Assembly (NCBI RefSeq): GCF_001038505.1
Contig: NZ_LDPY01000001.1
Coordinates: forward strand, 3,596,001-3,660,000
Source: Puniceibacterium sp. IMCC21224
GTDB taxonomy: Bacteria; Pseudomonadota; Alphaproteobacteria; Rhodobacterales; Rhodobacteraceae
Direction of reading: 5' to 3'
Length of the DNA: 64,000 nt
Shown here piece after piece: positions 1-64,000 of this stretch. Position 1 is the stretch's first letter. Every line of letters begins with the position of its first letter. The notes beneath the pieces were generated by a model. It was not told the DNA's origin, searched no databases, and saw nothing but the letters and a program-made list of their open reading frames with translations. The position numbers and the translations under genes were made by a program.

Positions 1-109
1 CTTTCGCTGCTGTCGAAACTTCCGGTTGCGTCGAGGGCGTCATTGGCTGTCTTGGACTCAAACTGAAATCGGTTGAACCGGCACTGTCGGAAGAGGGTTT
101 TTCAGTCAT
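1..109 (-). CDS. 5' end of a divergent gene, probable phage repressor/regulator (partial)
   Basis: Reading leftward from an ATG at 109, an open frame of 36 codons continues past the window edge. It begins MTEKPSSDSAGSTDF and is rich in Ser, Thr and Pro. A GGAG lies 9 bases before the ATG. In Mu-type phages the repressor gene is transcribed away from the early operon from this position, so a repressor is the natural guess, but no DNA-binding motif is within the visible part. The identification rests on position, start codon and ribosome-binding site only. Confidence 0.45.
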   Translation of the reverse strand, partial: MTEKPSSDSAGSTDFSLSPRQPMTPSTQPEVSTAAK

Positions 110-313
110 TCGAATCGTCTCCAATTGGTTGTTGCAGTTGGTGATGAAGGAGCCGGGAGGTGGTTCGAACACCTTCCGGTTCTGCTGGTGTAGCACAAAA
201 TCTGCCAAGTTTCCACTTTGGCATGCGCAGATGTTGCGGCCCTAAGCACGGCACTCGCTGCAGGCGATCAACGCTCATCGCCTGCGGATCCCCACGTTTG
301 AAACAGGCATATC
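110..313. promoter_or_regulatory. divergent early control region with inverted repeats
   Basis: This 204-bp gap separates the leftward gene from the rightward early operon and should hold their promoters and operators. Visible dyads are an imperfect inverted repeat TGCCAAGT...ACTTTGGCA (203-223) and a perfect 9-bp inverted repeat GCAGGCGAT / ATCGCCTGC with an 8-base loop (260-285). The second lies 28 bp before the ParB-like start and could be an operator or a leader hairpin. A + strand frame without a recognisable product is also open from 3 to 253. Confidence 0.4.
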
Positions 314-1153
314 ATGACAGAACAGATGCTCGATCTGGCTCTTGCCGAGATCGCAATCCCTGACACCCGCGCCCGCGCGCTTGACCCCATCTGGGCCGAA
401 GGTCTTGCCCAGATCATCGCGGAACAGGGCCTGACCAACCCGATCACCGTTCGGCAGACCGAAGACGGGTTTCGCCTGGTCACGGGCCTTCACCGACTTC
501 ATGCGGTATTCCTGCTTGATTGGAGCCACATCCCCGCCCGCCTGTCCCAGGCCAGCAGCGACGATGAGGCGCGGCTGGAAGAGGTCATGGAAAACCTTGG
601 TCGGCACGAGCTGACCGCGCTGGACCGCTGCCATCACATGTTTGAGCTGCAGCAGGTCTATGAGCGGCTGCACCCGGAGACGAAGCACGGGGCCGCGTCA
701 CCAAAGACGCAAAATTTGCGTCTTTCCCAAAACACTGAGGAAACAGTCGAAATCTTCGGTTTTGCCGAGGCGACGGCCAAGGCCATTGGCCTGTCCAAGC
801 GGTCAATCCAGCTCTCCGTCAAGATCTGGAAGGACCTGATCCCCAGCTCGCGTTTGCGTCTGATCGGAACGAAGCTGGCCAGCAAACAGACCGAGCTGAA
901 GCTGCTGTCCGAGCAGTCTTCCAAGACGCAGGTCAAGGTGCTGGATCTGATCCTTGACCCCGAGGTTGCGGTTGACGGCGTGCAGCCTGCTCTGGACCTG
1001 ATCACACATTCCCGTCCGACCAGCGACATCGAGCGTCAGACCAAGGCGGTCAGCGCCACGATCGGCAGGCTGGACGACGCGGTTCTGGATGGGGTTGTCC
1101 AGGCGCATGCGGACCGGCTGATCGCAGCACTCAAGCGGATGGGGCGCCTCTGA
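314..1153 (+). CDS. ParB/Srx-like domain protein of the early phage operon
   Basis: This 279-residue protein begins with a ParB N-terminal-like domain. Residues about 5-95 hold the usual beta-rich segment with a GLHRLHA stretch equivalent to the ParB GxRR/ERxRA nucleotide-binding box, followed by ENLGRHELTALDRC, like the ParB ENxxRxxLsp box. An HTH-like segment follows (AKAIGLSKRSIQLSVKIW, about 158-175). Plasmid ParB proteins bind centromere sites and act as CTPases. In Mu-like phages, proteins of this type sit at the head of the early region and are likely regulatory or DNA-binding, but the role is not established. It is first in a tightly packed operon and is followed after 2 bases by the next gene. 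Confidence 0.75.
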   Translation: MTEQMLDLALAEIAIPDTRARALDPIWAEGLAQIIAEQGLTNPITVRQTEDGFRLVTGLHRLHAVFLLDWSHIPARLSQASSDDEARLEEVMENLGRHELTALDRCHHMFELQQVYERLHPETKHGAASPKTQNLRLSQNTEETVEIFGFAEATAKAIGLSKRSIQLSVKIWKDLIPSSRLRLIGTKLASKQTELKLLSEQSSKTQVKVLDLILDPEVAVDGVQPALDLITHSRPTSDIERQTKAVSATIGRLDDAVLDGVVQAHADRLIAALKRMGRL

Positions 1154-1155
1154 TC

Positions 1156-1623
1156 ATGGCGCGGTACCGCGATCCCCTGACCAAAGATCTGTTTGCCTAC
1201 GAGCCGCCTCAGGTGGCCGTCGGATACAGTTCTGATGTGGCAGGGCGCGGACCGATGGACAACCGAATTGCCCGGCTGGTGGCACGGGCCTTGCGGGATG
1301 CCCGCGATGATCGCGACAAAAGCCGCAGGGATGTGGCCGACGACATGACGGTCTTTTTGGGTCGTTCGATTTCCGAAGCGATGCTGCACAAGTGGGCATC
1401 GGAAGCATCAGTCGATCACCGTCTCCCGCTGGATGCTTTTGTGGCGCTGGTACATGCCACGGGCGCGATGGAGCTGCTGGGCTTTGTGCCGGGCGAGTTT
1501 GGTCTGACGGTGATCGAGACGGAATATGCCGATGTGATCGAGGAGCGGCTGCTCGACGATCACATGGAAGAGATGGAGGCGCGCCGTCAGCTGTTGCGCA
1601 GCCGTCGGAGGGCCAAAAGATGA
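1156..1623 (+). CDS. early phage protein, possible DNA-binding protein
   Basis: This 155-residue protein starts two bases after the ParB-like gene, and its stop overlaps the MuA start (ATGA). A central segment, DKSRRDVADDMTVFLGRSISEAMLHKWASE (given here in two parts: residues about 54-68 and 69-84), looks helix-turn-helix-like. The C-terminus is strongly charged and ends in RRQLLRSRRRAKR. I do not recognise a named family. Its place between a ParB-like protein and the transposase suggests a role in early regulation or transposition control. That is inference from context. Confidence 0.65.
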   Translation: MARYRDPLTKDLFAYEPPQVAVGYSSDVAGRGPMDNRIARLVARALRDARDDRDKSRRDVADDMTVFLGRSISEAMLHKWASEASVDHRLPLDAFVALVHATGAMELLGFVPGEFGLTVIETEYADVIEERLLDDHMEEMEARRQLLRSRRRAKR

Positions 1624-3887
1624 AGCAACAGTTTTTCACCGCACAAGAGCTGGCCGATCTGGCAAGGGATCTGCGCATCGGGTCGTTTCCGCAGACCAAA
1701 CGCGGCGTCAACACTCTGGCCAAGCGGGAAGGTTGGAACGATTTTCCGGTTAGTTCCTGCCGTAAATGTGCAGGCCAGCAGGGCGGTGGTGGTCGAGAAT
1801 ATCACATCAACCTCCTATCGGAGGACTTTCGGACAGCGATCCAGGTGCGGTTTGCTCTGTCAGGTCAGTCGCGTGAGATCGTGAAATCCGAAGCGCAGCG
1901 CAGTGAGGTTCTGGCCAGGACGGGCGTCGTCAACCTGAAAGCCCGTCAGAGAATTGTCATGGAGAGCCGGTCCGGGGTCCTGTTGGCGCTGCGAGGGTAC
2001 CGGATTGCGCATGGTCTTTCCATGGCCAGCGGTGTCCGCGCCTTCATGGCTGCGCAAGATGAACTTGCCGCCTTTTGTGCTGCCGAACAGGTGCGCGACA
2101 CCGGCGGGAACCTAAATCTCGACCAGGTGGCATTGCTGGGCCGGGAGCCAGTTCTCCTTGCGCCGCTCTCCGAAGGCTTCGGCCTGACCGCCAAAACGCT
2201 GGCACAAGCCAATGATCGAAGAGACGGATCTCCGGTCGTCAGCGACCGGACGATACGCCGTTGGTCGAAGATCTATGCCGAACAGGGTGTTGCCGGTCTG
2301 GCGCCTGCGGTGACCAAAGCGGTTGAGCCGCTGCCAGTCGGGTTTGAAACCTTTCTGAATTACTACGCCCGTCCCACAAAGCCCTGCATGACCGAGGCGC
2401 TGAAAGATTATCACGACAATCTGACAGAGCCGTCGCAGGCGCTCACCCTGAAACAGGTGCGTCATACGCTGAAGGTGAAACTCAACGACATTGAACGCAA
2501 TGTGGGCCGTGAGGGCCTGCTGACCCTGCGGTCGCGGATGGCTTTTGTCCGCCGCTCCACTGATAACTTGTTGCCGACAACAGTTTATACGGCGGACGGC
2601 AAGACGTTCGACGCCGAGATCGCCGACTGGAAAACCCACCAGGCGATGAAACCAGAGATCACATCGATCCTGGATGTGGCCACCCGAAAATGTGTCGGTT
2701 TTGCACTTTCGCGCAAGGAAGACACCCGCGCTGTCACTGAGGCTTTGCGCAATTCCTGTGTGGATCACGGCATCCCGGCGATCTTCTACACGGATCGCGG
2801 ATCTGGTTACAAAAACAAGGCGATGGATGACACGACGATTGGCCTGATGGGGCGGTTGTCGATCACCAAGATGCATGCTTTGCCCTATAACTCACAGGCA
2901 AAGGGCATCATTGAGCGGTTCAACCGGACGGTCTGGAACCCTCTGGCTCAAAAACTGCCCTCATATCTGGGTGCAGGTATGGACAAAGAGGCCAAGCATC
3001 GCTTCCACAAGGCCACCCGCGCCGATCTGAAGGAATTCGGCCAGAGTCGCCTGCTGACGCCATGGGCGGATTTCCTGACAATGTGCCAAGAAGCGGTGGC
3101 GCGGTACAACGACAGGCCCCACGACGGTCTTCCACGTTATCAGGATCCGGCAACCGGCACTTTCCGGCACCTCTCGCCAAACGAGGCCTGGGCGCAGCAT
3201 GTGACGGATGGGTTCGAACCGGTTCCGGTCGACGAAGACATCCAGGACGATCTGTTCCGGCCTTACGAGATCCGGGTGGCGCGCCGCGCCGAGGTCCAGT
3301 GGAACACCAACACCTATTTCCACCTCGCGCTTGAGGCATACCACGGCGAACAGGTGCTGGTTGGGTATGACCATAGCGATGCCAAGCGGGTCTGGGTCCG
3401 GGAGCTGGACCGCACATTGGACCAGCCGGGCAAACTGATCTGCGTTGCAAGGTTCGCTGGAAACCGCACCGATTACATTCCGCGCACGGCACAGCGCGCC
3501 GCCGAAGAAGGTCGTGCAAAAGGTCGGATGGCCCGTATTGGCAACAAGATTCGCGACATCGATGCCGAGCTGAACAGGCCGTACCTGGTTGAACAGGTGG
3601 ACCCGTTGTCGGTGCCCCTGACGAATGCACCAGTCCGGGAACCGGTCAGCCTGAAGGTGGTGGGAGCCGAAGATACGCCCGCCCTTCCTCAACCCGCCCG
3701 TCGGCGCACCTTCGCAAGCGACGAGGAGCTGGCAGCATGGGTTCTGATCAATCCCGAAGAAATGACCTCGAAACAGGCTGATTTGTTGAGGGGATGTCTG
3801 CGCCGCGAGTCGGCGCGTGAAGTGTTTCGAATGTCAGGCATTGACGTGGAGGCGCTTCGAACCCTCCTCCGTACCGCCGTTGCCTGA
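1620..3887 (+). CDS. Mu-type transposase A subunit
   Basis: This 755-residue DDE recombinase would cut and join the phage ends during replicative transposition. The frame is open from 1392, but the ATG at 1620 overlaps the previous stop and begins the Mu-type N-terminal DNA-binding domain (FFTAQELADLARDL ... TKRGVNTLAKREGW ... GREYHI, residues 1-70). An HTH-like region follows (about 165-235). The catalytic core has Asp in YTADGKTF (about 325), Asp in YTDRGSGY (about 391) and Glu in IIERFNRT (about 431), then a beta-barrel and a basic C-terminal tail like the MuA region that contacts MuB. Its targets should be the end repeats seen at 38239-38288. Length and domain order match intact MuA homologues. 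Confidence 0.95.
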   Translation: MKQQFFTAQELADLARDLRIGSFPQTKRGVNTLAKREGWNDFPVSSCRKCAGQQGGGGREYHINLLSEDFRTAIQVRFALSGQSREIVKSEAQRSEVLARTGVVNLKARQRIVMESRSGVLLALRGYRIAHGLSMASGVRAFMAAQDELAAFCAAEQVRDTGGNLNLDQVALLGREPVLLAPLSEGFGLTAKTLAQANDRRDGSPVVSDRTIRRWSKIYAEQGVAGLAPAVTKAVEPLPVGFETFLNYYARPTKPCMTEALKDYHDNLTEPSQALTLKQVRHTLKVKLNDIERNVGREGLLTLRSRMAFVRRSTDNLLPTTVYTADGKTFDAEIADWKTHQAMKPEITSILDVATRKCVGFALSRKEDTRAVTEALRNSCVDHGIPAIFYTDRGSGYKNKAMDDTTIGLMGRLSITKMHALPYNSQAKGIIERFNRTVWNPLAQKLPSYLGAGMDKEAKHRFHKATRADLKEFGQSRLLTPWADFLTMCQEAVARYNDRPHDGLPRYQDPATGTFRHLSPNEAWAQHVTDGFEPVPVDEDIQDDLFRPYEIRVARRAEVQWNTNTYFHLALEAYHGEQVLVGYDHSDAKRVWVRELDRTLDQPGKLICVARFAGNRTDYIPRTAQRAAEEGRAKGRMARIGNKIRDIDAELNRPYLVEQVDPLSVPLTNAPVREPVSLKVVGAEDTPALPQPARRRTFASDEELAAWVLINPEEMTSKQADLLRGCLRRESAREVFRMSGIDVEALRTLLRTAVA

Positions 3888-3926
3888 CATCCGAAACGTA
3901 AGTCGAGAACTAGAGGAGAGCATAAC

Positions 3927-4697
3927 ATGAAAACAGGATTTGTCGAGACGAGCAACGTCCGCAAGTTCATGACCGCATTGTCCGCCGTCGAAGAACGCGG
4001 CGCGGTCGAAGCCAGCATGGTGGTTGTGGACGGGGAACCAGGCCTCGGAAAGACCACGATGGTCTCGCGCTGGGTTGCGCAGACGGGCAGCATCTACCTG
4101 CGGGCGGATGAGGGCTGGAACTACAGCTTCCTGATCAAGGAACTGCTCAACGAGTTGTCCATCAAGAACCCGCACCGGACCAAATACGACCGGCACTTGC
4201 AGGTCAAGGATGCTCTGAACGAACGGATCAACGAAAACGAGATCGCCGGAAAGCAGTTCGGAGTGGTGATCGACGAATGCGATCTGGTGTCCAGCCGTAA
4301 GGAAATCATGGAAACCCTGCGCGGTTTGTCCGACCGGCACGAAATCCCGGTGATCCTCGTTGGCATGGGGCGACTGCGGGACAACCTGCGCCGGTTTCCC
4401 CAGATTGAAAGCCGCGCTCCGCGCAAGGTGCGGTTCCTGCCTGCGTCGATCGAGGACACCAAGGCACTCATTGCTGGACGTTGTGAAGTCCCTGTGGCGG
4501 ACGATCTGGCGCGGTTTGTGTGCAAGGTCAGCCGAGGCTTCAACCGGGAAATCCTTGAGGCCATCGCTCATATCGAGCGGTTTGGTCTCAGGTCCGACTT
4601 TGGGCCAGACGGCGTAACGCTTGCCGACATGCAGGGCCAGATTGTCATGAGCGACCGTAATTCCGGCAATGCCATCGTGGTACCGGAGGCGGCGTGA
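3927..4697 (+). CDS. MuB-type target-selection ATPase
   Basis: This 256-residue AAA+ ATPase has Walker A GEPGLGKT near residue 36 and Walker B VVIDECD near residue 114. In Mu-type phages MuB polymerises on target DNA, delivers targets to MuA and enforces target immunity near existing ends. An AGAGGAG ribosome site precedes the ATG, and the gene lies 39 bases after the transposase. Its 3' end overlaps the next start. Residues from about 122 to the end recur, about 95% identical by eye, in the prophage remnant at 55108-55513. Confidence 0.93.
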   Translation: MKTGFVETSNVRKFMTALSAVEERGAVEASMVVVDGEPGLGKTTMVSRWVAQTGSIYLRADEGWNYSFLIKELLNELSIKNPHRTKYDRHLQVKDALNERINENEIAGKQFGVVIDECDLVSSRKEIMETLRGLSDRHEIPVILVGMGRLRDNLRRFPQIESRAPRKVRFLPASIEDTKALIAGRCEVPVADDLARFVCKVSRGFNREILEAIAHIERFGLRSDFGPDGVTLADMQGQIVMSDRNSGNAIVVPEAA

Positions 4698-5284
4698 TGT
4701 CGGAGGCCGCTCCCAATATCAGCAAGGCCACGTGGCTGCTGCGTCAGTTTTCTGACGCATCGGTGCGCGGCACGGCGGACCTGGCCGAGTCCCTGGGCAT
4801 CACCACCAAGTCAGTATCTGACACCGCTGCAGTCCTGGTCCGCCGTGGATATCTGGTTCGCAACAAGCCGGGCGAGTATCAGCTTAGTCTTCACGGGCGC
4901 GAGGCGCTGGACAGCAACAGGGTCATCACCTCCGGGCCGAACGGGCCGCTGAAGTCCACCCGCAAACACCGAAACAGCTTTCGTGCCCGTGCGTGGCGCG
5001 CAATGCGTGTCCGGCGGGTCTTCACCATGGCGGATCTGATCAGCGACGCCGAGGATGGCAACGGTCGCCATGAAAGCAACCTTTCCCGCTATCTCGGGGT
5101 GCTGAAACAGGCAGGCTATGTGGTTGAACTGGCCCGTCGCACCCCGGGATCTGCAACCACCAGCAACGGCTACAAGCGCTTTCGCCTTGTCCGGGACACC
5201 GGCCCGATCGCGCCGGTGCATGTGGCAAAGACTGAAGTGCTGCACGACTTCAATCTGGAGGAGGGCGTGCCATGCAAGGTCTGA
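4697..5284 (+). CDS. winged-helix regulator of the early operon
   Basis: This 195-residue protein has two wHTH-like segments. Residues about 8-65 (ATWLLRQFSDASVRGTADLA, then LGITTKSVSDTAAVLVRRGY) resemble MarR/ArsR-type reading heads. Residues about 108-160 (VFTMADLISDAE ... NLSRYLGVLKQAGYV) look like a second winged helix. ATG at 4697 is preferred because GGAGG lies 7 bases upstream; a GTG at 4694 is possible. It overlaps MuB and the next gene. A role in transcriptional control or replication is likely, but the family is not named. A truncated copy exists in the remnant at 54785-55108. Confidence 0.75.
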   Translation: MSEAAPNISKATWLLRQFSDASVRGTADLAESLGITTKSVSDTAAVLVRRGYLVRNKPGEYQLSLHGREALDSNRVITSGPNGPLKSTRKHRNSFRARAWRAMRVRRVFTMADLISDAEDGNGRHESNLSRYLGVLKQAGYVVELARRTPGSATTSNGYKRFRLVRDTGPIAPVHVAKTEVLHDFNLEEGVPCKV

Positions 5285-5658
5285 CCGGACTGACCCTCGA
5301 AGATCCGGAGTGGCTGGAGCTGCTCAAGGCCCAGGTCGCTCAGGGGCGCACGATCACCGAAGTGGCCATGGATATCGGCATGTCGCGGCCCTCACTTTCC
5401 ATGCTGATCAGCGGGACTTATCCGGCTCGGCTGGACAAGGTCGAGGCGAAGTATGCCAGCGTCATCCTGTCCAGATTCAAGGATCAGGTGTTTTGCCCGC
5501 ACCTTCACACAGGCCTGCCGCGTGTCATCTGCGCCCGCCACGCCGGAGCCGAGCGCCCCGCCAGTGCCGAACGCATGCGCCATTGGCGCGCCTGCCAGGG
5601 CTGCGCTCAGAACCCGAAAATTCACGTTCCCGAAACCCCGAAAGGAAAAGACCAATGA
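5272..5658 (+). CDS. small helix-turn-helix protein with Cys-containing tail
   Basis: This 128-residue protein overlaps the end of the previous gene by 13 bases. Residues about 20-50 (GRTITEVAMDIGMSRPSLSM) form a clear helix-turn-helix in the style of Cro or sigma-factor readers. The C-terminal half has Cys residues (FCPHL, VICARH, CQGC) that could form a small metal site. GAGGAGG lies 6 bases before the ATG. It is probably a phage DNA-binding protein of the early operon; its target is unknown. Confidence 0.7.
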   Translation: MQGLTGLTLEDPEWLELLKAQVAQGRTITEVAMDIGMSRPSLSMLISGTYPARLDKVEAKYASVILSRFKDQVFCPHLHTGLPRVICARHAGAERPASAERMRHWRACQGCAQNPKIHVPETPKGKDQ

Positions 5659-6284
5659 ACGATCCCCAAGAACCCGCCTGGTGGGAAAACTCCCAGGGTC
5701 ACCGCGTGCCCGTCGACCGGGTGAAACCCGAAGACAAGATGAAGGACGAGCTGGCCCGCCGCCTGATGGCCGGGGCAGAAGGCGTGCAGGAGGTGATCCG
5801 GCAGTTCAAGAAGACCGCATTCGAGGAAACTTTGGCTGCTCAGCAACTGATTTTCGACCAATACGGCGCCAAGGTAGGTGGTGCGGGCGGCAATATCAGC
5901 TTCCGTAGCTATGACGGCTCAATCGAAGTGCGGGTGGCGGTCAACAAAACCACCGGTTTCGGCCCTGAGCTGGGTGCCGCCAAGGCTTTGATCGACGAGT
6001 GCATCGAGTCGTGGTCAGAAGGCAGCAACGACAATGTGCGCGCCCTGATTAACCACGCGTTTCAGGTGGAAAAAGGCAATATCGATACGGCCCGCGTCTT
6101 AGGTTTGCGTCAGCTCGATATGAAGGACGAGGACGGCAATCCGGATGCACGCTGGAAGCGGGCGATGGATGCGATCGGCAATGCGGTGATCGTTAAAGGC
6201 AGCGCGACCTATGTGCGCTTTTACAAACGCGAGCCAGGCACCGACAAGTTGATCGGCGTCCCGCTCGACATCGCCAAGCTGTGA
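5655..6284 (+). CDS. DUF3164 family phage protein
   Basis: This 209-residue protein matches DUF3164, a conserved early protein of Mu-like phages with no firmly known function. It starts WWENSQGHRVPVDRVKPEDK, as is typical, followed by a helical, charged middle and the C-terminal strand-rich segment ending GVPLDIAKL. The frame is open much further upstream, but the ATG at 5655 has an AAAGGAAA ribosome site and overlaps the preceding stop. The next gene begins inside its stop (GTGA). Confidence 0.85.
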   Translation: MNDPQEPAWWENSQGHRVPVDRVKPEDKMKDELARRLMAGAEGVQEVIRQFKKTAFEETLAAQQLIFDQYGAKVGGAGGNISFRSYDGSIEVRVAVNKTTGFGPELGAAKALIDECIESWSEGSNDNVRALINHAFQVEKGNIDTARVLGLRQLDMKDEDGNPDARWKRAMDAIGNAVIVKGSATYVRFYKREPGTDKLIGVPLDIAKL

Positions 6285-6895
6285 GCGGAATCATGGGTAT
6301 TCCGTTTCACACGACGCAGGGCACCATCGACCTGACGGCTCTGAGGTCAAGCGACGTGCGCGCCGATGTGGTTGCGGACGGTCTTTCCAAGATCAACAGG
6401 TTCAACGGGCGCACACCCGAGCCATGGTCTGTTGCGGCGCATTCGGTGCTGGTTTCGCAGCTCTGCCCGCCGGAGCTCGCAGCCTGGGGGCTCTTGCACG
6501 ATGCGCATGAGGTGTTCCTGGGTGATCTCACAACTCCCGCCGTGCGGCTTCTGAAGTTCCCGATGGTTCCTGTTTCGGCAGAAACCATCGCCTATGCCGT
6601 GCGTCGGGCCAAGATCGATCTTGATCGCCAGATCGCGCGATTCTGGGGCGTCGAAAAAGCGGCGTTCGAGGACCAGCTCCTTCTGGCCGACAGGGCCGCT
6701 TTGGACGCCGAGCTGTATGTCTTCCTGAACGTGCCCTTTCAGACGACTGACCGGGATCATGCCGATCTGGTCAGCCGTGCCACCCGCATGATCTACGAAA
6801 GGCCGTCCCTCACCACATGGCAGAATGCCCGCGCCTATTGGCTGGAAGCCGCAGAAACCCTCTCTCACAGCGGCCAGCTGCGACTGCCCGCCTGA
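6281..6895 (+). CDS. HD-domain hydrolase (YfbR-like)
   Basis: This 204-residue HD-superfamily protein has metal ligands in AAHS (about 48), LLHDAHE (about 71-77) and DR (about 145). These match the H...HD...D pattern of YfbR-type 5'-nucleotidases and related phosphohydrolases. The start is GTG at 6281, overlapping the previous stop; an in-frame ATG at 6293 is an alternative. Proteins like this in phages may act on nucleotides or signalling nucleotides. The substrate cannot be read from sequence. Confidence 0.82.
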   Translation: MSGIMGIPFHTTQGTIDLTALRSSDVRADVVADGLSKINRFNGRTPEPWSVAAHSVLVSQLCPPELAAWGLLHDAHEVFLGDLTTPAVRLLKFPMVPVSAETIAYAVRRAKIDLDRQIARFWGVEKAAFEDQLLLADRAALDAELYVFLNVPFQTTDRDHADLVSRATRMIYERPSLTTWQNARAYWLEAAETLSHSGQLRLPA

Positions 6896-6947
6896 CTTTA
6901 CCCCATGCCCCGCATGGTGCGGGGCGAACCAACGCTCGGAGGATACC

Positions 6948-7223
6948 ATGAGCAAAACGACCAAAGCAGACCTGATCGACGTAATTGCGACTGAGTGCGA
7001 GATCAACAAAACCAAAACAACGCAAGTTATCGACTGCCTGATTTCTTTCATTCAGGTCCGAGCCGCTGCTGGTGACAAGGTGGCCCTTCCAGGCTTCGGC
7101 CAGTTCGAGATGCGCAGCCGCGCCGCGCGCCAGGGCCGCAATCCGGCGACCGGCGAGCCCATCCAGATCCCCGAAAGTCGCGGCATCGTCTTCAAGGCCA
7201 GCAAACCCGTCAGGAAATCCTGA
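6948..7223 (+). CDS. HU-family DNA-bending protein
   Basis: This 91-residue HU/IHF protein starts MSKTTKADLIDVIA and contains the conserved VALPGFGQFEMRSRAARQGR segment followed by NPATGEPIQIPES, with the Pro at the tip of the DNA-inserting beta arm. An upstream frame exists, but CGGAGGA seven bases before the ATG at 6948 fixes the start. In Mu, assembly of the transposition complex needs host HU and IHF, so a phage-encoded HU inside the early region may serve its own transposase. That link is inferred. The stop codon lies in a hairpin. Confidence 0.93.
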   Translation: MSKTTKADLIDVIATECEINKTKTTQVIDCLISFIQVRAAAGDKVALPGFGQFEMRSRAARQGRNPATGEPIQIPESRGIVFKASKPVRKS

Positions 7224-7259
7224 CGCCTGACGCGAAACCGGCCCCGATAATGGGCCGGT
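7208..7259 (+). terminator. two consecutive hairpins after the HU gene
   Basis: The first is CGTCAGGA-AA-TCCTGACG (7208-7225), an 8-bp stem with a 2-base loop that includes the HU stop codon. The second is ACCGGCCC / GGGCCGGT with a 7-base loop (7237-7259). No T-run follows, so these may attenuate transcription or protect the HU end of the message rather than act as full intrinsic terminators. GTCAGGA also occurs in the right-end hairpin of the prophage. Confidence 0.45.
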
Positions 7260-7308
7260 CGATGGGGCGTTGTGGCCCTGTCCTGATGAGCAGCTTGGGA
7301 GACCAGAC

Positions 7309-7509
7309 ATGACGACATCAATGCCAAAGGCGACGCCTCGCGAACACGCCCAGGTGATGCTGAAATCCGGGGCCATCGTTTCGGCCCTGGTCATCAACCG
7401 GACGCGCGACGGGGAGCTGACCGTGATGTACGGCGGCATGTTCCCCTTCAAGACGTTCGGACTGTCACAACAGGAAATCCTGCAGATTGAGGAGCAGAAC
7501 CATGAATGA
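7309..7509 (+). CDS. small phage protein of unknown function
   Basis: This 66-residue protein starts at the ATG at 7309. An upstream in-frame ATG at 7270 lacks a good ribosome site. It is beta-rich in prediction by eye (GAIVSALVINRTRDGELTVMYGG) and ends QQEILQIEEQNHE, overlapping the next start. It sits between HU and a larger unknown gene. No family is recognised. Confidence 0.5.
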   Translation: MTTSMPKATPREHAQVMLKSGAIVSALVINRTRDGELTVMYGGMFPFKTFGLSQQEILQIEEQNHE

Positions 7510-8317
7510 CCTACTTATTTCGAAAGGCACATCCGGCGAAGTTGTCGTCGAACGGATCGTGCGTGAACGGCTCGGATCGTTTCAGAACAGGATCCACGCT
7601 GAACTCTTCGCGGATGCCTTGCGCAAGGCTGCCATGCCGACCGCTGATCTCCTCGCGCCCGTGCAGGGCAACGCAGACGAGACATCTGCAGTCTGCAACC
7701 TCGCCAAGATCTCCGCCGATTGCGCGGACCGGTCAGAAGCCGCTACGGCGGAGATCTCTAGGTGTCCGGCCAGTGCGGCATTTGCCGCCTTAGATGTTCC
7801 CAAAATCAACGGTTATATTTCTGCTCGACCCGAGGCCCCGGCACCGGAGGTAGTCAAGCCCAAACCGACGCCGCCGGTACCGTCTGAGACAGCAAAACCC
7901 GAACCCGCTCTTGAGAGCGCAGCAAAGACGGATGGGCGCTCGAAACCCGTCAAGCCGGTGTCGTTGAAGCCTGCCCCCGAACCGCTACCCAAAATGACAC
8001 GGGCCGAGGAATTCGGATCTGTCGCTCAGGCAGTTCAGTCACCGACGCGCGTCCAGAGCGCCCCCAAGGCATCTAAAAACAACGGCGAGCCTGACCTCGC
8101 TGAAGCGTTCTCACGGATACGCGCGGGAGAAACGGTTAAGGATGTGGCCGACGACATGGGCTTTGCCTTCCCATCGCTTCGGGGAAAATGGGCCAATCAA
8201 AAACGACATAACTCGGTCGAGGTCTCCCCGGAACTTGAAGCCTGCTCGCTGTGCGACAAGCTTTTCAAGCCTTCGACGTCCAGCCCGGACAAATGCTCGC
8301 GCTGTGCAAAAGGCTAA
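7502..8317 (+). CDS. phage protein with Pro-rich linker and C-terminal four-Cys knuckle
   Basis: This 271-residue protein has an N-terminal helical segment (FQNRIHAELFADALRKAA) and a long low-complexity Pro/Lys/Glu linker (about 110-190). A C-terminal part follows with AEAFSRIRAGETVKDVADDM (HTH-like) and a terminal CSLCDKLF ... KCSRCAKG pair that would bind one zinc. This suggests a DNA- or protein-binding adaptor whose ends are joined by a flexible tether. The ATG at 7502 is chosen over 7487 because GAGGAG lies just upstream. No known family is recognised. Confidence 0.6.
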   Translation: MNDLLISKGTSGEVVVERIVRERLGSFQNRIHAELFADALRKAAMPTADLLAPVQGNADETSAVCNLAKISADCADRSEAATAEISRCPASAAFAALDVPKINGYISARPEAPAPEVVKPKPTPPVPSETAKPEPALESAAKTDGRSKPVKPVSLKPAPEPLPKMTRAEEFGSVAQAVQSPTRVQSAPKASKNNGEPDLAEAFSRIRAGETVKDVADDMGFAFPSLRGKWANQKRHNSVEVSPELEACSLCDKLFKPSTSSPDKCSRCAKG

Positions 8318-8326
8318 GGCGGGTCC

Positions 8327-8749
8327 ATGAACCACAACGCCATCATCAACATCGCCAAGGCTCAGCTCGGCCTTGACGAGGACGATTACCGGGCGATGCT
8401 GGAACGGGTGACCGGGAAGGCATCGCTGCGACTGATGTCCGACGGGCAGAAGGGCAAGGTCCTTGCCGAGCTGAAGCGGATGGGTTTTCGCGTCAAGGCT
8501 GGCGGCAAGCGCCTTGCACCCTCACATCGGCTCTATATCCGCAAGCTCTGGGCTGTCTGGAAATCCTGTCATCGCCTGGGCGTGATCAAGAACGGGTCGC
8601 GTGAGGCGTTACGGGCGTTCTGTAAACGCTTTGTCGCGCCAAACGATCCGGACGTTGCGGTCGATCCCGATCTGCTGACCGAAGAGCAGGCCCGCCCCGT
8701 TATTGAAGCCCTTAAGGCCATGGAGCGGCGCGGGAAGGCCGCGTCGTGA
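8327..8749 (+). CDS. gemA: GemA-type regulatory protein
   Basis: This 140-residue protein matches the GemA family (DUF1018) of Mu-like phages: it opens with INIAKAQLGLDEDDYRAML, then LRLMSDGQKGKVLAELKRMG, then the LYIRKLWAVWKSC segment. Mu GemA was described as a modulator of host gene expression and DNA supercoiling. The biochemical activity of this copy is not evident from sequence. Its stop overlaps the methyltransferase start. Confidence 0.9.
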   Translation: MNHNAIINIAKAQLGLDEDDYRAMLERVTGKASLRLMSDGQKGKVLAELKRMGFRVKAGGKRLAPSHRLYIRKLWAVWKSCHRLGVIKNGSREALRAFCKRFVAPNDPDVAVDPDLLTEEQARPVIEALKAMERRGKAAS

Positions 8750-9357
8750 CCGACTGGCCCTTCGACACGCTGACACCTTTCCGGTACGGGGCCATCCTGG
8801 CAGACCCGCCCTGGGCCTATGCCATGCGGTCGAAAAAGGGCCATGCCAAAAGTCCCGAGGCGCATTACGAGACAATGGACCTGGACGAAATCAAGGCCTT
8901 GCCAGTCGCTCAGCTGGCTGGACCGGATTGCTATCTCTTCCTGTGGTCGACCTGGCCGCATGTGAAACAGGCTCTTGAGGTGCTGGAGGCGTGGTCGTTC
9001 ACCTATGTGACCGGTGGCGCGTGGCTCAAGCGCAGCACCACAGGCAAGGTTGCCATGGGCACTGGCTACGTGCTGCGATCGGCCAGTGAGCCCTACCTCG
9101 TCGGCAAGATCGGACGACCGCAAGTTGGATCCCGCAGCGAGCGCAATGTGATCCTTGCGCCCGAAGCCATCCCCGATCAGATCGACTCCCTGCGCCGTGA
9201 ACATTCCCGCAAGCCGCCCGAAATGCGTCAGATGATCGAGCGCCTGCGTCCGCGCAGCTATTACGCCGAGCTGTTTGGACGCGAAGCATGGGACGGCCAT
9301 GACGTCTGGGGCAATCAGGCAGATCGGTTCGACACCGAGGTTCGGGCGAATGTCTGA
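8746..9357 (+). CDS. MT-A70 family adenine methyltransferase
   Basis: This 203-residue protein has the MT-A70 catalytic DPPW (ILADPPWAY, residues 20-28) and the typical LFLWSTWPHVKQALEVLEAW block, ending with a SYYAELFGRE ... HDVWGNQ motif. It would transfer a methyl group from SAM to adenine N6 in DNA. In phages such enzymes can protect DNA from restriction or tune promoters. The start is GTG at 8746, overlapping GemA. No cognate nuclease is nearby, so it is probably solitary. Confidence 0.9.
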   Translation: MTDWPFDTLTPFRYGAILADPPWAYAMRSKKGHAKSPEAHYETMDLDEIKALPVAQLAGPDCYLFLWSTWPHVKQALEVLEAWSFTYVTGGAWLKRSTTGKVAMGTGYVLRSASEPYLVGKIGRPQVGSRSERNVILAPEAIPDQIDSLRREHSRKPPEMRQMIERLRPRSYYAELFGREAWDGHDVWGNQADRFDTEVRANV

Positions 9358-9745
9358 AAACCTTCCCGTCCGGCTCGAAGATATCCCGCGATCGCTGATC
9401 GACGTGGCCGAGACCCTCGGCATGCCGCTGGCGCTTGAGCTGATGTCACATTTCGGCGGGCAGCAGCTGGATTTTCCGAAGGCACCAAAGCCGGATCACA
9501 AGATACTTGTTGCCATCGGCGAAGAGCGCGGGCGCGCGCTGTGCCAGTTTCTTCGTGGCGAAAAAATCTACATTCCCCATGCGCGCAGTCAGTCGGTTCC
9601 GCTCCAGATCGCCGAATTGTCCGGCGCGGGCCTCACAAGAAACGAGATTGCACAGCAACTCGGGATCTCCGAGCGGCACGTCCGCAGGGTCGCCAACCGC
9701 AAGGGCCGGTCGGACCGCAGACAACTCAGTTTCTTCGAGGACTGA
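9350..9745 (+). CDS. Mor-type transcription activator
   Basis: This 131-residue protein resembles the Mor/C activators that switch Mu-like phages to middle and late expression. It has an N-terminal helical dimerisation part (DIPRSLIDVAETLGMPLALELM ... FGGQQLDFPK, residues 11-47, given in two blocks) and a C-terminal HTH (GLTRNEIAQQLGISERHVRR). The gene starts 8 bases before the end of the methyltransferase gene. It is the last early/middle gene, and the first copy of the 16-bp dyad follows its stop by 4 bases, so this protein is the obvious candidate to bind that dyad. The dyad link is inference. Confidence 0.85.
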   Translation: MSENLPVRLEDIPRSLIDVAETLGMPLALELMSHFGGQQLDFPKAPKPDHKILVAIGEERGRALCQFLRGEKIYIPHARSQSVPLQIAELSGAGLTRNEIAQQLGISERHVRRVANRKGRSDRRQLSFFED

Positions 9746-9749
9746 CCTA

Positions 9750-9765
9750 CCGGACATAGGTCCGG
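9750..9765. promoter_or_regulatory. 16-bp dyad, copy 1 (before lysis/packaging module)
   Basis: CCGGACATAGGTCCGG is a 6-bp inverted repeat around ATAG. It lies in the gap between the Mor-type gene and the endolysin, ending 63 bp before the endolysin ATG. The same 16-mer occurs at 16917 and, inverted, at 32131, each 59-76 bp before a late gene. Confidence 0.55.
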
Positions 9766-9828
9766 CCCAGCCGGTTTCACATGTCGGGTAGACCTCCAGC
9801 AGGCAAAACCCTGACCCGAGGAATCCGC

Positions 9829-10860
9829 ATGTCCTACACCTTCACCAAACCGAACCGCCGTGTGACCCGTGTGTTCATTCACTGTTCGGCGTCCGACAAT
9901 CCCGATCATGACAATGCTGCAACCATCGACCGCTGGCACAAGGCAAACGGCTGGTCTGGAATCGGCTACCACATCTTCGGACGCAAGGCGGGGGTCTTTG
10001 AGACTGGGCGTGATATCGAAAAGGTGCCGGCCGCGCAGGGTGGCAACAACCTGAACACGATTGCGATCTGCCTGCACGGCCTGGCAGTCGATCTCTTTAC
10101 CCAGGACCAGTTCGACGCGCTGAGGGATCTCTGCGACCAGATCAATCGGGCCTATGGCGGCGGTATCACCTTTCACGGCCATTGCGAGGTGGCGAACAAG
10201 ACCTGTCCGGTGTTCGATTACCGCGCGGTTCTCGGCCTTGACGCAAAAGGTCGCATGACGATCCCGATCCGGCCTATGGGTGCCATCTCGCCGCCCGCTC
10301 AGCATCGGGATTTTGGTTTACCGGAACTGCCTGGGCGCATGCTGAAGCTCGGCGATCGCGGTGAGGATGTGAAATTACTGCAACGGCAGCTGACTGACCT
10401 TGGCTATCTGCCTGGCACCTGCGACGGGATTTTCGGAAAACTGACGCGATCTGCGGTGCTGGCGCTTCAGGCCGACAACAATCTGGTGACGGATGGCCTG
10501 GTCGGACCGGTGACGGCGGAATTGCTGGCCACGCCAGCCAAGCGGGAACAAGCGCCCGAGCGGGGCTCCGCCTCACTTCTGTCTCTCGCAGGCAGCGGCA
10601 GTCGCATTGCCGCGGCTTCGCTTTCGACCGGCGTGGCGGGGCTGACCCTGACCGGCGGCGGCGTTCTGGCATTGATCGAGCAGCTGACCGGAGCGGTGGA
10701 CGAAGCGGGCGGTATCGCGACCCCGGCGCAGGACCTTCTGGCGACCCATGGCCCTGTCGTCGGCGGAGTGGCAATTGCGCTCGGCCTGTTTACCGCCTGG
10801 CAGAGCGCCCGTGCGGGCATGGCCCGCGTCGCGGACCACCGCTCCGGAAAGACGCTCTGA
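9829..10860 (+). CDS. endolysin: amidase_2, peptidoglycan-binding domain and membrane tail
   Basis: This 343-residue protein has three parts. Residues about 1-145 form an N-acetylmuramoyl-L-alanine amidase fold (VTRVFIHCSAS with the first zinc His; TFHGHCEVANKTCP with the later ligands). Residues about 165-235 hold a peptidoglycan-binding domain (LKLGDRGEDVKLLQRQLTDL ... GIFGKLTRSAVLALQ). A C-terminal part contains two hydrophobic spans (ASLSTGVAGLTLTGGGVLAL and GPVVGGVAIALGLFTAW). The start at 9829 has CGAGGAA upstream; 9781 is a weaker alternative. The membrane tail is unusual for a soluble endolysin and suggests a membrane-tethered or holin-like endolysin. Confidence 0.88.
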   Translation: MSYTFTKPNRRVTRVFIHCSASDNPDHDNAATIDRWHKANGWSGIGYHIFGRKAGVFETGRDIEKVPAAQGGNNLNTIAICLHGLAVDLFTQDQFDALRDLCDQINRAYGGGITFHGHCEVANKTCPVFDYRAVLGLDAKGRMTIPIRPMGAISPPAQHRDFGLPELPGRMLKLGDRGEDVKLLQRQLTDLGYLPGTCDGIFGKLTRSAVLALQADNNLVTDGLVGPVTAELLATPAKREQAPERGSASLLSLAGSGSRIAAASLSTGVAGLTLTGGGVLALIEQLTGAVDEAGGIATPAQDLLATHGPVVGGVAIALGLFTAWQSARAGMARVADHRSGKTL

Positions 10861-10918
10861 ACAACCAGATGAAAAGGGGGCGCCTGATGCCCGGTCCATC
10901 CCGAAGCCTGGCATCTGT

Positions 10919-10951
10919 ACCCCGCCCCGCTGCCCACCGGGCGGGGTCTTT
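10919..10951 (+). terminator. hairpin between endolysin and terminase
   Basis: A perfect 9-bp stem ACCCCGCCC / GGGCGGGGT with an 11-base loop is followed by CTTT. It lies 58 bp after the endolysin stop and 21 bp before the small-terminase start. It is the most terminator-like structure in the prophage apart from the right-end hairpin, though the T-run is short. Confidence 0.55.
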
Positions 10952-10971
10952 GACGTGGAAAGGATTCGCGT

Positions 10972-11469
10972 ATGGCCAATGACGACAAGCGCCGCAAGGC
11001 CCGGTCCGACTATGTCTACCGGCGGATGAACGGCGTCACGATCGCCCTGGCGCACGGCATCCATCCCGCGACCTTTGCGCGCTGGAAGAAAAAGGCGCTG
11101 GCGAATGGCGACAACTGGGATATCGCACGCTCTGCCTCGATCATCGCGGGCGAAGGCGTCGAGACGGTTGTTTCCTCGGTGGTCGAAGATTTCATGATGA
11201 TGGCCCAGACGCTGCTGGAGGATATCAAGCACGGCGACGGCACCACGGAACTGAAGGTCAAACACTTGGTCTCGCTGGCCGATGCGATGACCAAGATGAC
11301 CTCGGCCGCAGGCAAACTGGCCCCGAAAATTTCCGAGCTGGGTGTTGCACAGCATGTGCTTCAGGAGTTGCTGCGCTTTGTGCAGGAAAACTATCCGCAA
11401 CACGCCTCGGCCATCATCGAGATCATCGAGCCGTTCGGTGATCGCCTGACAGAGCTGTACGCCACATGA
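10972..11469 (+). CDS. terminase small subunit, DUF1804 family
   Basis: This 165-residue protein starts MANDDKRRKARSDYVYRRM and has an HTH-like segment (VTIALAHGIHPATFARWKKK) followed by a long helical region, as in DUF1804 proteins that precede the large terminase in Mu-like phages. It should recognise phage DNA and recruit the packaging motor. AAAGGA lies 10 bases before the ATG, and the gene overlaps the large subunit by 4 bases. Confidence 0.88.
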   Translation: MANDDKRRKARSDYVYRRMNGVTIALAHGIHPATFARWKKKALANGDNWDIARSASIIAGEGVETVVSSVVEDFMMMAQTLLEDIKHGDGTTELKVKHLVSLADAMTKMTSAAGKLAPKISELGVAQHVLQELLRFVQENYPQHASAIIEIIEPFGDRLTELYAT

Positions 11470-13118
11470 TCAAGCAACCCCGTCTCAAGGCTGCGATCAG
11501 TGCCAAGGACTTTCGCGAGTCGCTGGCCAATATGGCAGAAGGCTTTGCCCGCTGGATCGATCTGTCGGTGTCAGCCTTTCCCGCCGATGCCTCGGCACGG
11601 GCAGAGCGTCAGAAATCCGTCGCGGATCGGGACACCGGCTTCCAGTTTTTCATGGAGACCTATCTTCCGCACTACGTAAAGGGCGAACACAGCCTGTTTC
11701 ACCAGCACGTCTTTGCCCGTGTGCCTGAGATCCTTGCCAGCGACAGAGGTGTGCGGGATCTGTTCATCGCGCCGCGTGGCTCGTCAAAATCGACCCACCT
11801 CAGTCTGGGGTTCGCGCTCTATTGCATCGTGACGGGCCGCAAGAAGTACATTCTTGAGGTCTGTGACGTCTATGAGCAGGCAGCGCTGCTGCTGGAAGCC
11901 ATCAAGGCCGAGCTGACCAGCAACGCCCGCCTGAAGTACGATTTCGAGAATGCCTGCGGTCCGGGGCGGGTCTGGCGGGAAGGTGAAATCGTAACGCGCA
12001 ACGGCATCCGCGTCGAAGGCCTTGGTGCGGCGAAGAAGATCCGGGGCCGTCGGCATGGTCCGTTTCGTCCCGACTTGATGTTCTTTGACGATCTGGAAAA
12101 CGACGAGAACGTGCGCTCGCCCGAACAACGCAAGAAGCTGGAAAGCTGGATCGCGCGTGCCGCATTGAAGGTCGGACCGCCAGACGGGTCGATGGATGTG
12201 ATCTGGGTCGGGACCGTTCTGCACTTTGATGCTGTCCTGGTCCGGGCGGCAAAGTCGCCTGTCTGGAAGGTGACCGAGTTTCAGGCGATCGTCAGCTGGC
12301 CCGACCGGATGGACCTCTGGGACCTGTTCGAGGAGGTCTACAACAACGACGGCGAAGATGCCGCCCGTGCCTTCTACGAGAAGGCCCACATCCAGATGGA
12401 CGCCGGTGCCGTCGTGAATTGGCCAGCGGTGCAGCCGCTGATCTTCCTGATGCTGGAGCGCGCGGCATCCCACGATGCCTTCCAGAGCGAATACCAGAAC
12501 AAGCCGCTCTCCGACGGCAATCCGTTTACCAAGCTGATCTATTGGTCTGCCAGAAAGCCGGATCTGGTCTTCTTCGGCGCGGTCGATCCCTCGCTTGGCA
12601 AGGCGGGCAAGGGCCGTGACCCTTCGGCCATATTGGTCGGTGGATTCGATCGCCTGACCGGGCGGCTGGATGTGATTGAGGCGTCGATCCGCCGCCGTCT
12701 GCCCGATATCATCGTTTCGGACACCATCGCCATGCAGCGCGACTACCGCTGTCTTTTGTGGTTCATCGAAGCGGTGCAGTTTCAGGAGTTCCTGCGGACC
12801 ACTCTGATGACCGAGGCCGCAAAGCAGGGAATCGGGATCTCTGCCATTCCGATCATTCCGCACACCGACAAGAACCTGCGCATTGAGCGCCTGCAGCCGC
12901 CGGTCGCGGCTGGGCTGATCCGTTTCAACATGGGCCACACGACGCTGATCGATCAGCTCCAGCAATGGCCGAATGCCGATCATGATGACGGGCCGGACTG
13001 TCTCGACATGCTCTGGCAGAACGCACTGCACTATTCGGGTGGCGTCGCAGGTGGCGGTGGCGGGATCATGACATCGCAGTCGGGCGGCTCCGGCAAGCTG
13101 GGAGACTACAGGCTATGA
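11466..13118 (+). CDS. terminase large subunit
   Basis: This 550-residue packaging motor has an ATPase domain with a Walker A-like loop FIAPRGSSKST (about residue 100) and acidic Walker B PDLMFFDDLEND (about 200). It also has an RNase-H-fold nuclease domain (FFGAVDPSLGKAGKGRDPSA near 370 with the first catalytic Asp; DHDDGPDCLDMLW near 503-515 with late acidic residues). In Mu-like phages it packages by headful from integrated copies. It overlaps both neighbours. A fragment of this gene (about 75 codons) is in the remnant at 54563-54784. Confidence 0.93.
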   Translation: MIKQPRLKAAISAKDFRESLANMAEGFARWIDLSVSAFPADASARAERQKSVADRDTGFQFFMETYLPHYVKGEHSLFHQHVFARVPEILASDRGVRDLFIAPRGSSKSTHLSLGFALYCIVTGRKKYILEVCDVYEQAALLLEAIKAELTSNARLKYDFENACGPGRVWREGEIVTRNGIRVEGLGAAKKIRGRRHGPFRPDLMFFDDLENDENVRSPEQRKKLESWIARAALKVGPPDGSMDVIWVGTVLHFDAVLVRAAKSPVWKVTEFQAIVSWPDRMDLWDLFEEVYNNDGEDAARAFYEKAHIQMDAGAVVNWPAVQPLIFLMLERAASHDAFQSEYQNKPLSDGNPFTKLIYWSARKPDLVFFGAVDPSLGKAGKGRDPSAILVGGFDRLTGRLDVIEASIRRRLPDIIVSDTIAMQRDYRCLLWFIEAVQFQEFLRTTLMTEAAKQGIGISAIPIIPHTDKNLRIERLQPPVAAGLIRFNMGHTTLIDQLQQWPNADHDDGPDCLDMLWQNALHYSGGVAGGGGGIMTSQSGGSGKLGDYRL

Positions 13119-16033
13119 AGGTCAAGAACGACAAGCTGAAAAAATCCGGGCGCAAGAATCTGCCGTCTCAGGCTGGCATGCTGATCGCCAATGCCCGCAA
13201 CGACATCACTATCCCGTTCTTCAGCACCACGCTGCAGCCGATCGATGATACACTCCTGGCGCGTGGCGGCGGCAAGGGCCTCAAGCTCTATGACGAGATT
13301 GAACGGGACACCCACGCGTTTGCCATGCTGCAGAAGCGCAAGAAGACACTGGTGGCGCGGACCTGGGAGGTTGAGCCTGCCTCGGACGCCAATCTGGACG
13401 TCGAAGCGGCCGAGGTGGTGCGCGAGTTTCTTGACGCTCTGCCGTTTGATCGGATTTGCGAGGATCTTCTGGACGCCACCCTGAAAGGATTCGCGATCAG
13501 CGAAGTGGTCTGGGCGCGCGACGGCAATCGGATCCGGCCCGTCGACGTTGTGCCCCACGACCAGCGCCGCTTTGCGTTTGGCGAGGACTGGCGCCCGCGT
13601 CTGCTGACCCATACCAACATCCTGCACGGCGAGGAGTTGCCGGACCGCAAGTTCCTCGTTCACCGCTTCGGCGTGAAGGGCAACAATCCCTACGGTCTCG
13701 GGCTTGGCACCCGCCTGTTCTGGCCGGTGTTTTTCAAGCGCGAGGGCATCTCCTTCTGGCTGCACTTCCTCGAAAAGTTCGCGGGCCCGACCGCCGTGGC
13801 CGAGATGCCTTACGGCCAGGACAGCGCCGAGCAGCGCCGGATGCTCAACACCCTCGATCAGATCCGGACCGCGTCCTCGATCGTCTTGCCGATCGGCAGC
13901 GACGTCAAATTCCTCGAAGCGACACGGTCAGGCACCGTCACGTATCAGGATTTCCTGACGTACTGGGACAAGCAGATCTCGATCTGTGTGAATGGCGAGA
14001 CGCTGACCACGGATTTAGGAAAATCCGGGTCCAGAGCAGCATCGCAGACCCATGAGCAGATGCTGGAGAACCTGGTCGACAGCGACGGGGATCTTCTGTC
14101 GGACAGCCTGCGCGAGCAACTGTTGACGTGGATTGTGGATTACAACGTGCCGGGTGCCGCCGTGCCGCGCATCTGGCGCATCCGGGCAAAGAACGAAACC
14201 GACGCCGCCAACACCCGCAAGGCGAAGGCCGACGCGGCAAAGAATGTTGACGCGGCCCTGACCAAAGTTGTGTCCTCCTCAGCCAGATTCGACAATGATG
14301 ACGATGCACGCGAATACATTACGTCGTTCGAGCTGACCGACGGGTTGTCGGAGCGCGTCATTGATCAGCTGGTTGCGACCCGGTCGAATCCGCTGCCGTC
14401 GCAGGATCCGATCGTCCTTGATCCGGCGCAGCCACGTGATCCGGAGTTCTCGGATTCCTCCGACCCGCTCAAAAAAAAAGCCCTGAGCCACGTCTGCCTG
14501 GCCGAAGATGAAGGGTCTGTGGCGCGGATTGCTGGGCAGCTCGCCGCGCTTTCCCGACCGCATGTCGAGCGCCGTCTTCGGGCGATCCGCACTGCAGTAA
14601 ATGAAGCCGATCCGGCGCAGGTGATGCGCAACCTGCTGGCCCTTGCCGCGCGCTGGACGCCGGACGCGCAGGCCCGGTTGATTGGCGACGCACTTGAGCT
14701 CGCGGCGTGGGAAGGCCGCGACGCCGTGTTCCGGGACGCGGAAGGCACCGGTTTCGCCACAGAGGTCAGCGGCCAGCCATTTCAGGAGCAGATCGACTTC
14801 CTGCGTCAGAAACGCATTGCCCCGTCGAAGGTCTGGACGGATACCCTGCGCGGCCACCACGACCGCAAGTTCGTGGTGGCCGGTGCCACCGATCTGGCGC
14901 TGGTCGAGGATTTCAAGAACGCGGTGGCCCAGGCGATCGATACCTGGGATGAAAAGGCATTTGCCCGCGACTTCGACCAGATCGTCGAAAAACATGGTTG
15001 GTCGTATAATGGCGGGCGGGAATGGCGCATCCGCACGATCTTTGCCACCAACATCCGGACAAGCTTCATGGCTGGTCGTCTGCGCCAGATGCGCGATCCG
15101 GACGTGGTTCGGCTGCGGCCCTACTGGCAGTACCGGCATGGCGACGCGGGCACCCCGATCACGCCGCGCCCGCAGCATCTGGCCTGGGACAAGCTTGTGC
15201 TGATGTGGGATGATCCGTTCTGGGAGACGCATTTTCCGCCCAACGACTGGCTCTGCAGCTGCGGTGTGCGCACTTTGTCCAAAGGCGATCTAAAGCGTCT
15301 GGGCAAGGACGGGCCGGACAAATCGCCCGAGATTGTCATGGAGCCGATCCTGGACAAGACCAGCGGCCAACCATCGGAAAAGCCCAAAGGTGTAGGCTAT
15401 GGCTGGGACTATCAGCCGGGCAATCACTGGGAACAGGGGCTTGTCCCATCCCAACTGATTGACGAGGTCGACGGCCTTACTCTGGTCAATCCGAAAATGG
15501 TCGTGGAGATAGACAAGCCCGAGCCGCTGGACGATCTGTTGGCGGCATCTGTGCCGTTCACCTCGCAAGCCATGGCAGAAGGGCTGGCGGACGAGGATTA
15601 CGTCCGTGGCTTCCTGCGCCCGTTCGGGGCTGACATCGGAAGAGCCGTTCTGTTCGAGGACAATGCAGGTGGGCGAATTCCGGTTTCCGACGAATTGTTC
15701 CGCAATGCCCAGGGCAACTGGAAAGTCGGCAAGCGCGACCGGGCTACCCTGACGCCGCTGCTGGCCGAAGCTCTTATGGATCCTGACGAGATCTGGCTTG
15801 GCGTGACCCGGCGCCCGGATCCTGCCGACAAGGAACATGAGGAGCTTATCGTTGATCGCCGCTATATTCGAACCGACAGCGCTACCGGTCTTCTGATCGT
15901 CTACCAGGTCGGCCAGCGCTTTTGGGAGGCGATCACCGCGTTCAACCTGACGACCAGAAACGGCAAGCCGGATCTGCGCGCCCTGGACAAGCGGCGTGGC
16001 GGAAAACTTTTGTGGAAGAGGCCCAAGAAATGA
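13115..16033 (+). CDS. portal (DUF935) / gpF head morphogenesis / PBECR-type nuclease fusion
   Basis: This 972-residue protein joins parts that are often separate genes. Residues about 10-440 match the DUF935 (Mu gp29) portal. Residues about 555-740 match the gpF/SPP1 gp7 minor head protein, with the PFWETHFPPNDWLCSCG box near 702. The C-terminus (about 820-972; DPDEIWLGVTRRPDP ... RRYIR ... VYQVGQRFWEAITAF) resembles the Phage-Barnase-EndoU-ColicinE5/D-RelE (PBECR) class of nuclease-like domains. It would form the portal vertex and carry a nuclease-like domain into the virion. No internal stop or frameshift is visible over the joins. Confidence 0.88.
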   Translation: MKVKNDKLKKSGRKNLPSQAGMLIANARNDITIPFFSTTLQPIDDTLLARGGGKGLKLYDEIERDTHAFAMLQKRKKTLVARTWEVEPASDANLDVEAAEVVREFLDALPFDRICEDLLDATLKGFAISEVVWARDGNRIRPVDVVPHDQRRFAFGEDWRPRLLTHTNILHGEELPDRKFLVHRFGVKGNNPYGLGLGTRLFWPVFFKREGISFWLHFLEKFAGPTAVAEMPYGQDSAEQRRMLNTLDQIRTASSIVLPIGSDVKFLEATRSGTVTYQDFLTYWDKQISICVNGETLTTDLGKSGSRAASQTHEQMLENLVDSDGDLLSDSLREQLLTWIVDYNVPGAAVPRIWRIRAKNETDAANTRKAKADAAKNVDAALTKVVSSSARFDNDDDAREYITSFELTDGLSERVIDQLVATRSNPLPSQDPIVLDPAQPRDPEFSDSSDPLKKKALSHVCLAEDEGSVARIAGQLAALSRPHVERRLRAIRTAVNEADPAQVMRNLLALAARWTPDAQARLIGDALELAAWEGRDAVFRDAEGTGFATEVSGQPFQEQIDFLRQKRIAPSKVWTDTLRGHHDRKFVVAGATDLALVEDFKNAVAQAIDTWDEKAFARDFDQIVEKHGWSYNGGREWRIRTIFATNIRTSFMAGRLRQMRDPDVVRLRPYWQYRHGDAGTPITPRPQHLAWDKLVLMWDDPFWETHFPPNDWLCSCGVRTLSKGDLKRLGKDGPDKSPEIVMEPILDKTSGQPSEKPKGVGYGWDYQPGNHWEQGLVPSQLIDEVDGLTLVNPKMVVEIDKPEPLDDLLAASVPFTSQAMAEGLADEDYVRGFLRPFGADIGRAVLFEDNAGGRIPVSDELFRNAQGNWKVGKRDRATLTPLLAEALMDPDEIWLGVTRRPDPADKEHEELIVDRRYIRTDSATGLLIVYQVGQRFWEAITAFNLTTRNGKPDLRALDKRRGGKLLWKRPKK

Positions 16034-16142
16034 CGGGCCGGGGTGATCCGGCCCGCGTGCCAGAGCACTTCGCTGGACCATCACCGGTCGTCATCGCGCG
16101 TCTGACATCACGAACATGCGCTCAACTGAAGGAAAATTCAAG

Positions 16143-16730
16143 ATGACCGGGATCAGTGTCACAGTCGAGATCGACGACGCCGAACTTCGCGCGAAGTTGC
16201 AGGACATGATCGGACGGATGGACAGGCCGGTGGGCTTTTTCAAGAATGTTGGCGAGCACCTGCTGAATTCGACCCGCGACAACTTTGAATCCGAAAGCTC
16301 GCCGGACGGCGTGCCCTGGGCACAACTCAAGCCCGCGACGGTCCGGGCGCGCCAGAAGCGCAAACAAACCCCGATCAAGATCCTTCAGGCCACCAAGAAC
16401 ACTGGATTGATGGCATCGATCAACCATCGGACCATGGAGGTGGGCGACGGCCAGGTCAGCATCGGCTCGCCCAAGGTCTACGCCGCGATTCACCAGCTGG
16501 GCGGCACGATCAAGAAGGCGGCGCGTCAGGCAACGATCTACCAGAATTACGACAAGCGGACTGATACCTTCGATCCGACTTTTCGCAGGAAGTCGAAATC
16601 GAACTTCGCCAGCGAGGTGACCATTCCCGCCCATGAGATCACCATTCCCGCGCGGCCCTATCTCGGGGTCTCGGCCGAGGATCAGGAGATCATCATAGAA
16701 ATAGCCGATGCCTGGCTGAACGAGCCCTGA
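16143..16730 (+). CDS. virion morphogenesis protein, Mu gpG-like
   Basis: This 195-residue protein matches the Mu gpG (phage virion morphogenesis/tail completion) family: MTGISVTVEIDDAELRAKLQ, then SPDGVPWAQLKPATVRAR, then VYAAIHQLGGTIK and IPARPYLGVSAED. The family is thought to act at the head-tail junction. The start at 16143 is used; an upstream in-frame start at 16116 (shown by residues MRSTEGKFK) is possible. Confidence 0.88.
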   Translation: MTGISVTVEIDDAELRAKLQDMIGRMDRPVGFFKNVGEHLLNSTRDNFESESSPDGVPWAQLKPATVRARQKRKQTPIKILQATKNTGLMASINHRTMEVGDGQVSIGSPKVYAAIHQLGGTIKKAARQATIYQNYDKRTDTFDPTFRRKSKSNFASEVTIPAHEITIPARPYLGVSAEDQEIIIEIADAWLNEP

Positions 16731-16916
16731 AAACCGTCTCCTGAAAATGGCCCGCTGAGCGCTATCTCGCCGTGACCCGCCCAAGTCCCCCGGCGAAGTC
16801 GAGAACCCCCGTTAAGGTGCCGTTATAAACGCTCTGAGCCCCAATCTCACGGCATGGGGTCCAGCCGCAGCGCACGGACGGATCCGGTTCGCTGCCAGTC
16901 GTCCCGATTGTCCGGA

Positions 16917-16932
16917 CCGGACATAGGTCCGG
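16917..16932. promoter_or_regulatory. 16-bp dyad, copy 2 (before protease/capsid module)
   Basis: CCGGACATAGGTCCGG sits in a 261-bp gap between gpG and the protease, the largest gap in the structural genes, ending 59 bp before the protease ATG. A further CCGGACC immediately upstream (16912-16918) extends the symmetry. No other gene is seen in the gap (16731-16991), which also contains the AT-richer GTTATAAAC at 16824. Confidence 0.55.
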
Positions 16933-16991
16933 TTAACCCACGTTCCCGCGCCTGCCATGGTCCCACCAGCACCTCAGCCTGGATGGATACA

Positions 16992-18125
16992 ATGCCCGAC
17001 GCAACGCCCGCCACCGCCCGTATCGAAGTCTTCCGCCCAGGCACCTTCACGCCGATGGGTGGTGGGGCATTGACCTATTCGGCGGCGGATCTTGCGGCGA
17101 TCGCGGATATCTACGATTTCGACACGGCACCGGCGCCAGTCGTGGTTGGGCACCCAGCCACCGATGCGCCGGCCTTCGGCTGGATCACCGGCTTCGAGTT
17201 CGACGCCACCGATGGACGGCTCTTTGCCACGCTGGGCGAGATCGATCCGGCGTTTTCCGAGGCAGTCAAGGCCGGTCGCTACAAGAAGGTCTCGATGTCG
17301 TTCTTCCGGCCCGACCAGGAAGCCAACCCGGTGCCCGGCACCTGGTATCCCAAGCACGTTGGATTTCTGGGGGGCGCAGCACCGGCTGTATCGGGCCTGA
17401 AGAACGTCAAATTTTCCGTCACGACCACCGAAGCTGCGACCTTCACCGCCGCCTTTGGCGAGCGCGGGTTTCAGGAAACTGCCAGCCTGCTGCGCGGCCT
17501 GCGTGACTTCATCATCGATAAATTCGGCATGGAAGACGCCGACAAGGCCCTGCCGACCTACGCGATCGAATGGCTCGACGACATGGAAATCGATGCCAAC
17601 CGCACCCGGTTCAGCGCGCCTGCCCCAATCACCACCATCCCTGCCATCGACCCCGAAAAGGATCCCGCCGTGACCACCACGCCCAATCCCGACTTCGCCA
17701 CCCGCGAAGCCGATCTGAACACCCGCGACGCCGCACTGAAGGCGCGTGAGGACAAGCAGCGCCACACGGACCACGTCGCTTTTGCCGACAGCCTGGTGGC
17801 GGATGGAAAGATTCTGCCCGCCTCGAAGGACAAGGTCGTCGCGCTTCTCGACACGCTGCCGTCCGAGGCGTCGGTCTCCTTCGCGGAAGGCGGTGCCAAG
17901 ATCAGTCCGGCCGATGCGATCCGTCAGGTCCTGTCCGAACAGCCCAAGGCCGTCTCCTTCGGTCGTCAGGACCTTGGTGGCGATCCGCAGACTTCCAATG
18001 CCAGCTTTGCGTCGGACGGAAAGCAGGTCGATGGCGAGCAACTTGAGCTGCACACCAAGGCCACCGCCTACCAGCGCCAGCATCCCGGTACCGAATATCT
18101 CGCCGCCGTGCGCGCCGTTTCCTGA
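16992..18125 (+). CDS. phage head maturation protease, Mu gpI-like, with C-terminal scaffold part
   Basis: This 377-residue protein has the Mu gpI protease N-terminal half (ARIEVFRPGTFTPMGGGALT ... APAPVVVGHPATDAPAFGW ... VKAGRYKKVSMSFF) and a helical, charged C-terminal half that begins near an internal start at 17670. In Mu, gpI cleaves head proteins during maturation and its 3' part also encodes the scaffold. ATG 16983 (MDTMPD) is an alternative start; neither has a strong ribosome site. Confidence 0.87.
   Translation: MPDATPATARIEVFRPGTFTPMGGGALTYSAADLAAIADIYDFDTAPAPVVVGHPATDAPAFGWITGFEFDATDGRLFATLGEIDPAFSEAVKAGRYKKVSMSFFRPDQEANPVPGTWYPKHVGFLGGAAPAVSGLKNVKFSVTTTEAATFTAAFGERGFQETASLLRGLRDFIIDKFGMEDADKALPTYAIEWLDDMEIDANRTRFSAPAPITTIPAIDPEKDPAVTTTPNPDFATREADLNTRDAALKAREDKQRHTDHVAFADSLVADGKILPASKDKVVALLDTLPSEASVSFAEGGAKISPADAIRQVLSEQPKAVSFGRQDLGGDPQTSNASFASDGKQVDGEQLELHTKATAYQRQHPGTEYLAAVRAVS
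17670..18125 (+). CDS. nested scaffold protein from in-frame internal start
   Basis: A GTG at 17670, in frame with the protease, is preceded at 7 bases by AAGGA in a GAAAAGGATC context. The product would be 151 residues: MTTTPNPDFATREADLNTRD, then a coiled-coil-like charged stretch with KAREDKQRHTDH, then a tail ending AVRAVS. Mu uses the same arrangement, a scaffold gene nested in the protease gene. The start signal is seen in the sequence; expression is inferred. Confidence 0.6.
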   Translation: MTTTPNPDFATREADLNTRDAALKAREDKQRHTDHVAFADSLVADGKILPASKDKVVALLDTLPSEASVSFAEGGAKISPADAIRQVLSEQPKAVSFGRQDLGGDPQTSNASFASDGKQVDGEQLELHTKATAYQRQHPGTEYLAAVRAVS

Positions 18126-18139
18126 AAGGACCCCACGCC

Positions 18140-18484
18140 ATGATGACCTATAAGAGCGTCCTCAACCTGACAGTCACCGCCACCAGCGTGTTTGCAGCCG
18201 GTGACTTGATCAGCTTTGCGGGCGCAAAGATCACGGCAGACGATGCTGCTGTGTTCGGCGTTGCCCTAAACCCCTGCACCGAAATCGGCCAGGACATCGC
18301 CGTCCTGGTGATGGGCACGATCCGGGTCAAGGCGACCGGCGCGGTGACGGTCGGCGCCAAGCTGATTTCCTCGTCCGGTGGCGGCGTTGAAGTCGCCGTG
18401 GCCGATCCCGCCTCGGCCAACGTCTTCGCCACCGCGCTGACCGCTGCGGCGGACGGTGCCTATCTCGATATCCTCATCCGCTAA
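18140..18484 (+). CDS. small head protein, DUF2190/decoration-like
   Basis: This 114-residue beta-rich protein (SVLNLTVTATSVFAAGDLIS ... VTVGAKLISSSGGGVEVAV ... AAADGAYLDILIR) lies between protease and capsid genes. Capsid decoration or DUF2190 proteins have this place and composition. It would sit on the capsid surface and stabilise it. The assignment is by context and general pattern, not by a definite motif. Confidence 0.65.
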   Translation: MMTYKSVLNLTVTATSVFAAGDLISFAGAKITADDAAVFGVALNPCTEIGQDIAVLVMGTIRVKATGAVTVGAKLISSSGGGVEVAVADPASANVFATALTAAADGAYLDILIR

Positions 18485-18496
18485 GGACCCCAGACC

Positions 18497-19456
18497 ATGA
18501 ACCAGACCGTTCTCAACACGCGCACCGCCGGGGTCATCGATCCGATCCTCTCGACCCACGCGCGCGGCTATCGCAATCTCGAATTCATCTCGCAGTTGCT
18601 GTTTCCGCGTGTGCCGATCCCGAACCGCGCGATGCGTGTTCTGAAGTTCGGCAAGGAAAGCTTCCGTATGGTGAATACCCGCCGTGCGCCGGGTGCCGAC
18701 AAGAAGCGCATCCAGTACGGCTACGCCTCCGATCCGGTGTCGCTTGTCCAGGATGCTCTGGAGGCGCTGGTTCCGGTCGAGCATCAGGAAGAGGCTCAGA
18801 GCATTCCGGGCATCGATCTCAGTGCGAACGCCGTCAGCATGGTGCTCGATGTTCTCGATCTCGGGCTGGAATTCGAATGTGCCAACATGGCGCGCACTGC
18901 CGCCAGCTATGATGGTAACCACAAGCTGGCGCTGACGGGCACTGACCGGTGGACGGCTTCGGCCAGCACACCCTTTGCAGATGTGCGTGACGCGAACGAA
19001 GCGATCAGAGGCTCCATCGGTCGTTATGGCAATACGCTGGCGCTCAGTCCCAGTGCGTTCAACGGCCTCTGCGATCACCCGGATATCAGGGACGCGTTCA
19101 AGTACACCTCGAAGGATTCGATTACAGTCGAGATGCTGGCAGCGTATTTCCGGATCCCGAAGGTGATCGTTGGCAAGGCAGTCTATCTGCCCGAGACGGC
19201 CGCCGAATCGGAGATGGCGACGGACGTCTGGGGCGACGATGCTATCCTGGCATACGTGCCGATGACCGGCGACAACTTTATGGTCCCGGCCTACGGCTAC
19301 ACCTACGAACTGCGCGGCTATCCACAGGTCCAGACCGGCTACTTCGAGAACTCGAACGATAGCTGGATCTACCCGACCAAGGTCGAGCGCCGCCCCTACA
19401 TCGTCGGCATCGAAGGCGGGTTTCTGTTTCAGAACGCAGGGGCAGCGGCATCGTGA
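18497..19456 (+). CDS. major capsid protein
   Basis: This 319-residue protein starts MNQTVLNTRTAGVIDPILST and contains HARGYRNLEFISQLLFPRV near residue 24 and GYTYELRGYPQVQTGYFENS near residue 275, as in the major capsid proteins of Mu-like siphophages. AAGGACCCC precedes the ATG. Its place after protease/scaffold and decoration genes agrees. It should build the HK97-fold shell. Confidence 0.87.
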   Translation: MNQTVLNTRTAGVIDPILSTHARGYRNLEFISQLLFPRVPIPNRAMRVLKFGKESFRMVNTRRAPGADKKRIQYGYASDPVSLVQDALEALVPVEHQEEAQSIPGIDLSANAVSMVLDVLDLGLEFECANMARTAASYDGNHKLALTGTDRWTASASTPFADVRDANEAIRGSIGRYGNTLALSPSAFNGLCDHPDIRDAFKYTSKDSITVEMLAAYFRIPKVIVGKAVYLPETAAESEMATDVWGDDAILAYVPMTGDNFMVPAYGYTYELRGYPQVQTGYFENSNDSWIYPTKVERRPYIVGIEGGFLFQNAGAAAS

Positions 19457-19977
19457 TGGACACTCCCGCAAAACCCGCAAAATTCGAAGTCACCCTGATC
19501 GCCCCCGCCAAGATCGACGGCGTGCGGGAACCGAAAGGCAAGGCGGTCTGGGTGACGCCGATGGTTGCGTCGCAGCTCTTTGACGCTGGCGCCGTTCCCG
19601 GAGTTGAAGGGGAAGTGCAGATTGGCGACGAAGTCGATGTGGCATTCGAAGCCCTGGTTAGTGCCCGTGCCGAAGAAATCGCCAATGCAATCGTCGCAGC
19701 GGCTGTCGAAACCGCACTGGCCGGTCTGACGGCGGAAAAGGACAAAGCGCTCGCTCAGGCGGAAGCGGCGAATGCCCGCGCCGAAGAGGCAGATCAACGT
19801 TCGCATGGCTTCGCCCAGGCGGCAGAAAACGCGGATGTCCGGATCAAGGCTCTGGAAGCCGAATTGGCCCAGGTCAGGACAGCCGCCGGTGCCGAGACGC
19901 AGACCGAGCAGGATACCCCCCCGATCGTAGGCGCGAAGACCACCCGTAAGGGTGCAGCGCAACCCAAGAAGAGCTGA
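19456..19977 (+). CDS. head-module protein with coiled-coil C-terminus
   Basis: This 173-residue protein starts at the ATG at 19456, overlapping the capsid stop (a GTG at 19453 is also possible). The N-terminal half is beta-rich (PAKFEVTLIAPAKIDGVREP). The middle and end are Ala/Glu-rich heptads (EKDKALAQAEAANARAEEAD) followed by a low-complexity basic tail. No named family is recognised. It could be a head-completion or internal head protein. Confidence 0.6.
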   Translation: MDTPAKPAKFEVTLIAPAKIDGVREPKGKAVWVTPMVASQLFDAGAVPGVEGEVQIGDEVDVAFEALVSARAEEIANAIVAAAVETALAGLTAEKDKALAQAEAANARAEEADQRSHGFAQAAENADVRIKALEAELAQVRTAAGAETQTEQDTPPIVGAKTTRKGAAQPKKS

Positions 19978-20009
19978 TCCACAGCTTCAGGTCATTCGTG
20001 ACCCTCGGG

Positions 20010-20037
20010 CGGGGCGGCAATGCCGTCGCCCCGCTTT
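20010..20037 (+). terminator. hairpin after the capsid-module genes
   Basis: A 7-bp stem CGGGGCG / CGCCCCG encloses a short GC-rich loop and is followed by CTTTC. It lies between the capsid-module genes and the accessory lipoprotein gene and may reduce read-through. Confidence 0.4.
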
Positions 20038-20060
20038 CAACCCCAGCAGATGGAAACCCC

Positions 20061-20384
20061 ATGACGCGCATTTTCTCCACTCTCTCACTGATCGCCGCAG
20101 TCGGCGTGGCGGGCCTGCTGTCCGCTTGCGACGATACGGCCCCGGCTGGCCTCGATATCCTCTCGGTCTCCGAAGCCGATACGATGCCAACGCTCCTGGT
20201 CGCACCTGAAATCGCGACCGCTCAGGCCCTGATCCCCGCCGACTCGGCGCTCCTTTTCGCCGAAGTCTCGGCCGAGATCGATTTGGCGTCTCTCCCCCCG
20301 GCCACCGGGGAACTGCCCGTCCCCCGGTATCTCTGGCTTTCGCCCTTCCTGACGCCCGACCCGCGCGCACCGGACAAGGTTTGA
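20061..20384 (+). CDS. small phage-borne lipoprotein
   Basis: This 107-residue protein starts MTRIFSTLSLIAAVGVAGLL followed by SAC. This is a short signal peptide with a clear lipobox (LSAC) whose Cys would be lipidated after signal peptidase II cleavage. The mature part has no recognised domain. ATG 20061 is preferred over 19998 because only it places the signal peptide at the N-terminus. It is flanked by hairpins at 20010 and 20426, so it looks like a cassette inserted in the head cluster. A spanin, an exclusion lipoprotein or a cell-surface modifier are all possible. Confidence 0.65.
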   Translation: MTRIFSTLSLIAAVGVAGLLSACDDTAPAGLDILSVSEADTMPTLLVAPEIATAQALIPADSALLFAEVSAEIDLASLPPATGELPVPRYLWLSPFLTPDPRAPDKV

Positions 20385-20425
20385 TCGGCCTGATTTGAAC
20401 GCACCGCGAGAGCGGACAGACCAAA

Positions 20426-20453
20426 GCGCCGGGGCGGGAGTCCAAACCGGCGC
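20426..20453 (+). terminator. hairpin after the lipoprotein gene
   Basis: A perfect 7-bp inverted repeat GCGCCGG / CCGGCGC with a 14-base loop lies 41 bp after the lipoprotein stop and just before the next ribosome site. It has no T-run. Confidence 0.35.
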
Positions 20454-20476
20454 ATCTTCCAGAGGATAGTTCCAAT

Positions 20477-20659
20477 ATGACCACATCTGTAATTGTTCGG
20501 GCGAAGCATGGCTGGGCCGTCGATGTCACAAGCGTCGATACAGCAACGCGCAACCCGGAATGGACGCAGCAGGTTGCGGCTGGGGAAGAGCGCGAGTTTC
20601 ACGTTCACAGCGGTTCCGACCTTCTCGTGCATGAAGTCCAGCCGGATCAGACATCATGA
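20477..20659 (+). CDS. 60-residue phage protein, partner of the Acb2-like gene
   Basis: This 60-residue protein (MTTSVIVRAKHGWAVDVTSV ... REFHVHSGSDLLVHEVQP) has a ribosome site AGAGGA and overlaps the next gene by 4 bases. It appears beta-rich. Function is unknown. Close coupling to the Acb2-like gene suggests a shared accessory role. Confidence 0.6.
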   Translation: MTTSVIVRAKHGWAVDVTSVDTATRNPEWTQQVAAGEEREFHVHSGSDLLVHEVQPDQTS

Positions 20660-20904
20660 CCAAAGCTCCGAACACTGGTTTGCCCGTCGCCGGATACCGT
20701 CCGCAGACCGACGCGGCCGTTGCCCAGGTGCAGATCAACAAGCATCTCGAAGAGCGCGTGCTGCGGGTTCTCGATGACCTCGCCGCAGATCCCGCCACCG
20801 ACAAGCGCTGGCTGGCGATAGGCCGCACGCAGATCGAACAGGGCTTCATGGCCGCGAACCGCGCGGTCTTCCAGCCGTCCCGCATCGACCTGCCTGAAGC
20901 CTGA
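20656..20904 (+). CDS. Acb2/Tad1-hairpin-like small protein (candidate anti-CBASS sponge)
   Basis: This 82-residue, mostly helical protein ends with DKRWLAIGRTQIEQGFMAAN followed by RAVFQPS. The pattern W-A-(I/T)-(A/G)-R-T-x-(I/L)-(Q/E)-Q-G-F-M-A-x-x-R-A-V-x-(Q/R)-P is the signature I know from the Acb2 (Vs.4/DUF7681) family, together with the N-terminal GYR. Acb2 proteins form hexamers that sequester cyclic di- and trinucleotides made by CBASS and related immune systems. The assignment is from motif recall, not a search. It sits with other small genes between capsid and neck genes. Confidence 0.65.
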   Translation: MTKAPNTGLPVAGYRPQTDAAVAQVQINKHLEERVLRVLDDLAADPATDKRWLAIGRTQIEQGFMAANRAVFQPSRIDLPEA

Positions 20905-20908
20905 TCCG

Positions 20909-21328
20909 ATGTCTTACGCCACCCTCACAGACCTGGTCGAGCGCGCCGGTGAAACCGAGATCCTTCAGATTTCTGACCGCGATGGCGATGATGAGGCCGA
21001 TGCCGACGTGATCGGCGCCGCGCTGGAAGACGCGGACGAAGAGATCAACGGCTATGTCGGGGTGCGCTACAACCTGCCACTGGCGACCACGCCAAGGCTT
21101 GTCACCACCTGGGCCGTGTCGATCGCGCGCTACCGGTTGCACCGCGACGGTGCTCCCGAGCACGTGGTCAAGGATTACGATGATGCGATCAAGGCGCTCA
21201 AGGATGTCTCGCGCGGCTTGATTGCCATTCCCGACGCAGCCGGTGCTGACCCTGCCACCACGGAAGGCCACCTGTCTTCTTCTCCAGACCAGGTGTTCAC
21301 ACCCTGCGCACTGGGGGGCTGGAGATGA
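20909..21328 (+). CDS. DUF1320 protein, Mu gp36-like
   Basis: This 139-residue protein starts MSYATLTDLVERAGETEILQ and contains DADEEINGYVGVRYNLPLAT, the hallmark of DUF1320 (Mu gp36) head-tail connector proteins. It overlaps the next gene by 4 bases. Confidence 0.88.
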   Translation: MSYATLTDLVERAGETEILQISDRDGDDEADADVIGAALEDADEEINGYVGVRYNLPLATTPRLVTTWAVSIARYRLHRDGAPEHVVKDYDDAIKALKDVSRGLIAIPDAAGADPATTEGHLSSSPDQVFTPCALGGWR

Positions 21329-21747
21329 TTGCCGAGATCGTTCAGCGCCTGCAGGACGAGGCGACGGCCATGACGGCCGTCCAGGTGGCCGAGGACATCG
21401 AGGCGCTGGCCAAGAGCACTGCCGCCGACCACGGCGCCGCCTTTGTCGTGCCCTGGCGCGAGCGGGCGACGCCCAATCCGCTTTCCACCGGCGGGTTCCG
21501 TCAGAAGGTGAAAGTTCAGGTCGTGGTCGCCTTTGTGATCCGCCAGCACAACGACGCCAGAGGATCTGAGCGCGCCCTGATGTTCGATGGCTTCAAGTCC
21601 TCGATCGAGGGTGCCCTGGCGGGGTGGTCCCCGTTTGAGTCCAGCGACCCTTTCGAGTTGGTGGGTGGCGAAGGCAGCGCGCTTGGAAACAGCGTCACGA
21701 TTTACGCCCAGACATGGGAAACCAGCCGATTTCTGACAGGAGCCTGA
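21325..21747 (+). CDS. Mu gp37-like / DUF1834 protein
   Basis: This 140-residue protein (MIAEIVQRLQDE ... FVVPWRERATPNPLSTGGFR ... VVVAFVIRQHNDARG) fits the Mu gp37/DUF1834 family, thought to end the tail tube or join head and tail. Its place after the DUF1320 gene is the usual one. A GGAG ribosome site is just upstream. Confidence 0.8.
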   Translation: MIAEIVQRLQDEATAMTAVQVAEDIEALAKSTAADHGAAFVVPWRERATPNPLSTGGFRQKVKVQVVVAFVIRQHNDARGSERALMFDGFKSSIEGALAGWSPFESSDPFELVGGEGSALGNSVTIYAQTWETSRFLTGA

Positions 21748-21749
21748 CA

Positions 21750-21911
21750 ATGGACAGACCAACGACTGGCGGTCGCTTCACCCGCGATCCGAAGACCAAA
21801 AAGCTCAAGCAAGTGCAGCAGGCGACAAAGCCCGCGCCTGCACCTGCTCCCCAAACCGCAACACCGTCCGAAGCCACCGCTACGGCTGACGCGGCCAAGA
21901 AGGGCGACTGA
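21750..21911 (+). CDS. small Pro/Ala-rich phage protein
   Basis: This 53-residue protein starts at the ATG at 21750 with ACAGGAG upstream (MDRPTTGGRFTRDPKTKKLK) and ends in a Pro-Ala-Thr-rich tail. It occupies the place of the small gp38-type gene of Mu, but the sequence is too low in complexity for a family call. Confidence 0.55.
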   Translation: MDRPTTGGRFTRDPKTKKLKQVQQATKPAPAPAPQTATPSEATATADAAKKGD

Positions 21912-21913
21912 CC

Positions 21914-22840
21914 ATGGCTGACCGTTTTGAGCGCAAACTGGCGATCCTGCACAAGATCGAAACCACCTATGCCACGGACATCACGCCGGGCACTGTTGAT
22001 GCGATGATTGCCAGCAACGTCACCTTCTCGCCGATGGAAGGGGAAGACGCACCGCGCGATCTCATTCTGCCGCACCTCGGCTCGCAGGGCATCATCTTGG
22101 CCGGCATCTATGCCCGGCTGGAGTTCAACATCGAGATCGCCGGTGCCGGTGCCGCCGGGACCGTGCCGCGTTATGGCTCGCTGCTGCGAATCTGCGGATT
22201 TTCCGAAACGGTGACCGCTGCCACCGATGTGACCTATGAGATCATTGAGGACGATGTGGATTCAGGGTCGATCTATTTCGTCATGGACAAGGTCCGGCAC
22301 GTCCTTCTGGGATCTCGCGGGACCGTCGCCAAGACGTACAACGCCAAAGGCATCCCGCAGTACCGATTCAATCTCATGGGCCTGCTCGGCACGATCAGTG
22401 ATCAGACCAATCCGGCGGTCAGCGCGGCCGGGCTGATCAAGCCGCTGCCCGTTTCCAAAGCCAACACGGTTCTGACCCTTCACGGCTGGACCTCGGTGGC
22501 CGAAAGCCTGTCGATCGATCTTGGCAACACGGTGACCCCGCGCTTCCTCATCGGTGAGGAAGAAATCAAGATCACCAACCGTCAGAGCACCGGCACAGCC
22601 GTGCTCAAGGCGACGTCGCTCGCGACGATCAACTGGTTTGCCATCGCTCAGGCGCGCACGCGCGCGGCACTATCGATCGTTCATGGCACCACGGCTGGCA
22701 ACATCGTCGAGATCACCGCGCCTGAGGTCGAGATCGGTCGTCCAACCCAGGGCGCGACCGACGGCATCGTCAACTATTCGCTGCCTCTGATGCTCTGCCC
22801 CGACACGGGCCTCGACGAGATGAAAATCGTCGTCCGCTGA
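21914..22840 (+). CDS. tail tube (major tail) protein
   Basis: This 308-residue protein (MADRFERKLAILHKIETTYA ... GSLLRICGFSETVTAATDVT ... INWFAIAQARTRAALSIVHG) resembles the siphovirus-type tail tube proteins of Mu-like Rhodobacter and Pseudomonas phages. It begins two bases after the previous stop and is followed by a tail assembly chaperone pair, the standard order. No sheath gene precedes it, so the tail is non-contractile. Confidence 0.78.
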   Translation: MADRFERKLAILHKIETTYATDITPGTVDAMIASNVTFSPMEGEDAPRDLILPHLGSQGIILAGIYARLEFNIEIAGAGAAGTVPRYGSLLRICGFSETVTAATDVTYEIIEDDVDSGSIYFVMDKVRHVLLGSRGTVAKTYNAKGIPQYRFNLMGLLGTISDQTNPAVSAAGLIKPLPVSKANTVLTLHGWTSVAESLSIDLGNTVTPRFLIGEEEIKITNRQSTGTAVLKATSLATINWFAIAQARTRAALSIVHGTTAGNIVEITAPEVEIGRPTQGATDGIVNYSLPLMLCPDTGLDEMKIVVR

Positions 22841-22846
22841 CCGGCT

Positions 22847-22866
22847 CCGGGCGTCAGCGCGCCCGG
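22847..22866 (+). terminator. hairpin after the tail tube gene
   Basis: A 7-bp stem CCGGGCG / CGCCCGG with a 6-base loop is followed by GGTTTCT. It lies just past the tail tube stop. It may be a partial terminator that keeps tube message in excess over the chaperone and tape measure. Confidence 0.45.
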
Positions 22867-22892
22867 GGTTTCTGACACCCCTGATCCGGAGA

Positions 22893-23273
22893 ATGTCCAT
22901 GAATTTTGTCCTCACCGAACAGCAGCTCTACTGGTGGCCTGTCACCGTGCGCATTCCGGATCCCGATACTCCCGGAAAAATTGTCGAACAGCAATTCAAG
23001 ATCCAGTTCGAGGCGCAGGACCAGGACGAGGCCGTTGCCCATACAGATGGCTACCAGGGACTGACGACCGCCGAAGCGCAAGCCGCACATGAGCGCGCTT
23101 GGCTGCGACGCATCAGCCGCAACTGGGACGACGTGGTCGGGCCGGACAAAGCCCCGATCCCGTTCAACGACGCGACCTTTGGCAATGCCTTGCAGCAGAC
23201 CTGGTTCCGGATCGGCGTTTACGACGCCTATCGTCAGAGCATTAACGGTCAGGAAGTCCGCCTGGGAAACTGA
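22893..23273 (+). CDS. tail assembly chaperone, short form
   Basis: This 126-residue protein (MSMNFVLTEQQLYWWPVTVR ... AQAAHERAWLRRISRNWDDV) lies between tail tube and tape measure genes, where siphophages encode the G / G-T chaperone pair. The frame ends ...CTG GGA AAC TGA, placing a GGGAAAC slippery heptamer directly on the stop codon. Most ribosomes would stop here to give the short form. The longer form is made by slipping into the frame listed next. Confidence 0.8.
   Translation: MSMNFVLTEQQLYWWPVTVRIPDPDTPGKIVEQQFKIQFEAQDQDEAVAHTDGYQGLTTAEAQAAHERAWLRRISRNWDDVVGPDKAPIPFNDATFGNALQQTWFRIGVYDAYRQSINGQEVRLGN
23264..23270 (+). other. -1 programmed frameshift site (GGGAAAC)
   Basis: G GGA AAC is a classical X XXY YYZ slippery heptamer, close to the GGGAAAG of lambda G-T. 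A -1 slip bypasses the TGA at 23271 and enters an open frame that runs to 23641. Just downstream AAGGC (23273) can pair with GCCTT (23294), a possible stimulatory stem. Confidence 0.75.
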
Positions 23274-23641
23274 AGGCGGCGGCGCGGGCCTGGGCCTTCG
23301 CGTCGCTGGGTCGAAGCGACCGGACTGTGCCGGTCACCGCCGACGACCGGGTGCTCAGTGACTTTGCCGCCATGGGTGTGGCGTTTGAAGCTGAGGCCCC
23401 CGGTGACGACGACGGCGACACCTTCGCCGTCTGGGCCTGCAACTGGGAGAGCGTGACCGCATTTCTCGGCTGCCAGACCCAGTGGCGCACCGCCCCACGG
23501 AACCGTGGTTACGTGCATCTGGGACTGGACTATGGCGCGGTCGATATCGTGCTGCGCCGAATGGGTGCGGCGGACCGGGTCTTTGAGGATCTGCAGGACA
23601 TGGAGCTGGCCGCACTGGCCGCATTCGGGGAACTGGTGTAA
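23270..23641 (+). CDS. tail assembly chaperone, frameshift extension (DUF1799-like)
   Basis: Read in -1 from the slippery site, this adds 123 residues (LKAAARAWAFASLGRSDRTV ... WACNWESVTAFLGCQTQWRT) to the short form, giving about 249 residues. A GTG at 23327 could also start an independent 104-residue product, but there is no clear ribosome site and the frame is open with sensible codons back to the slip site. The content recalls DUF1799 proteins. The extension should bind the tape measure while the shared part binds tube subunits. It overlaps the tape measure start (TAATG). Confidence 0.7.
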   Translation: MKAAARAWAFASLGRSDRTVPVTADDRVLSDFAAMGVAFEAEAPGDDDGDTFAVWACNWESVTAFLGCQTQWRTAPRNRGYVHLGLDYGAVDIVLRRMGAADRVFEDLQDMELAALAAFGELV

Positions 23642-26600
23642 TGGCCGACAAGCAGCTTAACTACTCACTGGTGTTTCGCGGCGATACGTCTCAGGCCAAA
23701 ACTGCGCTGGCCGATCTGAAGGGCGATGTCGACAAGGCCACGGGTCAGACCGGCAAATCGACCGCTGCGACAAAGTCCCATACCGACGGCCTGGAAAAGG
23801 ACACTGCCGCCACCCGTGCCGCCGCTGAGGCCGCGCGGGATCTGGCCAGGGCCGAAGAAGAGGCCCGTGCGGCCGCGCATCGCGCAAACGGCGCGCGGCC
23901 GCAATCTCTGGCCGTACCGCCGGGTGCGCCAGGAGCCGGTCCCCAGCCCGGCTCGACGCCCGGCCCCGATCCGCAACAGATCGACGATCTGCGGGCCAAA
24001 TACGCCCCGCTCTATGCTGCCCAGCGGGAATACGAGCGCGAGCTGGAAAACATCAACAAGGCTGAGCAGATCGGCGCGTTGAGCCGCCGGGAACACGCTG
24101 AAGCACTGGCGCGCCTGCAAACCGGCTACGAGCGCTCGGTGCAAAGCATCGACCGGAGTGATCGCGCACTGAAGTCCAGCTCGGGAACCATGAAGCTCAC
24201 GGCATTTGAGGCGCAGAACCTGCGGTTTCAGCTCAGCGATACGTTCCAGTCTCTGGCGCTGGGAATGCCGCCCCTGCAGGTGCTGCTGCAGCAGGGTCCG
24301 CAGATCACTGACATTTTCGGCGGGCTTGGCCAGACTTTGCAGGCGGTCAGAGGTTTTCTGACACCGGCCCGTCTGGCCATCGGGGCCACGGCGGCGACCG
24401 CAGTGGTCGCGGCTACATCGTTCAACGGATACCTAATCTCGACCAAGGCCGTGACCACGGCCAGCGAGGGACTGGGCCGGGCGACGGCGGGCAGTGCGGC
24501 GGAAATGGAGGCGTCGGCGCGGGCGGCGGCAGCGGCGGCGGGCATCTCGATCAAAGCGGCGCGCGAAATGCAGGTCGGGTTCCTGAACACCGGTCGGATT
24601 GGATCGGACCATTTCAAAGATCTGATCGCCATGTCCGAAGATTTTGGTGCCACGCTGGGTCTCGATGCGGCGGCGGCGGGCGGTGCGCTCGCCGAGATGT
24701 TTTCCGATCCGGCCAAGGCGGCGGACGCGCTCTATCAGAAATACGGGCTGATCGATGCGGCCACCGCCCGCCATGCCCGCAACCTGGCGGCGCAGAACCG
24801 CGTCAGCGAAGCGCAGGCCGTTCTGCTTGAGGCGCTGCCAGGGCGGCTGGCTGATGCGTCCGAGGCCACGACGGCTCTGGGACGCGCCTGGCAGGATGTA
24901 CAGGCCATGGCATCCAATGCAGGCGATGCGATTGGATCGACGATCAACACCGTATTGACCGCAAAAATATCACCAGAGGATCGGCTGAGAGGTCTGGACG
25001 CGGAAATCATTAGGGTCCGCAAAAAGGTCACCAATCAAAATACACGAGCCGAACTAGAACGCTTGCGCGCCGAGCGAGCCGAGTTGCTTGCCGAAATCAG
25101 CCAGGCTGAAGAAGATGTCCGAAAGAAAGAGGCAGCTGGGCGGGCGTTAGAACAGGCCCGCATTGGGGAAATGTCCCTCGACATTGCCGAAAAGTCTGAC
25201 GTTAACAAAACTCCGATGCGCGAAGAGGAGCTGCGCAACCAGATCGCAGCGCTTCAGGCCGGGCGCGGAGCGCCGGGTCAGGACGGCACCCAGCGGTCGC
25301 GCATCGATGCCGCGATCGAAGGCAAGTCCAACGCGCTTCAGGGCCTGATCGACCGTCAGAAAATTGCGTCGGAACTGGACCGGATCGACATTGCCATCCA
25401 GAACGAGCGCAATCCGTTGCTGCGGGCCGAGCTGGAAGCACGGCGCGTCCGGCTTCAGATGGCAGGTGACGAGGTCTCGGCCGCCAAGATCGCAACCGAA
25501 GCCGACCGCGCCCGAAACCGGTCGCTTGGCGAAGCGCTGGGGGCAACCGAAGCCCGGATCCAGATGTCGCAGCAAGAGCTGGAAATCCGCCGTCAGCTGA
25601 ATCGTCAGGTTGCAGCGGGAACGATGACGTCCGAACAGGCAAACCGCGCGCTGCAGCAGGAGCTTGAGCTGCGTCCTTTGATTGCCGCCGCCGCGTCCGC
25701 TCAGGGGGCAGAATTGGCCCGGTTGACCGGCATCATCGCGCAATTGCGCCAAAGCTACGCAGGTCTCACCGATCTCGAAAATCGCGCCGCCGCCGATGGC
25801 TTCATCCGGGGTCAGCGCGAAACCCTCGAACGGCTGCGGGTCGAGGCCGCGTTGCTTGGCGCCAGCGCCGAACAACGCACCCGCACCATCGCCCTGCTCG
25901 AAACCGAACGTGCCATCCGCGAGGCGGGTATTCCGGCCCGCAGCGCCGAGGCTCAGGGCATGCGTGACGCCGCCATGGCCATGGCGGCCGAGACCCGTGA
26001 GCTGAACCGCCAGATTGACGCCTGGGACAATGTCCGCTCGGCTGGCGAAAGCGCCATCGATGGCATCGTCGACAAGCTGAGCAACGGCGATCTCAGCGGT
26101 GCCTTGCAGGGTGTGGCAAATGATCTGCAGGGCATGCTGCTGGAGATGTCTGTCAGCAATCCACTGAAGAATGCCCTTTTGGGCACCGACATGGGCACCC
26201 TCGGCGATGTGGGCGGTTTGGGCGGCATCTGGGAGCGCCTGACCGGCGCATTCACCGGCGAGCGGGTGCCGCAAATCTCTTCGAAATCCATGGACGTCGG
26301 CGCAATGACCGTCACCGCCGCCAGCGTTGTCATCAATGGCGGCATGGCTCCTGGACAGGTGGCCAACGTCAACGGTGCAGCGCTTCAGGTGCCCGGCGTC
26401 ACCTCTGGGCCGCTTCCGGGCAGCCAGGTTGTCCAGGATCAGGCATGGAAATTCTTCGCCGACAAGGGTCTGAAGCCACATCAGATCGCTGGAATCATGG
26501 GAAACATGAGCGCGGAAAGCGGGTTCAATCCAGCATCCGTTGGGGATGGTGGTACATCCTTCGGACTGTTCCAGCACCATGCAGGACGCGGCCAGGGGCT

Positions 26601-27444
26601 TCTCTCTGATATCGGCGGCAAGGGCAACCTGGGCGACGTCAACGCCCAGCTCGAATTCGCCTGGAAGGAGCTGCAGACCTCCGAGAACGGTGCCATGAAA
26701 CGTCTCATGGCGTCGCAAAATGTGCGTGAGGCTACCGGTGCCTTTGTCGGGTTCGAGCGCCCGCAAGGCTGGTCTGCGGCGAACCCCGAGGGTGCTATGC
26801 ATTTCGACAAGCGCCTGACGGCCGCCAATCAGGCGATGGAGAAGTTCGGGGCCACCACCACGGATGCGACCAACAACCTGGGCGTCCTGGGCAACGGCTT
26901 TGACGTGTTCGGCTCTGCCCTGTCCGGAGCCATCACCGGTGGCGGGGGCGGTCAGGGATTTCAGACCAACCTCTTGGGCGGCCTGGTCGCCGGGATTGCG
27001 GGGGCAGCGGGCTTGCCCGGGTTTGACGTTGGCGGTCAGACTGGTGGCACCGATCCTGCGCGCGTTGCAGGCTTCGTTCACGAGAAGGAATACGTCTTCG
27101 ACGCCAAATCTACCGCGCGGATCGGCGTCAGAAACCTGGACGCCATGCGGCGCGGCGCGATGCGCGGATACCGCGACGGCGGATATGCCAGCGCCGGTCA
27201 GGTCTTTCCCGGTTTCAGCGGAAACCAGGCATCGGGCCAGAGCGGCGGGCTGACGGCGGTGAACGTCTACAATTTGACCGGTCAGGCCGTCGCCCAGGAG
27301 GAAACTCCTGACGGACGCGGCGGGCGGCAACTATCCATGACCATCGGCGCGCAGGGTGCCGCTGCGGTCAGCCAGCGCGGCAACCCGCTGCCAAGGGCGC
27401 TGGAACAGAAGTACTCGCTGCAGCAGCGGGGGCACTTGCGATGA
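23641..27444 (+). CDS. tape measure protein with lysozyme-like domain
   Basis: This 1267-residue protein sets tail length. It starts MADKQLNYSLVFRGDTSQAK, has long Ala/Glu/Arg-rich helical stretches (about 30-140, 440-690, 730-830) and hydrophobic membrane-prone segments (about 225-270). Near 930-1075 is a phage-tail lysozyme-like domain (FFADKGLKPHQIAGIMGNMS, AESGFNP, SFGLFQHHAG). This would let the ejected protein open peptidoglycan. The C-terminus has the usual GGQTGGTDPARVAGFVHEKE end segment. At about 40 nm for 1267 residues (0.15 nm each, minus the domain), the predicted tail is roughly 150 nm; this is a rule-of-thumb estimate only. Confidence 0.92.
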   Translation: MADKQLNYSLVFRGDTSQAKTALADLKGDVDKATGQTGKSTAATKSHTDGLEKDTAATRAAAEAARDLARAEEEARAAAHRANGARPQSLAVPPGAPGAGPQPGSTPGPDPQQIDDLRAKYAPLYAAQREYERELENINKAEQIGALSRREHAEALARLQTGYERSVQSIDRSDRALKSSSGTMKLTAFEAQNLRFQLSDTFQSLALGMPPLQVLLQQGPQITDIFGGLGQTLQAVRGFLTPARLAIGATAATAVVAATSFNGYLISTKAVTTASEGLGRATAGSAAEMEASARAAAAAAGISIKAAREMQVGFLNTGRIGSDHFKDLIAMSEDFGATLGLDAAAAGGALAEMFSDPAKAADALYQKYGLIDAATARHARNLAAQNRVSEAQAVLLEALPGRLADASEATTALGRAWQDVQAMASNAGDAIGSTINTVLTAKISPEDRLRGLDAEIIRVRKKVTNQNTRAELERLRAERAELLAEISQAEEDVRKKEAAGRALEQARIGEMSLDIAEKSDVNKTPMREEELRNQIAALQAGRGAPGQDGTQRSRIDAAIEGKSNALQGLIDRQKIASELDRIDIAIQNERNPLLRAELEARRVRLQMAGDEVSAAKIATEADRARNRSLGEALGATEARIQMSQQELEIRRQLNRQVAAGTMTSEQANRALQQELELRPLIAAAASAQGAELARLTGIIAQLRQSYAGLTDLENRAAADGFIRGQRETLERLRVEAALLGASAEQRTRTIALLETERAIREAGIPARSAEAQGMRDAAMAMAAETRELNRQIDAWDNVRSAGESAIDGIVDKLSNGDLSGALQGVANDLQGMLLEMSVSNPLKNALLGTDMGTLGDVGGLGGIWERLTGAFTGERVPQISSKSMDVGAMTVTAASVVINGGMAPGQVANVNGAALQVPGVTSGPLPGSQVVQDQAWKFFADKGLKPHQIAGIMGNMSAESGFNPASVGDGGTSFGLFQHHAGRGQGLLSDIGGKGNLGDVNAQLEFAWKELQTSENGAMKRLMASQNVREATGAFVGFERPQGWSAANPEGAMHFDKRLTAANQAMEKFGATTTDATNNLGVLGNGFDVFGSALSGAITGGGGGQGFQTNLLGGLVAGIAGAAGLPGFDVGGQTGGTDPARVAGFVHEKEYVFDAKSTARIGVRNLDAMRRGAMRGYRDGGYASAGQVFPGFSGNQASGQSGGLTAVNVYNLTGQAVAQEETPDGRGGRQLSMTIGAQGAAAVSQRGNPLPRALEQKYSLQQRGHLR

Positions 27445-27863
27445 CCTATGCCGTTTGGCCCGAGGAGCTGCCCCGTCCGGAACGCAACAGCTGGAAACTC
27501 AGCTGGCAGGAGGCGCGGCTGAAGACCCAGAACGAAACCGGCCCGCCCAGTTACCGTCGCCGCTTCAGCAATCCGGCCCGGTCTATCGCCTTGTCGCTGA
27601 TCCTGACGCGTCAGGAAAGGGCGGTCTTTGACAACTTCTTCGAGGTCACGACCGGCCATGGCAGCCTGCTTTTCTACATGCCTGACCCGACCACCGAAGG
27701 GTGGGGGCTGGCGACCGGCGACGGTGCGCCGCTTCTGACCGACGGCGATGTCCCGATTGTCCTGGCCGCGCGGTGGCTGTGCAGCTTTGGCGACACGATC
27801 CCCGCCCAAGCGGTCCAGGGCATCGAATTCCGCATGACGTTTTCACTCTGGGTGCTGCCATGA
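27441..27863 (+). CDS. distal tail protein / minor tail protein
   Basis: This 140-residue protein (MTYAVWPEELPRPERNSWKL ... YRRRFSNPARSIALSLILTR ... FDNFFEVTTGHGSLLFYMPD) follows the tape measure by overlap and precedes the NlpC/P60 protein. It is beta-rich, like distal-tail adaptor proteins of siphophages. The family is inferred from position. Confidence 0.65.
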   Translation: MTYAVWPEELPRPERNSWKLSWQEARLKTQNETGPPSYRRRFSNPARSIALSLILTRQERAVFDNFFEVTTGHGSLLFYMPDPTTEGWGLATGDGAPLLTDGDVPIVLAARWLCSFGDTIPAQAVQGIEFRMTFSLWVLP

Positions 27864-28384
27864 GACGCCTGTCGCTCAATGCCCGCCAGGCGCAGGATGC
27901 CCAAGGTTCCGGTCAGATCCACGTGGCACTTTTCGAGATCAGCCATCCCTCCCTCGACGCCCCGATCAGGCTCTCGACCGATAACACGGAACGGCTTTCG
28001 GACGAACCCCGGATGTATGGCACGCGATCTTCCTGGCGCGGCGCCAACCCGCTGACCGAACCCTATCACTGGGTTGTGGCATCGGCCCTTCTGCCGTCGG
28101 ATCTGGAAGACGCGCCCTCCAGTGCCGCTATCGTGCTGGAAGATCTGGACGGCGAGATGGCCAGGCTCATGCGGTCCTTCGGAGATATGGCTTTCGTGCG
28201 CATGGCCGATGTTCTGGCATCGTCCCCGAATGAGATCGAAGCCGAATGGAGCGACATGACCATCCAGTCGTCCTCGATGTCTTCGGGGGAGGTGACCTTG
28301 GCTCTGGGCCGGGAGGAAATTGAGCAGGAACTGTTCCCGTCGCCTCGCATGTCCCGCACCCGCTTTCCGGGCCTGCACCTGTGA
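27860..28384 (+). CDS. minor tail protein (DUF1833/DUF2163-like position)
   Basis: This 174-residue protein (MRRLSLNARQAQDAQGSGQI ... LFEISHPSLDAPIRLSTDNT) overlaps the genes on both sides. The frame is open further upstream (27701), but the ATG at 27860 is coupled to the previous stop (ATGA). In related phages this slot encodes a tail hub protein between the distal tail and NlpC/P60 proteins. Confidence 0.65.
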   Translation: MRRLSLNARQAQDAQGSGQIHVALFEISHPSLDAPIRLSTDNTERLSDEPRMYGTRSSWRGANPLTEPYHWVVASALLPSDLEDAPSSAAIVLEDLDGEMARLMRSFGDMAFVRMADVLASSPNEIEAEWSDMTIQSSSMSSGEVTLALGREEIEQELFPSPRMSRTRFPGLHL

Positions 28385-28806
28385 CCCATTGGTGCAACAA
28401 CTTTATCGGCCTGCCATTCGAGGATCGTGGCCGCGACCGGTCGGGTGCCGACTGCTGGGGTCTGACCACAGTCATTTTCCGCGAGGAGCTCAGTATCAGT
28501 CTGCCAGACTATCTGGGTTATGGCTCGGTCGAGGAGCATGGCGAAATTGCCAGCCTGATTGTCGGCGCCGAACAGACGCCGGTCTGGGTGCCGGTGTCTG
28601 GCAGCGCCGTCTCCTTTGACCTGGCCGTGTTCCGGCGCGGCAAGTTGCCGACGCATCTGGGTGTGGTCGTGCGCCACGGCCTGATGATCCACATGGCGGC
28701 GCGCGACTGTGCCAAGCTGGAGGATTACCGTACCGGCAAGTGGGGCAACCGCCTGGCCGGACATTACCGCCATGTCGAGATGATCTCTGCGGGAGCACGC
28801 GGATGA
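28381..28806 (+). CDS. NlpC/P60 family tail hydrolase
   Basis: This 141-residue cysteine peptidase has the catalytic Cys in RSGADCWGL (about 25) and the His in LPTHLGVVVRHG (about 95). NlpC/P60 enzymes cut peptide cross-links in peptidoglycan. At the tail tip this one would help the phage through the cell wall. The start is GTG at 28381, overlapping the previous stop. Confidence 0.87.
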   Translation: MTHWCNNFIGLPFEDRGRDRSGADCWGLTTVIFREELSISLPDYLGYGSVEEHGEIASLIVGAEQTPVWVPVSGSAVSFDLAVFRRGKLPTHLGVVVRHGLMIHMAARDCAKLEDYRTGKWGNRLAGHYRHVEMISAGARG

Positions 28807-31800
28807 CCGGTGCGCTCGAACGTCCCATGGTGCCGGTTCTGGTGGCTGCACTCTTTGATCCGGTCACCTGTCGGGTGCGGTTCGACATGCCGCACGGCGC
28901 CACCCTGGCCGAAATCGTTCGGCGGGCGCTGCCCGGTCTTTCTGAAGCCGAACTTGAGATGCTGCGGATCACCCTGGTCACCCCCTCTGGCATGCAGATG
29001 ATCGAGCGGCGCTTCTGGCCGATTGTGCGACCCAATGCCGGTGTGCATGTGGTGCTGCGGGTGATCCCTGCGGACGATGGAGGCCGGTCGATCCTGGGCA
29101 TTCTCGTCTCTGTGGCGGCGATTGCCCTCGGTGGCGTCTATGGTGCAGCCCTCGGGTCGGCGCTCGGGATCTCCGCCGAGCTGGCGGGCGGGTTGATCAC
29201 GCTCGGCGTCAATGTTGTCGGATCCTTGCTGATTAATTCTCTGGTGCCTCCGTCCGAACCTGAGCAGGCCGAGAACCGCTATGCGATTTCTGGATGGCGC
29301 AACAGGCTCAATCCTGACGGTGCGGTGCCGGTGGTGCTGGGCACAATGCGGTATGACCCGCCATATGCGGCGACGAACTATACTGACATCGTCGGGGATC
29401 TGCAGCACGTGGTCAGTCTCTTCGCCTTCGGTATTGGTGAGGTGGAAATCACGGACATCAGGATCGGTGACACGCCGATCTCGGAGTACGAGGACGTCGA
29501 GACCGAACTGCGGCTCGGCCTGCCGGACGATTCGCCTGTCACGCTCTATCCGCGTCAGATTGTCGAGGAGGGCATCAACGCCGAACTGACCCGGCCCAAG
29601 GCGCGCGACGATCTCGGTGAGATCATCGACGACGCCGATTCGATCGAGACGCCAGTGACCCGGACCACGGGCCGCGATGCCTCGGCTGTCGGGATCGTGC
29701 TGGCCTTTCCCGCCGGTCTGTACCGCATGGATGGCGACAGCGAAGCCCAGATCCCCCAGATCCGCCGCGTGAAGATCAAGATTGAATATGCTGAGATTGG
29801 CAGTGACGACTGGACGCTGGTGCGCGAGATGTTGATCGGCGCCAAGAAGCTTGAAACCATTTACAGGCTGGAGCGTTTTGCCTTTCCGTCGCGGGGCCGC
29901 TGGCAGATCCGGCTGACGCGAATGACCAGCGAGAACACTTCGACGCAAGTCCAGGATCGCACCGTTTGGGCTGCGCTGCAGACCCTGCGTCCGGAATATC
30001 CGCTCAACACCGATCTGCCGTTGGCTCTGCTGGCTGTGCGGATGCGTGCGACCTATCAGCTCAACGGACAGCTCGACAATCTGAATGCCATCGTGAAGCG
30101 GGTTTGTCTGGACTGGGATCACGAGACCGAGACCTGGATCAGACGAGCGACCAGCAACCCCGCGTCGCTTTATCGCTATATCCTGCAAAGTCCGGGTAAT
30201 CCTCGTCCCGTCGCGGATGCGGGCATTGACCTTGATCTGCTGGTTGACTGGCACGACTACTGCCGCCTGAAGGGCCTGCGGTATGACGGGGTTCTGGATG
30301 ACGGCAGCACGACCCTGCGCCAGGCGCTGGCACAGGTCGCCTCAGCCGGGCGGGCTTCGCCGCGTCACGATGGCATGCTCTGGGGGGTGGTGATCGATCG
30401 TCCGCAGGAATTACCGGTCGATGAAATCAGCCCGCGCAACTCCTGGGGGTTTTCGATCGAGCGCAATTATGTGACGAGACCGCATGCTCTTCGTGTCAAG
30501 TTCCGCAATGCCGAAAACGACTACGAGCCAGACGAACGGCTTGTGCGCTGGCCAGGCTACGAGGGCGAGATTGACCTGACCGAAGTGATGGAGGCACCGG
30601 GGAAGGTCTATCCCGATGAGATCTACCGTGAATTGTTGCGCCGCGCCTATGAGATCATCCACCGCCCTGACACCTATCAGCTGAACCAGCTGGGTCCGGT
30701 CCGGGTGGCCACCCGAGGTGACCTGGTAAGGGTCAGCCACGGGGTCCTGGATGCGATTCAGAAGGCTGCGCGGGTCGTCGCGGTCGAGGGCACGCTGATC
30801 GAACTCGACGACATCATCACCATGAGCGGTGATCGCAGTTACGGCGTCAGGTATCGGGTGTTCTCTGACGCCTCTGATCCAGCTGACACGATTGGGACAC
30901 CTCTGGTCAGGCAGGTCGTTTACCAAGAGGGGGAACAGACCCTCCTGCGTCTGACAGGTGCCGGGCCGATGCCCGCCGTGGGGTCGCTGGTATTCTTCGG
31001 TCTTGCGGGATCGGAGAGCGCACCGATGCGTGTACTGAGTGTGGAAAACGGCAAGGATGACAGCGTGCTGCTGCGCCTGATTGATGAGGCGACGATTATT
31101 GACGAACTGACCGACGCCGCAGTGATCCCGCCCTGGACCGGTCGGATTGGTGAGGCGCTCGATGACGATCTGACCGCTCCCGCCGTCCCTCGGATCGTTT
31201 CGGTCAGTTCCGGCTACAAAATCAGCATGCTCGAACCCGAGATTGTGCATTTCATCGTGGCACCGGGGTCCGGAGCGATCCCGGTCGAACGCTTTGAGGT
31301 TGAGCACCGCGAGACAGGAACGTCGGGCTGGAGCGTGATTGACGTGCCCGTAGCCGACGGAGGTGGCACTATCGAGGTGTATTCCTACGCCACCGGCCTC
31401 GATCTTCGGGTGCGGGCCCTGTCGCGGGCGTTAATCCCAAGCGCTTTTTCGGAGATCGTCACGTTTGCGATCGGCGAGCAGGACGAAGATGCGCCGGATT
31501 CGGGCGATCTCGCTTCGGTAGATGTTGTGGCGGGTCTCGGTCACGTGACGCTGACCGTGGCCATTGCTTTAGACGCGAGAACCAAGCAACTGCAGGTCTA
31601 CCGGGTTCCAACCGGCGAGCCGTTGGACCGGGATCTGCACGCGGTTGGGGAGGTGTTCCCGGTCACCCCAGGGCGCACCTTCGTCCTCCGCGACGGCGAC
31701 ACCACGATGGTCAACCTGATCTCAAACGGCTCGCTCGACGACGGCACCGGTTGGGCGGCGACGGGCTGGACCTTTTCCGATGGGGTTGCAAACCTGGCCG

Positions 31801-32171
31801 CAGGGGTCAACGGCTATCTCAGCCAGACACCGTCGCTGGTTGAGGGTGCGACCTATCGGTTCGCCTACACCCAGGTCAATGCCGGAGGCCTCGGATCGAC
31901 CGTGTTCCGGATCGTGGGCAGCACGACTGCGGGCAGCGCCAGTGCGCCAGACTCCGGGCTGCACTTTGGCACATTGACGGCACCTGCTGCGCCCGCGAGC
32001 GCCGGTATCTTTGGCGGTCTGCCCTTCGAGGGCACCGTCGATGACGTCGTGCTGTATCGGGAAAGCGCTGCCTGTCCTCCTGCGGGGACATACGATTATT
32101 ATGTCGAGCCAAAGGTTTCAGTGGCCCCGCCCGGACCTATGTCCGGTCCCTTTACGGTGACGATCGTGTGA
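28803..32171 (+). CDS. tail tip attachment protein J-like
   Basis: This 1122-residue protein begins at the ATG at 28803, coupled to the NlpC/P60 stop. An N-terminal hydrophobic stretch (LGILVSVAAIALGGVYGAAL, about 98-117) is followed by the J-type hub region (NRYAISGWRNRLNPDGAVPV) and fibronectin-like repeats (about 790-960). A C-terminal carbohydrate-binding-like beta domain (LISNGSLDDGTGWAATGWTF) follows. It should form the central tip and contact the receptor. The C-terminal coding region includes copy 3 of the 16-bp dyad. About 113 codons of it recur in the remnant at 54222. Confidence 0.88.
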   Translation: MTGALERPMVPVLVAALFDPVTCRVRFDMPHGATLAEIVRRALPGLSEAELEMLRITLVTPSGMQMIERRFWPIVRPNAGVHVVLRVIPADDGGRSILGILVSVAAIALGGVYGAALGSALGISAELAGGLITLGVNVVGSLLINSLVPPSEPEQAENRYAISGWRNRLNPDGAVPVVLGTMRYDPPYAATNYTDIVGDLQHVVSLFAFGIGEVEITDIRIGDTPISEYEDVETELRLGLPDDSPVTLYPRQIVEEGINAELTRPKARDDLGEIIDDADSIETPVTRTTGRDASAVGIVLAFPAGLYRMDGDSEAQIPQIRRVKIKIEYAEIGSDDWTLVREMLIGAKKLETIYRLERFAFPSRGRWQIRLTRMTSENTSTQVQDRTVWAALQTLRPEYPLNTDLPLALLAVRMRATYQLNGQLDNLNAIVKRVCLDWDHETETWIRRATSNPASLYRYILQSPGNPRPVADAGIDLDLLVDWHDYCRLKGLRYDGVLDDGSTTLRQALAQVASAGRASPRHDGMLWGVVIDRPQELPVDEISPRNSWGFSIERNYVTRPHALRVKFRNAENDYEPDERLVRWPGYEGEIDLTEVMEAPGKVYPDEIYRELLRRAYEIIHRPDTYQLNQLGPVRVATRGDLVRVSHGVLDAIQKAARVVAVEGTLIELDDIITMSGDRSYGVRYRVFSDASDPADTIGTPLVRQVVYQEGEQTLLRLTGAGPMPAVGSLVFFGLAGSESAPMRVLSVENGKDDSVLLRLIDEATIIDELTDAAVIPPWTGRIGEALDDDLTAPAVPRIVSVSSGYKISMLEPEIVHFIVAPGSGAIPVERFEVEHRETGTSGWSVIDVPVADGGGTIEVYSYATGLDLRVRALSRALIPSAFSEIVTFAIGEQDEDAPDSGDLASVDVVAGLGHVTLTVAIALDARTKQLQVYRVPTGEPLDRDLHAVGEVFPVTPGRTFVLRDGDTTMVNLISNGSLDDGTGWAATGWTFSDGVANLAAGVNGYLSQTPSLVEGATYRFAYTQVNAGGLGSTVFRIVGSTTAGSASAPDSGLHFGTLTAPAAPASAGIFGGLPFEGTVDDVVLYRESAACPPAGTYDYYVEPKVSVAPPGPMSGPFTVTIV
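32131..32146. promoter_or_regulatory. 16-bp dyad, copy 3, inverted, within the tail tip gene end
   Basis: CCGGACCTATGTCCGG is the exact reverse complement of copies 1 and 2. It lies in the last 14 codons of the tip protein and ends 76 bp before the fibre start, so it has the same spacing to the next gene as the other copies. Confidence 0.5.
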
Positions 32172-32222
32172 TTCCTTACGAGGAAGCTTTGCCAGGGGCA
32201 TCGCCAATCGCTTGAGGGCAGC

Positions 32223-35200
32223 ATGACACAAACTCCCGTCCGTTCGACGTACGTGGCCGCAAGTACCTTTCTGGATGATGTCATAGGCAACCGGGACGGC
32301 AGCACAGTTCGTGTCAGCGCGGCAAATCTGGCGCAACAGATTGCCGGGACTGGCGCGGTCGCAGATATGCTTCATGCGCTGCAGGACCTGGTTGCGACTG
32401 ATGCTGCACCGGCGGCAGGCGGTCCGGTCCGGGCGGCGTTCAACCAGAACTCGGTCCTTTCTGGGGATCTCAACTGCGACGGGGTCACGGATCTGGAGGA
32501 CGGCGACCGGATTCTCGCGCCGCAGCAGACCGACCCTGCCGACAATGGCATCTATGTGGTTAACACTAGTGGGGCCTGGACGCGCGCGAGCGATATGGAT
32601 AGCGCGGGCGAGGTTGCGGGGACCATCGTCTATGTTTCGGACGGGGTTCAGAACGGCGGCAAGACGTATTTTACACAAAGCGTGGTTGCGACCCTTGGTG
32701 CGGATGACATTCTGTTTGTTGAGCTGTCGAATCAGGCGGTTCTGCGTCAGCTGGTAGTGGACCTTTCAGCATCTCTGGCCTTAGTCGCGACATCGGGGGA
32801 ATACGGTGATCTGACCGGAACACCGTCGCTCGGCACAGCAGCGGCCACCGATGCGACAGCCTATGCCACGGTGGCACAAGGCACGACGGCGGATACCGCA
32901 GTGCAGCCCGGCGATCTTGCAGAGGTCGCAACATCTGGCGATTATGCGGACCTTACCGGCAAGCCGACGCTCGGGACAGCGGCGGCTACGGCTGCAACGG
33001 CCTACGCCACTGCCGCGCAGGGAGCCAAGGCTGACACTGCCACCCAGCCGGGGGATCTTGGCACCGCTGCCACCACAGCCGTGAGCGCTTATGCCACGGC
33101 AGCCCAAGGGGCAACGGCGGACAGCGCAGTCCAGCCCGGCGACATCGGAACGGCTGCCGCCACTGCTGCGACCGACTACGCCACAGCGGCACAAGGCGAT
33201 AAGGCCGATACCGCCGTGCAGGCCGCCACATTGGAGGCCCGTGCCGCCCGCGCGCAACTCTTGAACATCAGCCGCGCGGAAATCAGGGAGGCATGGACAA
33301 GCGCCCTGACTGGTGAGCCGGGTGACAAAGCCGCGATCTCAGAAGGCACGGTAGAAATCACCGACGCAGGCGGCTCGGTTCTGGTCATTTCCGGCAATGA
33401 ATATTCAGGTAGCATCGACATCGCGCCGCGTCAGGTCTGGGCGGTTGAGCCGGGTCGCGCCTATCAGGCGCGCATGGTCTGCCAGCGCGTCACTGATCCA
33501 ATTGATCCGTCTGGCCACGCGGTTGAAGTGCGGATGCAGAACTTGTCCAAGACCAAGGCCAGTGTGTCTAACCTCGTGGTTGAGACCCTTGACGGCGATG
33601 ATGTTACCGAGGCAGCGGGCCGGATCGAAACGGTGTTCACGTTCGGCCATGCCAGCGTTTCTGCGGATTATTCTGTGCCGGCGACCACGCGCTATGCCGT
33701 GCCGTTTTTTCGGGTGTACGGCGATGCCCACGAGTTGGCCGTCGAATTGGTGTCTGTCGAAGATGTGACCGGCCTGATCCTGAAAGCTGACGCGAGTGCC
33801 CTTGGCACAGCGTCAGCCGAGGACGTTGGGTATTTTGCCACGGCAGCCCAAGGGGCAACGGCGGACAGCGCAGTCCAGCCCGGCGACCTCGGAACAGCCG
33901 CAGCCACCGATGCCAGCGATTATGCCACGGCAGTGCAAGGGGCCAAAGCCGATACAGCCACCCAGCCTGACGACCTTGCGGATGTTGCGACTTCGGGAGA
34001 TTATGACGATCTGACCGGCAAACCGACGCTGGGAACAGCTGCGGCAACTGCATCCAGCGCCTATGCGACTGCCGCGCAGGGCGTCCTTGCCGCCAGTGCG
34101 GTGCAACCCGGCGATCTGACGCCGGTTGCTGCGTCTGGCAGCTACGACGACCTGTCCGACAAACCCACGCTGGGCACGGCGGCAGCCACCGATGCCAGCG
34201 CTTACGCAACGGCGGCACAAGGGGCATTGGCTGACGCTGCGCCAGCGGCGCTGGTCGTCGAAACCGACGCCCGAACCGATGCCGATGCGGCCATTCGCGC
34301 GCAGATCGGCGGCGTAGAGCCGTTGCCGCGCGGTGTCGGTTTGCGCATTCGTGGCGTGGATGATCGCACGTTGCAGGATCTGAACTGGGATCGTGCATCC
34401 GAGCAGTATCGCTGGGACGGCCACGCCCTGAGCGGCGATGTGACCGGACTGACGCGTGATGTCGGCGGCGCGGCGCAACTTCCGCGCGGCGTTGCTCTGC
34501 AAGTGCGCGGGGTCGATGATCGCGTCGTGAGTCAGATGCTCTGGGATCGTGCATCCGAGCAGTACCGCTGGGACGGCCACGCCCTGAGCGGCGATGTGAC
34601 CGGACTGACGCGTGATGTCGGCGGCGCGGCGCAACTTCCGCGCGGCGTTGCTCTGCAACTGCGTGGGGCCGATGATCGTGTCGTGAGCCAGATGCTTTGG
34701 GACAGAGATCTGGGCAAAGCGCGCTGGGATGGGCACGCCCTGAGCGGCGAGGATCAGGTTTATCGCGCTGGCGAGACGGTAGACGCTGACGTGACCAGCG
34801 TGCGTGCCCGGCGGGTTGATATCGACGTCAAGACCGACCCATCCGGCCTTGCCTGGGTGCCACTTCCGCCAGTGCGGACGCCTCATGTGTCTGGCATCAA
34901 CAGCAGCGGCACTGAGCTCTCGTTCCGCCGCTCCTGGGGGTTGCCGATCAGAGGACGCGACAATGTCGGTGCCTACGATCCCGGGTCGACCGCATCCACG
35001 GCAAGCAAGGGCACCTTCACCGACACTCTGGCTGCGGCGGGTGACTACGCAGCGGGTGACTATTTCGAACAGTCAGCTGTCGCGGGCAACACCGTCAATG
35101 CCCTCACCTACGCGCAGGGTGATCTGGCAGTCTCGGACGGATCTGATTGGATCAAACAGGCCGCGCCAACCGTGAATCCGCTGTTTGCCGGTCAGTTCGC

Positions 35201-36458
35201 GACCATCACCGGAGCTGGGTTGTTCAAAGGTATCGCACTGACGGTCGGGGCGCGGCTGATCTTTGCAGGTCGACAGAAAAACAGCGGCGTAACGGATCAG
35301 CGGCACTGGTCACTTGCAGACGCTGATCGCGGCGATATCTGCTTGATGGGCGAAACAGCCACGCCGGATGCAGCTCCGCCAACATCGCCCCAGAATGGCG
35401 ACTTGTGGTTTGTGACGGCCAGCGACGGCGATTTTGTCGCGGGCGACGGTCTACTGCGAGTTGACGGTGCATGGTCGAGACTGCCGGGGTCGCCGGTGAC
35501 GACGGTTGCGGATGGCGCTGCGGTCTGGCTGTCGTGCGACCGGGCCAGTCAGATCGAAGTGCGGCGGGCCGACACCTCGACCACACAGGCGGCTGTTGCG
35601 CTCAAGGGCATGACCGAAACCAAGCGCCCTGTGGTGCTGTCGCGCGATATCTGGTGGGTGGGTGACAGCATGCCCGGATATGCATCTGCGGAGCTGATCG
35701 AGCTACTGTCCGATCGCACGGTCACAGTTCAGTCCATGTCAGGTGCAACGTCCTACGAAGTGCTGGCGCATGTTGAGCGCACAATTCGCGACCTTGGCGA
35801 CCCCTATGCCAACCGGGTGCTGATATCCTGGCACGGCGAAAACAATGGCAACGACGTCGAGCAGGTCAATGAGGTCAACGCGCGGCTGGCTTCCATGTCT
35901 GGAACGGTTCAGCAGCGCTGCCTGCTGATGTCGAAGCTCGGTCAATATCAGATGTCGTGGACCGGATCACGGATCGCGGTTGTCTATCACGAGCAACAGA
36001 TTTCCGCGATTAGCGGTGCCCAGACAACACGGATGCGCAATTTCATCCGCGACAATTACGTAGCCTCGCTCTTCGACACCCGCGCCGAATTGTGCGCGTC
36101 CGCAGGTTCGACACCGGACCTGATCCACCCCGGAAACACTGAGGCCGAAACAGCGGCGGCGTATGGCATCGTGCCGTTCTCCTACTTCTTCCCGCTCAAT
36201 GACATGCCCTGGAAGGCGGCTGACCTTAATTTTGTCGGCTACCGCTCTGACGCGGGCCTGCCTGCGGGCGGGTCTGATCTGGATTACCACATCCGCTCAG
36301 TCGCGGATGGTTCGGACGGGGTAGGTCAGTTGATCGTCAAAGAGGACGGGACGTGGACCAAGCGCGACATCACCAACGTCACCCACATGGTGCCTGACGC
36401 GGGCAACGTCGCGCTGGCCAACCGCATCAATCTCAAACTCGCAGAAAAAGGATGGTAA
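32223..36458 (+). CDS. tail fibre with repeat shaft and SGNH esterase domain
   Basis: This 1411-residue fibre has several parts. Residues about 1-180 form an attachment part (phages often share this). Repeats of about 22-30 residues built on GTAAATDATAYATAAQG and DTAxQPGDL lie at about 195-340 and 530-690. Three 52-residue repeats (LPRGVALQVRGVDDRVVSQM ... WDGHALSGDVTGL) lie at about 700-840. The C-terminal third (about 1140-1310) holds an SGNH hydrolase: WVGDSMPGY (Ser block), SWHGENN (Asn block) and DLIHP (Asp/His block). It would bind and deacylate surface polysaccharide. GAGGG lies 5 bases before the ATG. Confidence 0.85.
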   Translation: MTQTPVRSTYVAASTFLDDVIGNRDGSTVRVSAANLAQQIAGTGAVADMLHALQDLVATDAAPAAGGPVRAAFNQNSVLSGDLNCDGVTDLEDGDRILAPQQTDPADNGIYVVNTSGAWTRASDMDSAGEVAGTIVYVSDGVQNGGKTYFTQSVVATLGADDILFVELSNQAVLRQLVVDLSASLALVATSGEYGDLTGTPSLGTAAATDATAYATVAQGTTADTAVQPGDLAEVATSGDYADLTGKPTLGTAAATAATAYATAAQGAKADTATQPGDLGTAATTAVSAYATAAQGATADSAVQPGDIGTAAATAATDYATAAQGDKADTAVQAATLEARAARAQLLNISRAEIREAWTSALTGEPGDKAAISEGTVEITDAGGSVLVISGNEYSGSIDIAPRQVWAVEPGRAYQARMVCQRVTDPIDPSGHAVEVRMQNLSKTKASVSNLVVETLDGDDVTEAAGRIETVFTFGHASVSADYSVPATTRYAVPFFRVYGDAHELAVELVSVEDVTGLILKADASALGTASAEDVGYFATAAQGATADSAVQPGDLGTAAATDASDYATAVQGAKADTATQPDDLADVATSGDYDDLTGKPTLGTAAATASSAYATAAQGVLAASAVQPGDLTPVAASGSYDDLSDKPTLGTAAATDASAYATAAQGALADAAPAALVVETDARTDADAAIRAQIGGVEPLPRGVGLRIRGVDDRTLQDLNWDRASEQYRWDGHALSGDVTGLTRDVGGAAQLPRGVALQVRGVDDRVVSQMLWDRASEQYRWDGHALSGDVTGLTRDVGGAAQLPRGVALQLRGADDRVVSQMLWDRDLGKARWDGHALSGEDQVYRAGETVDADVTSVRARRVDIDVKTDPSGLAWVPLPPVRTPHVSGINSSGTELSFRRSWGLPIRGRDNVGAYDPGSTASTASKGTFTDTLAAAGDYAAGDYFEQSAVAGNTVNALTYAQGDLAVSDGSDWIKQAAPTVNPLFAGQFATITGAGLFKGIALTVGARLIFAGRQKNSGVTDQRHWSLADADRGDICLMGETATPDAAPPTSPQNGDLWFVTASDGDFVAGDGLLRVDGAWSRLPGSPVTTVADGAAVWLSCDRASQIEVRRADTSTTQAAVALKGMTETKRPVVLSRDIWWVGDSMPGYASAELIELLSDRTVTVQSMSGATSYEVLAHVERTIRDLGDPYANRVLISWHGENNGNDVEQVNEVNARLASMSGTVQQRCLLMSKLGQYQMSWTGSRIAVVYHEQQISAISGAQTTRMRNFIRDNYVASLFDTRAELCASAGSTPDLIHPGNTEAETAAAYGIVPFSYFFPLNDMPWKAADLNFVGYRSDAGLPAGGSDLDYHIRSVADGSDGVGQLIVKEDGTWTKRDITNVTHMVPDAGNVALANRINLKLAEKGW
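32800..34250 (+). repeat. imperfect fibre-shaft repeats
   Basis: Two blocks (32815-33235 and 33805-34235) carry about eleven imperfect copies of a repeat encoding variations of A-A-T-x-Y-A-T-A-A-Q-G-x-x-A-D-x-A-x-Q-P-G-D-L. They are separated by a beta-rich insert of about 190 residues. Such repeats usually form trimeric shaft segments. Confidence 0.7.
34387..34700 (+). repeat. 156-bp near-identical tandem repeat in the fibre gene
   Basis: A block of about 116 bp starting near 34387 recurs almost base for base near 34543 (156-bp period, 52 residues), with a weaker third version on both sides. The near identity at DNA level suggests recent duplication. Confidence 0.75.
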
Positions 36459-36462
36459 TCTG

Positions 36463-37284
36463 ATGTCGAGCATTTTGAAACTTTCGGGGCCAGCAGGCCC
36501 AGGACTGGCGCTGAGCGCAAACACGGAAAGTGCGCTCAAGATCGCGGCGGTTGACGCAATGGTCGCGGGCGGGGTCAAGGGCTTTGTCTGTCCGACCTTC
36601 GGCAACGCGGACAGATTTTATAGCCGCACTGCCTACGCAGCGGACATTCAGGATGAGCTGTTCCCGCACATCTTCTACGAATTTCCCGTCGCGGCGGGTG
36701 CGCCAACGGCCACGGCAACCGGTACGGCACCGGCGCTGGCTTGGGATGGGTTGGACGTGCCAAACGGGGCGCGTTCCAATCAGGCGGCGCAAGTCAACGG
36801 CTATGATGGCGCTCAACATGTTGACCTCTGGATGATCGCTTGCGTGACGCCGGGCGATCAAGCCGCTGCATCCAGCTATCTTTCGGTGCTGGCTACTTCC
36901 GGATACGGCACTTCCATCATCCGTGCCACGTCCAGCAATGCGATCCAATTTACCGTCGACAGCGCTCACACGTTGCCGATCTATACCGAGACCGATCTGG
37001 CTAACCCGCACGTTTATTCGATGCGATATGAGCGCGCGACGGATTACGTTCGGACCTATCGGGATGGCGTTCAACAGATCAACCAGTATTTAACAGGCAC
37101 CCACCCAGACGCTGAAATGCTGACCGGGCCGATTGGTATCGGGGGTGTGGGAGCGTCAGGAACGGGAGCGCCGTTTGCCAATGTAGACGGTCGGTTTCAC
37201 GTTGGAATCGTCGGCAACGGCATCCTCACGAACACCCAGCACACCGCGATTGTCGATTGGCTCAAAGATACGTTCTCAATCTGA
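36463..37284 (+). CDS. fibre-associated protein, LamG/concanavalin-like
   Basis: This 273-residue protein starts five bases after the fibre stop (MSSILKLSGPAGPGLALSAN). The pattern of beta strands with VYSMRYERATDYVRTYRDGV and a C-terminal TNTQHTAIVDWLKDTF is like phage-borne concanavalin/LamG sugar-binding domains. A receptor-binding or fibre-capping role is likely but inferred. Confidence 0.6.
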   Translation: MSSILKLSGPAGPGLALSANTESALKIAAVDAMVAGGVKGFVCPTFGNADRFYSRTAYAADIQDELFPHIFYEFPVAAGAPTATATGTAPALAWDGLDVPNGARSNQAAQVNGYDGAQHVDLWMIACVTPGDQAAASSYLSVLATSGYGTSIIRATSSNAIQFTVDSAHTLPIYTETDLANPHVYSMRYERATDYVRTYRDGVQQINQYLTGTHPDAEMLTGPIGIGGVGASGTGAPFANVDGRFHVGIVGNGILTNTQHTAIVDWLKDTFSI

Positions 37285-37354
37285 GAGCCCAGACCAGCGG
37301 ACAGGGCGGCAGCCCTGCCTCACTGAGCAACCACGCCCATCGGAGATGATTTCC

Positions 37355-37498
37355 ATGAGTTCTAACCACCTGAGCACGATCGAATACGCAGCACCGGTGC
37401 GCGAGTTTAAGGTCGCGACCAACTATGGCGCGGATGGCCGCTATGACGGTGAAACATTTACCGACCCGACCGACCCGACCGGCGTGATCTGGCCGTGA
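37355..37498 (+). CDS. 47-residue phage protein
   Basis: This short protein (MSSNHLSTIEYAAPVREFKV ... DPTDPTGVIWP) has GGAG 9 bases before the ATG at 37355 and overlaps the next gene by 4 bases. A truncated copy is kept in the remnant at 54081-54206. Function is unknown. Confidence 0.55.
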   Translation: MSSNHLSTIEYAAPVREFKVATNYGADGRYDGETFTDPTDPTGVIWP

Positions 37499-37908
37499 AG
37501 CCACTTCTTCTCTGGATCTGGCATCTCGATACGCGCCTTACCGAGATCGTCCTGGGCAGCGTGACGTTTGCCAGGGGGGCCACGCTGGCACTGCCGGGCG
37601 GCATGATGGCGGGAGAATCTTATCGTGGTTTCACCTTCCTGCCCGAAGCGATCTGGGCGGTTGTGTTCGCCGTCTTCGGCCTTGCGCAGCTCGGCGCGGT
37701 GGTGATCAACGGTCGCTGGCGTCGCTCCCCGGCAATCCGGGCGACAGGAGCGCTGTTCGGGGTCTGGTCCTTTGCGGCTCTCACAGCGGGATTTGCGGCT
37801 TCAAGTGGTCTGAGCCTGGCGTCGGGCCTCTACGGGATACTGACCCTCTGGTCTGCCTATTGCCTGATCAATATCTCCAGCAAGACGGCAAAGCGCACTG
37901 ATGATTGA
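37495..37908 (+). CDS. small multi-pass membrane protein, possible holin
   Basis: This 137-residue protein has three or four hydrophobic spans (IWAVVFAVFGLAQLGAVVI, ALFGVWSFAALTAGFAA, LASGLYGILTLWSAYCLI). The GTG start at 37495 is coupled to the previous stop. Size and topology fit a holin or another phage membrane protein. The endolysin is far away at 9829, so the link is weak. A frameshifted copy exists at 53675-54087. Confidence 0.6.
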   Translation: MKPLLLWIWHLDTRLTEIVLGSVTFARGATLALPGGMMAGESYRGFTFLPEAIWAVVFAVFGLAQLGAVVINGRWRRSPAIRATGALFGVWSFAALTAGFAASSGLSLASGLYGILTLWSAYCLINISSKTAKRTDD

Positions 37909-38185
37909 GTTTCTAAAGGATACGTTATCCCCGGAGCTGGTTGTGGCGTTCGGCTCAGCATTGGCCGCAGTCATTACGGCTCTGCTTGTGAGGGGAAAGG
38001 CGAATTCCACACCCTCGGCCGCGAGTATCGTGCAGCAGGCTATCCGACCGGAAACCGAAGCCGAGATCCGCGCGGCCGACGCCTTGGAGAAGATCGCAGC
38101 ATCGACCACAAAGATGGCGGAGAGCGTTGATCGGATCGAGCGCCAGACGTTTGTGCTGGTCGATCGTGGCAACAGAAGTCGCTGA
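37901..38185 (+). CDS. small single-pass membrane protein with helical C-terminus
   Basis: This 94-residue protein has one N-terminal transmembrane span (PELVVAFGSALAAVITALLV) and a helical, charged C-terminal part (ETEAEIRAADALEKIAASTT). This is the topology of small holins or inner-membrane spanins. It overlaps the previous gene by 8 bases. Its TGA is the start of the right-end hairpin. An intact copy lies at 53398-53682. Confidence 0.6.
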   Translation: MIEFLKDTLSPELVVAFGSALAAVITALLVRGKANSTPSAASIVQQAIRPETEAEIRAADALEKIAASTTKMAESVDRIERQTFVLVDRGNRSR

Positions 38186-38229
38186 GGCGTCAGGAAATGG
38201 AGGCGGTTGGCATTTTCCTGACGCCTCAG
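38182..38229. terminator. right-end bidirectional hairpin
   Basis: CTGAGGCGTCAGGAAA and its perfect complement TTTCCTGACGCCTCAG enclose 16 bases. The left arm contains the stop of the last gene. The stem is strong enough to end transcription from either side and would insulate late phage transcription from host DNA. The same structure is kept at 53354-53401. Confidence 0.75.
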
Positions 38230-38238
38230 TTCAGAATT

Positions 38239-38288
38239 GTTTGGCCAAAGCTGATGTCATTCTTGGCCAAAGCTGATGGCGCGCCACA
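38239..38288 (+). repeat. prophage right end with two transposase-binding-like repeats
   Basis: Two direct copies of TTGGCCAAAGCTGATG (38241-38256 and 38263-38278; 22-bp period) are followed by GCGCGCCACA ending at 38288. Mu-type right ends carry 22-bp transposase sites in tandem and finish in CA. The second copy in the window has the same layout and ends in the same GGCGCGCCACA, which fixes the boundary. The bases after it (CCTGA) would be the target-site duplication. Confidence 0.7.
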
Positions 38289-38314
38289 CCTGATCGGAAA
38301 TTCGGGAGCGATGC

Positions 38315-39094
38315 ATGGGCCACATTAGGCTCGGAACCTTGCCACAGTCCAGGAAATGGCGCGATGTGGTTCGGTTACTGGACTCGTCGGCGCCGCTGGA
38401 GGATGTGGCTCAAGCTGCTGCGAGAGCATCTGAGACAGATCTGCGCCGGGCGTCTGACGATCCCAACTTTCAGTTCGTGACGCAATTGCTTGTCCATTTG
38501 CCGTTGCTGGCACGCGCGCCGGGATACGAAGCTGCGATGGCGGACCTTGGGATCGCGGCGAGTTCGCTGGACTCGCTTACCGGGCTGCTGGCCGGTGTGA
38601 ACGACGCCATCGGTCAACATGCATTTGAACAGGGCCGGTCCTCGGACGCCGGAGAGATGGCCAAAGCGGCCTTGATCGAGAGCCTGTCCGCACAGATGCG
38701 CGACCGCCTGCCGACGTTGTTTGATCCGACACCGCAGGAAATCCGCAAGGTTCTGGCCTCGTTTGCCAGCGGTCAGAACTTTGCCATTCTGGCACGGCAT
38801 TTCTTTGCCCGGCTGAGCTATCGTTCACTCGACTATTATCTGAGCCGGGAGCTGGCGAACCATACCGGCGCGGGCAAACGGTTTGCCGACGATGCGCGCC
38901 GCACGGAATTCAGCCGCGCCCTGTCGCAACACACATTCGAGGCCTCCCGGACCGTTGAGACGTACGCAGGCGGCTGGTACGGCAAGACGGTCTGGAAGGA
39001 GCAAACCCTCAGTCAGGACAAGATCAACGACTTTACGCGCTATGCGTTCAAGAAAATGAGGTCCGAGCTTGGGCGGCGCCGCACCTCTGCCTGA
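38315..39094 (+). CDS. uncharacterised partner protein of the QueC-like gene
   Basis: This 259-residue, helix-rich protein starts MGHIRLGTLPQSRKWRDVVR, so Gly would be the N-terminal residue after Met removal. It ends WYGKTVWKEQTLSQDKINDF followed by a basic tail GRRR. I recall similar N-termini beside QueC-like genes in other genomes but no named family. The ATG has GGGAG upstream and lies 26 bp from the prophage right end. The next gene begins inside it (25-bp overlap), so the two are translationally coupled. QatB-like or a modified-substrate role is possible; neither is shown by sequence. Confidence 0.7.
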   Translation: MGHIRLGTLPQSRKWRDVVRLLDSSAPLEDVAQAAARASETDLRRASDDPNFQFVTQLLVHLPLLARAPGYEAAMADLGIAASSLDSLTGLLAGVNDAIGQHAFEQGRSSDAGEMAKAALIESLSAQMRDRLPTLFDPTPQEIRKVLASFASGQNFAILARHFFARLSYRSLDYYLSRELANHTGAGKRFADDARRTEFSRALSQHTFEASRTVETYAGGWYGKTVWKEQTLSQDKINDFTRYAFKKMRSELGRRRTSA

Positions 39095-41000
39095 GCTTGT
39101 CGTGACCTGCTTCGCGCCGCTCGCAGATCGCGAGGGCGACGAAAAGCTGCGGTTCGAGATTGACGGGAAGGTCAAATCCATCTCGCTGCGCATTAGCCAG
39201 ATGAGCCGTCAGCTGGTGACGCATCTGCCGGATATGGCAATCGACTTGATCGAACTGGCGGCCTTTGTTTATGGCATCGATTCCAGTGTTAGCCGGGGCG
39301 GGCTCGCCGATCAGCAGATGGGCGCCAAATGGCACCGAAGTTTCTTGGTCGAAGTCCCGGTGCGCGCGCTCGACCGCTGGTCCGATCCTGATTTGAAGCG
39401 AGAGTTGGAGGAGACGTTGATGTTTCTTTCTGGCGACCGGTTTACGTTCCGGTTTGTTCAGATCCAGGGCGGCAGTTCTGGTCCGACAGGGTATTTCGAT
39501 TTTGGCCCGAACTCTTCTTGGAAACCAGATTCGGTGCTGATGTTTTCGGGAGGGCTGGATTCCTTCGCTGGCGCGCTGGAGGAAATCATCGACCGCAGGC
39601 ACCGGGTTGCCCTGATCAGCCACTTCTCGTCCACCAAGATCGCGCCGATCCAGAACGCGCTGCAGAAGCATATGGCCCAAGAACTCGGAACCGAGATGCT
39701 GAAACACATTCCGATGCGCGTTCAACTGGGCGGCGGAACCAACGCCGAAGGCACCCACCGCTCCCGGTCTTTCTTGTTCGCAGCCCTAGGCATGGCGACA
39801 GCCGTGGCATTTGGCAGGGAACGCGTGTCATTTTATGAGAACGGTGTTGTCAGTCTCAACTTACCGCCGGTGGGCAATGTGCTGGGCACGCGGGCAACGC
39901 GGACGACACATCCACAAACGCTGCAACGGTTTCAGAGCCTCTTCAGCCGGATTTTCGACGCCTCGTTGCGCGTCGACAACCCGTTCTTCTGGCGCACCAA
40001 GACAGATGTTGTCGAGACGATTGCGCGGCTCGGAATGGCGGACCAGATTGCGTTTACCCGCAGCTGTGCGGATGTCCACAATCAGACCAAGCAACACCCC
40101 CATTGCGGTCGCTGCTCGCAATGCATTGATCGCAGGTTCGCCATCATGGCTGCGGACCTCACAGCCTTCGATCCCGAGGAGGCTTACCGCATTGACCTGA
40201 TGACCGGACGTCGGGAGCGTGTTCAGGACAAGGAGGTGGCGTTGTCCTACGTCCGCAGTGCGCAAGGCTATGAGATGATGTCAGGCACAGATCTTGTCGC
40301 GCAATATCCAGCGATCCTGAACGCCGTGGATCATCTTGGAGAACCACCGGACACCGCGCTCACACGGATGGCGTCACTCCTGCGACGGCACGGGCGATCC
40401 GTTTCAACGGTAATGCGCAAGGAGCTTGCGGCCCAACGCCCGGATCAGTTTTCCCTGGACAGCTTGGCTCGTATGTTCGGCGATTTGCAGCGGGCACAGG
40501 TTATGCCAGCAGAGCAAATAATTGTGTCGAATGTTGACACCATTGAACGTGGAGAACCTGCCTCTCTGGTGTTCGATCGCAAGCGCAAACTCGTTGTAAT
40601 AAACGACGCGATTACGATCAAGGGTACCGCCTATCGCCTGCTGGACTGTCTTGCCAACGAATTTCTTGCCGGTGCTGGGAAAGGTCTTGATCTTCTGGAC
40701 TACCCGATGACGGACGCATGGAAACTGGCGAAGTGCGCGGGCCTGTCGGACGATGCAGCCCTGCGTCAAGCTGTGAGCCGGTCCCGCAAGCAACTGGGAC
40801 TTAAATTTTCCGCAGCGGGGTTCGAGGCCGCTGAAGGCGAAGCGCTGATCGAGAACATCCCATGGAGCGGTTATCGCCTGAACCCGGAACTGGCGAAGAT
40901 CCGGATGCTTTCTGCAAAGGACAATCATTCGAAGACGTCAAAATCATCCTCCTCCGGCAGCGGCCCCCGCTTGCGGAAACGCGCCAGCAGATCGACCTGA
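39069..41000 (+). CDS. QueC-like ATP-dependent synthetase fused to OmpR-type winged helix
   Basis: This 643-residue protein begins at a TTG (39069) with GAGG upstream. An N-terminal region of about 120 residues is unassigned. The PP-loop motif MFSGGLDSFAGAL lies at about 158-170. A QueC-type zinc site of four Cys (CADVHNQ...HPHCGRCSQC, about 332-351) follows. After a linker, residues about 505-605 show a trans_reg_C-like winged helix (TIKGTAYRLLDCLANEFLAG ... LRQAVSRSRKQLGL ... ALIENIPWSGYRLNP). QueC makes preQ0; QueC-like proteins also occur in Qat and type IV CBASS defence. A direct fusion to this DNA-binding class is unusual. Its end overlaps the convergent recombinase gene by 76 bp. Confidence 0.8.
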   Translation: MGGAAPLPELVVTCFAPLADREGDEKLRFEIDGKVKSISLRISQMSRQLVTHLPDMAIDLIELAAFVYGIDSSVSRGGLADQQMGAKWHRSFLVEVPVRALDRWSDPDLKRELEETLMFLSGDRFTFRFVQIQGGSSGPTGYFDFGPNSSWKPDSVLMFSGGLDSFAGALEEIIDRRHRVALISHFSSTKIAPIQNALQKHMAQELGTEMLKHIPMRVQLGGGTNAEGTHRSRSFLFAALGMATAVAFGRERVSFYENGVVSLNLPPVGNVLGTRATRTTHPQTLQRFQSLFSRIFDASLRVDNPFFWRTKTDVVETIARLGMADQIAFTRSCADVHNQTKQHPHCGRCSQCIDRRFAIMAADLTAFDPEEAYRIDLMTGRRERVQDKEVALSYVRSAQGYEMMSGTDLVAQYPAILNAVDHLGEPPDTALTRMASLLRRHGRSVSTVMRKELAAQRPDQFSLDSLARMFGDLQRAQVMPAEQIIVSNVDTIERGEPASLVFDRKRKLVVINDAITIKGTAYRLLDCLANEFLAGAGKGLDLLDYPMTDAWKLAKCAGLSDDAALRQAVSRSRKQLGLKFSAAGFEAAEGEALIENIPWSGYRLNPELAKIRMLSAKDNHSKTSKSSSSGSGPRLRKRASRST

Positions 41001-41989
41001 CGCCCGGGGGCAACAGATCCGTAGGATCGGAATGTTGTGAGAACGTCATCGTGTCCCATGTTCTGCGACCAGGCCTTGTAGTCCTCTGGCGTGCGGCAAT
41101 GGTCCTTGGCCAATTCCGCAAGAGTGTCCCGGACGCGATGCGGCGAAAACGGTGGCAGACCGGCATCGACAAAGGCCTGCTTGAACACCCGGGCCGCCGA
41201 CGAGGGCGAGGCCCAGGGCGCCCGGTCGATCCCGAGGGCAGAAAACTGCCGTGATGTGCCGACACCGACCCGCGTTTTGGGAAGCAGCGGATCGCTGTCC
41301 GAGAAGTGGTGCTGCGTCCTAAGTTCCAAGATCCAGTCCCGAACGAACTGCTCGCAGGGTGCGAGCATGGGAAAGAAGGCCGTGGTGAAGCTCTTGCCGA
41401 ACTTCGTGTCAACAGAGCGCCCATCGAAATGCACGCAGGCATTGGCCAGATCGACATGACCCAGCCGCAACGTGATCGCCGCCCCCTCGCGGGACCCGGT
41501 GAGAAAGAGAAAGGCAACCAACGCCCGGTCCCGACGTTGCAACACCGTCTCATCCGGCATCCCGCTGAGCAGCCGAACAACCTGCGCAGGCGACGCGTGT
41601 GGTTTCCAGCAGGACGTGCGTCGCGCGTTGTCAGATTTGCGATCCGGACCAAGGAATTCGATGTCGGACCGCGAGATCCGGGACTTGTAGCCGGGCTGAT
41701 CGGCGAGCCAACTGTAGAAGGTCTGGACTTCGCGCAGGACTCCGTTGACCGACGTCGAGGACAGTTTTGCGCCGGTGCGTTGATTTTGCTGAGAAGAGAG
41801 ACGGCGCTTAAAACTGCGGGCGCGCTCCGAATGGAAGCTGCGGAAATCCTTGCCGTCGAGAAAGGACTCATAGGTCGAGATCGCGGCGGCGGATTTGTCG
41901 ACCGAGGCATCCGACAGCCCCTTGGCGTCCTTGCGCCAGATCAGGTATTTGCGCTTAATGCGCAGGTTATCCGAGTTGCGTTTTGTCAT
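40925..41989 (-). CDS. tyrosine recombinase of a three-gene module
   Basis: This 354-residue recombinase has an N-terminal SAM-like domain (residues about 25-105) and a catalytic domain with Arg in FLTGSREGAAITL, HRVR in FSPHRVRDTLAE, His in QNMGHDDVL and Tyr in TTFRSYGS. The start at 41989 has GGAGG about 10 bases upstream; a longer start at 42034 is less likely. It overlaps the preceding HTH/zinc-ribbon gene and would cut and join att-type sites. It converges on the QueC-like gene, so it may move that cassette. Confidence 0.88.
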   Translation of the reverse strand: MTKRNSDNLRIKRKYLIWRKDAKGLSDASVDKSAAAISTYESFLDGKDFRSFHSERARSFKRRLSSQQNQRTGAKLSSTSVNGVLREVQTFYSWLADQPGYKSRISRSDIEFLGPDRKSDNARRTSCWKPHASPAQVVRLLSGMPDETVLQRRDRALVAFLFLTGSREGAAITLRLGHVDLANACVHFDGRSVDTKFGKSFTTAFFPMLAPCEQFVRDWILELRTQHHFSDSDPLLPKTRVGVGTSRQFSALGIDRAPWASPSSAARVFKQAFVDAGLPPFSPHRVRDTLAELAKDHCRTPEDYKAWSQNMGHDDVLTTFRSYGSVAPGRQVDLLARFRKRGPLPEEDDFDVFE

Positions 41990-42473
41990 GGGTCGAGGCC
42001 TCCGGTGTCGAGGTATCATTTGAACGGGGATCAAGCAGAGACACTAATCTTGGATTGGCCTGTTGCACTGCGACCTCAATCTTGGCGCGAATGACCTCCA
42101 GATCGGCCCGCTTTACCACCTTGTTAAGGATGCAGCCGCAGGCCGGGCAGAGCGCCTTCAGCATACCGGTGGTCGCCGTCTGCTGGGAGTATTCAGCAAA
42201 TTTGCCATCCGGTTCCTGCGGTTCCTTGCAGCCGAGGCAATAGAGATGATGCAGCGCCAGACGCGTTCTGACCTTCGCCCGGCGATGGCCGAGGAAGTCC
42301 TTCAGATCCGCCCCCCGGATCAGCCAAGGCACGCGGGACTGATCCGCGATCAGCCCCTTGTCCTTGATCCAGCGGATCACAGTCTGGCGATGACGGCCCA
42401 GCGCCTCTGCTGCCTCCCAGATGGTGTAGATCTGATGCGTCTTGATCCGGTTCGGTGAGGGAACGCCTGCCAT
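41967..42473 (-). CDS. HTH protein with zinc ribbon, excisionase-like
   Basis: This 168-residue protein has an N-terminal helix-turn-helix (YTIWEAAEALGRHRQTVIRW), then a YCLGCKEP ... LCPACGC pair of CxxC motifs making a zinc ribbon. The frame is open further upstream, but the ATG at 42473 has GGAGGGG and overlaps the previous gene by one base. Such proteins may direct a recombinase to its site. Confidence 0.75.
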   Translation of the reverse strand: MAGVPSPNRIKTHQIYTIWEAAEALGRHRQTVIRWIKDKGLIADQSRVPWLIRGADLKDFLGHRRAKVRTRLALHHLYCLGCKEPQEPDGKFAEYSQQTATTGMLKALCPACGCILNKVVKRADLEVIRAKIEVAVQQANPRLVSLLDPRSNDTSTPEASTHDKTQLG

Positions 42474-42676
42474 CACGCCCCCTCCACCGGCAGCGGACCA
42501 GAGGTGTTCTGGCAGACCTGCGCCGCCTCCCAAGCCTCCACATCCTCTTCGCGATACAACACCCGAGCCCCGATCTTCAGGAACCGAGGGCCCTTGCCCA
42601 GCCACCGCCACTGCTCCAAAGTACGCGGCGACATCTGCCACCGCGCCGCCAACTGCTGTTGTGTCATCTTGCCCAT
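42473..42676 (-). CDS. small HTH_17/AlpA-type regulator
   Basis: This 67-residue protein (MGKMTQQQLAARWQMSPRTL, then RFLKIGARVLYREEDVEAWE) is a winged HTH of the MerR/AlpA-excisionase class. It is the first gene of the leftward three-gene unit, with repeated TTGGTTCG sites just upstream of its start that it may bind. Confidence 0.78.
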   Translation of the reverse strand: MGKMTQQQLAARWQMSPRTLEQWRWLGKGPRFLKIGARVLYREEDVEAWEAAQVCQNTSGPLPVEGA

Positions 42677-42687
42677 GCAAAACCTCT

Positions 42688-42725
42688 TTGGTTCGGCCCA
42701 GACCGAGTTGGTTCGATCCGGTTCG
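42688..42725. promoter_or_regulatory. direct repeats before the recombinase module
   Basis: TTGGTTCG occurs at 42688 and 42708, with CCGGTTCG at 42718. The spacings of 20 and 10 bp put all three on one face of the helix. They lie 12-50 bp before the first gene of the module and look like operator or recombinase arm sites. The rest of 42677-43012 contains no gene that I can support; a short frame there continues past the broken transposase. Confidence 0.4.
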
Positions 42726-43012
42726 TCTGCAAAGGATGCGTCTTTCGATCCCCAAAGTATGTGAGTTCGGGCACGGAAGACGTGACCACAGAGCATGGTA
42801 AGCAACTGAAAACTCTCACTTAAGATCATCAAAGTGTGATCTTTTCCAGAAAAATTGTGATAGGGTTAAAATGAACTGATCTTCATAGCCTCGGCTGAAA
42901 TTAGTGAATGGACAGGGCGAAAATTTCTGAAAATGCCCCCAAACTTCCATTTCAAGCCGACCGTGGCTTGCGTAATTGGCCAAACTGACTGCAAATGATC
43001 GCGGAGCGTTGG

Positions 43013-43629
43013 CGCATGGGCATAGCGCTCGACCTGTAGCGCAAGACGCGGTGCCAGGCGGTTGTAGTTCTGGCGCAGCGTGATCCCGCCTTCGTCTGCC
43101 AAGGCGACAAGCTGAAGACGAGCCTTCTCGTACAGGCGTGCATCGGTTGGGTGGGCGATGTTCTTTTCCATCACCGTCGTGTCCACGGATATACGCGACA
43201 GACTGCGGTCCTCGACTGTCCCCGACGCCCGCCCGGCCTCGATGGTCTTGGTGAGCAGCCACTCGGCCCCTTCCTCTCCGATCCGCTTGCGCCACCGTGT
43301 CAGCGAGGACGGATCGATCGGCGGGCGGTGCTGGAAGAAAACCTCGCCGGTAAAATGCTGATAATGGGGTTTTCGACCCAGGGGGCGACAACGCCTTCGT
43401 CGGAGAGGCGATAGGCGTGCTGGAGATACAGCAGCCCCGCGACCGGGCGCGGCGATGTGGCTGGCCGCCCAGTCGTGGAGGGAAAGAAACCAGCCCATTC
43501 CGTCTCGAAGAACTCCCAGTCGATCAGCTTTTCCAGCTTCGCCAATGCGTGGCGCAGATCGATCATGTCGGTCAGGCGGGGGCGCAGGAGGTCATCCTGC
43601 TCTTCAGCGCGGGGATGAGGCTTCATCAC
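43013..43629 (-). pseudogene. IS5-family transposase remnant (frameshifted, truncated)
   Basis: The start (MMKPHPRAEEQDDLLRPRLT ... GLLYLQHAYRLSDEGVV) and the next part (HYQHFTGEVFFQHRPPIDPS ... VDTTVMEKNIAHPTDARLYE) are consecutive pieces of one IS5-type transposase in two different frames, joined near 43380. The second part holds the first catalytic Asp in SVDTT. The gene stops being recognisable after VERYAHA near 43013, so the last two-fifths is missing. It cannot encode an active enzyme. Confidence 0.8.
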
Positions 43630-43734
43630 GGCTCCAGAATTTGCAAGGTTTCAGGATCCAGCATGCGAAATCCTGCAATTTCCCGCTATAGTTTTGGCGG
43701 GATCACCAAACAAATTCAGAGGATTGCGAGTTGT

Positions 43735-44198
43735 TCAGGCTGAACTATCAAGGGTCATCTTTGTGGGCAGGTGTGATCCCTCAATCGTGCGAATGATCTC
43801 AAGCTTCTCGGTTGCTGGATACCTCATTCCTCGAACCCCCCAGCCCCTATCATGCTTTTTTTGAGAAGGCGGTTTTCCAAGGCGAGGTCAGCCACGCATT
43901 CTTTCAGGGCCATAGCCTCAGATCGCAGATCCTTCACCTCAGGCGATGTCGCCTTACGCGCTGTGTCGCCGGAAAGACGACGCTTTCCAGCCTCAAGCAA
44001 TTCCTTCGACCAAGTCTAATACAGGCTGTCATAGATACCCTAGCGGCGACATACCGCCGAGATGCTTTCCTCCCCGCGAAATCCGGCCAAAACAATGCGG
44101 ATCTGCTCCTCTGCCGAGTGGGTCTGGCGGGTCTTGCCGTGGATGTTTTTGACCAGCTTGTCAGATGCGTCTTTCGATGTTCCGGGCTTCTTGTTCAT
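43735..44198 (-). pseudogene. IS3-family OrfA/OrfB remnant with nonsense codons
   Basis: Reading left from ATG 44198 gives MNKKPGTSKDASDKLVKNIH ... TRQTHSAEEQIRIVLAGFRG, an IS3-type OrfA. Two in-frame stop codons follow in its HTH region (YG after VCRR*, and LY* before the SKELLEAGKRRLSGD stretch). OrfB begins MRYPATEKLEIIRTIEGSHL at 43827 and ends after about 30 codons. The element is dead, and no terminal repeats could be placed. Confidence 0.8.
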
Positions 44199-44297
44199 CT
44201 TCGCTCCTTAAAGGCTACGATGAACCAGAAACACTCCGTTGTTCAAATCATCAAATCTGTCCCACAGGTGATGACGTCAAACACACCAACAACCCAT

Positions 44298-47200
44298 TTA
44301 GCCGATGAATATGAAATCATCCACCGTTAGGTCAGCAGCAGCCACGCCTGTTACCTGAATAATATGGCCGTTGAAGCTCATTGTGACCCCCGTGGCAATT
44401 GGACCTGCCCCAACATCGATCAAGGCATCTGTGATGTCTAATGCATTGACACGCCCCTGAAGGCCTTGGCCAGTCACGCCCGTTAGCCTGATCTGGTCCA
44501 GCCCATCCTCGAAATCCAAGACAAGGTCGACTTCGCCGCCCGTCAGTTCATTAAAGATAAACAAATCCGCGCCAGCGCCGCCGTTCATAGTGTCATTGCC
44601 CGCACCTCCATTCAGGCGATCTTCGCCTCCCCGACCCAGGATCAGATCGTCGCGCCCGCCACCAGCAAGGAAATCGTCGCCGTCTCCACCGTCCACGGTA
44701 TCGTCGCCTTCGCCGCCGCCTATGGCATCCGATCCGCTGCCGCCGTCGATGGAATCCTGCCCGGTACCACCACCGAGGCTGTCGTTGCCGCCTTCGCCGA
44801 GGATTGTGTCCTGTCCGAAGGAGGCGCCAATCGTGTCGTCACCCTCGCCGCCGCGAAGGAAATCGTTGCCATCCCCACCGGCGACTACGTCGTCGTCCCC
44901 GCCACCAGCTACGGAATCGTCACCTGCACCACCACCGATCGTGTCGGAGCCGCTCTGCCCCAGCAGGGTGTCGTTGCCGGGACCGCCACCGATATTGTCG
45001 CGTCCCGGGCCGCCCTCCACGCTGTCGTTTCCGGCGCCGCCCGAGATGTTGTCGTCTTCAGAACCGCCGAGCAGGGTGTCGTCGCCGTCCTGGCCGATCA
45101 GCCCGTCGTCGCCCGCAGCACCGTCGATCATGTCGTTGCCGTTGCCACCTTCGACCCGGTCTTCTCCATCGCCGCCGTTTAGGGAATCGTTGCCTTCACC
45201 GCCGACCAGTGTGTCGTCGCCTGCACCGCCCGACACTGTGTCGTCACCCGCGCCGCCGTCGATCAGGTCGTCGCGGTCGGTGCCACGAAGGCTGTCCGCT
45301 TCGTCAGCCCCGGTGAGTGTTTCAAGAACATCCGCCTCAGTCACCGGATCGACCTGTGGGTCCGTGGGGGGCACGAAGGCCGGAATATCCTGTGTTGCCT
45401 CGGCAAAGGTGACGTCGCCAGACAGAGCCACGTCGAGCACGGTCGCCTCGAAGGCAAAGGTGCCGGGCACCAGACCTGCATTCAGCGCGGCCTGTTCGGC
45501 TGCGGCGCGGACATCCGGGTCGAGATCGTCCAGCGTCAATGTACTGGCTGGGAAGCTGAGGTCGGTGAAGGTTGCGGTGCTTTCGCCGTCTTGGTAGTCA
45601 AAGAACGACGATTGCTGGTCGATCCGCCAGGCGTCGGCGAAGATTCCGTAGATTTCTTCGGCCACCACGGGTTGGGTCAACACGGTGCCGTCACGTAGCA
45701 TAAAGTCGTTGGCCGGATCGCCATCGGCATTGCCAAAGATCCCCTCGACCCGCCCGCCGCGATCCGCGCCAAGGAAGTTCTGGATGGTCAGGAAATCGGT
45801 GAGGCCGGTGCGCACGCCGACCACCACGCCATCGCCGAATTCATTGGTGATGACGTAGGTGTTGAAGTCGCGGTAGATTGTGCCGTCGCCCAGCACCAGC
45901 GTTTCACCAAAGTCGAGCGTGACCGGATTGCCGTTGATGACCAGCGGGATCTCGCGGTCGGCGTAGATACCGACGGTGACGCCGTCGATCATGGTGGCGA
46001 CGGCAGAATTGACCGACACCAGGTCGCTGCCGGGCAGTGGGGTCTGGCGTACCTGGAATTCGAAGGAGCCGTCGGCGCCCCGGAACATCACGAATTCGCC
46101 CACCGCCTGAAAGGCATAGCCAAGGCTGTCGAAGGTCTGGATATGCGGATCGCCAAAAGTGCGGGGAACGGGCGGGATGGCTTCTGGGGAGTTTGAGTCG
46201 CCGCCGAGTGGTGATGGTTCCAAAGGCGATTGATCAGACCCCCGAGGAGGTGTATCAGAATTTACTAATTCATCCAGAATTATCTTGCCGACATTTTTCG
46301 CTTTCTCGACCCAGCCCGGCACGCGTCCCACTTCTAAATAGCTCGGAGCCTCTAGACGTTCGCCTGAAACCGCCCCCACGGCCTCGTAAACACCTTGCTT
46401 TGCTAAGTATGCGCCACGTTCCGCTATCCCAAATCCAACACCCTTTGCACTCGTATTTACCAATGATGTTAGTGGAGTGCCTGCAACGATTGCAGATCCA
46501 ACGGCTACCGCTCCATAACCCACGGCGTATTTTCCCACGCCAGCAGCGAAATCACCAGCACGCTCGCCAAATCCGTAATTCGCAGCATCTTGGCCAAAAG
46601 GATCATTCAGTAAAACTGGAATATTTTGAGCAAATCGATTCAAATTTGACATATCTCCAGTTAACCAAAGCGGATCTTCACTAAGAAACCGTCCTAGCTC
46701 GGTGTCATAGCTCCGCGCCCGCATGAACAGCAGGTCGTCTGCGTCTTCAGCCACACCCAGCGCGCCGTTGAACTCAAACACGTTGGCTAAACCCTCGACC
46801 TCCAGCAGCTCATCCCCAAAAGGCGTGTAGGCGTAGCTGTTGACCACGCCTCCACCAGCGCCGGTCATCGTTGTCACCGACCCTACCGCATCCGCATCGT
46901 AGAATGCCGTTGCGCCGCCGATCTCTGCCGATACCAGCCCTAGACCGTGGGCATACGTCGCGCTGACCGCCCCGCCGGTGTATTCGGCCACCACATTGCC
47001 CAGACCCAGCGGATCGACCAGATAGGCGGTCTCGACCCCGGCGTCGGTCTTTGACACCCGGTTGCCGAAAATGTCGTAACCGAACTCCATCACAGTTCCG
47101 TCCGGCCCGGTCACCGACACCAGACGGTTCTCTACGTCGTAGACATAGGCCGTCGTGCCCGCAGTATCGGTGCGCGAGATCATGTTGCCATCGGCGTCGT

Positions 47201-50200
47201 AGGCAAAGCTCGCATCCCCGACTTGGGTGTACTGGTTCAGCGCATTGGCGGAATAGAGCGTCGTCACCCCATCCTCGACCACCTGCGTGCGGTTGCCCGC
47301 CGCGTCGTATTCGTACTCCAAGCGGGTGTCGGATATCGCCGGATTGACCGAGACAAAATCTGCCGAGGTCAATTGGCCGATGGCGTCATAGTCATAGCTC
47401 CAAGTCCCGTCCTGACTCTGGTTCGTGACACGCTGGCCTGCATCGTCATAGGTGTAGGCGTTGAAGGAATGGATCGTGCTGTCGGCATCCAGATTGTCGA
47501 TCCGCGTCAGGCGCCCGGCGGTGTCGTAAGAATAGGTCGAGACGGTGCCATTGCCATTTTCCTCTCGCATCAGATTGCCCGCCGCGTCGTAGTCATAGGA
47601 GACGATGGGGCCGTCGGCATTGCTCAGCCCGGTCAAGCGGCCCAATGCGTCGTAGGCATAGAACACCTCGTACCCGGCGCCGTCCGAAAGCGAGGCGCGC
47701 AGACCGGCGTCGTTGTAGGTGTAGATCAGCGACGTGCCGCCGGGATAGTCGATCTGAGTGACCCGCCCTGCTGAGTCGTAGTCCAGAGTCGTGGCGCCAT
47801 CGGCCCCGGTGGCCGAAACAAGCAGTCCCGCGTCGTTGTAGCTATAGGACGTCGATCCCGCCGAGCTGTCGGATTCCGACAGCAGACGCCCGCGCGTATC
47901 GTAGGTGTAGCTGACATCATCGCCGCGCCGGTTGGTGTAACCGGTCAGGTTGCCTTGGGCGTCATAGTCGAATTCAAGCGCGGTGCCATCCGGCCAGGTC
48001 GCCGTTGTGATGCGCCCGCCCGTGTCGTAGGCAAAGCTGCGGGTGTTGCCGCCTGCATCTGTGAAGCTGCTAGGTGCGTCGCCAATGGCATCATAAGCAA
48101 AGGCCAGGGTCGCGCCGTTGGCATCCGTCAGTCCCACCAGCCGACCCAGATCGTCAAAGGCAAAGAGGGTTTCAGACCCGTCTGCAGCTCGAACGCCGGT
48201 CACACCGCCGGTGTCGTCGAACAAAAGCTGCGACGCCCCACCGGCGCCATCCGTTACCCGACCCAACAACCCGCCCGGTAGCAAGTCGATCTGGGTTGCG
48301 GTCCCGGCGCCATTTGTGATCGTCAAACCGCCGGCTGCATTGTAGGCAAAAGCTTCGGTCTGCAAACCGCTGCCATAGCTGGCCGAGGACAGCCGACCCG
48401 ATGCGTCATAGCTGAACTCCGACAGGATGCCGCCCGGGGCCATATTTGTGACCATATCGCCCATCGTATCGTAGGCGAAGGTGGTCTGTCCCTCCGGTCG
48501 CGTTACCACCTGAAGCTGGCTGTTGGCATCATACGCAAAGGCGATGGATTGACCGTCCGCGTCCTCAATGCCGATCAGCGTGCCATCCGCCGCGCGGTCA
48601 AAGCTAAGCCCGGCACCATTCGGCCCAGTTAGATCAGTAATCTGCATGGCGCTGTCGTGGCTTGCCACGATCCGCTGTCCGTCGCTCAGATCCATACTCA
48701 GAAAGACGCCAGCGATATCGAATTGCAGCGCGCTGCCATTCTCCAACGTCAATGTATAGCCATTCGCCGTCTGTGACAGCGCACCATCAAAGCCTGTGGT
48801 GGCCGCGTAGCGCCCGTCAACCTGTCGCTCGAACGTCGCGCGCGCAGGAGAGGTTGCTCCTAGTACAGCGCCTGACAGTGATACCGACCGGTCGGCTGAG
48901 CTCGACAACGTGTAAAGTGCCGCAGAGCCCAGCGACAATGCTTGCAGCGCCGCTAGGTCGGTCAGCCCCTTCAATTGGACAGTACCGCCGTCAATGGCCA
49001 GTCCTATGTCCGCAACACTTGCCCAGCCCTGACCTAGTGACCCGACCGCTCCGCGTTCTGCCAGCGACCCGTAGTCACCCGCGGCATCAATTGCGTGAGC
49101 CAGAGCCGCCGTGGCGCTCGATCCGTTCAGTCCCAGCGACACCAAACCTTCGGAAAAGTTTGCTAGAGTCGAAACCAGACTGCCTACGCTTGACCCAAAC
49201 TGCGTCGCGAAATTCGTCTCCATCCGGTCTAGAACGCTTGTTTCAACAAAGGCAGGAAGCAGGGCGATCGCCCGTTCCGCGATATCCGACACAGCACTCC
49301 TGTCGGCAATCTGAACCCGAGCGCCAAGCGTCGAACTAGGCCCTGCACTGCCACGAATTGAAACATCAAGCGTGCTGATTTGGCCTGTCGCCAAGTTATT
49401 AGCTAGCAGGAAAGCAGTCGGACCAAAGCTTTGCCCGAGAGAATCCGCAACGACACCGGCATCGGCGGTGACGGCCAGCAACAAAGGCGAGACGATGCCC
49501 GCAACGGGCGTTTCCTGCCCCGCGATTGCGCCAACGTCGATCGTTACACTTGCGACACCGCTTTGACCGGGTGTCAGGCTTTCCGGGAGCGTCAATGAAA
49601 GATCGATGGAACCTTGGTTCTCGACATCAAAAGTCGTCAAGTCGATGGACGTATCACCAGACGCAAAGTCGATCTGGCTGATGACGCCTCGGACATTACC
49701 GGCGCTGTCGTAAAAATCATCGATCCGGATCACGTCCGTACCGACCTGGACCAGCACATCCTGTGCATTGTTCAGATCCCGAACGATGGTCACACCACTG
49801 GACCTGATTGAGTTGTCGAACAGGATGCGCCCGCCGTCGGGACCTGTGGAGTTTTCGTTGATGACGTCGCTGCCGAAACCCGGCCCAAAGACATAGGTGT
49901 CAAAGCCGGTCCCGCCTGCAAGCGAGTCATTGCCCCCAACGCCGATCAGCGTGTCATCCAGTCCGAAACCGGTCAGCGTGTCGTCGCCTTCCGTGCCCAG
50001 GATCGGGATCTCCAGCGTCGTCAGGTCGATGGACGTATCACCAGACGCAAAGTCGATCTGGCTGATGACGCCTCGGACATTACCGGCGCTGTCGTAAAAA
50101 TCATCGATCCGGATCACGTCCGTACCGACCTGGACCAGCACATCCTGTGCATTGTTCAGATCCCGAACGATGGTCACACCACTGGACCTGATTGAGTTGT

Positions 50201-51572
50201 CGAACAGGATGCGCCCGCCGTCGGGACCTGTGGAGTTTTCGTTGATGACGTCGCTGCCGAAACCCGGCCCAAAGACATAGGTGTCAAAGCCGGTCCCGCC
50301 TGCAAGCGAGTCATTGCCCCCAACGCCGATCAGCGTGTCATCCAGTCCGAAACCGGTCAGCGTGTCGTCGCCTTCCGTGCCCAGGATCGGGATCTCCAGC
50401 GTCGTCAGGTCGATGGACGTATCACCAGACGCAAAGTCGATCTGGCTGATGACGCCTCGGACATTACCGGCGCTGTCGTAAAAATCATCGATCCGGATCA
50501 CGTCCGTACCGACCTGGACCAGCACATCCTGTGCATTGTTCAGATCCCGAACGATGGTCACACCACTGGACCTGATTGAGTTGTCGAACAGGATGCGCCC
50601 GCCGTCGGGACCTGTGGAGTTTTCGTTGATGACGTCGCTGCCGAAACCCGGCCCAAAGACATAGGTGTCAAAGCCGGTCCCGCCTGCAAGCGAGTCATTG
50701 CCCCCAACGCCGATCAGCGTGTCATCCAGTCCGAAACCGGTCAGCGTGTCGTCGCCTTCCGTGCCCAGGATCGGGATCTCCAGCGTCGTCAGGTCGATGG
50801 ACGTATCACCAGACGCAAAGTCGATCTGGCTGATGACGCCTCGGACATTACCGGCGCTGTCGTAAAAATCATCGATCCGGATCACGTCCGTACCGACCTG
50901 GACCAGCACATCCTGTGCATTGTTCAGATCCCGAACGATGGTCACACCACTGGACCTGATTGAGTTGTCGAACAGGATGCGCCCGCCGTCGGGACCTGTG
51001 GAGTTTTCGTTGATGACGTCGCTGCCGAAACCCGGCCCAAAGACATAGGTGTCAAAGCCGGTCCCGCCTGCAAGCGAGTCATTGCCCCCAACGCCGATCA
51101 GCGTGTCATCCAGTCCGAAACCGGTCAGCGTGTCGTCGCCTTCCGTGCCCAGGATCGGGATCTCCAGCGTCGTCAGGTCGATGGACGTATCACCAGACGC
51201 AAAGTCGATCTGGCTGATGACGCCTCGGACATTACCGGCGCTGTCGTAAAAATCATCGATCCGGATCACGTCCGTACCGACCTGGACCAGCACATCCTGT
51301 GCATTGTTCAGATCCCGAACGATGGTCACACCACTGGACCTGATTGAGTTGTCGAACAGGATGCGCCCGCCGTCGGGACCTGTGGAGTTTTCGTTGATGA
51401 CGTCGCTGCCGAAACCCGGCCCAAAGACATAGGTGTCAAAGCCGGTCCCGCCTGCAAGCGAGTCATTGCCCCCAACGCCGATCAGCGTGTCATCACCTGC
51501 AAGCCCGGAAATCGTATCTGCGTCGGGAGTTCCCGGAAGCTCCTCGGGAGAGGATGTGCCTGTAATATCCAT
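44298..51572 (-). CDS. giant secreted RTX / RHS / vWD chimeric protein
   Basis: This 2424-residue protein starts at ATG 51572 with GAGGG upstream (an earlier ATG at 51674 is less likely). Residues about 10-655 are near-identical 128-residue units, each an RTX motif (GGNDSLAGGTGFDTYVFGPG) plus an HCBP-related unit (DVIRIDDFYDS ... ISQIDFASGD). Residues about 660-1000 are unassigned. About 1000-1630 are YD/RHS repeats ending in an RHS core (RARSYDTELGRFLSEDPLWL). About 1800-1995 is a vWD domain (RTFGDPHIQTFDSLGYAFQA). About 2085-2340 are many GGxGxDxxx repeats, then a type-I-secretion-like C-terminus (VTGVAAADLTVDDFIFIG). It should be exported by a type I system and fold on Ca2+. No secretion or immunity gene is adjacent. 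Confidence 0.88.
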   Translation of the reverse strand: MDITGTSSPEELPGTPDADTISGLAGDDTLIGVGGNDSLAGGTGFDTYVFGPGFGSDVINENSTGPDGGRILFDNSIRSSGVTIVRDLNNAQDVLVQVGTDVIRIDDFYDSAGNVRGVISQIDFASGDTSIDLTTLEIPILGTEGDDTLTGFGLDDTLIGVGGNDSLAGGTGFDTYVFGPGFGSDVINENSTGPDGGRILFDNSIRSSGVTIVRDLNNAQDVLVQVGTDVIRIDDFYDSAGNVRGVISQIDFASGDTSIDLTTLEIPILGTEGDDTLTGFGLDDTLIGVGGNDSLAGGTGFDTYVFGPGFGSDVINENSTGPDGGRILFDNSIRSSGVTIVRDLNNAQDVLVQVGTDVIRIDDFYDSAGNVRGVISQIDFASGDTSIDLTTLEIPILGTEGDDTLTGFGLDDTLIGVGGNDSLAGGTGFDTYVFGPGFGSDVINENSTGPDGGRILFDNSIRSSGVTIVRDLNNAQDVLVQVGTDVIRIDDFYDSAGNVRGVISQIDFASGDTSIDLTTLEIPILGTEGDDTLTGFGLDDTLIGVGGNDSLAGGTGFDTYVFGPGFGSDVINENSTGPDGGRILFDNSIRSSGVTIVRDLNNAQDVLVQVGTDVIRIDDFYDSAGNVRGVISQIDFASGDTSIDLTTFDVENQGSIDLSLTLPESLTPGQSGVASVTIDVGAIAGQETPVAGIVSPLLLAVTADAGVVADSLGQSFGPTAFLLANNLATGQISTLDVSIRGSAGPSSTLGARVQIADRSAVSDIAERAIALLPAFVETSVLDRMETNFATQFGSSVGSLVSTLANFSEGLVSLGLNGSSATAALAHAIDAAGDYGSLAERGAVGSLGQGWASVADIGLAIDGGTVQLKGLTDLAALQALSLGSAALYTLSSSADRSVSLSGAVLGATSPARATFERQVDGRYAATTGFDGALSQTANGYTLTLENGSALQFDIAGVFLSMDLSDGQRIVASHDSAMQITDLTGPNGAGLSFDRAADGTLIGIEDADGQSIAFAYDANSQLQVVTRPEGQTTFAYDTMGDMVTNMAPGGILSEFSYDASGRLSSASYGSGLQTEAFAYNAAGGLTITNGAGTATQIDLLPGGLLGRVTDGAGGASQLLFDDTGGVTGVRAADGSETLFAFDDLGRLVGLTDANGATLAFAYDAIGDAPSSFTDAGGNTRSFAYDTGGRITTATWPDGTALEFDYDAQGNLTGYTNRRGDDVSYTYDTRGRLLSESDSSAGSTSYSYNDAGLLVSATGADGATTLDYDSAGRVTQIDYPGGTSLIYTYNDAGLRASLSDGAGYEVFYAYDALGRLTGLSNADGPIVSYDYDAAGNLMREENGNGTVSTYSYDTAGRLTRIDNLDADSTIHSFNAYTYDDAGQRVTNQSQDGTWSYDYDAIGQLTSADFVSVNPAISDTRLEYEYDAAGNRTQVVEDGVTTLYSANALNQYTQVGDASFAYDADGNMISRTDTAGTTAYVYDVENRLVSVTGPDGTVMEFGYDIFGNRVSKTDAGVETAYLVDPLGLGNVVAEYTGGAVSATYAHGLGLVSAEIGGATAFYDADAVGSVTTMTGAGGGVVNSYAYTPFGDELLEVEGLANVFEFNGALGVAEDADDLLFMRARSYDTELGRFLSEDPLWLTGDMSNLNRFAQNIPVLLNDPFGQDAANYGFGERAGDFAAGVGKYAVGYGAVAVGSAIVAGTPLTSLVNTSAKGVGFGIAERGAYLAKQGVYEAVGAVSGERLEAPSYLEVGRVPGWVEKAKNVGKIILDELVNSDTPPRGSDQSPLEPSPLGGDSNSPEAIPPVPRTFGDPHIQTFDSLGYAFQAVGEFVMFRGADGSFEFQVRQTPLPGSDLVSVNSAVATMIDGVTVGIYADREIPLVINGNPVTLDFGETLVLGDGTIYRDFNTYVITNEFGDGVVVGVRTGLTDFLTIQNFLGADRGGRVEGIFGNADGDPANDFMLRDGTVLTQPVVAEEIYGIFADAWRIDQQSSFFDYQDGESTATFTDLSFPASTLTLDDLDPDVRAAAEQAALNAGLVPGTFAFEATVLDVALSGDVTFAEATQDIPAFVPPTDPQVDPVTEADVLETLTGADEADSLRGTDRDDLIDGGAGDDTVSGGAGDDTLVGGEGNDSLNGGDGEDRVEGGNGNDMIDGAAGDDGLIGQDGDDTLLGGSEDDNISGGAGNDSVEGGPGRDNIGGGPGNDTLLGQSGSDTIGGGAGDDSVAGGGDDDVVAGGDGNDFLRGGEGDDTIGASFGQDTILGEGGNDSLGGGTGQDSIDGGSGSDAIGGGEGDDTVDGGDGDDFLAGGGRDDLILGRGGEDRLNGGAGNDTMNGGAGADLFIFNELTGGEVDLVLDFEDGLDQIRLTGVTGQGLQGRVNALDITDALIDVGAGPIATGVTMSFNGHIIQVTGVAAADLTVDDFIFIG
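49636..51492 (-). repeat. 4.8 copies of a 384-bp tandem repeat
   Basis: The unit encoding the 128-residue RTX/HCBP block repeats with a period of exactly 384 bp (compare 49897, 50281, 50665, 51049 and 51433). The copies look base-for-base identical except at the outer edges. This indicates recent expansion or ongoing homogenisation, and copy number may be unstable or mis-assembled. Confidence 0.92.
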
Positions 51573-51791
51573 TTGGAAGCCCTCTAAAAAAATAATCTCT
51601 ACCGATTCTTTTGACTGTATTTCAGACAATCGCACGGGACAAACAATTTGAAGACAAGCAGCGTCTGCGGACATCTACGAGCAGACCTTTGGAATTAAAA
51701 AACTTAATTTCAGATACTTATGTTGAAAGTCAACGCTGATGAACCTTACGTACGTTTTTCGCGGGCAGTCGGTTAATTGTAAGTTGACGCA

Positions 51792-52961
51792 TCAATCAAT
51801 ATTTGAGCCTCGAGAACTCAATTTTTCGGCCATTATCTCCGCTGCATCTCTCAGCGGATGATCTGCGATGTGTGCGTAGCGCTGTGTCGTCATCGGATTG
51901 GTGTGACCGAGCAGACGGCCAACGATTGCCAGACTCATCCCTCTGGATACAAGCTGCGACGCGTGGGTGTGCCGGTTGTCGTGGATGCGGTAGTCGGTGA
52001 TGTCGGCCATGGTCAGCAGGGACCGCCAGAACTTCTTGAGGTCAACGATCGGTTTGTCAGCGGATCGGCCCGGAAACACGATATCTTCGGCAGCACTGCT
52101 TTGCCTGATCGCTTTCAGCAACGCCACCGCGGCCTTTGACAACGGGAGGTGTTCGGTCCGCTTTTGCTTTGTATGATGCGACGGCTTGGTCCAAACACCC
52201 CGCTCCAGATCGAAGTTCTCCCAATGGGCCGTCAGGACTTCGCCAATCCGCGCGCCGGTCAGCAGTTGCAGGCGGATCGCATTGGCCGCGGTCCGGTTGG
52301 GATGCTTTTCCAGAGCAACACTCAGACGAGTCAATTCGCCTTCTCCGAGCCAGCGATGCCGCTTTTCCTCGTGGAACTTTCCGACACCCTTTGCGGGATT
52401 GTCAGATCGCATCCCCCATCTGATCGACAGTTCGAACATCTTGGACAACAATGAGAGCGCGCGATTGGACTGATAGGGTGTGGCACTCAGGGAATTGTGG
52501 AAGGCCTGAATATCCTTGTGCCGGACGTCGGTCACCTTTTTCGAGGCGAATTTAGGCAGGATCAGGCGATCGAGCATGGAGCGGTCATTGGCGACGCTTT
52601 TGGGTCGCTTCTTTGGCACGGCGTGTACTTCGAGGTACTGATGGCAGAGATCCTGCATCGTTGGCGCATTGCGGACCTCCTTGGCTTCGGCGACCGGGTC
52701 AGCACCTCGAACCACGTCCGAGAGCAAACCTGTTGCGATCGCTCTCGCTTGGGCAAACGACATCAATGGTCCGTGCTGACCTATTGTCTTTCGCCGGGAT
52801 TGCCCGGAGCTTCGGACCCTGTACTGGACGAGGTACGATTTGGAACCGTTTGGCTTCACTCGGACGCCGAAGCCGGGGAGCGATGCGTCCCAAAAGACTG
52901 TCTCGACTTTCGGGTTTGGTATCTTGTCGATGACTGACTTGGATAGACGTTGCTTGGGCAT
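51792..52961 (-). CDS. phage-type tyrosine integrase (DUF4102 N-terminal)
   Basis: This 389-residue integrase has a DUF4102 arm-binding domain (FWDASLPGFGVRVKPNGSKS), a core-binding domain (about 100-185) and a catalytic domain with Arg in LLTGARIGEVLTAHWENF, HDNRHTHASQLVSRGMS, GHTNPMTTQRYAHI (final Tyr). It lies 170 bp from a tRNA-Lys 3' fragment, the usual pairing of a tRNA-targeted integrase and its attachment site. It is oriented into the island on its left. Confidence 0.93.
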   Translation of the reverse strand: MPKQRLSKSVIDKIPNPKVETVFWDASLPGFGVRVKPNGSKSYLVQYRVRSSGQSRRKTIGQHGPLMSFAQARAIATGLLSDVVRGADPVAEAKEVRNAPTMQDLCHQYLEVHAVPKKRPKSVANDRSMLDRLILPKFASKKVTDVRHKDIQAFHNSLSATPYQSNRALSLLSKMFELSIRWGMRSDNPAKGVGKFHEEKRHRWLGEGELTRLSVALEKHPNRTAANAIRLQLLTGARIGEVLTAHWENFDLERGVWTKPSHHTKQKRTEHLPLSKAAVALLKAIRQSSAAEDIVFPGRSADKPIVDLKKFWRSLLTMADITDYRIHDNRHTHASQLVSRGMSLAIVGRLLGHTNPMTTQRYAHIADHPLRDAAEIMAEKLSSRGSNID

Positions 52962-52966
52962 CTTTT

Positions 52967-53002
52967 GCTTACCTGTCAGACTTGGGTAAGCACAGGGTAA
53001 GC
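52967..53002. repeat. GGTAAGC repeats at the integrase start
   Basis: GCTTACC (52967) is inverted relative to two direct GGTAAGC copies (52985, 52996; 11-bp spacing). They lie just upstream of the integrase ATG between gene and attachment site, as expected for arm-type integrase or excisionase sites or an autoregulatory operator. Confidence 0.4.
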
Positions 53003-53130
53003 TTCAGACGCAGAAAATGATAGTAGGAAAAGTTGACGTCGAGGAGGTGGACCTGAGATTTTTACATATTTTCAGATATTTAAAGTACTGAACAGAAAAT
53101 CCAAGAAATCTGTAGAAGCGCGGACCGTAA

Positions 53131-53177
53131 GACTTTTAATCAGTAGGTCTCGGGTTCGGATCCCGACGGGCTCACCA
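53131..53177 (+). other. tRNA-Lys(UUU) 3' fragment, probable attachment site
   Basis: The sequence has the anticodon loop CTTTTAA (53133-53139), the variable region, a complete T arm (TCGGG TTCGGAT CCCGA) and acceptor end CGGGCTCACCA. There is no matching 5' half: no GAGCCCG acceptor strand and no D arm upstream, and the anticodon stem is unpaired. This is the duplicated tRNA end left by integration. The intact tRNA should lie at the island's left end, on the + strand. Confidence 0.75.
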
Positions 53178-53294
53178 TTAAATCTTTATAAATAAACAAT
53201 TTTCCTAGAATTTACACGGGGCCCGTCCGAGCGTCCGAGTGCGTCCGTCTCGGACGCTACCAACAGCAGCGCTATGATGTATCTACCGTAGTGT
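53178..53294. other. gap between attachment site and prophage remnant, with one hairpin
   Basis: No gene is seen. GCGTCCGAG / CTCGGACGC with a 9-base loop (53231-53257) is a perfect 9-bp inverted repeat that could be the original terminator after the tRNA. The first 40 bases are AT-rich. The upstream part, 52962-53130, is the AT-rich promoter region of the integrase. Confidence 0.4.
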
Positions 53295-53344
53295 TGTGGC
53301 GCGCCCTCAGCTTCTGGACGGAATGATATGACCTTCTGGACAAA
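53295..53344 (-). repeat. remnant right end with divergent end repeats
   Basis: The 50 bp align without gaps to 38239-38288 and keep the two-repeat layout, but the repeated core is GTCCAGAAG instead of GGCCAAAGC. The terminal GGCGCGCCACA and the CATTC spacer block are conserved. The next bases inward are essentially identical in the two prophages, so the divergence is confined to the presumed transposase sites. Confidence 0.65.
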
Positions 53345-53353
53345 AATTCTGAA

Positions 53354-53401
53354 CTGAGGCGTCAGGAAAATGCCAACCGCCTCCATTTCCTGACGCCTCA
53401 G
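53354..53401. terminator. right-end hairpin of the remnant
   Basis: The same perfect 16-bp inverted repeat as at 38182-38229 (CTGAGGCGTCAGGAAA and its complement), fully conserved in both arms. Confidence 0.7.
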
Positions 53402-53682
53402 CGACTTCTGTTGCCACGATCGACCAGCACAAACGTCTGGCGATCGATCCGATCAACGCTCTTCGCCATCTTTGTGATCGATGCTGCGATCTTCTCCAAG
53501 GCGTCGGCCGCGCGGATCTCGGCTTCGGTTTCCGGTCGGATAGCCTGCTGCACGATACTCGCGGCCGAGGGTGTGGAATTCGCCTTTCCCCTCACAAGCA
53601 GAGCCGTAATGACTGCGGCCAATGCTGAGCCGAACGCCACAACCAGCTCCGGGGATAACGTATCCTTTAGTAACTCAATCAT
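53398..53682 (-). CDS. copy of the 94-residue single-pass membrane protein
   Basis: The gene is intact and differs by only a few residues from the copy at 37901-38185 (MIELLKD for MIEFLKD; KSVDRIDRQ for ESVDRIERQ). It is the only complete gene in the remnant. Without a known promoter it may not be expressed. Confidence 0.6.
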   Translation of the reverse strand: MIELLKDTLSPELVVAFGSALAAVITALLVRGKANSTPSAASIVQQAIRPETEAEIRAADALEKIAASITKMAKSVDRIDRQTFVLVDRGNRSR

Positions 53683-54087
53683 CAGTGCGCTTTGCCGTCT
53701 TGCTGGAGATATTGATCAGGCAATAGGCAGACCAGAGGGTCAGTATCCCGTAGAGGCCCGACGCCAGGCTCAGACCACTTGAAGCCGCAAATCCCCCTGT
53801 GAGAGCCCCAAAGGACCAGACCCCGAACAGCGCTCCTGTCGCCCGGATTTCCGGGGAGCGCGCCAGCGACCGTTGATCACCACCGCGCCGAGCTGCGCAA
53901 GGCCGAAGACGGCGAACACAACCGCCCAGACCGCTTCGGGCAGGAAGGTGAAACCACGATAAGATTCTCCCGCCATCATGCCGCCCGGCAGTGCCAGGGT
54001 GGTCCCCCTGGCAAACGTCGCGCTGCCCAGGACGATCTCGGTAAGGCGCGTATCGAGATGCCAGATCCAGAGAAGAAGTGGCATCAC
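53675..54087 (-). pseudogene. frameshifted copy of the multi-pass membrane protein
   Basis: Residues 1-75 match the gene at 37495, then one base is missing (GGCGCGCTCC where the intact gene has GGCGTCGCTCC near 53852), which throws the last two membrane spans out of frame. Confidence 0.8.
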
Positions 54088-54206
54088 GGCCAGATCACGC
54101 CGGTCGGGTCGGTAAATGTTTCACCGTCATAGCGGCCATCCGCGCCATAGTTGGTCGCGACCTTCAACTCGCGCACAGGTGCTGCGTATTCGATCGCGCT
54201 CAGGTG
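54081..54206 (-). pseudogene. 5'-truncated copy of the 47-residue gene
   Basis: The segment matches 37368-37498 and lacks the start codon. It is joined to the tail tip fragment through 15 unmatched bases (54207-54221). Confidence 0.7.
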
Positions 54207-54221
54207 GACATATTACCGGTT

Positions 54222-54562
54222 AGGCGAACCGATAGGTCGCACCCTCAACCAGCGACGGTGTCTGGCTGCGATAGCCGTTGACCCCAGCGGCCAGGCTTGC
54301 AACCCCAGCGGAAAAGGTCCAGCCCGTCGCCGCCCAACCGGTGCCGTCGTCGAGCGAGCCGTTTGAGATCAGGTTGACCATCGTGGTGTCGCCGTCGCGG
54401 AGGACGAAGGTGCGCCCTGTGTGACCGGGAATACCTCCCTAACCGCGTGCAGATCCCGGTCCAACGGCTCGCCGGTTGGAACCCAGTAGACCTGCAGTTG
54501 CTTGGTTCTCTCGTCTGTTGCTTGGTTTTCGCGTCTGAAGCAATGGCGACGGTCAGCGTCAC
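54222..54562 (-). pseudogene. internal fragment of the tail tip gene
   Basis: It matches about 31543-31871 of the intact prophage (VTLTVAIA ... LISNGSLDDGTGW ... YRFA). It carries a small direct duplication around ACCAAGCAAC (near 54505-54530), a frameshift and substitutions. Confidence 0.75.
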
Positions 54563-54784
54563 GTGTACTTCTTGCGGCCTGTCACGTTGCAATAGAGCGC
54601 GAACCCCAGGCTGAGGTGGGTCGATTTTGACGAGCCACGCGGCGCGATGAACTGATCCCGCACACCTCTGTCGCTGGCAAGGATCTCAGGCACACGGGCA
54701 AAGGCGTGCTGGTGAAACAGGCTGTGTTCGCCCTTTACGTAGTGCGGAAGATAGGTCTCCATGAAAAACTGGAAGCCGGTGCCC
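54563..54784 (-). pseudogene. internal fragment of the large terminase gene
   Basis: It matches about 11630-11851, reading TGFQFFMETYLPHYVKGEHS through FIAPRGSSKSTHLSLGFALY, including the Walker A loop. Both ends are deletion joints. Confidence 0.8.
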
Positions 54785-55108
54785 GACCCGCCGGACACGC
54801 ATTGCGCGCCACGCACGGGCACGAAAGCTGTTTCGGTGTTTGCGGGTGGACTTCAGCGGCCCGTTCGGCCCGGAGGTGATGACCCTGTTGCTGTCCAGCG
54901 CCTCGCGCCCGTGAAGACTAAGCTGATACTCGCCCGGCTTGTTGCGAACCAGATATCCACGGCGGACCAGGGCTGCAGCAGTGTCAGATACTGACTTGGT
55001 GGTGATGCCCAGGGGCTCGGCCAGGTCCGCCGTGCCGCGCACCGATGCGGCAGAAAACTGACGCAGCAGCCGCGTGGCCTTGCTGATATTGGGAGCGGCC
55101 TCCGACAT
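54785..55108 (-). pseudogene. 5' fragment of the winged-helix regulator gene
   Basis: It matches 4697-5020 with a few changes (ATRLL, SAAS, AEPLG), then fuses out of frame to the terminase fragment. The first winged helix is complete, so a truncated DNA-binding product is conceivable. Confidence 0.75.
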
Positions 55109-55513
55109 CACGCCGCCTCCGGTACCACGATGGCATTGCCGGAATTACGGTCGCTCATGACAATCTGGCCCTGCATGTCGGCAAGCGTTACGCCGTCTGG
55201 CACAAAGTCGGACCTGAGACCAAACCGCTCGCTATGAGCGATGGCCTCAAGGATTTCCCGGTTGAAGCCTCGGCTGACCTTGCACACAAACCGCGCCAGA
55301 TCGTCCGCCACAGGGACTTCACAACGTCCAGCAATGAGTGCCTTGGTGTCCTCGATCGACGCAGGCAGGAACCGCACCTTGCGCGGAGCGCGGCTTTCAA
55401 TCTGGGGAAACCGGCGCAGGCTGTCCCGCAGTCGCCTCATGCCAACGAGGATCACCGGGATTTCGTGCCGGTCGGACAAACCGCGCAGGGTTTCCATGAT
55501 TTCCTTACGGCTG
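55108..55513 (-). pseudogene. 3' fragment of the MuB gene
   Basis: It matches 4292-4697 (SRKEIMETLRGLSDRHEIPV to the end VVPEAA) with only about five residue changes. The Walker motifs are missing. It is the leftmost phage-derived part; 55514 onward does not match the prophage. Confidence 0.8.
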
Positions 55514-55849
55514 ACCGATGCCACGGGTCGTGTGTTGAGCCGCGAGATCGTGCTTGGGCGGTTTTATGTCGTTCGATGCCGCGCGTACATTTCGGCCTGG
55601 GGGCCGCCGCCACAACCACTGGCCTGACGATCCGCCGGGCCGACGCACTGTGACCGTCACCGCATGGCCTGATCTGCGAGACGCAGGACAGACGCCGGAA
55701 CATGCGAAAAATTTGGTTCCGAATTTCGTCGCATCTTTCTGACACATCGGGCATATTCCACCCAGCATGTAGCGGATATTCCGCGTTCGAGGCTGCGGCC
55801 TCGTGTACCGACGACCCTGAATTCAGTTTATTTTCTAAAAGGAAACCTC
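55514..55849. other. gap before the giant repeat protein
   Basis: No supported gene lies in these 336 bp. A small frame on the minus strand has no recognisable product. A short hairpin CGAGGC-TGCG-GCCTCG (55788-55803) lies about 45 bp before the giant gene. The AT-rich stretch TTCAGTTTATTTTCTAAAAGG just before its ATG contains the ribosome site and possibly the promoter (given here only as location 55822-55842). Confidence 0.4.
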
Positions 55850-58800
55850 ATGACAAAACTCGCACCGGGTGGATTGGCGATACTTGGATTCAACACCACC
55901 GGCGAGGGGGCGGATTTTTCCTTTGTGCTGCTTTCGGGCGTGACTGCGGGCACCGAGATCTACTTTACCGATACCGGCACGAGGGACGGAACAAAATCGT
56001 TCGACAATACAAATTCTGCTGACGGCACGCTGCTCTGGACGGCGGCGTCCGACTATGCCGCCGGGACCGTCATCAACTTTACCGCAGACGCGGCGGAATT
56101 CTCGCAACCGTTTGTCCTGGGCATCGGCGGGACCAATCAACCGTTGGATCTGCGCATCGGTGGCGATCAGCTGATCGCATTCCAGGGTGATATCGTGGAT
56201 TCCGAGATCCCGGATCCGAACTTTATCTATGCCGCCAGCACTTATCGCGACACCTTTCAGGGCACCGGCGATGGCCGCGAGGGCGATACCTCTTCGGTCA
56301 ACCAGTCCGGTGTTCCTCTGGGGCTGACCGAGGGTAAGACAGCCATTGCCCTTGGTGGCAGTGCAACCAGCGTCGATTCGGTACTGTATACGGGGCCGAC
56401 AACCGGTACCAAGGCAGAGCTGCTAGCCGCCCTGGCCATTGCCGGCAACTGGTCGGCAGTCGGCACCACACAGACCCAGATCACCGCCGATTTCACCGTC
56501 ACCGACGCGGTCGCCAATGCCGACCCCGTCCTGACGCTGCCCGGGGCGGTGACATTGAATGAAGACAGGGGAGACGTGATTGGCGGCATTACCGTCTCTG
56601 ACCTGGAAGGCGATACCGTCACGCTGGTCCTGACAGCAGAGGCGACGCTGCATGTGACGTCCGGCGGGCCGGGGACCGTCACCGGCAACGGGTCGGGATC
56701 GCTGACAATCGTCGGGTCGGCTGCGGATGTGAATGCCCGCGTGTCCAGTCTGTTCCTGGATCCGCCGCAGAATTCGTCCGAGGACATCACCCTGCGCGTC
56801 GTGGCCTCGGACAAGGACGGCACCTCGACCACCGGCACGGTGGCGATCACCGTCACGCCGGTCGATGATGCGCCGCAACTGGAACTGGCGGGCGATGCCG
56901 GAGGATCGGCGGATCGCAGCGTCACCGATACGGAACTGGCCACCGATCCGCTGGATTTCGCGGCGGATTATCTGATCACCGATCCGGACGGCCCGGCGCA
57001 ATCACTGAACGGTTTCGACCTGACCGTGCGTTATGGCACGGGCGGCAGCGATGCGGGTGATCTGCTGCAGGTGGTCAACACCCTGGCCGATGACGGCGGG
57101 GCCGGTTTCGAGACCGGCATCGACACCGAGGTCAACGGCACCACCGGGCTGACGGATGTCTATATTACGGTGAGTGGGCCCAGCCGTTTTCTGCTCGGCA
57201 CCATCGACGGGACGGAAAACGGGCAGGCGGGCGCCGATCTGACGATTACCCTGGGGGCCAATGCCGACACGGATCGGGTGCAGATTCTGCTCGATGCGCT
57301 GCGCTTTTCCAATCCGGCAGCGACACCCGGCATGCGGGCGCTGGAGATTCAGCTGTCGGGCACCGTCGACGGCGGTCCCGGGGCATCTGATCCGGATACC
57401 ATCACGGTCACTATCACCGACGGCAATGCCGCACCGGTCCTGGCGGATGTCGTGACCTCTGTCACCTTCGATCCGACCGTGGTGGGCACGACGCCGCAGG
57501 TTGTCGATGCCGATGTCACGCTGAGCGACGTCGATTCCGCCGATTTTGACGGCGGCAGCCTGAACATCACCTTTTCTGACTTCCGCCCCGGCGCCTCGAC
57601 CCTGGGCGAGGAACTGAGCTTTGATGTCTCCGGGCCGTTCTCGATCTCGGGCACCGATCTGTCGTTCTCCGGGGGCGTGATCGGCACCATCGCTTCGGAC
57701 GGCGTTGACGGCATTGCGCTGAGCGTCGATTTCACCTCGGCCAATGCCACGCCTGCGGTTGTGGAACAGCTGATCGAAGCCTTGCGCTATCGCAACACCG
57801 CCAGTGCGCCCGAAACGACCCGCGAGATCAGCATCACGATCGCGGACGGAGATGGCGCGACATCCGTGGCGCAAACCGTGGCGATCAAGGTCGAAACGAT
57901 CACGCCGCCGACGATCGACCGGGCGGTGACCTATGTCGAAGATCTGGGCGATGTGCTGATCGACGATCTGCAGCAATTCACCGCCGATGGCGCGGATGGC
58001 GACCAGACGGTCTATGCCGGCGGGACACTGGACATCACCATGACCGGGGACGCGGCCAGCGATGGCCTGACATTCCCAAGTTCCACGACCGGTGTTTCTG
58101 ACGGTGACGTCCTTATTTCAACCACCGGAACGCTTGTTCTTCGCGAGAGCATTGCGCCGGGTGGGTATGTCCGTATCGGAACCGTTACGGGTGACGGAAC
58201 GCGGTCCCTGACCATCACGTTCGAAACCACCGACGGCACCTTTTTCAATTCCGGCGACTTTGTGGGGTTTTCCCGCCGTCCCACAGCGGATGAAGTCGAA
58301 AAAGTTGTTCAGACGCTGCAATACACCAACAGTGAAGGCGATATCCCGACCGAAGGCACCCGCACCGTCGAGCTTGTCCTGACGGATGCCGCATTGACCG
58401 TGGAACCCACCGAAACCTTCACGGTCGAGGTCGAGGCCGTCGAGGATGATCCGGTCCTGTCGGGCGTCACCGCCACGATCGGGCTGGATTATTCGGGCGG
58501 CGTGCCGGTGACGCCTGCGACCTTCAACGCCAGCTTTTCCGTCACCGATCCCGACACCACCAATTTTGCCGGGGGCGAATTCCGGGTGTCGGCGCGGACC
58601 ACAACCACCGAGGATAATTTCTCCATCATCGACGGCAATGGCATCACCGTTGCGGGCGACCAGGTCAGCTTTGCCAGTTCGGTGATCGGCACGGTTTCGG
58701 GCGGCACGGCGGGCAACGATCTGGTCGTGGCGCTGTCGGGCACTGTGTCGGACGCGGCGGTCAACGCGCTTGGCCTGCAGGTGGCCTACCTCAATTCCTC

Positions 58801-61800
58801 GGCCACGCCGCGACCCGAACGCGACATCACCTATAGCGTCACCGATGGCAACGGCGGTGAATCGGCGGTTGTGCTGCAGACGCTCCAGATCACTGGCGGC
58901 CCCACGCTGCAACCGCCGGTGATCGGCGACATCGACACGCCGGTGACCCCGCTAGCCTCGGCGCTGATCGCCGGGCCCGTGGTGCTGGACGCGGCGGTCG
59001 ATCTGTCGGATGCGGATATGTCCGGCTTTGATGGCGGCAGCCTGCTGCTGAGCTATCAGGCGGTGCGCGGGGCGGTGACGGACCAGTTGTCGATCCTCAG
59101 CTCCGGCGTCCCTGCCGGCATCCAGGTATCGGGCGCAAATGTCAGTTTTAATTATGGCACCGTGTTCGGCACAATCGTTCAGGACGGTACAAACGGCGCC
59201 GATCTGGAAATCGCCTTTTCGGGCGGCGGCGCCGTGGGAACGGCGGTCGAGGCGCTGATCGAGGCGCTGCAATATCAATCCACCGCGACGGTTCCGACAG
59301 GGACTACGGGCCTGTCCCTCACAGTGACCGATGCCGATGGTCAGGTCAGCGACGAGGTGTCGTTTTCGGTCGAGATCATCGATGACGGCATTTCGTTCGA
59401 CGACTCGGCCAGCACGCGCGAAGACAACGATCTGATCGTCTCTTTTGCGGATCTTCTGTCCAACGATGCCAATTTCGGGGATGGCGTGACGATCACCTCT
59501 GTCCAGGCGGCAGTCGGTGGCACGGTGCAGATCGTGGGCAGCAATGTGGTGTTTTCCCCCACCTCTGACACCAGTGGCGCGGCCAGCTTTACCTATACCG
59601 CCGGTGACGGGGTCTGGACATCGACCGCGACGGTCACGACCACGGTGACCCCGGTCAACGATGCCCCGGTCGAGAGCGGCATTTCCGGCGATGTCTCGAC
59701 GGTCATTCAATCCGGTGCGGGGGCGCAGGCCCTGACAGGTCTGGCAGACGCCACCGTGACGGATATCGATTCCGCCGATTTCGACGGCGGCTTCGTGCGC
59801 ATCGCACAGACCGGCGGGGTGGCCAACGGCACCTTCGGTCTGGGGGTCGGCGTCACCTCGGGGGGGGATTCCGTCCTTGCGGCGGGGGAAACCGTTTCGG
59901 TCGGCGGCACGGCGATCGGCCTTGTTTCTGGCACCGGAGCCGCGGGCGCGGCGCTTCAGGTCGATCTTGCCGCGACCGCGACGCCTGCCCTGCTCGAAAC
60001 CTTTCTGCAATCGCTGACCTATGACATCCCCACGGCTGTCGAGACGCGGAATTTCCAGCTGACACTTGATGATGGCGATGGCTCGGCCGATGGCGGCATC
60101 TCGGCGGTGACGGCGACCTTTGCGGTCCAGGTGTCGCCCAATGCGCCGACCATTAACGGGCTCGACGGCGATGCGATCACTCTGGCCTTTGATGCCGCGG
60201 CGGCGGTTGCTGTGCTGGGCAATGCGGTAATCACCGATGCCGATGATGCCGATTTCGACGGCGGCGCGCTGGTCATCGCGCGCACGACGGCGCTGTCGGG
60301 CGACTTTTCGACATCGGGCACCGTCCTGTCGGGGGGCGATCAGACCTTTGCCGCAGGCCAGACGATCACGGTCGATGGCGTCGCCATCGGGACCGTGGCA
60401 TCAGACGGTCAGGGCAGCAACGATCTTGAGATTACCCTGTCCGCAGGCGCGACTCAGGCCCGACTGGGCAGTTTTCTACAAACGCTGACCTACCGCTCCA
60501 CCGATCCTGGCAGCCACGACTTTGACACCACGCTGCGCGATGCGCCCGCCGGGACTGCGGCAGGAACATCCGCGATTGCCAGCTTCTCTGTCGCCGTCGA
60601 TGCCCCCCCGGTGCTGACCCTTCCGGTGGCGGTGATCCCGGCACCCGACAGCCAGGCGACCACGATCACCGGCATCAGCGTGGCCGATGCCGACAGCACC
60701 ACTATGACCGTGACAATCGGCATCCCCACCGGACGCGGAGCGCTGGACATGACGGCCCAAGGCACCGCCGGGCTCTCCGGATCGGGCGGCACGACGGTCT
60801 CGGTTACAGGCACGCTCGCGGATGTCAACGCAACGCTCGCCACCCTGACGGTGACACCGACCGCCGGCAATGCGGCGGATGTCACCGTCACGGTGACCGC
60901 CAGTGATGGATCGTTCGCGATCTCCGGGCCAAACACCGACAGCGGCAGCGTGACGGTCGATGTGCTCAACCGGCCGGAAATCCTGGAGCTCTCCGGCGAC
61001 ACGCTAGCCTATACCGAAGCAGACGGCCCGCGCGTACTGGATCAGGGCACCGCCGCCTCGGTGATCGATCTGGATTCCGCAACCCTGCCCGGCGGTCGCC
61101 TGACCGCCAGCTTCCAGGGCGGCGGGACGGCTGATGAAACGCTGAGCTTTGGCGCCGGCGTGACCCTGTCCGGCGCGCAGACGGACGGGGCTGCGGTCCA
61201 GGTCGGTGGCGTCACGATCGGCACTCTGGTCGCAGGCCAGACAGGTGTTGCCGGGCAGGATCTGCAGATCCTGCTCTCCGCCGATGCCACCCCTGCCCTG
61301 CTCTCCACGGTGATCGGCGCCCTGACCTATGAAACCGCGCTCGAAGATGTTGCGACCACCCGCAGTGTCGCGGTGTCCATCTCCGACGGCGATGCCGGCC
61401 TGTCCACGACGGCCGTGGTAACGGTCAATGTCACGCCGGTGAATGACGCCCCAAGCCTGAGCGTGACCCCGGTGCTGAGCAGCCTGGCCGAAGATGCCGA
61501 CACCTCGGCCCGGATCAAGGTCGCCGATGTCGCGATCAGCGACGATGCCCTCGGGCGCAATGATCTGAGCCTGGGCGGCGCCGATGCCGCCCTGTTCGAA
61601 CTGGTCGGCACCGAGGTGTTCCTCGCCGCCGGGGCCGCACTCGACTTTGAGAGCCAGGCCAGCCTGGCGCTGCAGGTGATCCTCGACGATCCCGCCCTTG
61701 GCACCGGACCCGAGGCAAGCCTGCCGCTGAGCCTGAGCATCACCGACGTCAACGAGGCCCCAAGCCTGAGCGTGACCCCGGTGCTGAGCAGCCTGGCCGA

Positions 61801-64000
61801 AGATGCCGACACCTCGGCCCGGATCAAGATCGCCGATGTCGCGATCAGCGACGATGCCCTCGGGCGCAATGATCTGAGCCTGGGCGGCGCCGATGCCGCC
61901 CTGTTCGAACTGGTCGGCACCGAGGTGTTCCTCGTCGCCGGGGCCGCACTCGACTTTGAGAGCCAGGCCAGCCTGGCGCTGCAGGTGATCCTCGACGATC
62001 CCGCCCTTGGCACCGGACCCGAGGCAAGCCTGCCGCTGAGCCTGAGCATCACCGACGTCAACGAGGCCCCAAGCCTGAGCGTGACCCCGGTGCTGAGCAG
62101 CCTGGCCGAAGATGCCGACACCTCGGCCCGGATCAAGGTCGCCGATGTCGCGATCAGCGACGATGCCCTCGGGCGCAATGATCTGAGCCTGGGCGGCGCC
62201 GATGCCGCCCTGTTCGAACTGGTCGGCACCGAGGTGTTCCTCGTCGCCGGGGCCGCACTCGACTTTGAGAGCCAGGCCAGCCTGGCGCTGCAGGTGATCC
62301 TCGACGATCCCGCCCTTGGCACCGGACCCGAGGCAAGCCTGCCGCTGAGCCTGAGCATCACCGACGTCAACGAGGCCCCAAGCCTGAGCGTGACCCCGGT
62401 GCTGAGCAGCCTGGCCGAAGATGCCGACACCTCGGCCCGGATCAAGGTCGCCGATGTCGCGATCAGCGACGATGCCCTCGGGCGCAATGATCTGAGCCTG
62501 GGCGGCGCCGATGCCGCCCTGTTCGAACTGGTCGGCACCGAGGTGTTCCTCGTCGCCGGGGCCGCACTCGACTTTGAGAGCCAGGCCAGCCTGGCGCTGC
62601 AGGTGATCCTCGACGATCCCGCCCTTGGCACCGGACCCGAGGCAAGCCTGCCGCTGAGCCTGAGCATCACCGACGTCAACGAGGCCCCAAGCCTGAGCGT
62701 GACCCCGGTGCTGAGCAGCCTGGCCGAAGATGCCGACACCTCGGCCCGGATCAAGGTCGCCGATGTCGCGATCAGCGACGATGCCCTCGGGCGCAATGAT
62801 CTGAGCCTGGGCGGCGCCGATGCCGCCCTGTTCGAACTGGTCGGCACCGAGGTGTTCCTCGTCGCCGGGGCCGCACTCGACTTTGAGAGCCAGGCCAGCC
62901 TGGCGCTGCAGGTGATCCTCGACGATCCCGCCCTTGGCACCGGACCCGAGGCAAGCCTGCCGCTGAGCCTGAGCATCACCGACGTCAACGAGGCCCCAAG
63001 CCTGAGCGTGACCCCGGTGCTGAGCAGCCTGGCCGAAGATGCCGACACCTCGGCCCGGATCAAGATCGCCGATGTCGCGATCAGCGACGATGCCCTCGGG
63101 CGCAATGATCTGAGCCTGGGCGGCGCCGATGCCGCCCTGTTCGAACTGGTCGGCACCGAGGTGTTCCTCGTCGCCGGGGCCGCACTCGACTTTGAGAGCC
63201 AGGCCAGCCTGGCGCTGCAGGTGATCCTCGACGATCCCGCCCTTGGCACCGGACCCGAGGCAAGCCTGCCGCTGAGCCTGAGCATCACCGACGTCAACGA
63301 GGCCCCAAGCCTGAGCGTGACCCCGGTGCTGAGCAGCCTGGCCGAAGATGCCGACACCTCGGCCCGGATCAAGGTCGCCGATGTCGCGATCAGCGACGAT
63401 GCCCTCGGGCGCAATGATCTGAGCCTGGGCGGCGCCGATGCCGCCCTGTTCGAACTGGTCGGCACCGAGGTGTTCCTCGTCGCCGGGGCCGCCCTCGACT
63501 TTGAGAGCCAGGCCAGCCTGGCGCTGCAGGTGATCCTCGACGATCCCGCCCTTGGCACCGGACCCGAGGCAAGCCTGCCGCTGAGCCTGAGCATCACCGA
63601 CGTCAACGAGGCCCCAAGCCTGAGCGTGACCCCGGTGCTGAGCAGCCTGGCCGAAGATGCCGACACCTCGGCCCGGATCAAGGTCGCCGATGTCGCGATC
63701 AGCGACGATGCCCTCGGGCGCAATGATCTGAGCCTGGGCGGCGCCGATGCCGCCCTGTTCGAACTGGTCGGCACCGAGGTGTTCCTCGTCGCCGGGGCCG
63801 CCCTCGACTTTGAGAGCCAGGCCAGCCTGGCGCTGCAGGTGATCCTCGACGATCCCGCCCTTGGCACCGGACCCGAGGCAAGCCTGCCGCTGAGCCTGAG
63901 CATCACCGACGTCAACGAGGCCCCAAGCCTGAGCGTGACCCCGGTGCTGAGCAGCCTGGCCGAAGATGCCGACACCTCGGCCCGGATCAAGATCGCCGAT
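55850..64000 (+). CDS. giant cadherin/Ig-like repeat surface protein (5' part)
   Basis: The frame is open from ATG 55850 (AAAAGGAAA upstream) to the window end, at least 2717 codons. The N-terminus (MTKLAPGGLAILGFNTTGEG) has no Sec signal peptide. Residues about 1-200 are unique; then come about 14 Ig/cadherin-like units with VTPVNDAP-type linkers and DxDSADFDGG motifs. From about residue 1867 onward come 103-residue units (NEAPSLSVTPVLSSLAEDAD ... LGRNDLSLGGADAALFELVG). Such proteins are usually secreted by type I systems using a C-terminal RTX signal (outside the window) and mediate adhesion or biofilm formation in the presence of Ca2+. Confidence 0.85.
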   Translation, partial: MTKLAPGGLAILGFNTTGEGADFSFVLLSGVTAGTEIYFTDTGTRDGTKSFDNTNSADGTLLWTAASDYAAGTVINFTADAAEFSQPFVLGIGGTNQPLDLRIGGDQLIAFQGDIVDSEIPDPNFIYAASTYRDTFQGTGDGREGDTSSVNQSGVPLGLTEGKTAIALGGSATSVDSVLYTGPTTGTKAELLAALAIAGNWSAVGTTQTQITADFTVTDAVANADPVLTLPGAVTLNEDRGDVIGGITVSDLEGDTVTLVLTAEATLHVTSGGPGTVTGNGSGSLTIVGSAADVNARVSSLFLDPPQNSSEDITLRVVASDKDGTSTTGTVAITVTPVDDAPQLELAGDAGGSADRSVTDTELATDPLDFAADYLITDPDGPAQSLNGFDLTVRYGTGGSDAGDLLQVVNTLADDGGAGFETGIDTEVNGTTGLTDVYITVSGPSRFLLGTIDGTENGQAGADLTITLGANADTDRVQILLDALRFSNPAATPGMRALEIQLSGTVDGGPGASDPDTITVTITDGNAAPVLADVVTSVTFDPTVVGTTPQVVDADVTLSDVDSADFDGGSLNITFSDFRPGASTLGEELSFDVSGPFSISGTDLSFSGGVIGTIASDGVDGIALSVDFTSANATPAVVEQLIEALRYRNTASAPETTREISITIADGDGATSVAQTVAIKVETITPPTIDRAVTYVEDLGDVLIDDLQQFTADGADGDQTVYAGGTLDITMTGDAASDGLTFPSSTTGVSDGDVLISTTGTLVLRESIAPGGYVRIGTVTGDGTRSLTITFETTDGTFFNSGDFVGFSRRPTADEVEKVVQTLQYTNSEGDIPTEGTRTVELVLTDAALTVEPTETFTVEVEAVEDDPVLSGVTATIGLDYSGGVPVTPATFNASFSVTDPDTTNFAGGEFRVSARTTTTEDNFSIIDGNGITVAGDQVSFASSVIGTVSGGTAGNDLVVALSGTVSDAAVNALGLQVAYLNSSATPRPERDITYSVTDGNGGESAVVLQTLQITGGPTLQPPVIGDIDTPVTPLASALIAGPVVLDAAVDLSDADMSGFDGGSLLLSYQAVRGAVTDQLSILSSGVPAGIQVSGANVSFNYGTVFGTIVQDGTNGADLEIAFSGGGAVGTAVEALIEALQYQSTATVPTGTTGLSLTVTDADGQVSDEVSFSVEIIDDGISFDDSASTREDNDLIVSFADLLSNDANFGDGVTITSVQAAVGGTVQIVGSNVVFSPTSDTSGAASFTYTAGDGVWTSTATVTTTVTPVNDAPVESGISGDVSTVIQSGAGAQALTGLADATVTDIDSADFDGGFVRIAQTGGVANGTFGLGVGVTSGGDSVLAAGETVSVGGTAIGLVSGTGAAGAALQVDLAATATPALLETFLQSLTYDIPTAVETRNFQLTLDDGDGSADGGISAVTATFAVQVSPNAPTINGLDGDAITLAFDAAAAVAVLGNAVITDADDADFDGGALVIARTTALSGDFSTSGTVLSGGDQTFAAGQTITVDGVAIGTVASDGQGSNDLEITLSAGATQARLGSFLQTLTYRSTDPGSHDFDTTLRDAPAGTAAGTSAIASFSVAVDAPPVLTLPVAVIPAPDSQATTITGISVADADSTTMTVTIGIPTGRGALDMTAQGTAGLSGSGGTTVSVTGTLADVNATLATLTVTPTAGNAADVTVTVTASDGSFAISGPNTDSGSVTVDVLNRPEILELSGDTLAYTEADGPRVLDQGTAASVIDLDSATLPGGRLTASFQGGGTADETLSFGAGVTLSGAQTDGAAVQVGGVTIGTLVAGQTGVAGQDLQILLSADATPALLSTVIGALTYETALEDVATTRSVAVSISDGDAGLSTTAVVTVNVTPVNDAPSLSVTPVLSSLAEDADTSARIKVADVAISDDALGRNDLSLGGADAALFELVGTEVFLAAGAALDFESQASLALQVILDDPALGTGPEASLPLSLSITDVNEAPSLSVTPVLSSLAEDADTSARIKIADVAISDDALGRNDLSLGGADAALFELVGTEVFLVAGAALDFESQASLALQVILDDPALGTGPEASLPLSLSITDVNEAPSLSVTPVLSSLAEDADTSARIKVADVAISDDALGRNDLSLGGADAALFELVGTEVFLVAGAALDFESQASLALQVILDDPALGTGPEASLPLSLSITDVNEAPSLSVTPVLSSLAEDADTSARIKVADVAISDDALGRNDLSLGGADAALFELVGTEVFLVAGAALDFESQASLALQVILDDPALGTGPEASLPLSLSITDVNEAPSLSVTPVLSSLAEDADTSARIKVADVAISDDALGRNDLSLGGADAALFELVGTEVFLVAGAALDFESQASLALQVILDDPALGTGPEASLPLSLSITDVNEAPSLSVTPVLSSLAEDADTSARIKIADVAISDDALGRNDLSLGGADAALFELVGTEVFLVAGAALDFESQASLALQVILDDPALGTGPEASLPLSLSITDVNEAPSLSVTPVLSSLAEDADTSARIKVADVAISDDALGRNDLSLGGADAALFELVGTEVFLVAGAALDFESQASLALQVILDDPALGTGPEASLPLSLSITDVNEAPSLSVTPVLSSLAEDADTSARIKVADVAISDDALGRNDLSLGGADAALFELVGTEVFLVAGAALDFESQASLALQVILDDPALGTGPEASLPLSLSITDVNEAPSLSVTPVLSSLAEDADTSARIKIAD
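61448..64000 (+). repeat. 309-bp tandem repeat, at least 8.2 copies
   Basis: The unit starting CCAAGCCTGAGCGTGACC recurs every 309 bp (about 61450, 61759, 62068, 62377, 62686, 62995, 63304, 63613, 63922). Copies differ at only a handful of positions (AAGGTC/AAGATC; CTCGCCGCC/CTCGTCGCC; GCACTC/GCCCTC). The array runs off the window. Variants are shared in a patchy manner among copies, as expected from unequal exchange. Confidence 0.93.

Follow-up and report, generated by a model that had tools for sequence, protein, structure and literature searches.

On the forward strand of the window, the whole 64,000-nucleotide stretch of DNA analysed here, two overlapping genes of a marine-type bacterium form what looks like a compact relative, made up of two genes, of the Qat system known for anti-phage defence; the enzyme of the pair has gained a DNA-binding-like tail. 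The upstream gene (38315..39094, + strand) encodes a QatB-like partner protein of 259 aa (P0001) with MGHIRLGTLP at its N-terminus, and the downstream gene (39069..41000, + strand) encodes a QatC-like enzyme of 643 aa (P0002) with a TTG start and a putative C-terminal winged helix. Both ORFs were confirmed at the coordinates given by a first-pass annotation of this DNA, which had put their overlap at 25 bp; we measured 26 bp, with the enzyme's TTG inside the partner gene. This start is likewise open in six relatives (L001-L006), while in L007 the enzyme starts further downstream at a GTG, and the real start of the window enzyme could lie up to 11 codons further 3'. The searches returned 1402 enzyme relatives among 7996 scored candidates and 608 partner relatives among 4824 (best 120 listed in each case), so that the pair is not a product of chance; the listed enzyme relatives (best 120 of 1402) are mostly 609-621 aa long.

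Residues 8-472 of the enzyme (39090..40484, + strand) are equivalent to QatC and have its architecture of a QueC-type PP-loop core with an N- and a C-extension. Conservation was read from two hand-picked alignments, A1 for the partner (78 rows) and A2 for the enzyme (80 rows), which were drawn from length-filtered listed matches (116 and 110) together with L009 and the window protein. The PP-loop SGGLDS (residues 160-165; 39546..39563, + strand) and each of the zinc-site cysteines 333, 346, 349 and 352 (40065..40124, + strand) are identical in 80/80 rows, bearing out the QueC-type identity proposed earlier, and the remaining motifs then listed, LRQAVSRSRKQL and IPWSGYRLNP, were found in the enzyme as well. 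Thr277 (77/80 rows) and Thr279 (80/80 rows) correspond to QatC Thr278 and Thr280, which replace a Tyr/Asp pair; conservation of the C-extension residues of the QatB interface was not visible in the enzyme. A structure search with the whole enzyme model gave matches filled by the QatC core.

That the enzyme is an ordinary QueC of queuosine or other metabolism with a chance neighbour is scarcely credible. Its Pfam QueC match and the name 7-cyano-7-deazaguanine synthase, given by their sources to many of its relatives, would agree with such a role, but the QatC models (PADLOC) score far higher than Pfam QueC, where canonical QueC has its substrate residues the enzyme has the QatC Thr pair (PMC13279940), and QueD and QueE were not found in the genome. 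The enzyme shares the PP-loop and the four-Cys zinc site with canonical QueC and differs in its lost substrate residues and large extensions. It reached 204 bits with the NCBIfam QatC equivalog, under the 280-bit cut-off, and 23.3 bits with the canonical QueC model TIGR00364, under the 150-bit cut-off.

The C-terminal domain of the enzyme and its partner

Residues ~492-617 (40542..40919, + strand) have no counterpart in QatC and, judging from predicted topology and profile comparison against shuffled controls, are with moderate support an OmpR/PhoB-like winged helix. DSSP on the model gave three strands, a long helix, a helix, a long helix and a hairpin ending in GYRLNP, matching the strand-strand-strand-helix-helix-helix-hairpin order and final GYRL wing of the OmpR/PhoB trans_reg_C domain (PF00486), from which the enzyme differs in having no receiver domain and no Pfam match and in the fusion of the domain to an enzyme. 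When a profile of 79 relatives was compared by hhalign with eight OmpR-type domains (PF00486 loci of the window's genome, picked by a GY motif near the end), it scored 29.4 (probability 46%, 86 columns), above all of the 100 shuffles (at most 23.4) and above segments outside the domain (at most 16.5). The earlier winged-helix assignment stands on topology and profile similarity and falls short in Pfam, where the C-terminal piece of the window enzyme matched no family at E up to 10, PF00486 included; against the PDB, the C-terminal profile gave one weak match, to TcpP (E 0.88). The C-terminal domain of a more distant set of enzymes, group B (see below), matches that of the window lineage at 1.5e-18 and the OmpR profile at 35.2 over 43 columns (40 shuffles, at most 16.1). 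For a third set, clade C, a winged helix was considered and set aside, as its C-terminus scored 17.8 against clade A, the lineage of the window (shuffles at most 16.3), 15.9 against group B (shuffles 18.2) and 11.0 against OmpR (shuffles 18.0), with no convincing match to either winged-helix profile.

The model of the partner has a short tail, with residues 1-11 at low confidence, followed by an all-helical domain, for which a QatB chain was recovered as fold match by VIA-align alone; on this predicted fold, the partner is itself a QatB relative. Foldseek returned nothing at E 0.001 or better, searches of Pfam, PADLOC, NCBIfam and PHROGs gave no match, and the best match of the partner profile to PDB chains (E 0.53) was judged to be chance. 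The earlier reading as a QueC-based pair was right about a conserved two-gene unit and overlooked the partner's kinship with QatB, with which the genes are better described as a stand-alone QatBC pair. Its expectation of a partner with an MG start held among the relatives, Gly2 being present in 110 of 119 listed ones, an unselected set; the invariance of Gly2 in A1 is partly a matter of choice, because those rows were hand-picked. In place of the MGTS start and long disordered tail of the QatB type, the partner has an MGH start and a tail of ~11 residues, with the glycine retained. It was not identified as a CD-NTase: its predicted fold is QatB-like and PADLOC gave no match.

Linkage and lineages of the pair

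Among 390 genomes of the order, a QatC-like match was present in 34 and a partner match in 23. The MGH-type partner occurs in 21 of the 34 carriers and is missing from 13, where the nine loci examined are of the canonical type. As the first-pass annotation had anticipated, the two genes are conserved neighbours: in 19 of the 21 MGH-type genomes the partner gene immediately precedes the enzyme gene, both on one strand and with a gap of -22 to +107 bp, the exceptions being G304, where the pair is split over contigs, and G155, where it is rearranged. Partner matches alone were seen in G180, with a shortened partner frame, and in G276, near a contig end.

When 48 QatC cores (G304 not among them) were placed in an unrooted tree, drawn from the midpoint, 10 canonical Qat enzymes separated from 38 of a long type with support of 100/100. 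Clade A, the lineage of the window, has 13 rows, and G304, an enzyme fragment with 44% identity, was counted with it. Group B (10 rows, ~31-38% identity to the window enzyme) has the putative winged helix too and is not one clade, since L090 and L096 group with clade C (support 96/92). Clade C (14 rows) comprises enzymes of ~704 aa with an unannotated C-terminus, from sources named Thiobacillus, Ralstonia, Stenotrophomonas and others. A pair on a Leptospira noguchii plasmid (L103:2078-4722), whose long branch leaves its placement in the tree unsure, combines an MGHERLG partner with an enzyme ending in a DpnII-MboI nuclease domain (PF18742, 1.2e-9) in the winged-helix position. The MGH-type partner adjoins the enzymes of clade A, group B and Leptospira, and it was likewise present at the one clade C locus examined (L009). 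Clade C enzymes (P0289-P0300), from sources including Geobacter, Ralstonia and Hydrogenophaga, have equal scores, which, being measured against the query only, suggest recent spread between distant bacteria.

Searching with seven queries by tblastn, we found QatA and QatD in none of 26 long-type loci, some of them 2.3-5 kb in length, whereas the same search found QatD in 13/13 and QatA in 11/13 canonical loci, four of which had supplied the queries. The window was among the 26, and the earlier statement that it holds neither gene is borne out. Compared with qatABCD, the window pair keeps the QatC fold, both extensions included, along with the ATP loop, the Zn site and the Thr pair (PMC13279940; PDB 9y01, 9y02, 9zee, 9vlk) and the same helical QatB-type partner with an MG start directly upstream; it differs in that neither qatA nor qatD turned up in the loci checked, in its separate side of the tree (100/100), in its partner's start (MGHxxLG, not MGTS) and tail (~11 residues, not 30-90), and in the domain added to the enzyme, which is a winged helix or else a nuclease or another domain. 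The canonical QatB in L105 is annotated short.

Mobile DNA around the pair

Downstream of the pair, a tyrosine recombinase gene (40925..42034, - strand; Pfam Phage_integrase, 1.2e-7), conserved beside it, converges on the enzyme gene with an overlap of 76 bp. It is followed by a gene for an HTH_17 protein, a probable recombinase accessory (41967..42476, - strand; Pfam HTH_17, 4.6e-8; the conserved part of ORF 41967-42755), and by a second HTH_17 ORF (42473..42832, - strand; 2.3e-8), whose product is a possible excisionase of the recombinase module. The recombinase faces the enzyme gene at 8/8 clade A loci (L001-L008), its frame being shortened in L001, L004 and L008. Recombinases of at least 57% identity were found in 9 of the 390 genomes, with the next match at 45%; these nine are the eight genomes having a clade A enzyme of at least 52% identity and a contig that continues, together with G304 (the 44% fragment), and in G128 the contig breaks off within the enzyme gene. 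Next to more distant recombinases, 10/10 loci scanned hold restriction-modification genes (type I, III or IIG) or Cas9; these ten were picked from 21 loci (L063-L083) because a long ORF came after the recombinase, and among the 21 the neighbour in L074 is not defence-like in appearance. At 11 of the 13 clade A loci with a left flank, the partner is preceded by a tRNA gene (Lys, Arg or Thr) whose end lies ~134-149 bp away; L002 and the window have none there, and no convincing tRNA-end repeat was found on the right side of the element. The clade A pair thus sits in a mobile, defence-type setting.

This tie to one recombinase and to tRNA genes would also suit a pair that serves the mobile element itself, by excision control or rival exclusion, and not the host's phage defence. 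We regard such a role as improbable, as the clade A recombinase was found at none of 12 group B, clade C and Leptospira plasmid loci (7-17 kb each), where both genes are kept, and the group B neighbours scanned (picked by eye) include HsdM, Cas9 or a serine recombinase.

Domains of the OmpR type as a rule recognise tandem direct repeats close to promoters. At 11 of 13 clade A loci an exact tandem of GGTAAGCnnnnGGTAAGC lies between the tRNA gene and the partner gene, where it would suit a winged helix that acts as autoregulator of the cassette promoter with no effector part, leaving defence to the QatBC part alone. This reading is unlikely, though not negligible: the window copy has no such tandem beside the pair, a nuclease in the winged-helix position, as in L103, is ill-suited to a regulator, and the same repeat occurs near pair-less integrases. 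One of these is in the window, where GGTAAGCACAGGGTAAGC (52985-53002) lies 24 bp from a gene for a tyrosine integrase with an arm DNA-binding domain (51792-52961, - strand), which differs from the recombinase beside the pair; another is in L110, where the repeat lies ~270 bp from an arm-domain integrase. The repeat more probably belongs to an attachment region, and the GGTAAGC tandem was put aside as an operator of the winged helix. In the viral-contig matches L111 and L113 it is in or by other ORFs, and in L112 no integrase was seen. Beside the window integrase there is also a piece similar to the 3' end of tRNA-Lys (~53130-53175).

Two inverted copies of a block of small prophage-type genes (37400-38288 and 53295-54173; 96% identical over 891 columns) flank the cassette region. 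In the window, prophage-type DNA replaces the upstream sequence common to relatives and ends at 38288, 27 bp before the partner start, so that the promoter of this copy may be altered. The stretch just upstream of the pair (38182-38278) holds a perfect, terminator-like inverted repeat of 16 bp and two direct repeats, also of 16 bp, which are identical to each other and 22 bp apart, all within the duplicated block or at its edge. Beside the recombinase module, two overlapping short ORFs (42866-43629), whose weak matches to a transposase domain (DUF772) fall just short of the Pfam cut-off, are probably a broken insertion sequence, and further on a 2458-aa ORF (44298-51674) shows, by eye, RHS/YD-type repeats after a series of long calcium-binding-type repeats that are nearly identical. 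At a Yoonia locus (L010:908-8165), a tRNA-Lys gene, the tandem repeat and the partner start are arranged as in clade A, and other genes follow, among them an SMC-like ORF (by eye) and an enzyme fragment at 8001-8165.

Substrate and proposed mode of action

Cap9 conjugates 7-carboxy-7-deazaguanine to an N-terminal glycine (PMC13279940; abstract of PMC11996544), and PMC13329287 reports carboxydeazaguanylation as proposed for QatC. In QatC-type enzymes the residues for reading 7-carboxy-7-deazaguanine are no longer present, and the QatC reaction could not be reconstituted and was left open (PMC13279940). In the genome of the window (completeness 100), family searches found no QueC match besides this enzyme, no QueD-family protein and no QueE match, leaving no detected QueD or QueE to which the pair could be linked, a linkage that the first-pass annotation had considered telling against its reading; the same searches were positive for QueC in 12/14, QueD in 9/14 and QueE in 8/14 control genomes. 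Of the 34 carriers, four have QueD and the same four a QueE match, and five have a QueC match over 180 bits (those four and G246), with weaker full-span QueC matches in G354 and at a second place in G128. QueD is missing in 17/21 MGH-type and 13/13 other carriers and present in 100/390 genomes overall; carriers are not enriched in it (Fisher p 0.06, only a guide for related genomes). In this order the QueE model performs weakly, with four matches at 20-39 bits (E 1.6e-9 to 7.1e-4), and alone could miss QueE, so that its agreement with QueD and QueC is what counts. This lack of detected QueD and QueE, taken with the lost base-reading residues, argues against host-made 7-carboxy-7-deazaguanine as the substrate and also against the carboxydeazaguanylation that PMC13329287 reports as proposed for QatC. 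Going by gene content, the host seems unable to make the compound that the enzyme was thought to use, and this compound, if host-made, is probably not the molecule added; uptake or supply by a phage would bypass the missing genes.

Such a supply, from the medium, a phage or undetected genes, would be needed if the enzyme deazaguanylated its partner as Cap9 does in type IV CBASS. The glycine conjugate made by Cap9 and the proposal for QatC favour this chemistry, as do the conserved active-site Ser, Gly and Cys residues, but the base-reading Tyr/Asp is replaced by Thr/Thr, as in QatC (PMC13279940), and QueD and QueE were undetected in 30/34 carriers, the window's genome included. We hold it to be rather improbable, and the deazaguanine chemistry invoked in the first-pass annotation is doubtful here on both counts, lost residues and precursor genes undetected in the host and most carriers. 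With Cap9 the pair has in common a QueC-family enzyme beside a partner with an exposed N-terminal glycine; it differs in its QatB-like partner in place of a CD-NTase, its base-reading residues and its much larger enzyme.

We favour, at a probability of about 60%, a stand-alone QatB-QatC mobile anti-phage cassette in which ATP-dependent joining of a molecule to the partner's glycine is coupled to a winged helix that brings the complex to DNA. A cassette with its own tyrosine recombinase would carry the pair as an anti-phage unit. The QatC-like enzyme would bind the QatB-like partner to form a complex; removal of Met1 would expose the partner's glycine, which would enter the PP-loop site, where the enzyme, using ATP, would join an activated small molecule to it. 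The winged helix would then recruit the complex to DNA, a role for which qatABCD may use QatA and QatD as separate DNA-acting proteins; in the Leptospira plasmid pair the DpnII-type nuclease in the same position would act on DNA, and in clade C this place is taken by the unannotated domain. The main structural worry for this mechanism is the short partner tail: at ~11 residues, against ~63 in P. aeruginosa QatB, it could reach the active site only in a different geometry.

How QatC acts on QatB is an open question in print, and QatBC alone is sufficient against some phages (PMC13279940). Our literature search, which did not extend to two related QatBC reports cited in PMC13279940, found no description of a stand-alone or winged-helix QatBC. 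The natural two-gene versions suggest that the QatBC core stands alone, the C-terminal modules hint at DNA as the target, and the carriers with no detectable QueD or QueE argue that the molecule is not host-made 7-carboxy-7-deazaguanine. More tentatively, and with somewhat less than even odds, the MGH-type QatBC pairs may constitute a separate, widespread defence family in which a small molecule other than a 7-deazaguanine would be joined to the partner's N-terminal glycine, a swappable DNA-acting C-terminal module (winged helix or DpnII-type nuclease) would turn the pair into a self-sufficient system directed at DNA, and QatA and QatD would be dispensable.

In L092, L094 and L097, the three loci scanned for this region, the next gene after the group B pair is of the D5_N/DUF5906 type; it could be a third component or belong to the machinery of the element.
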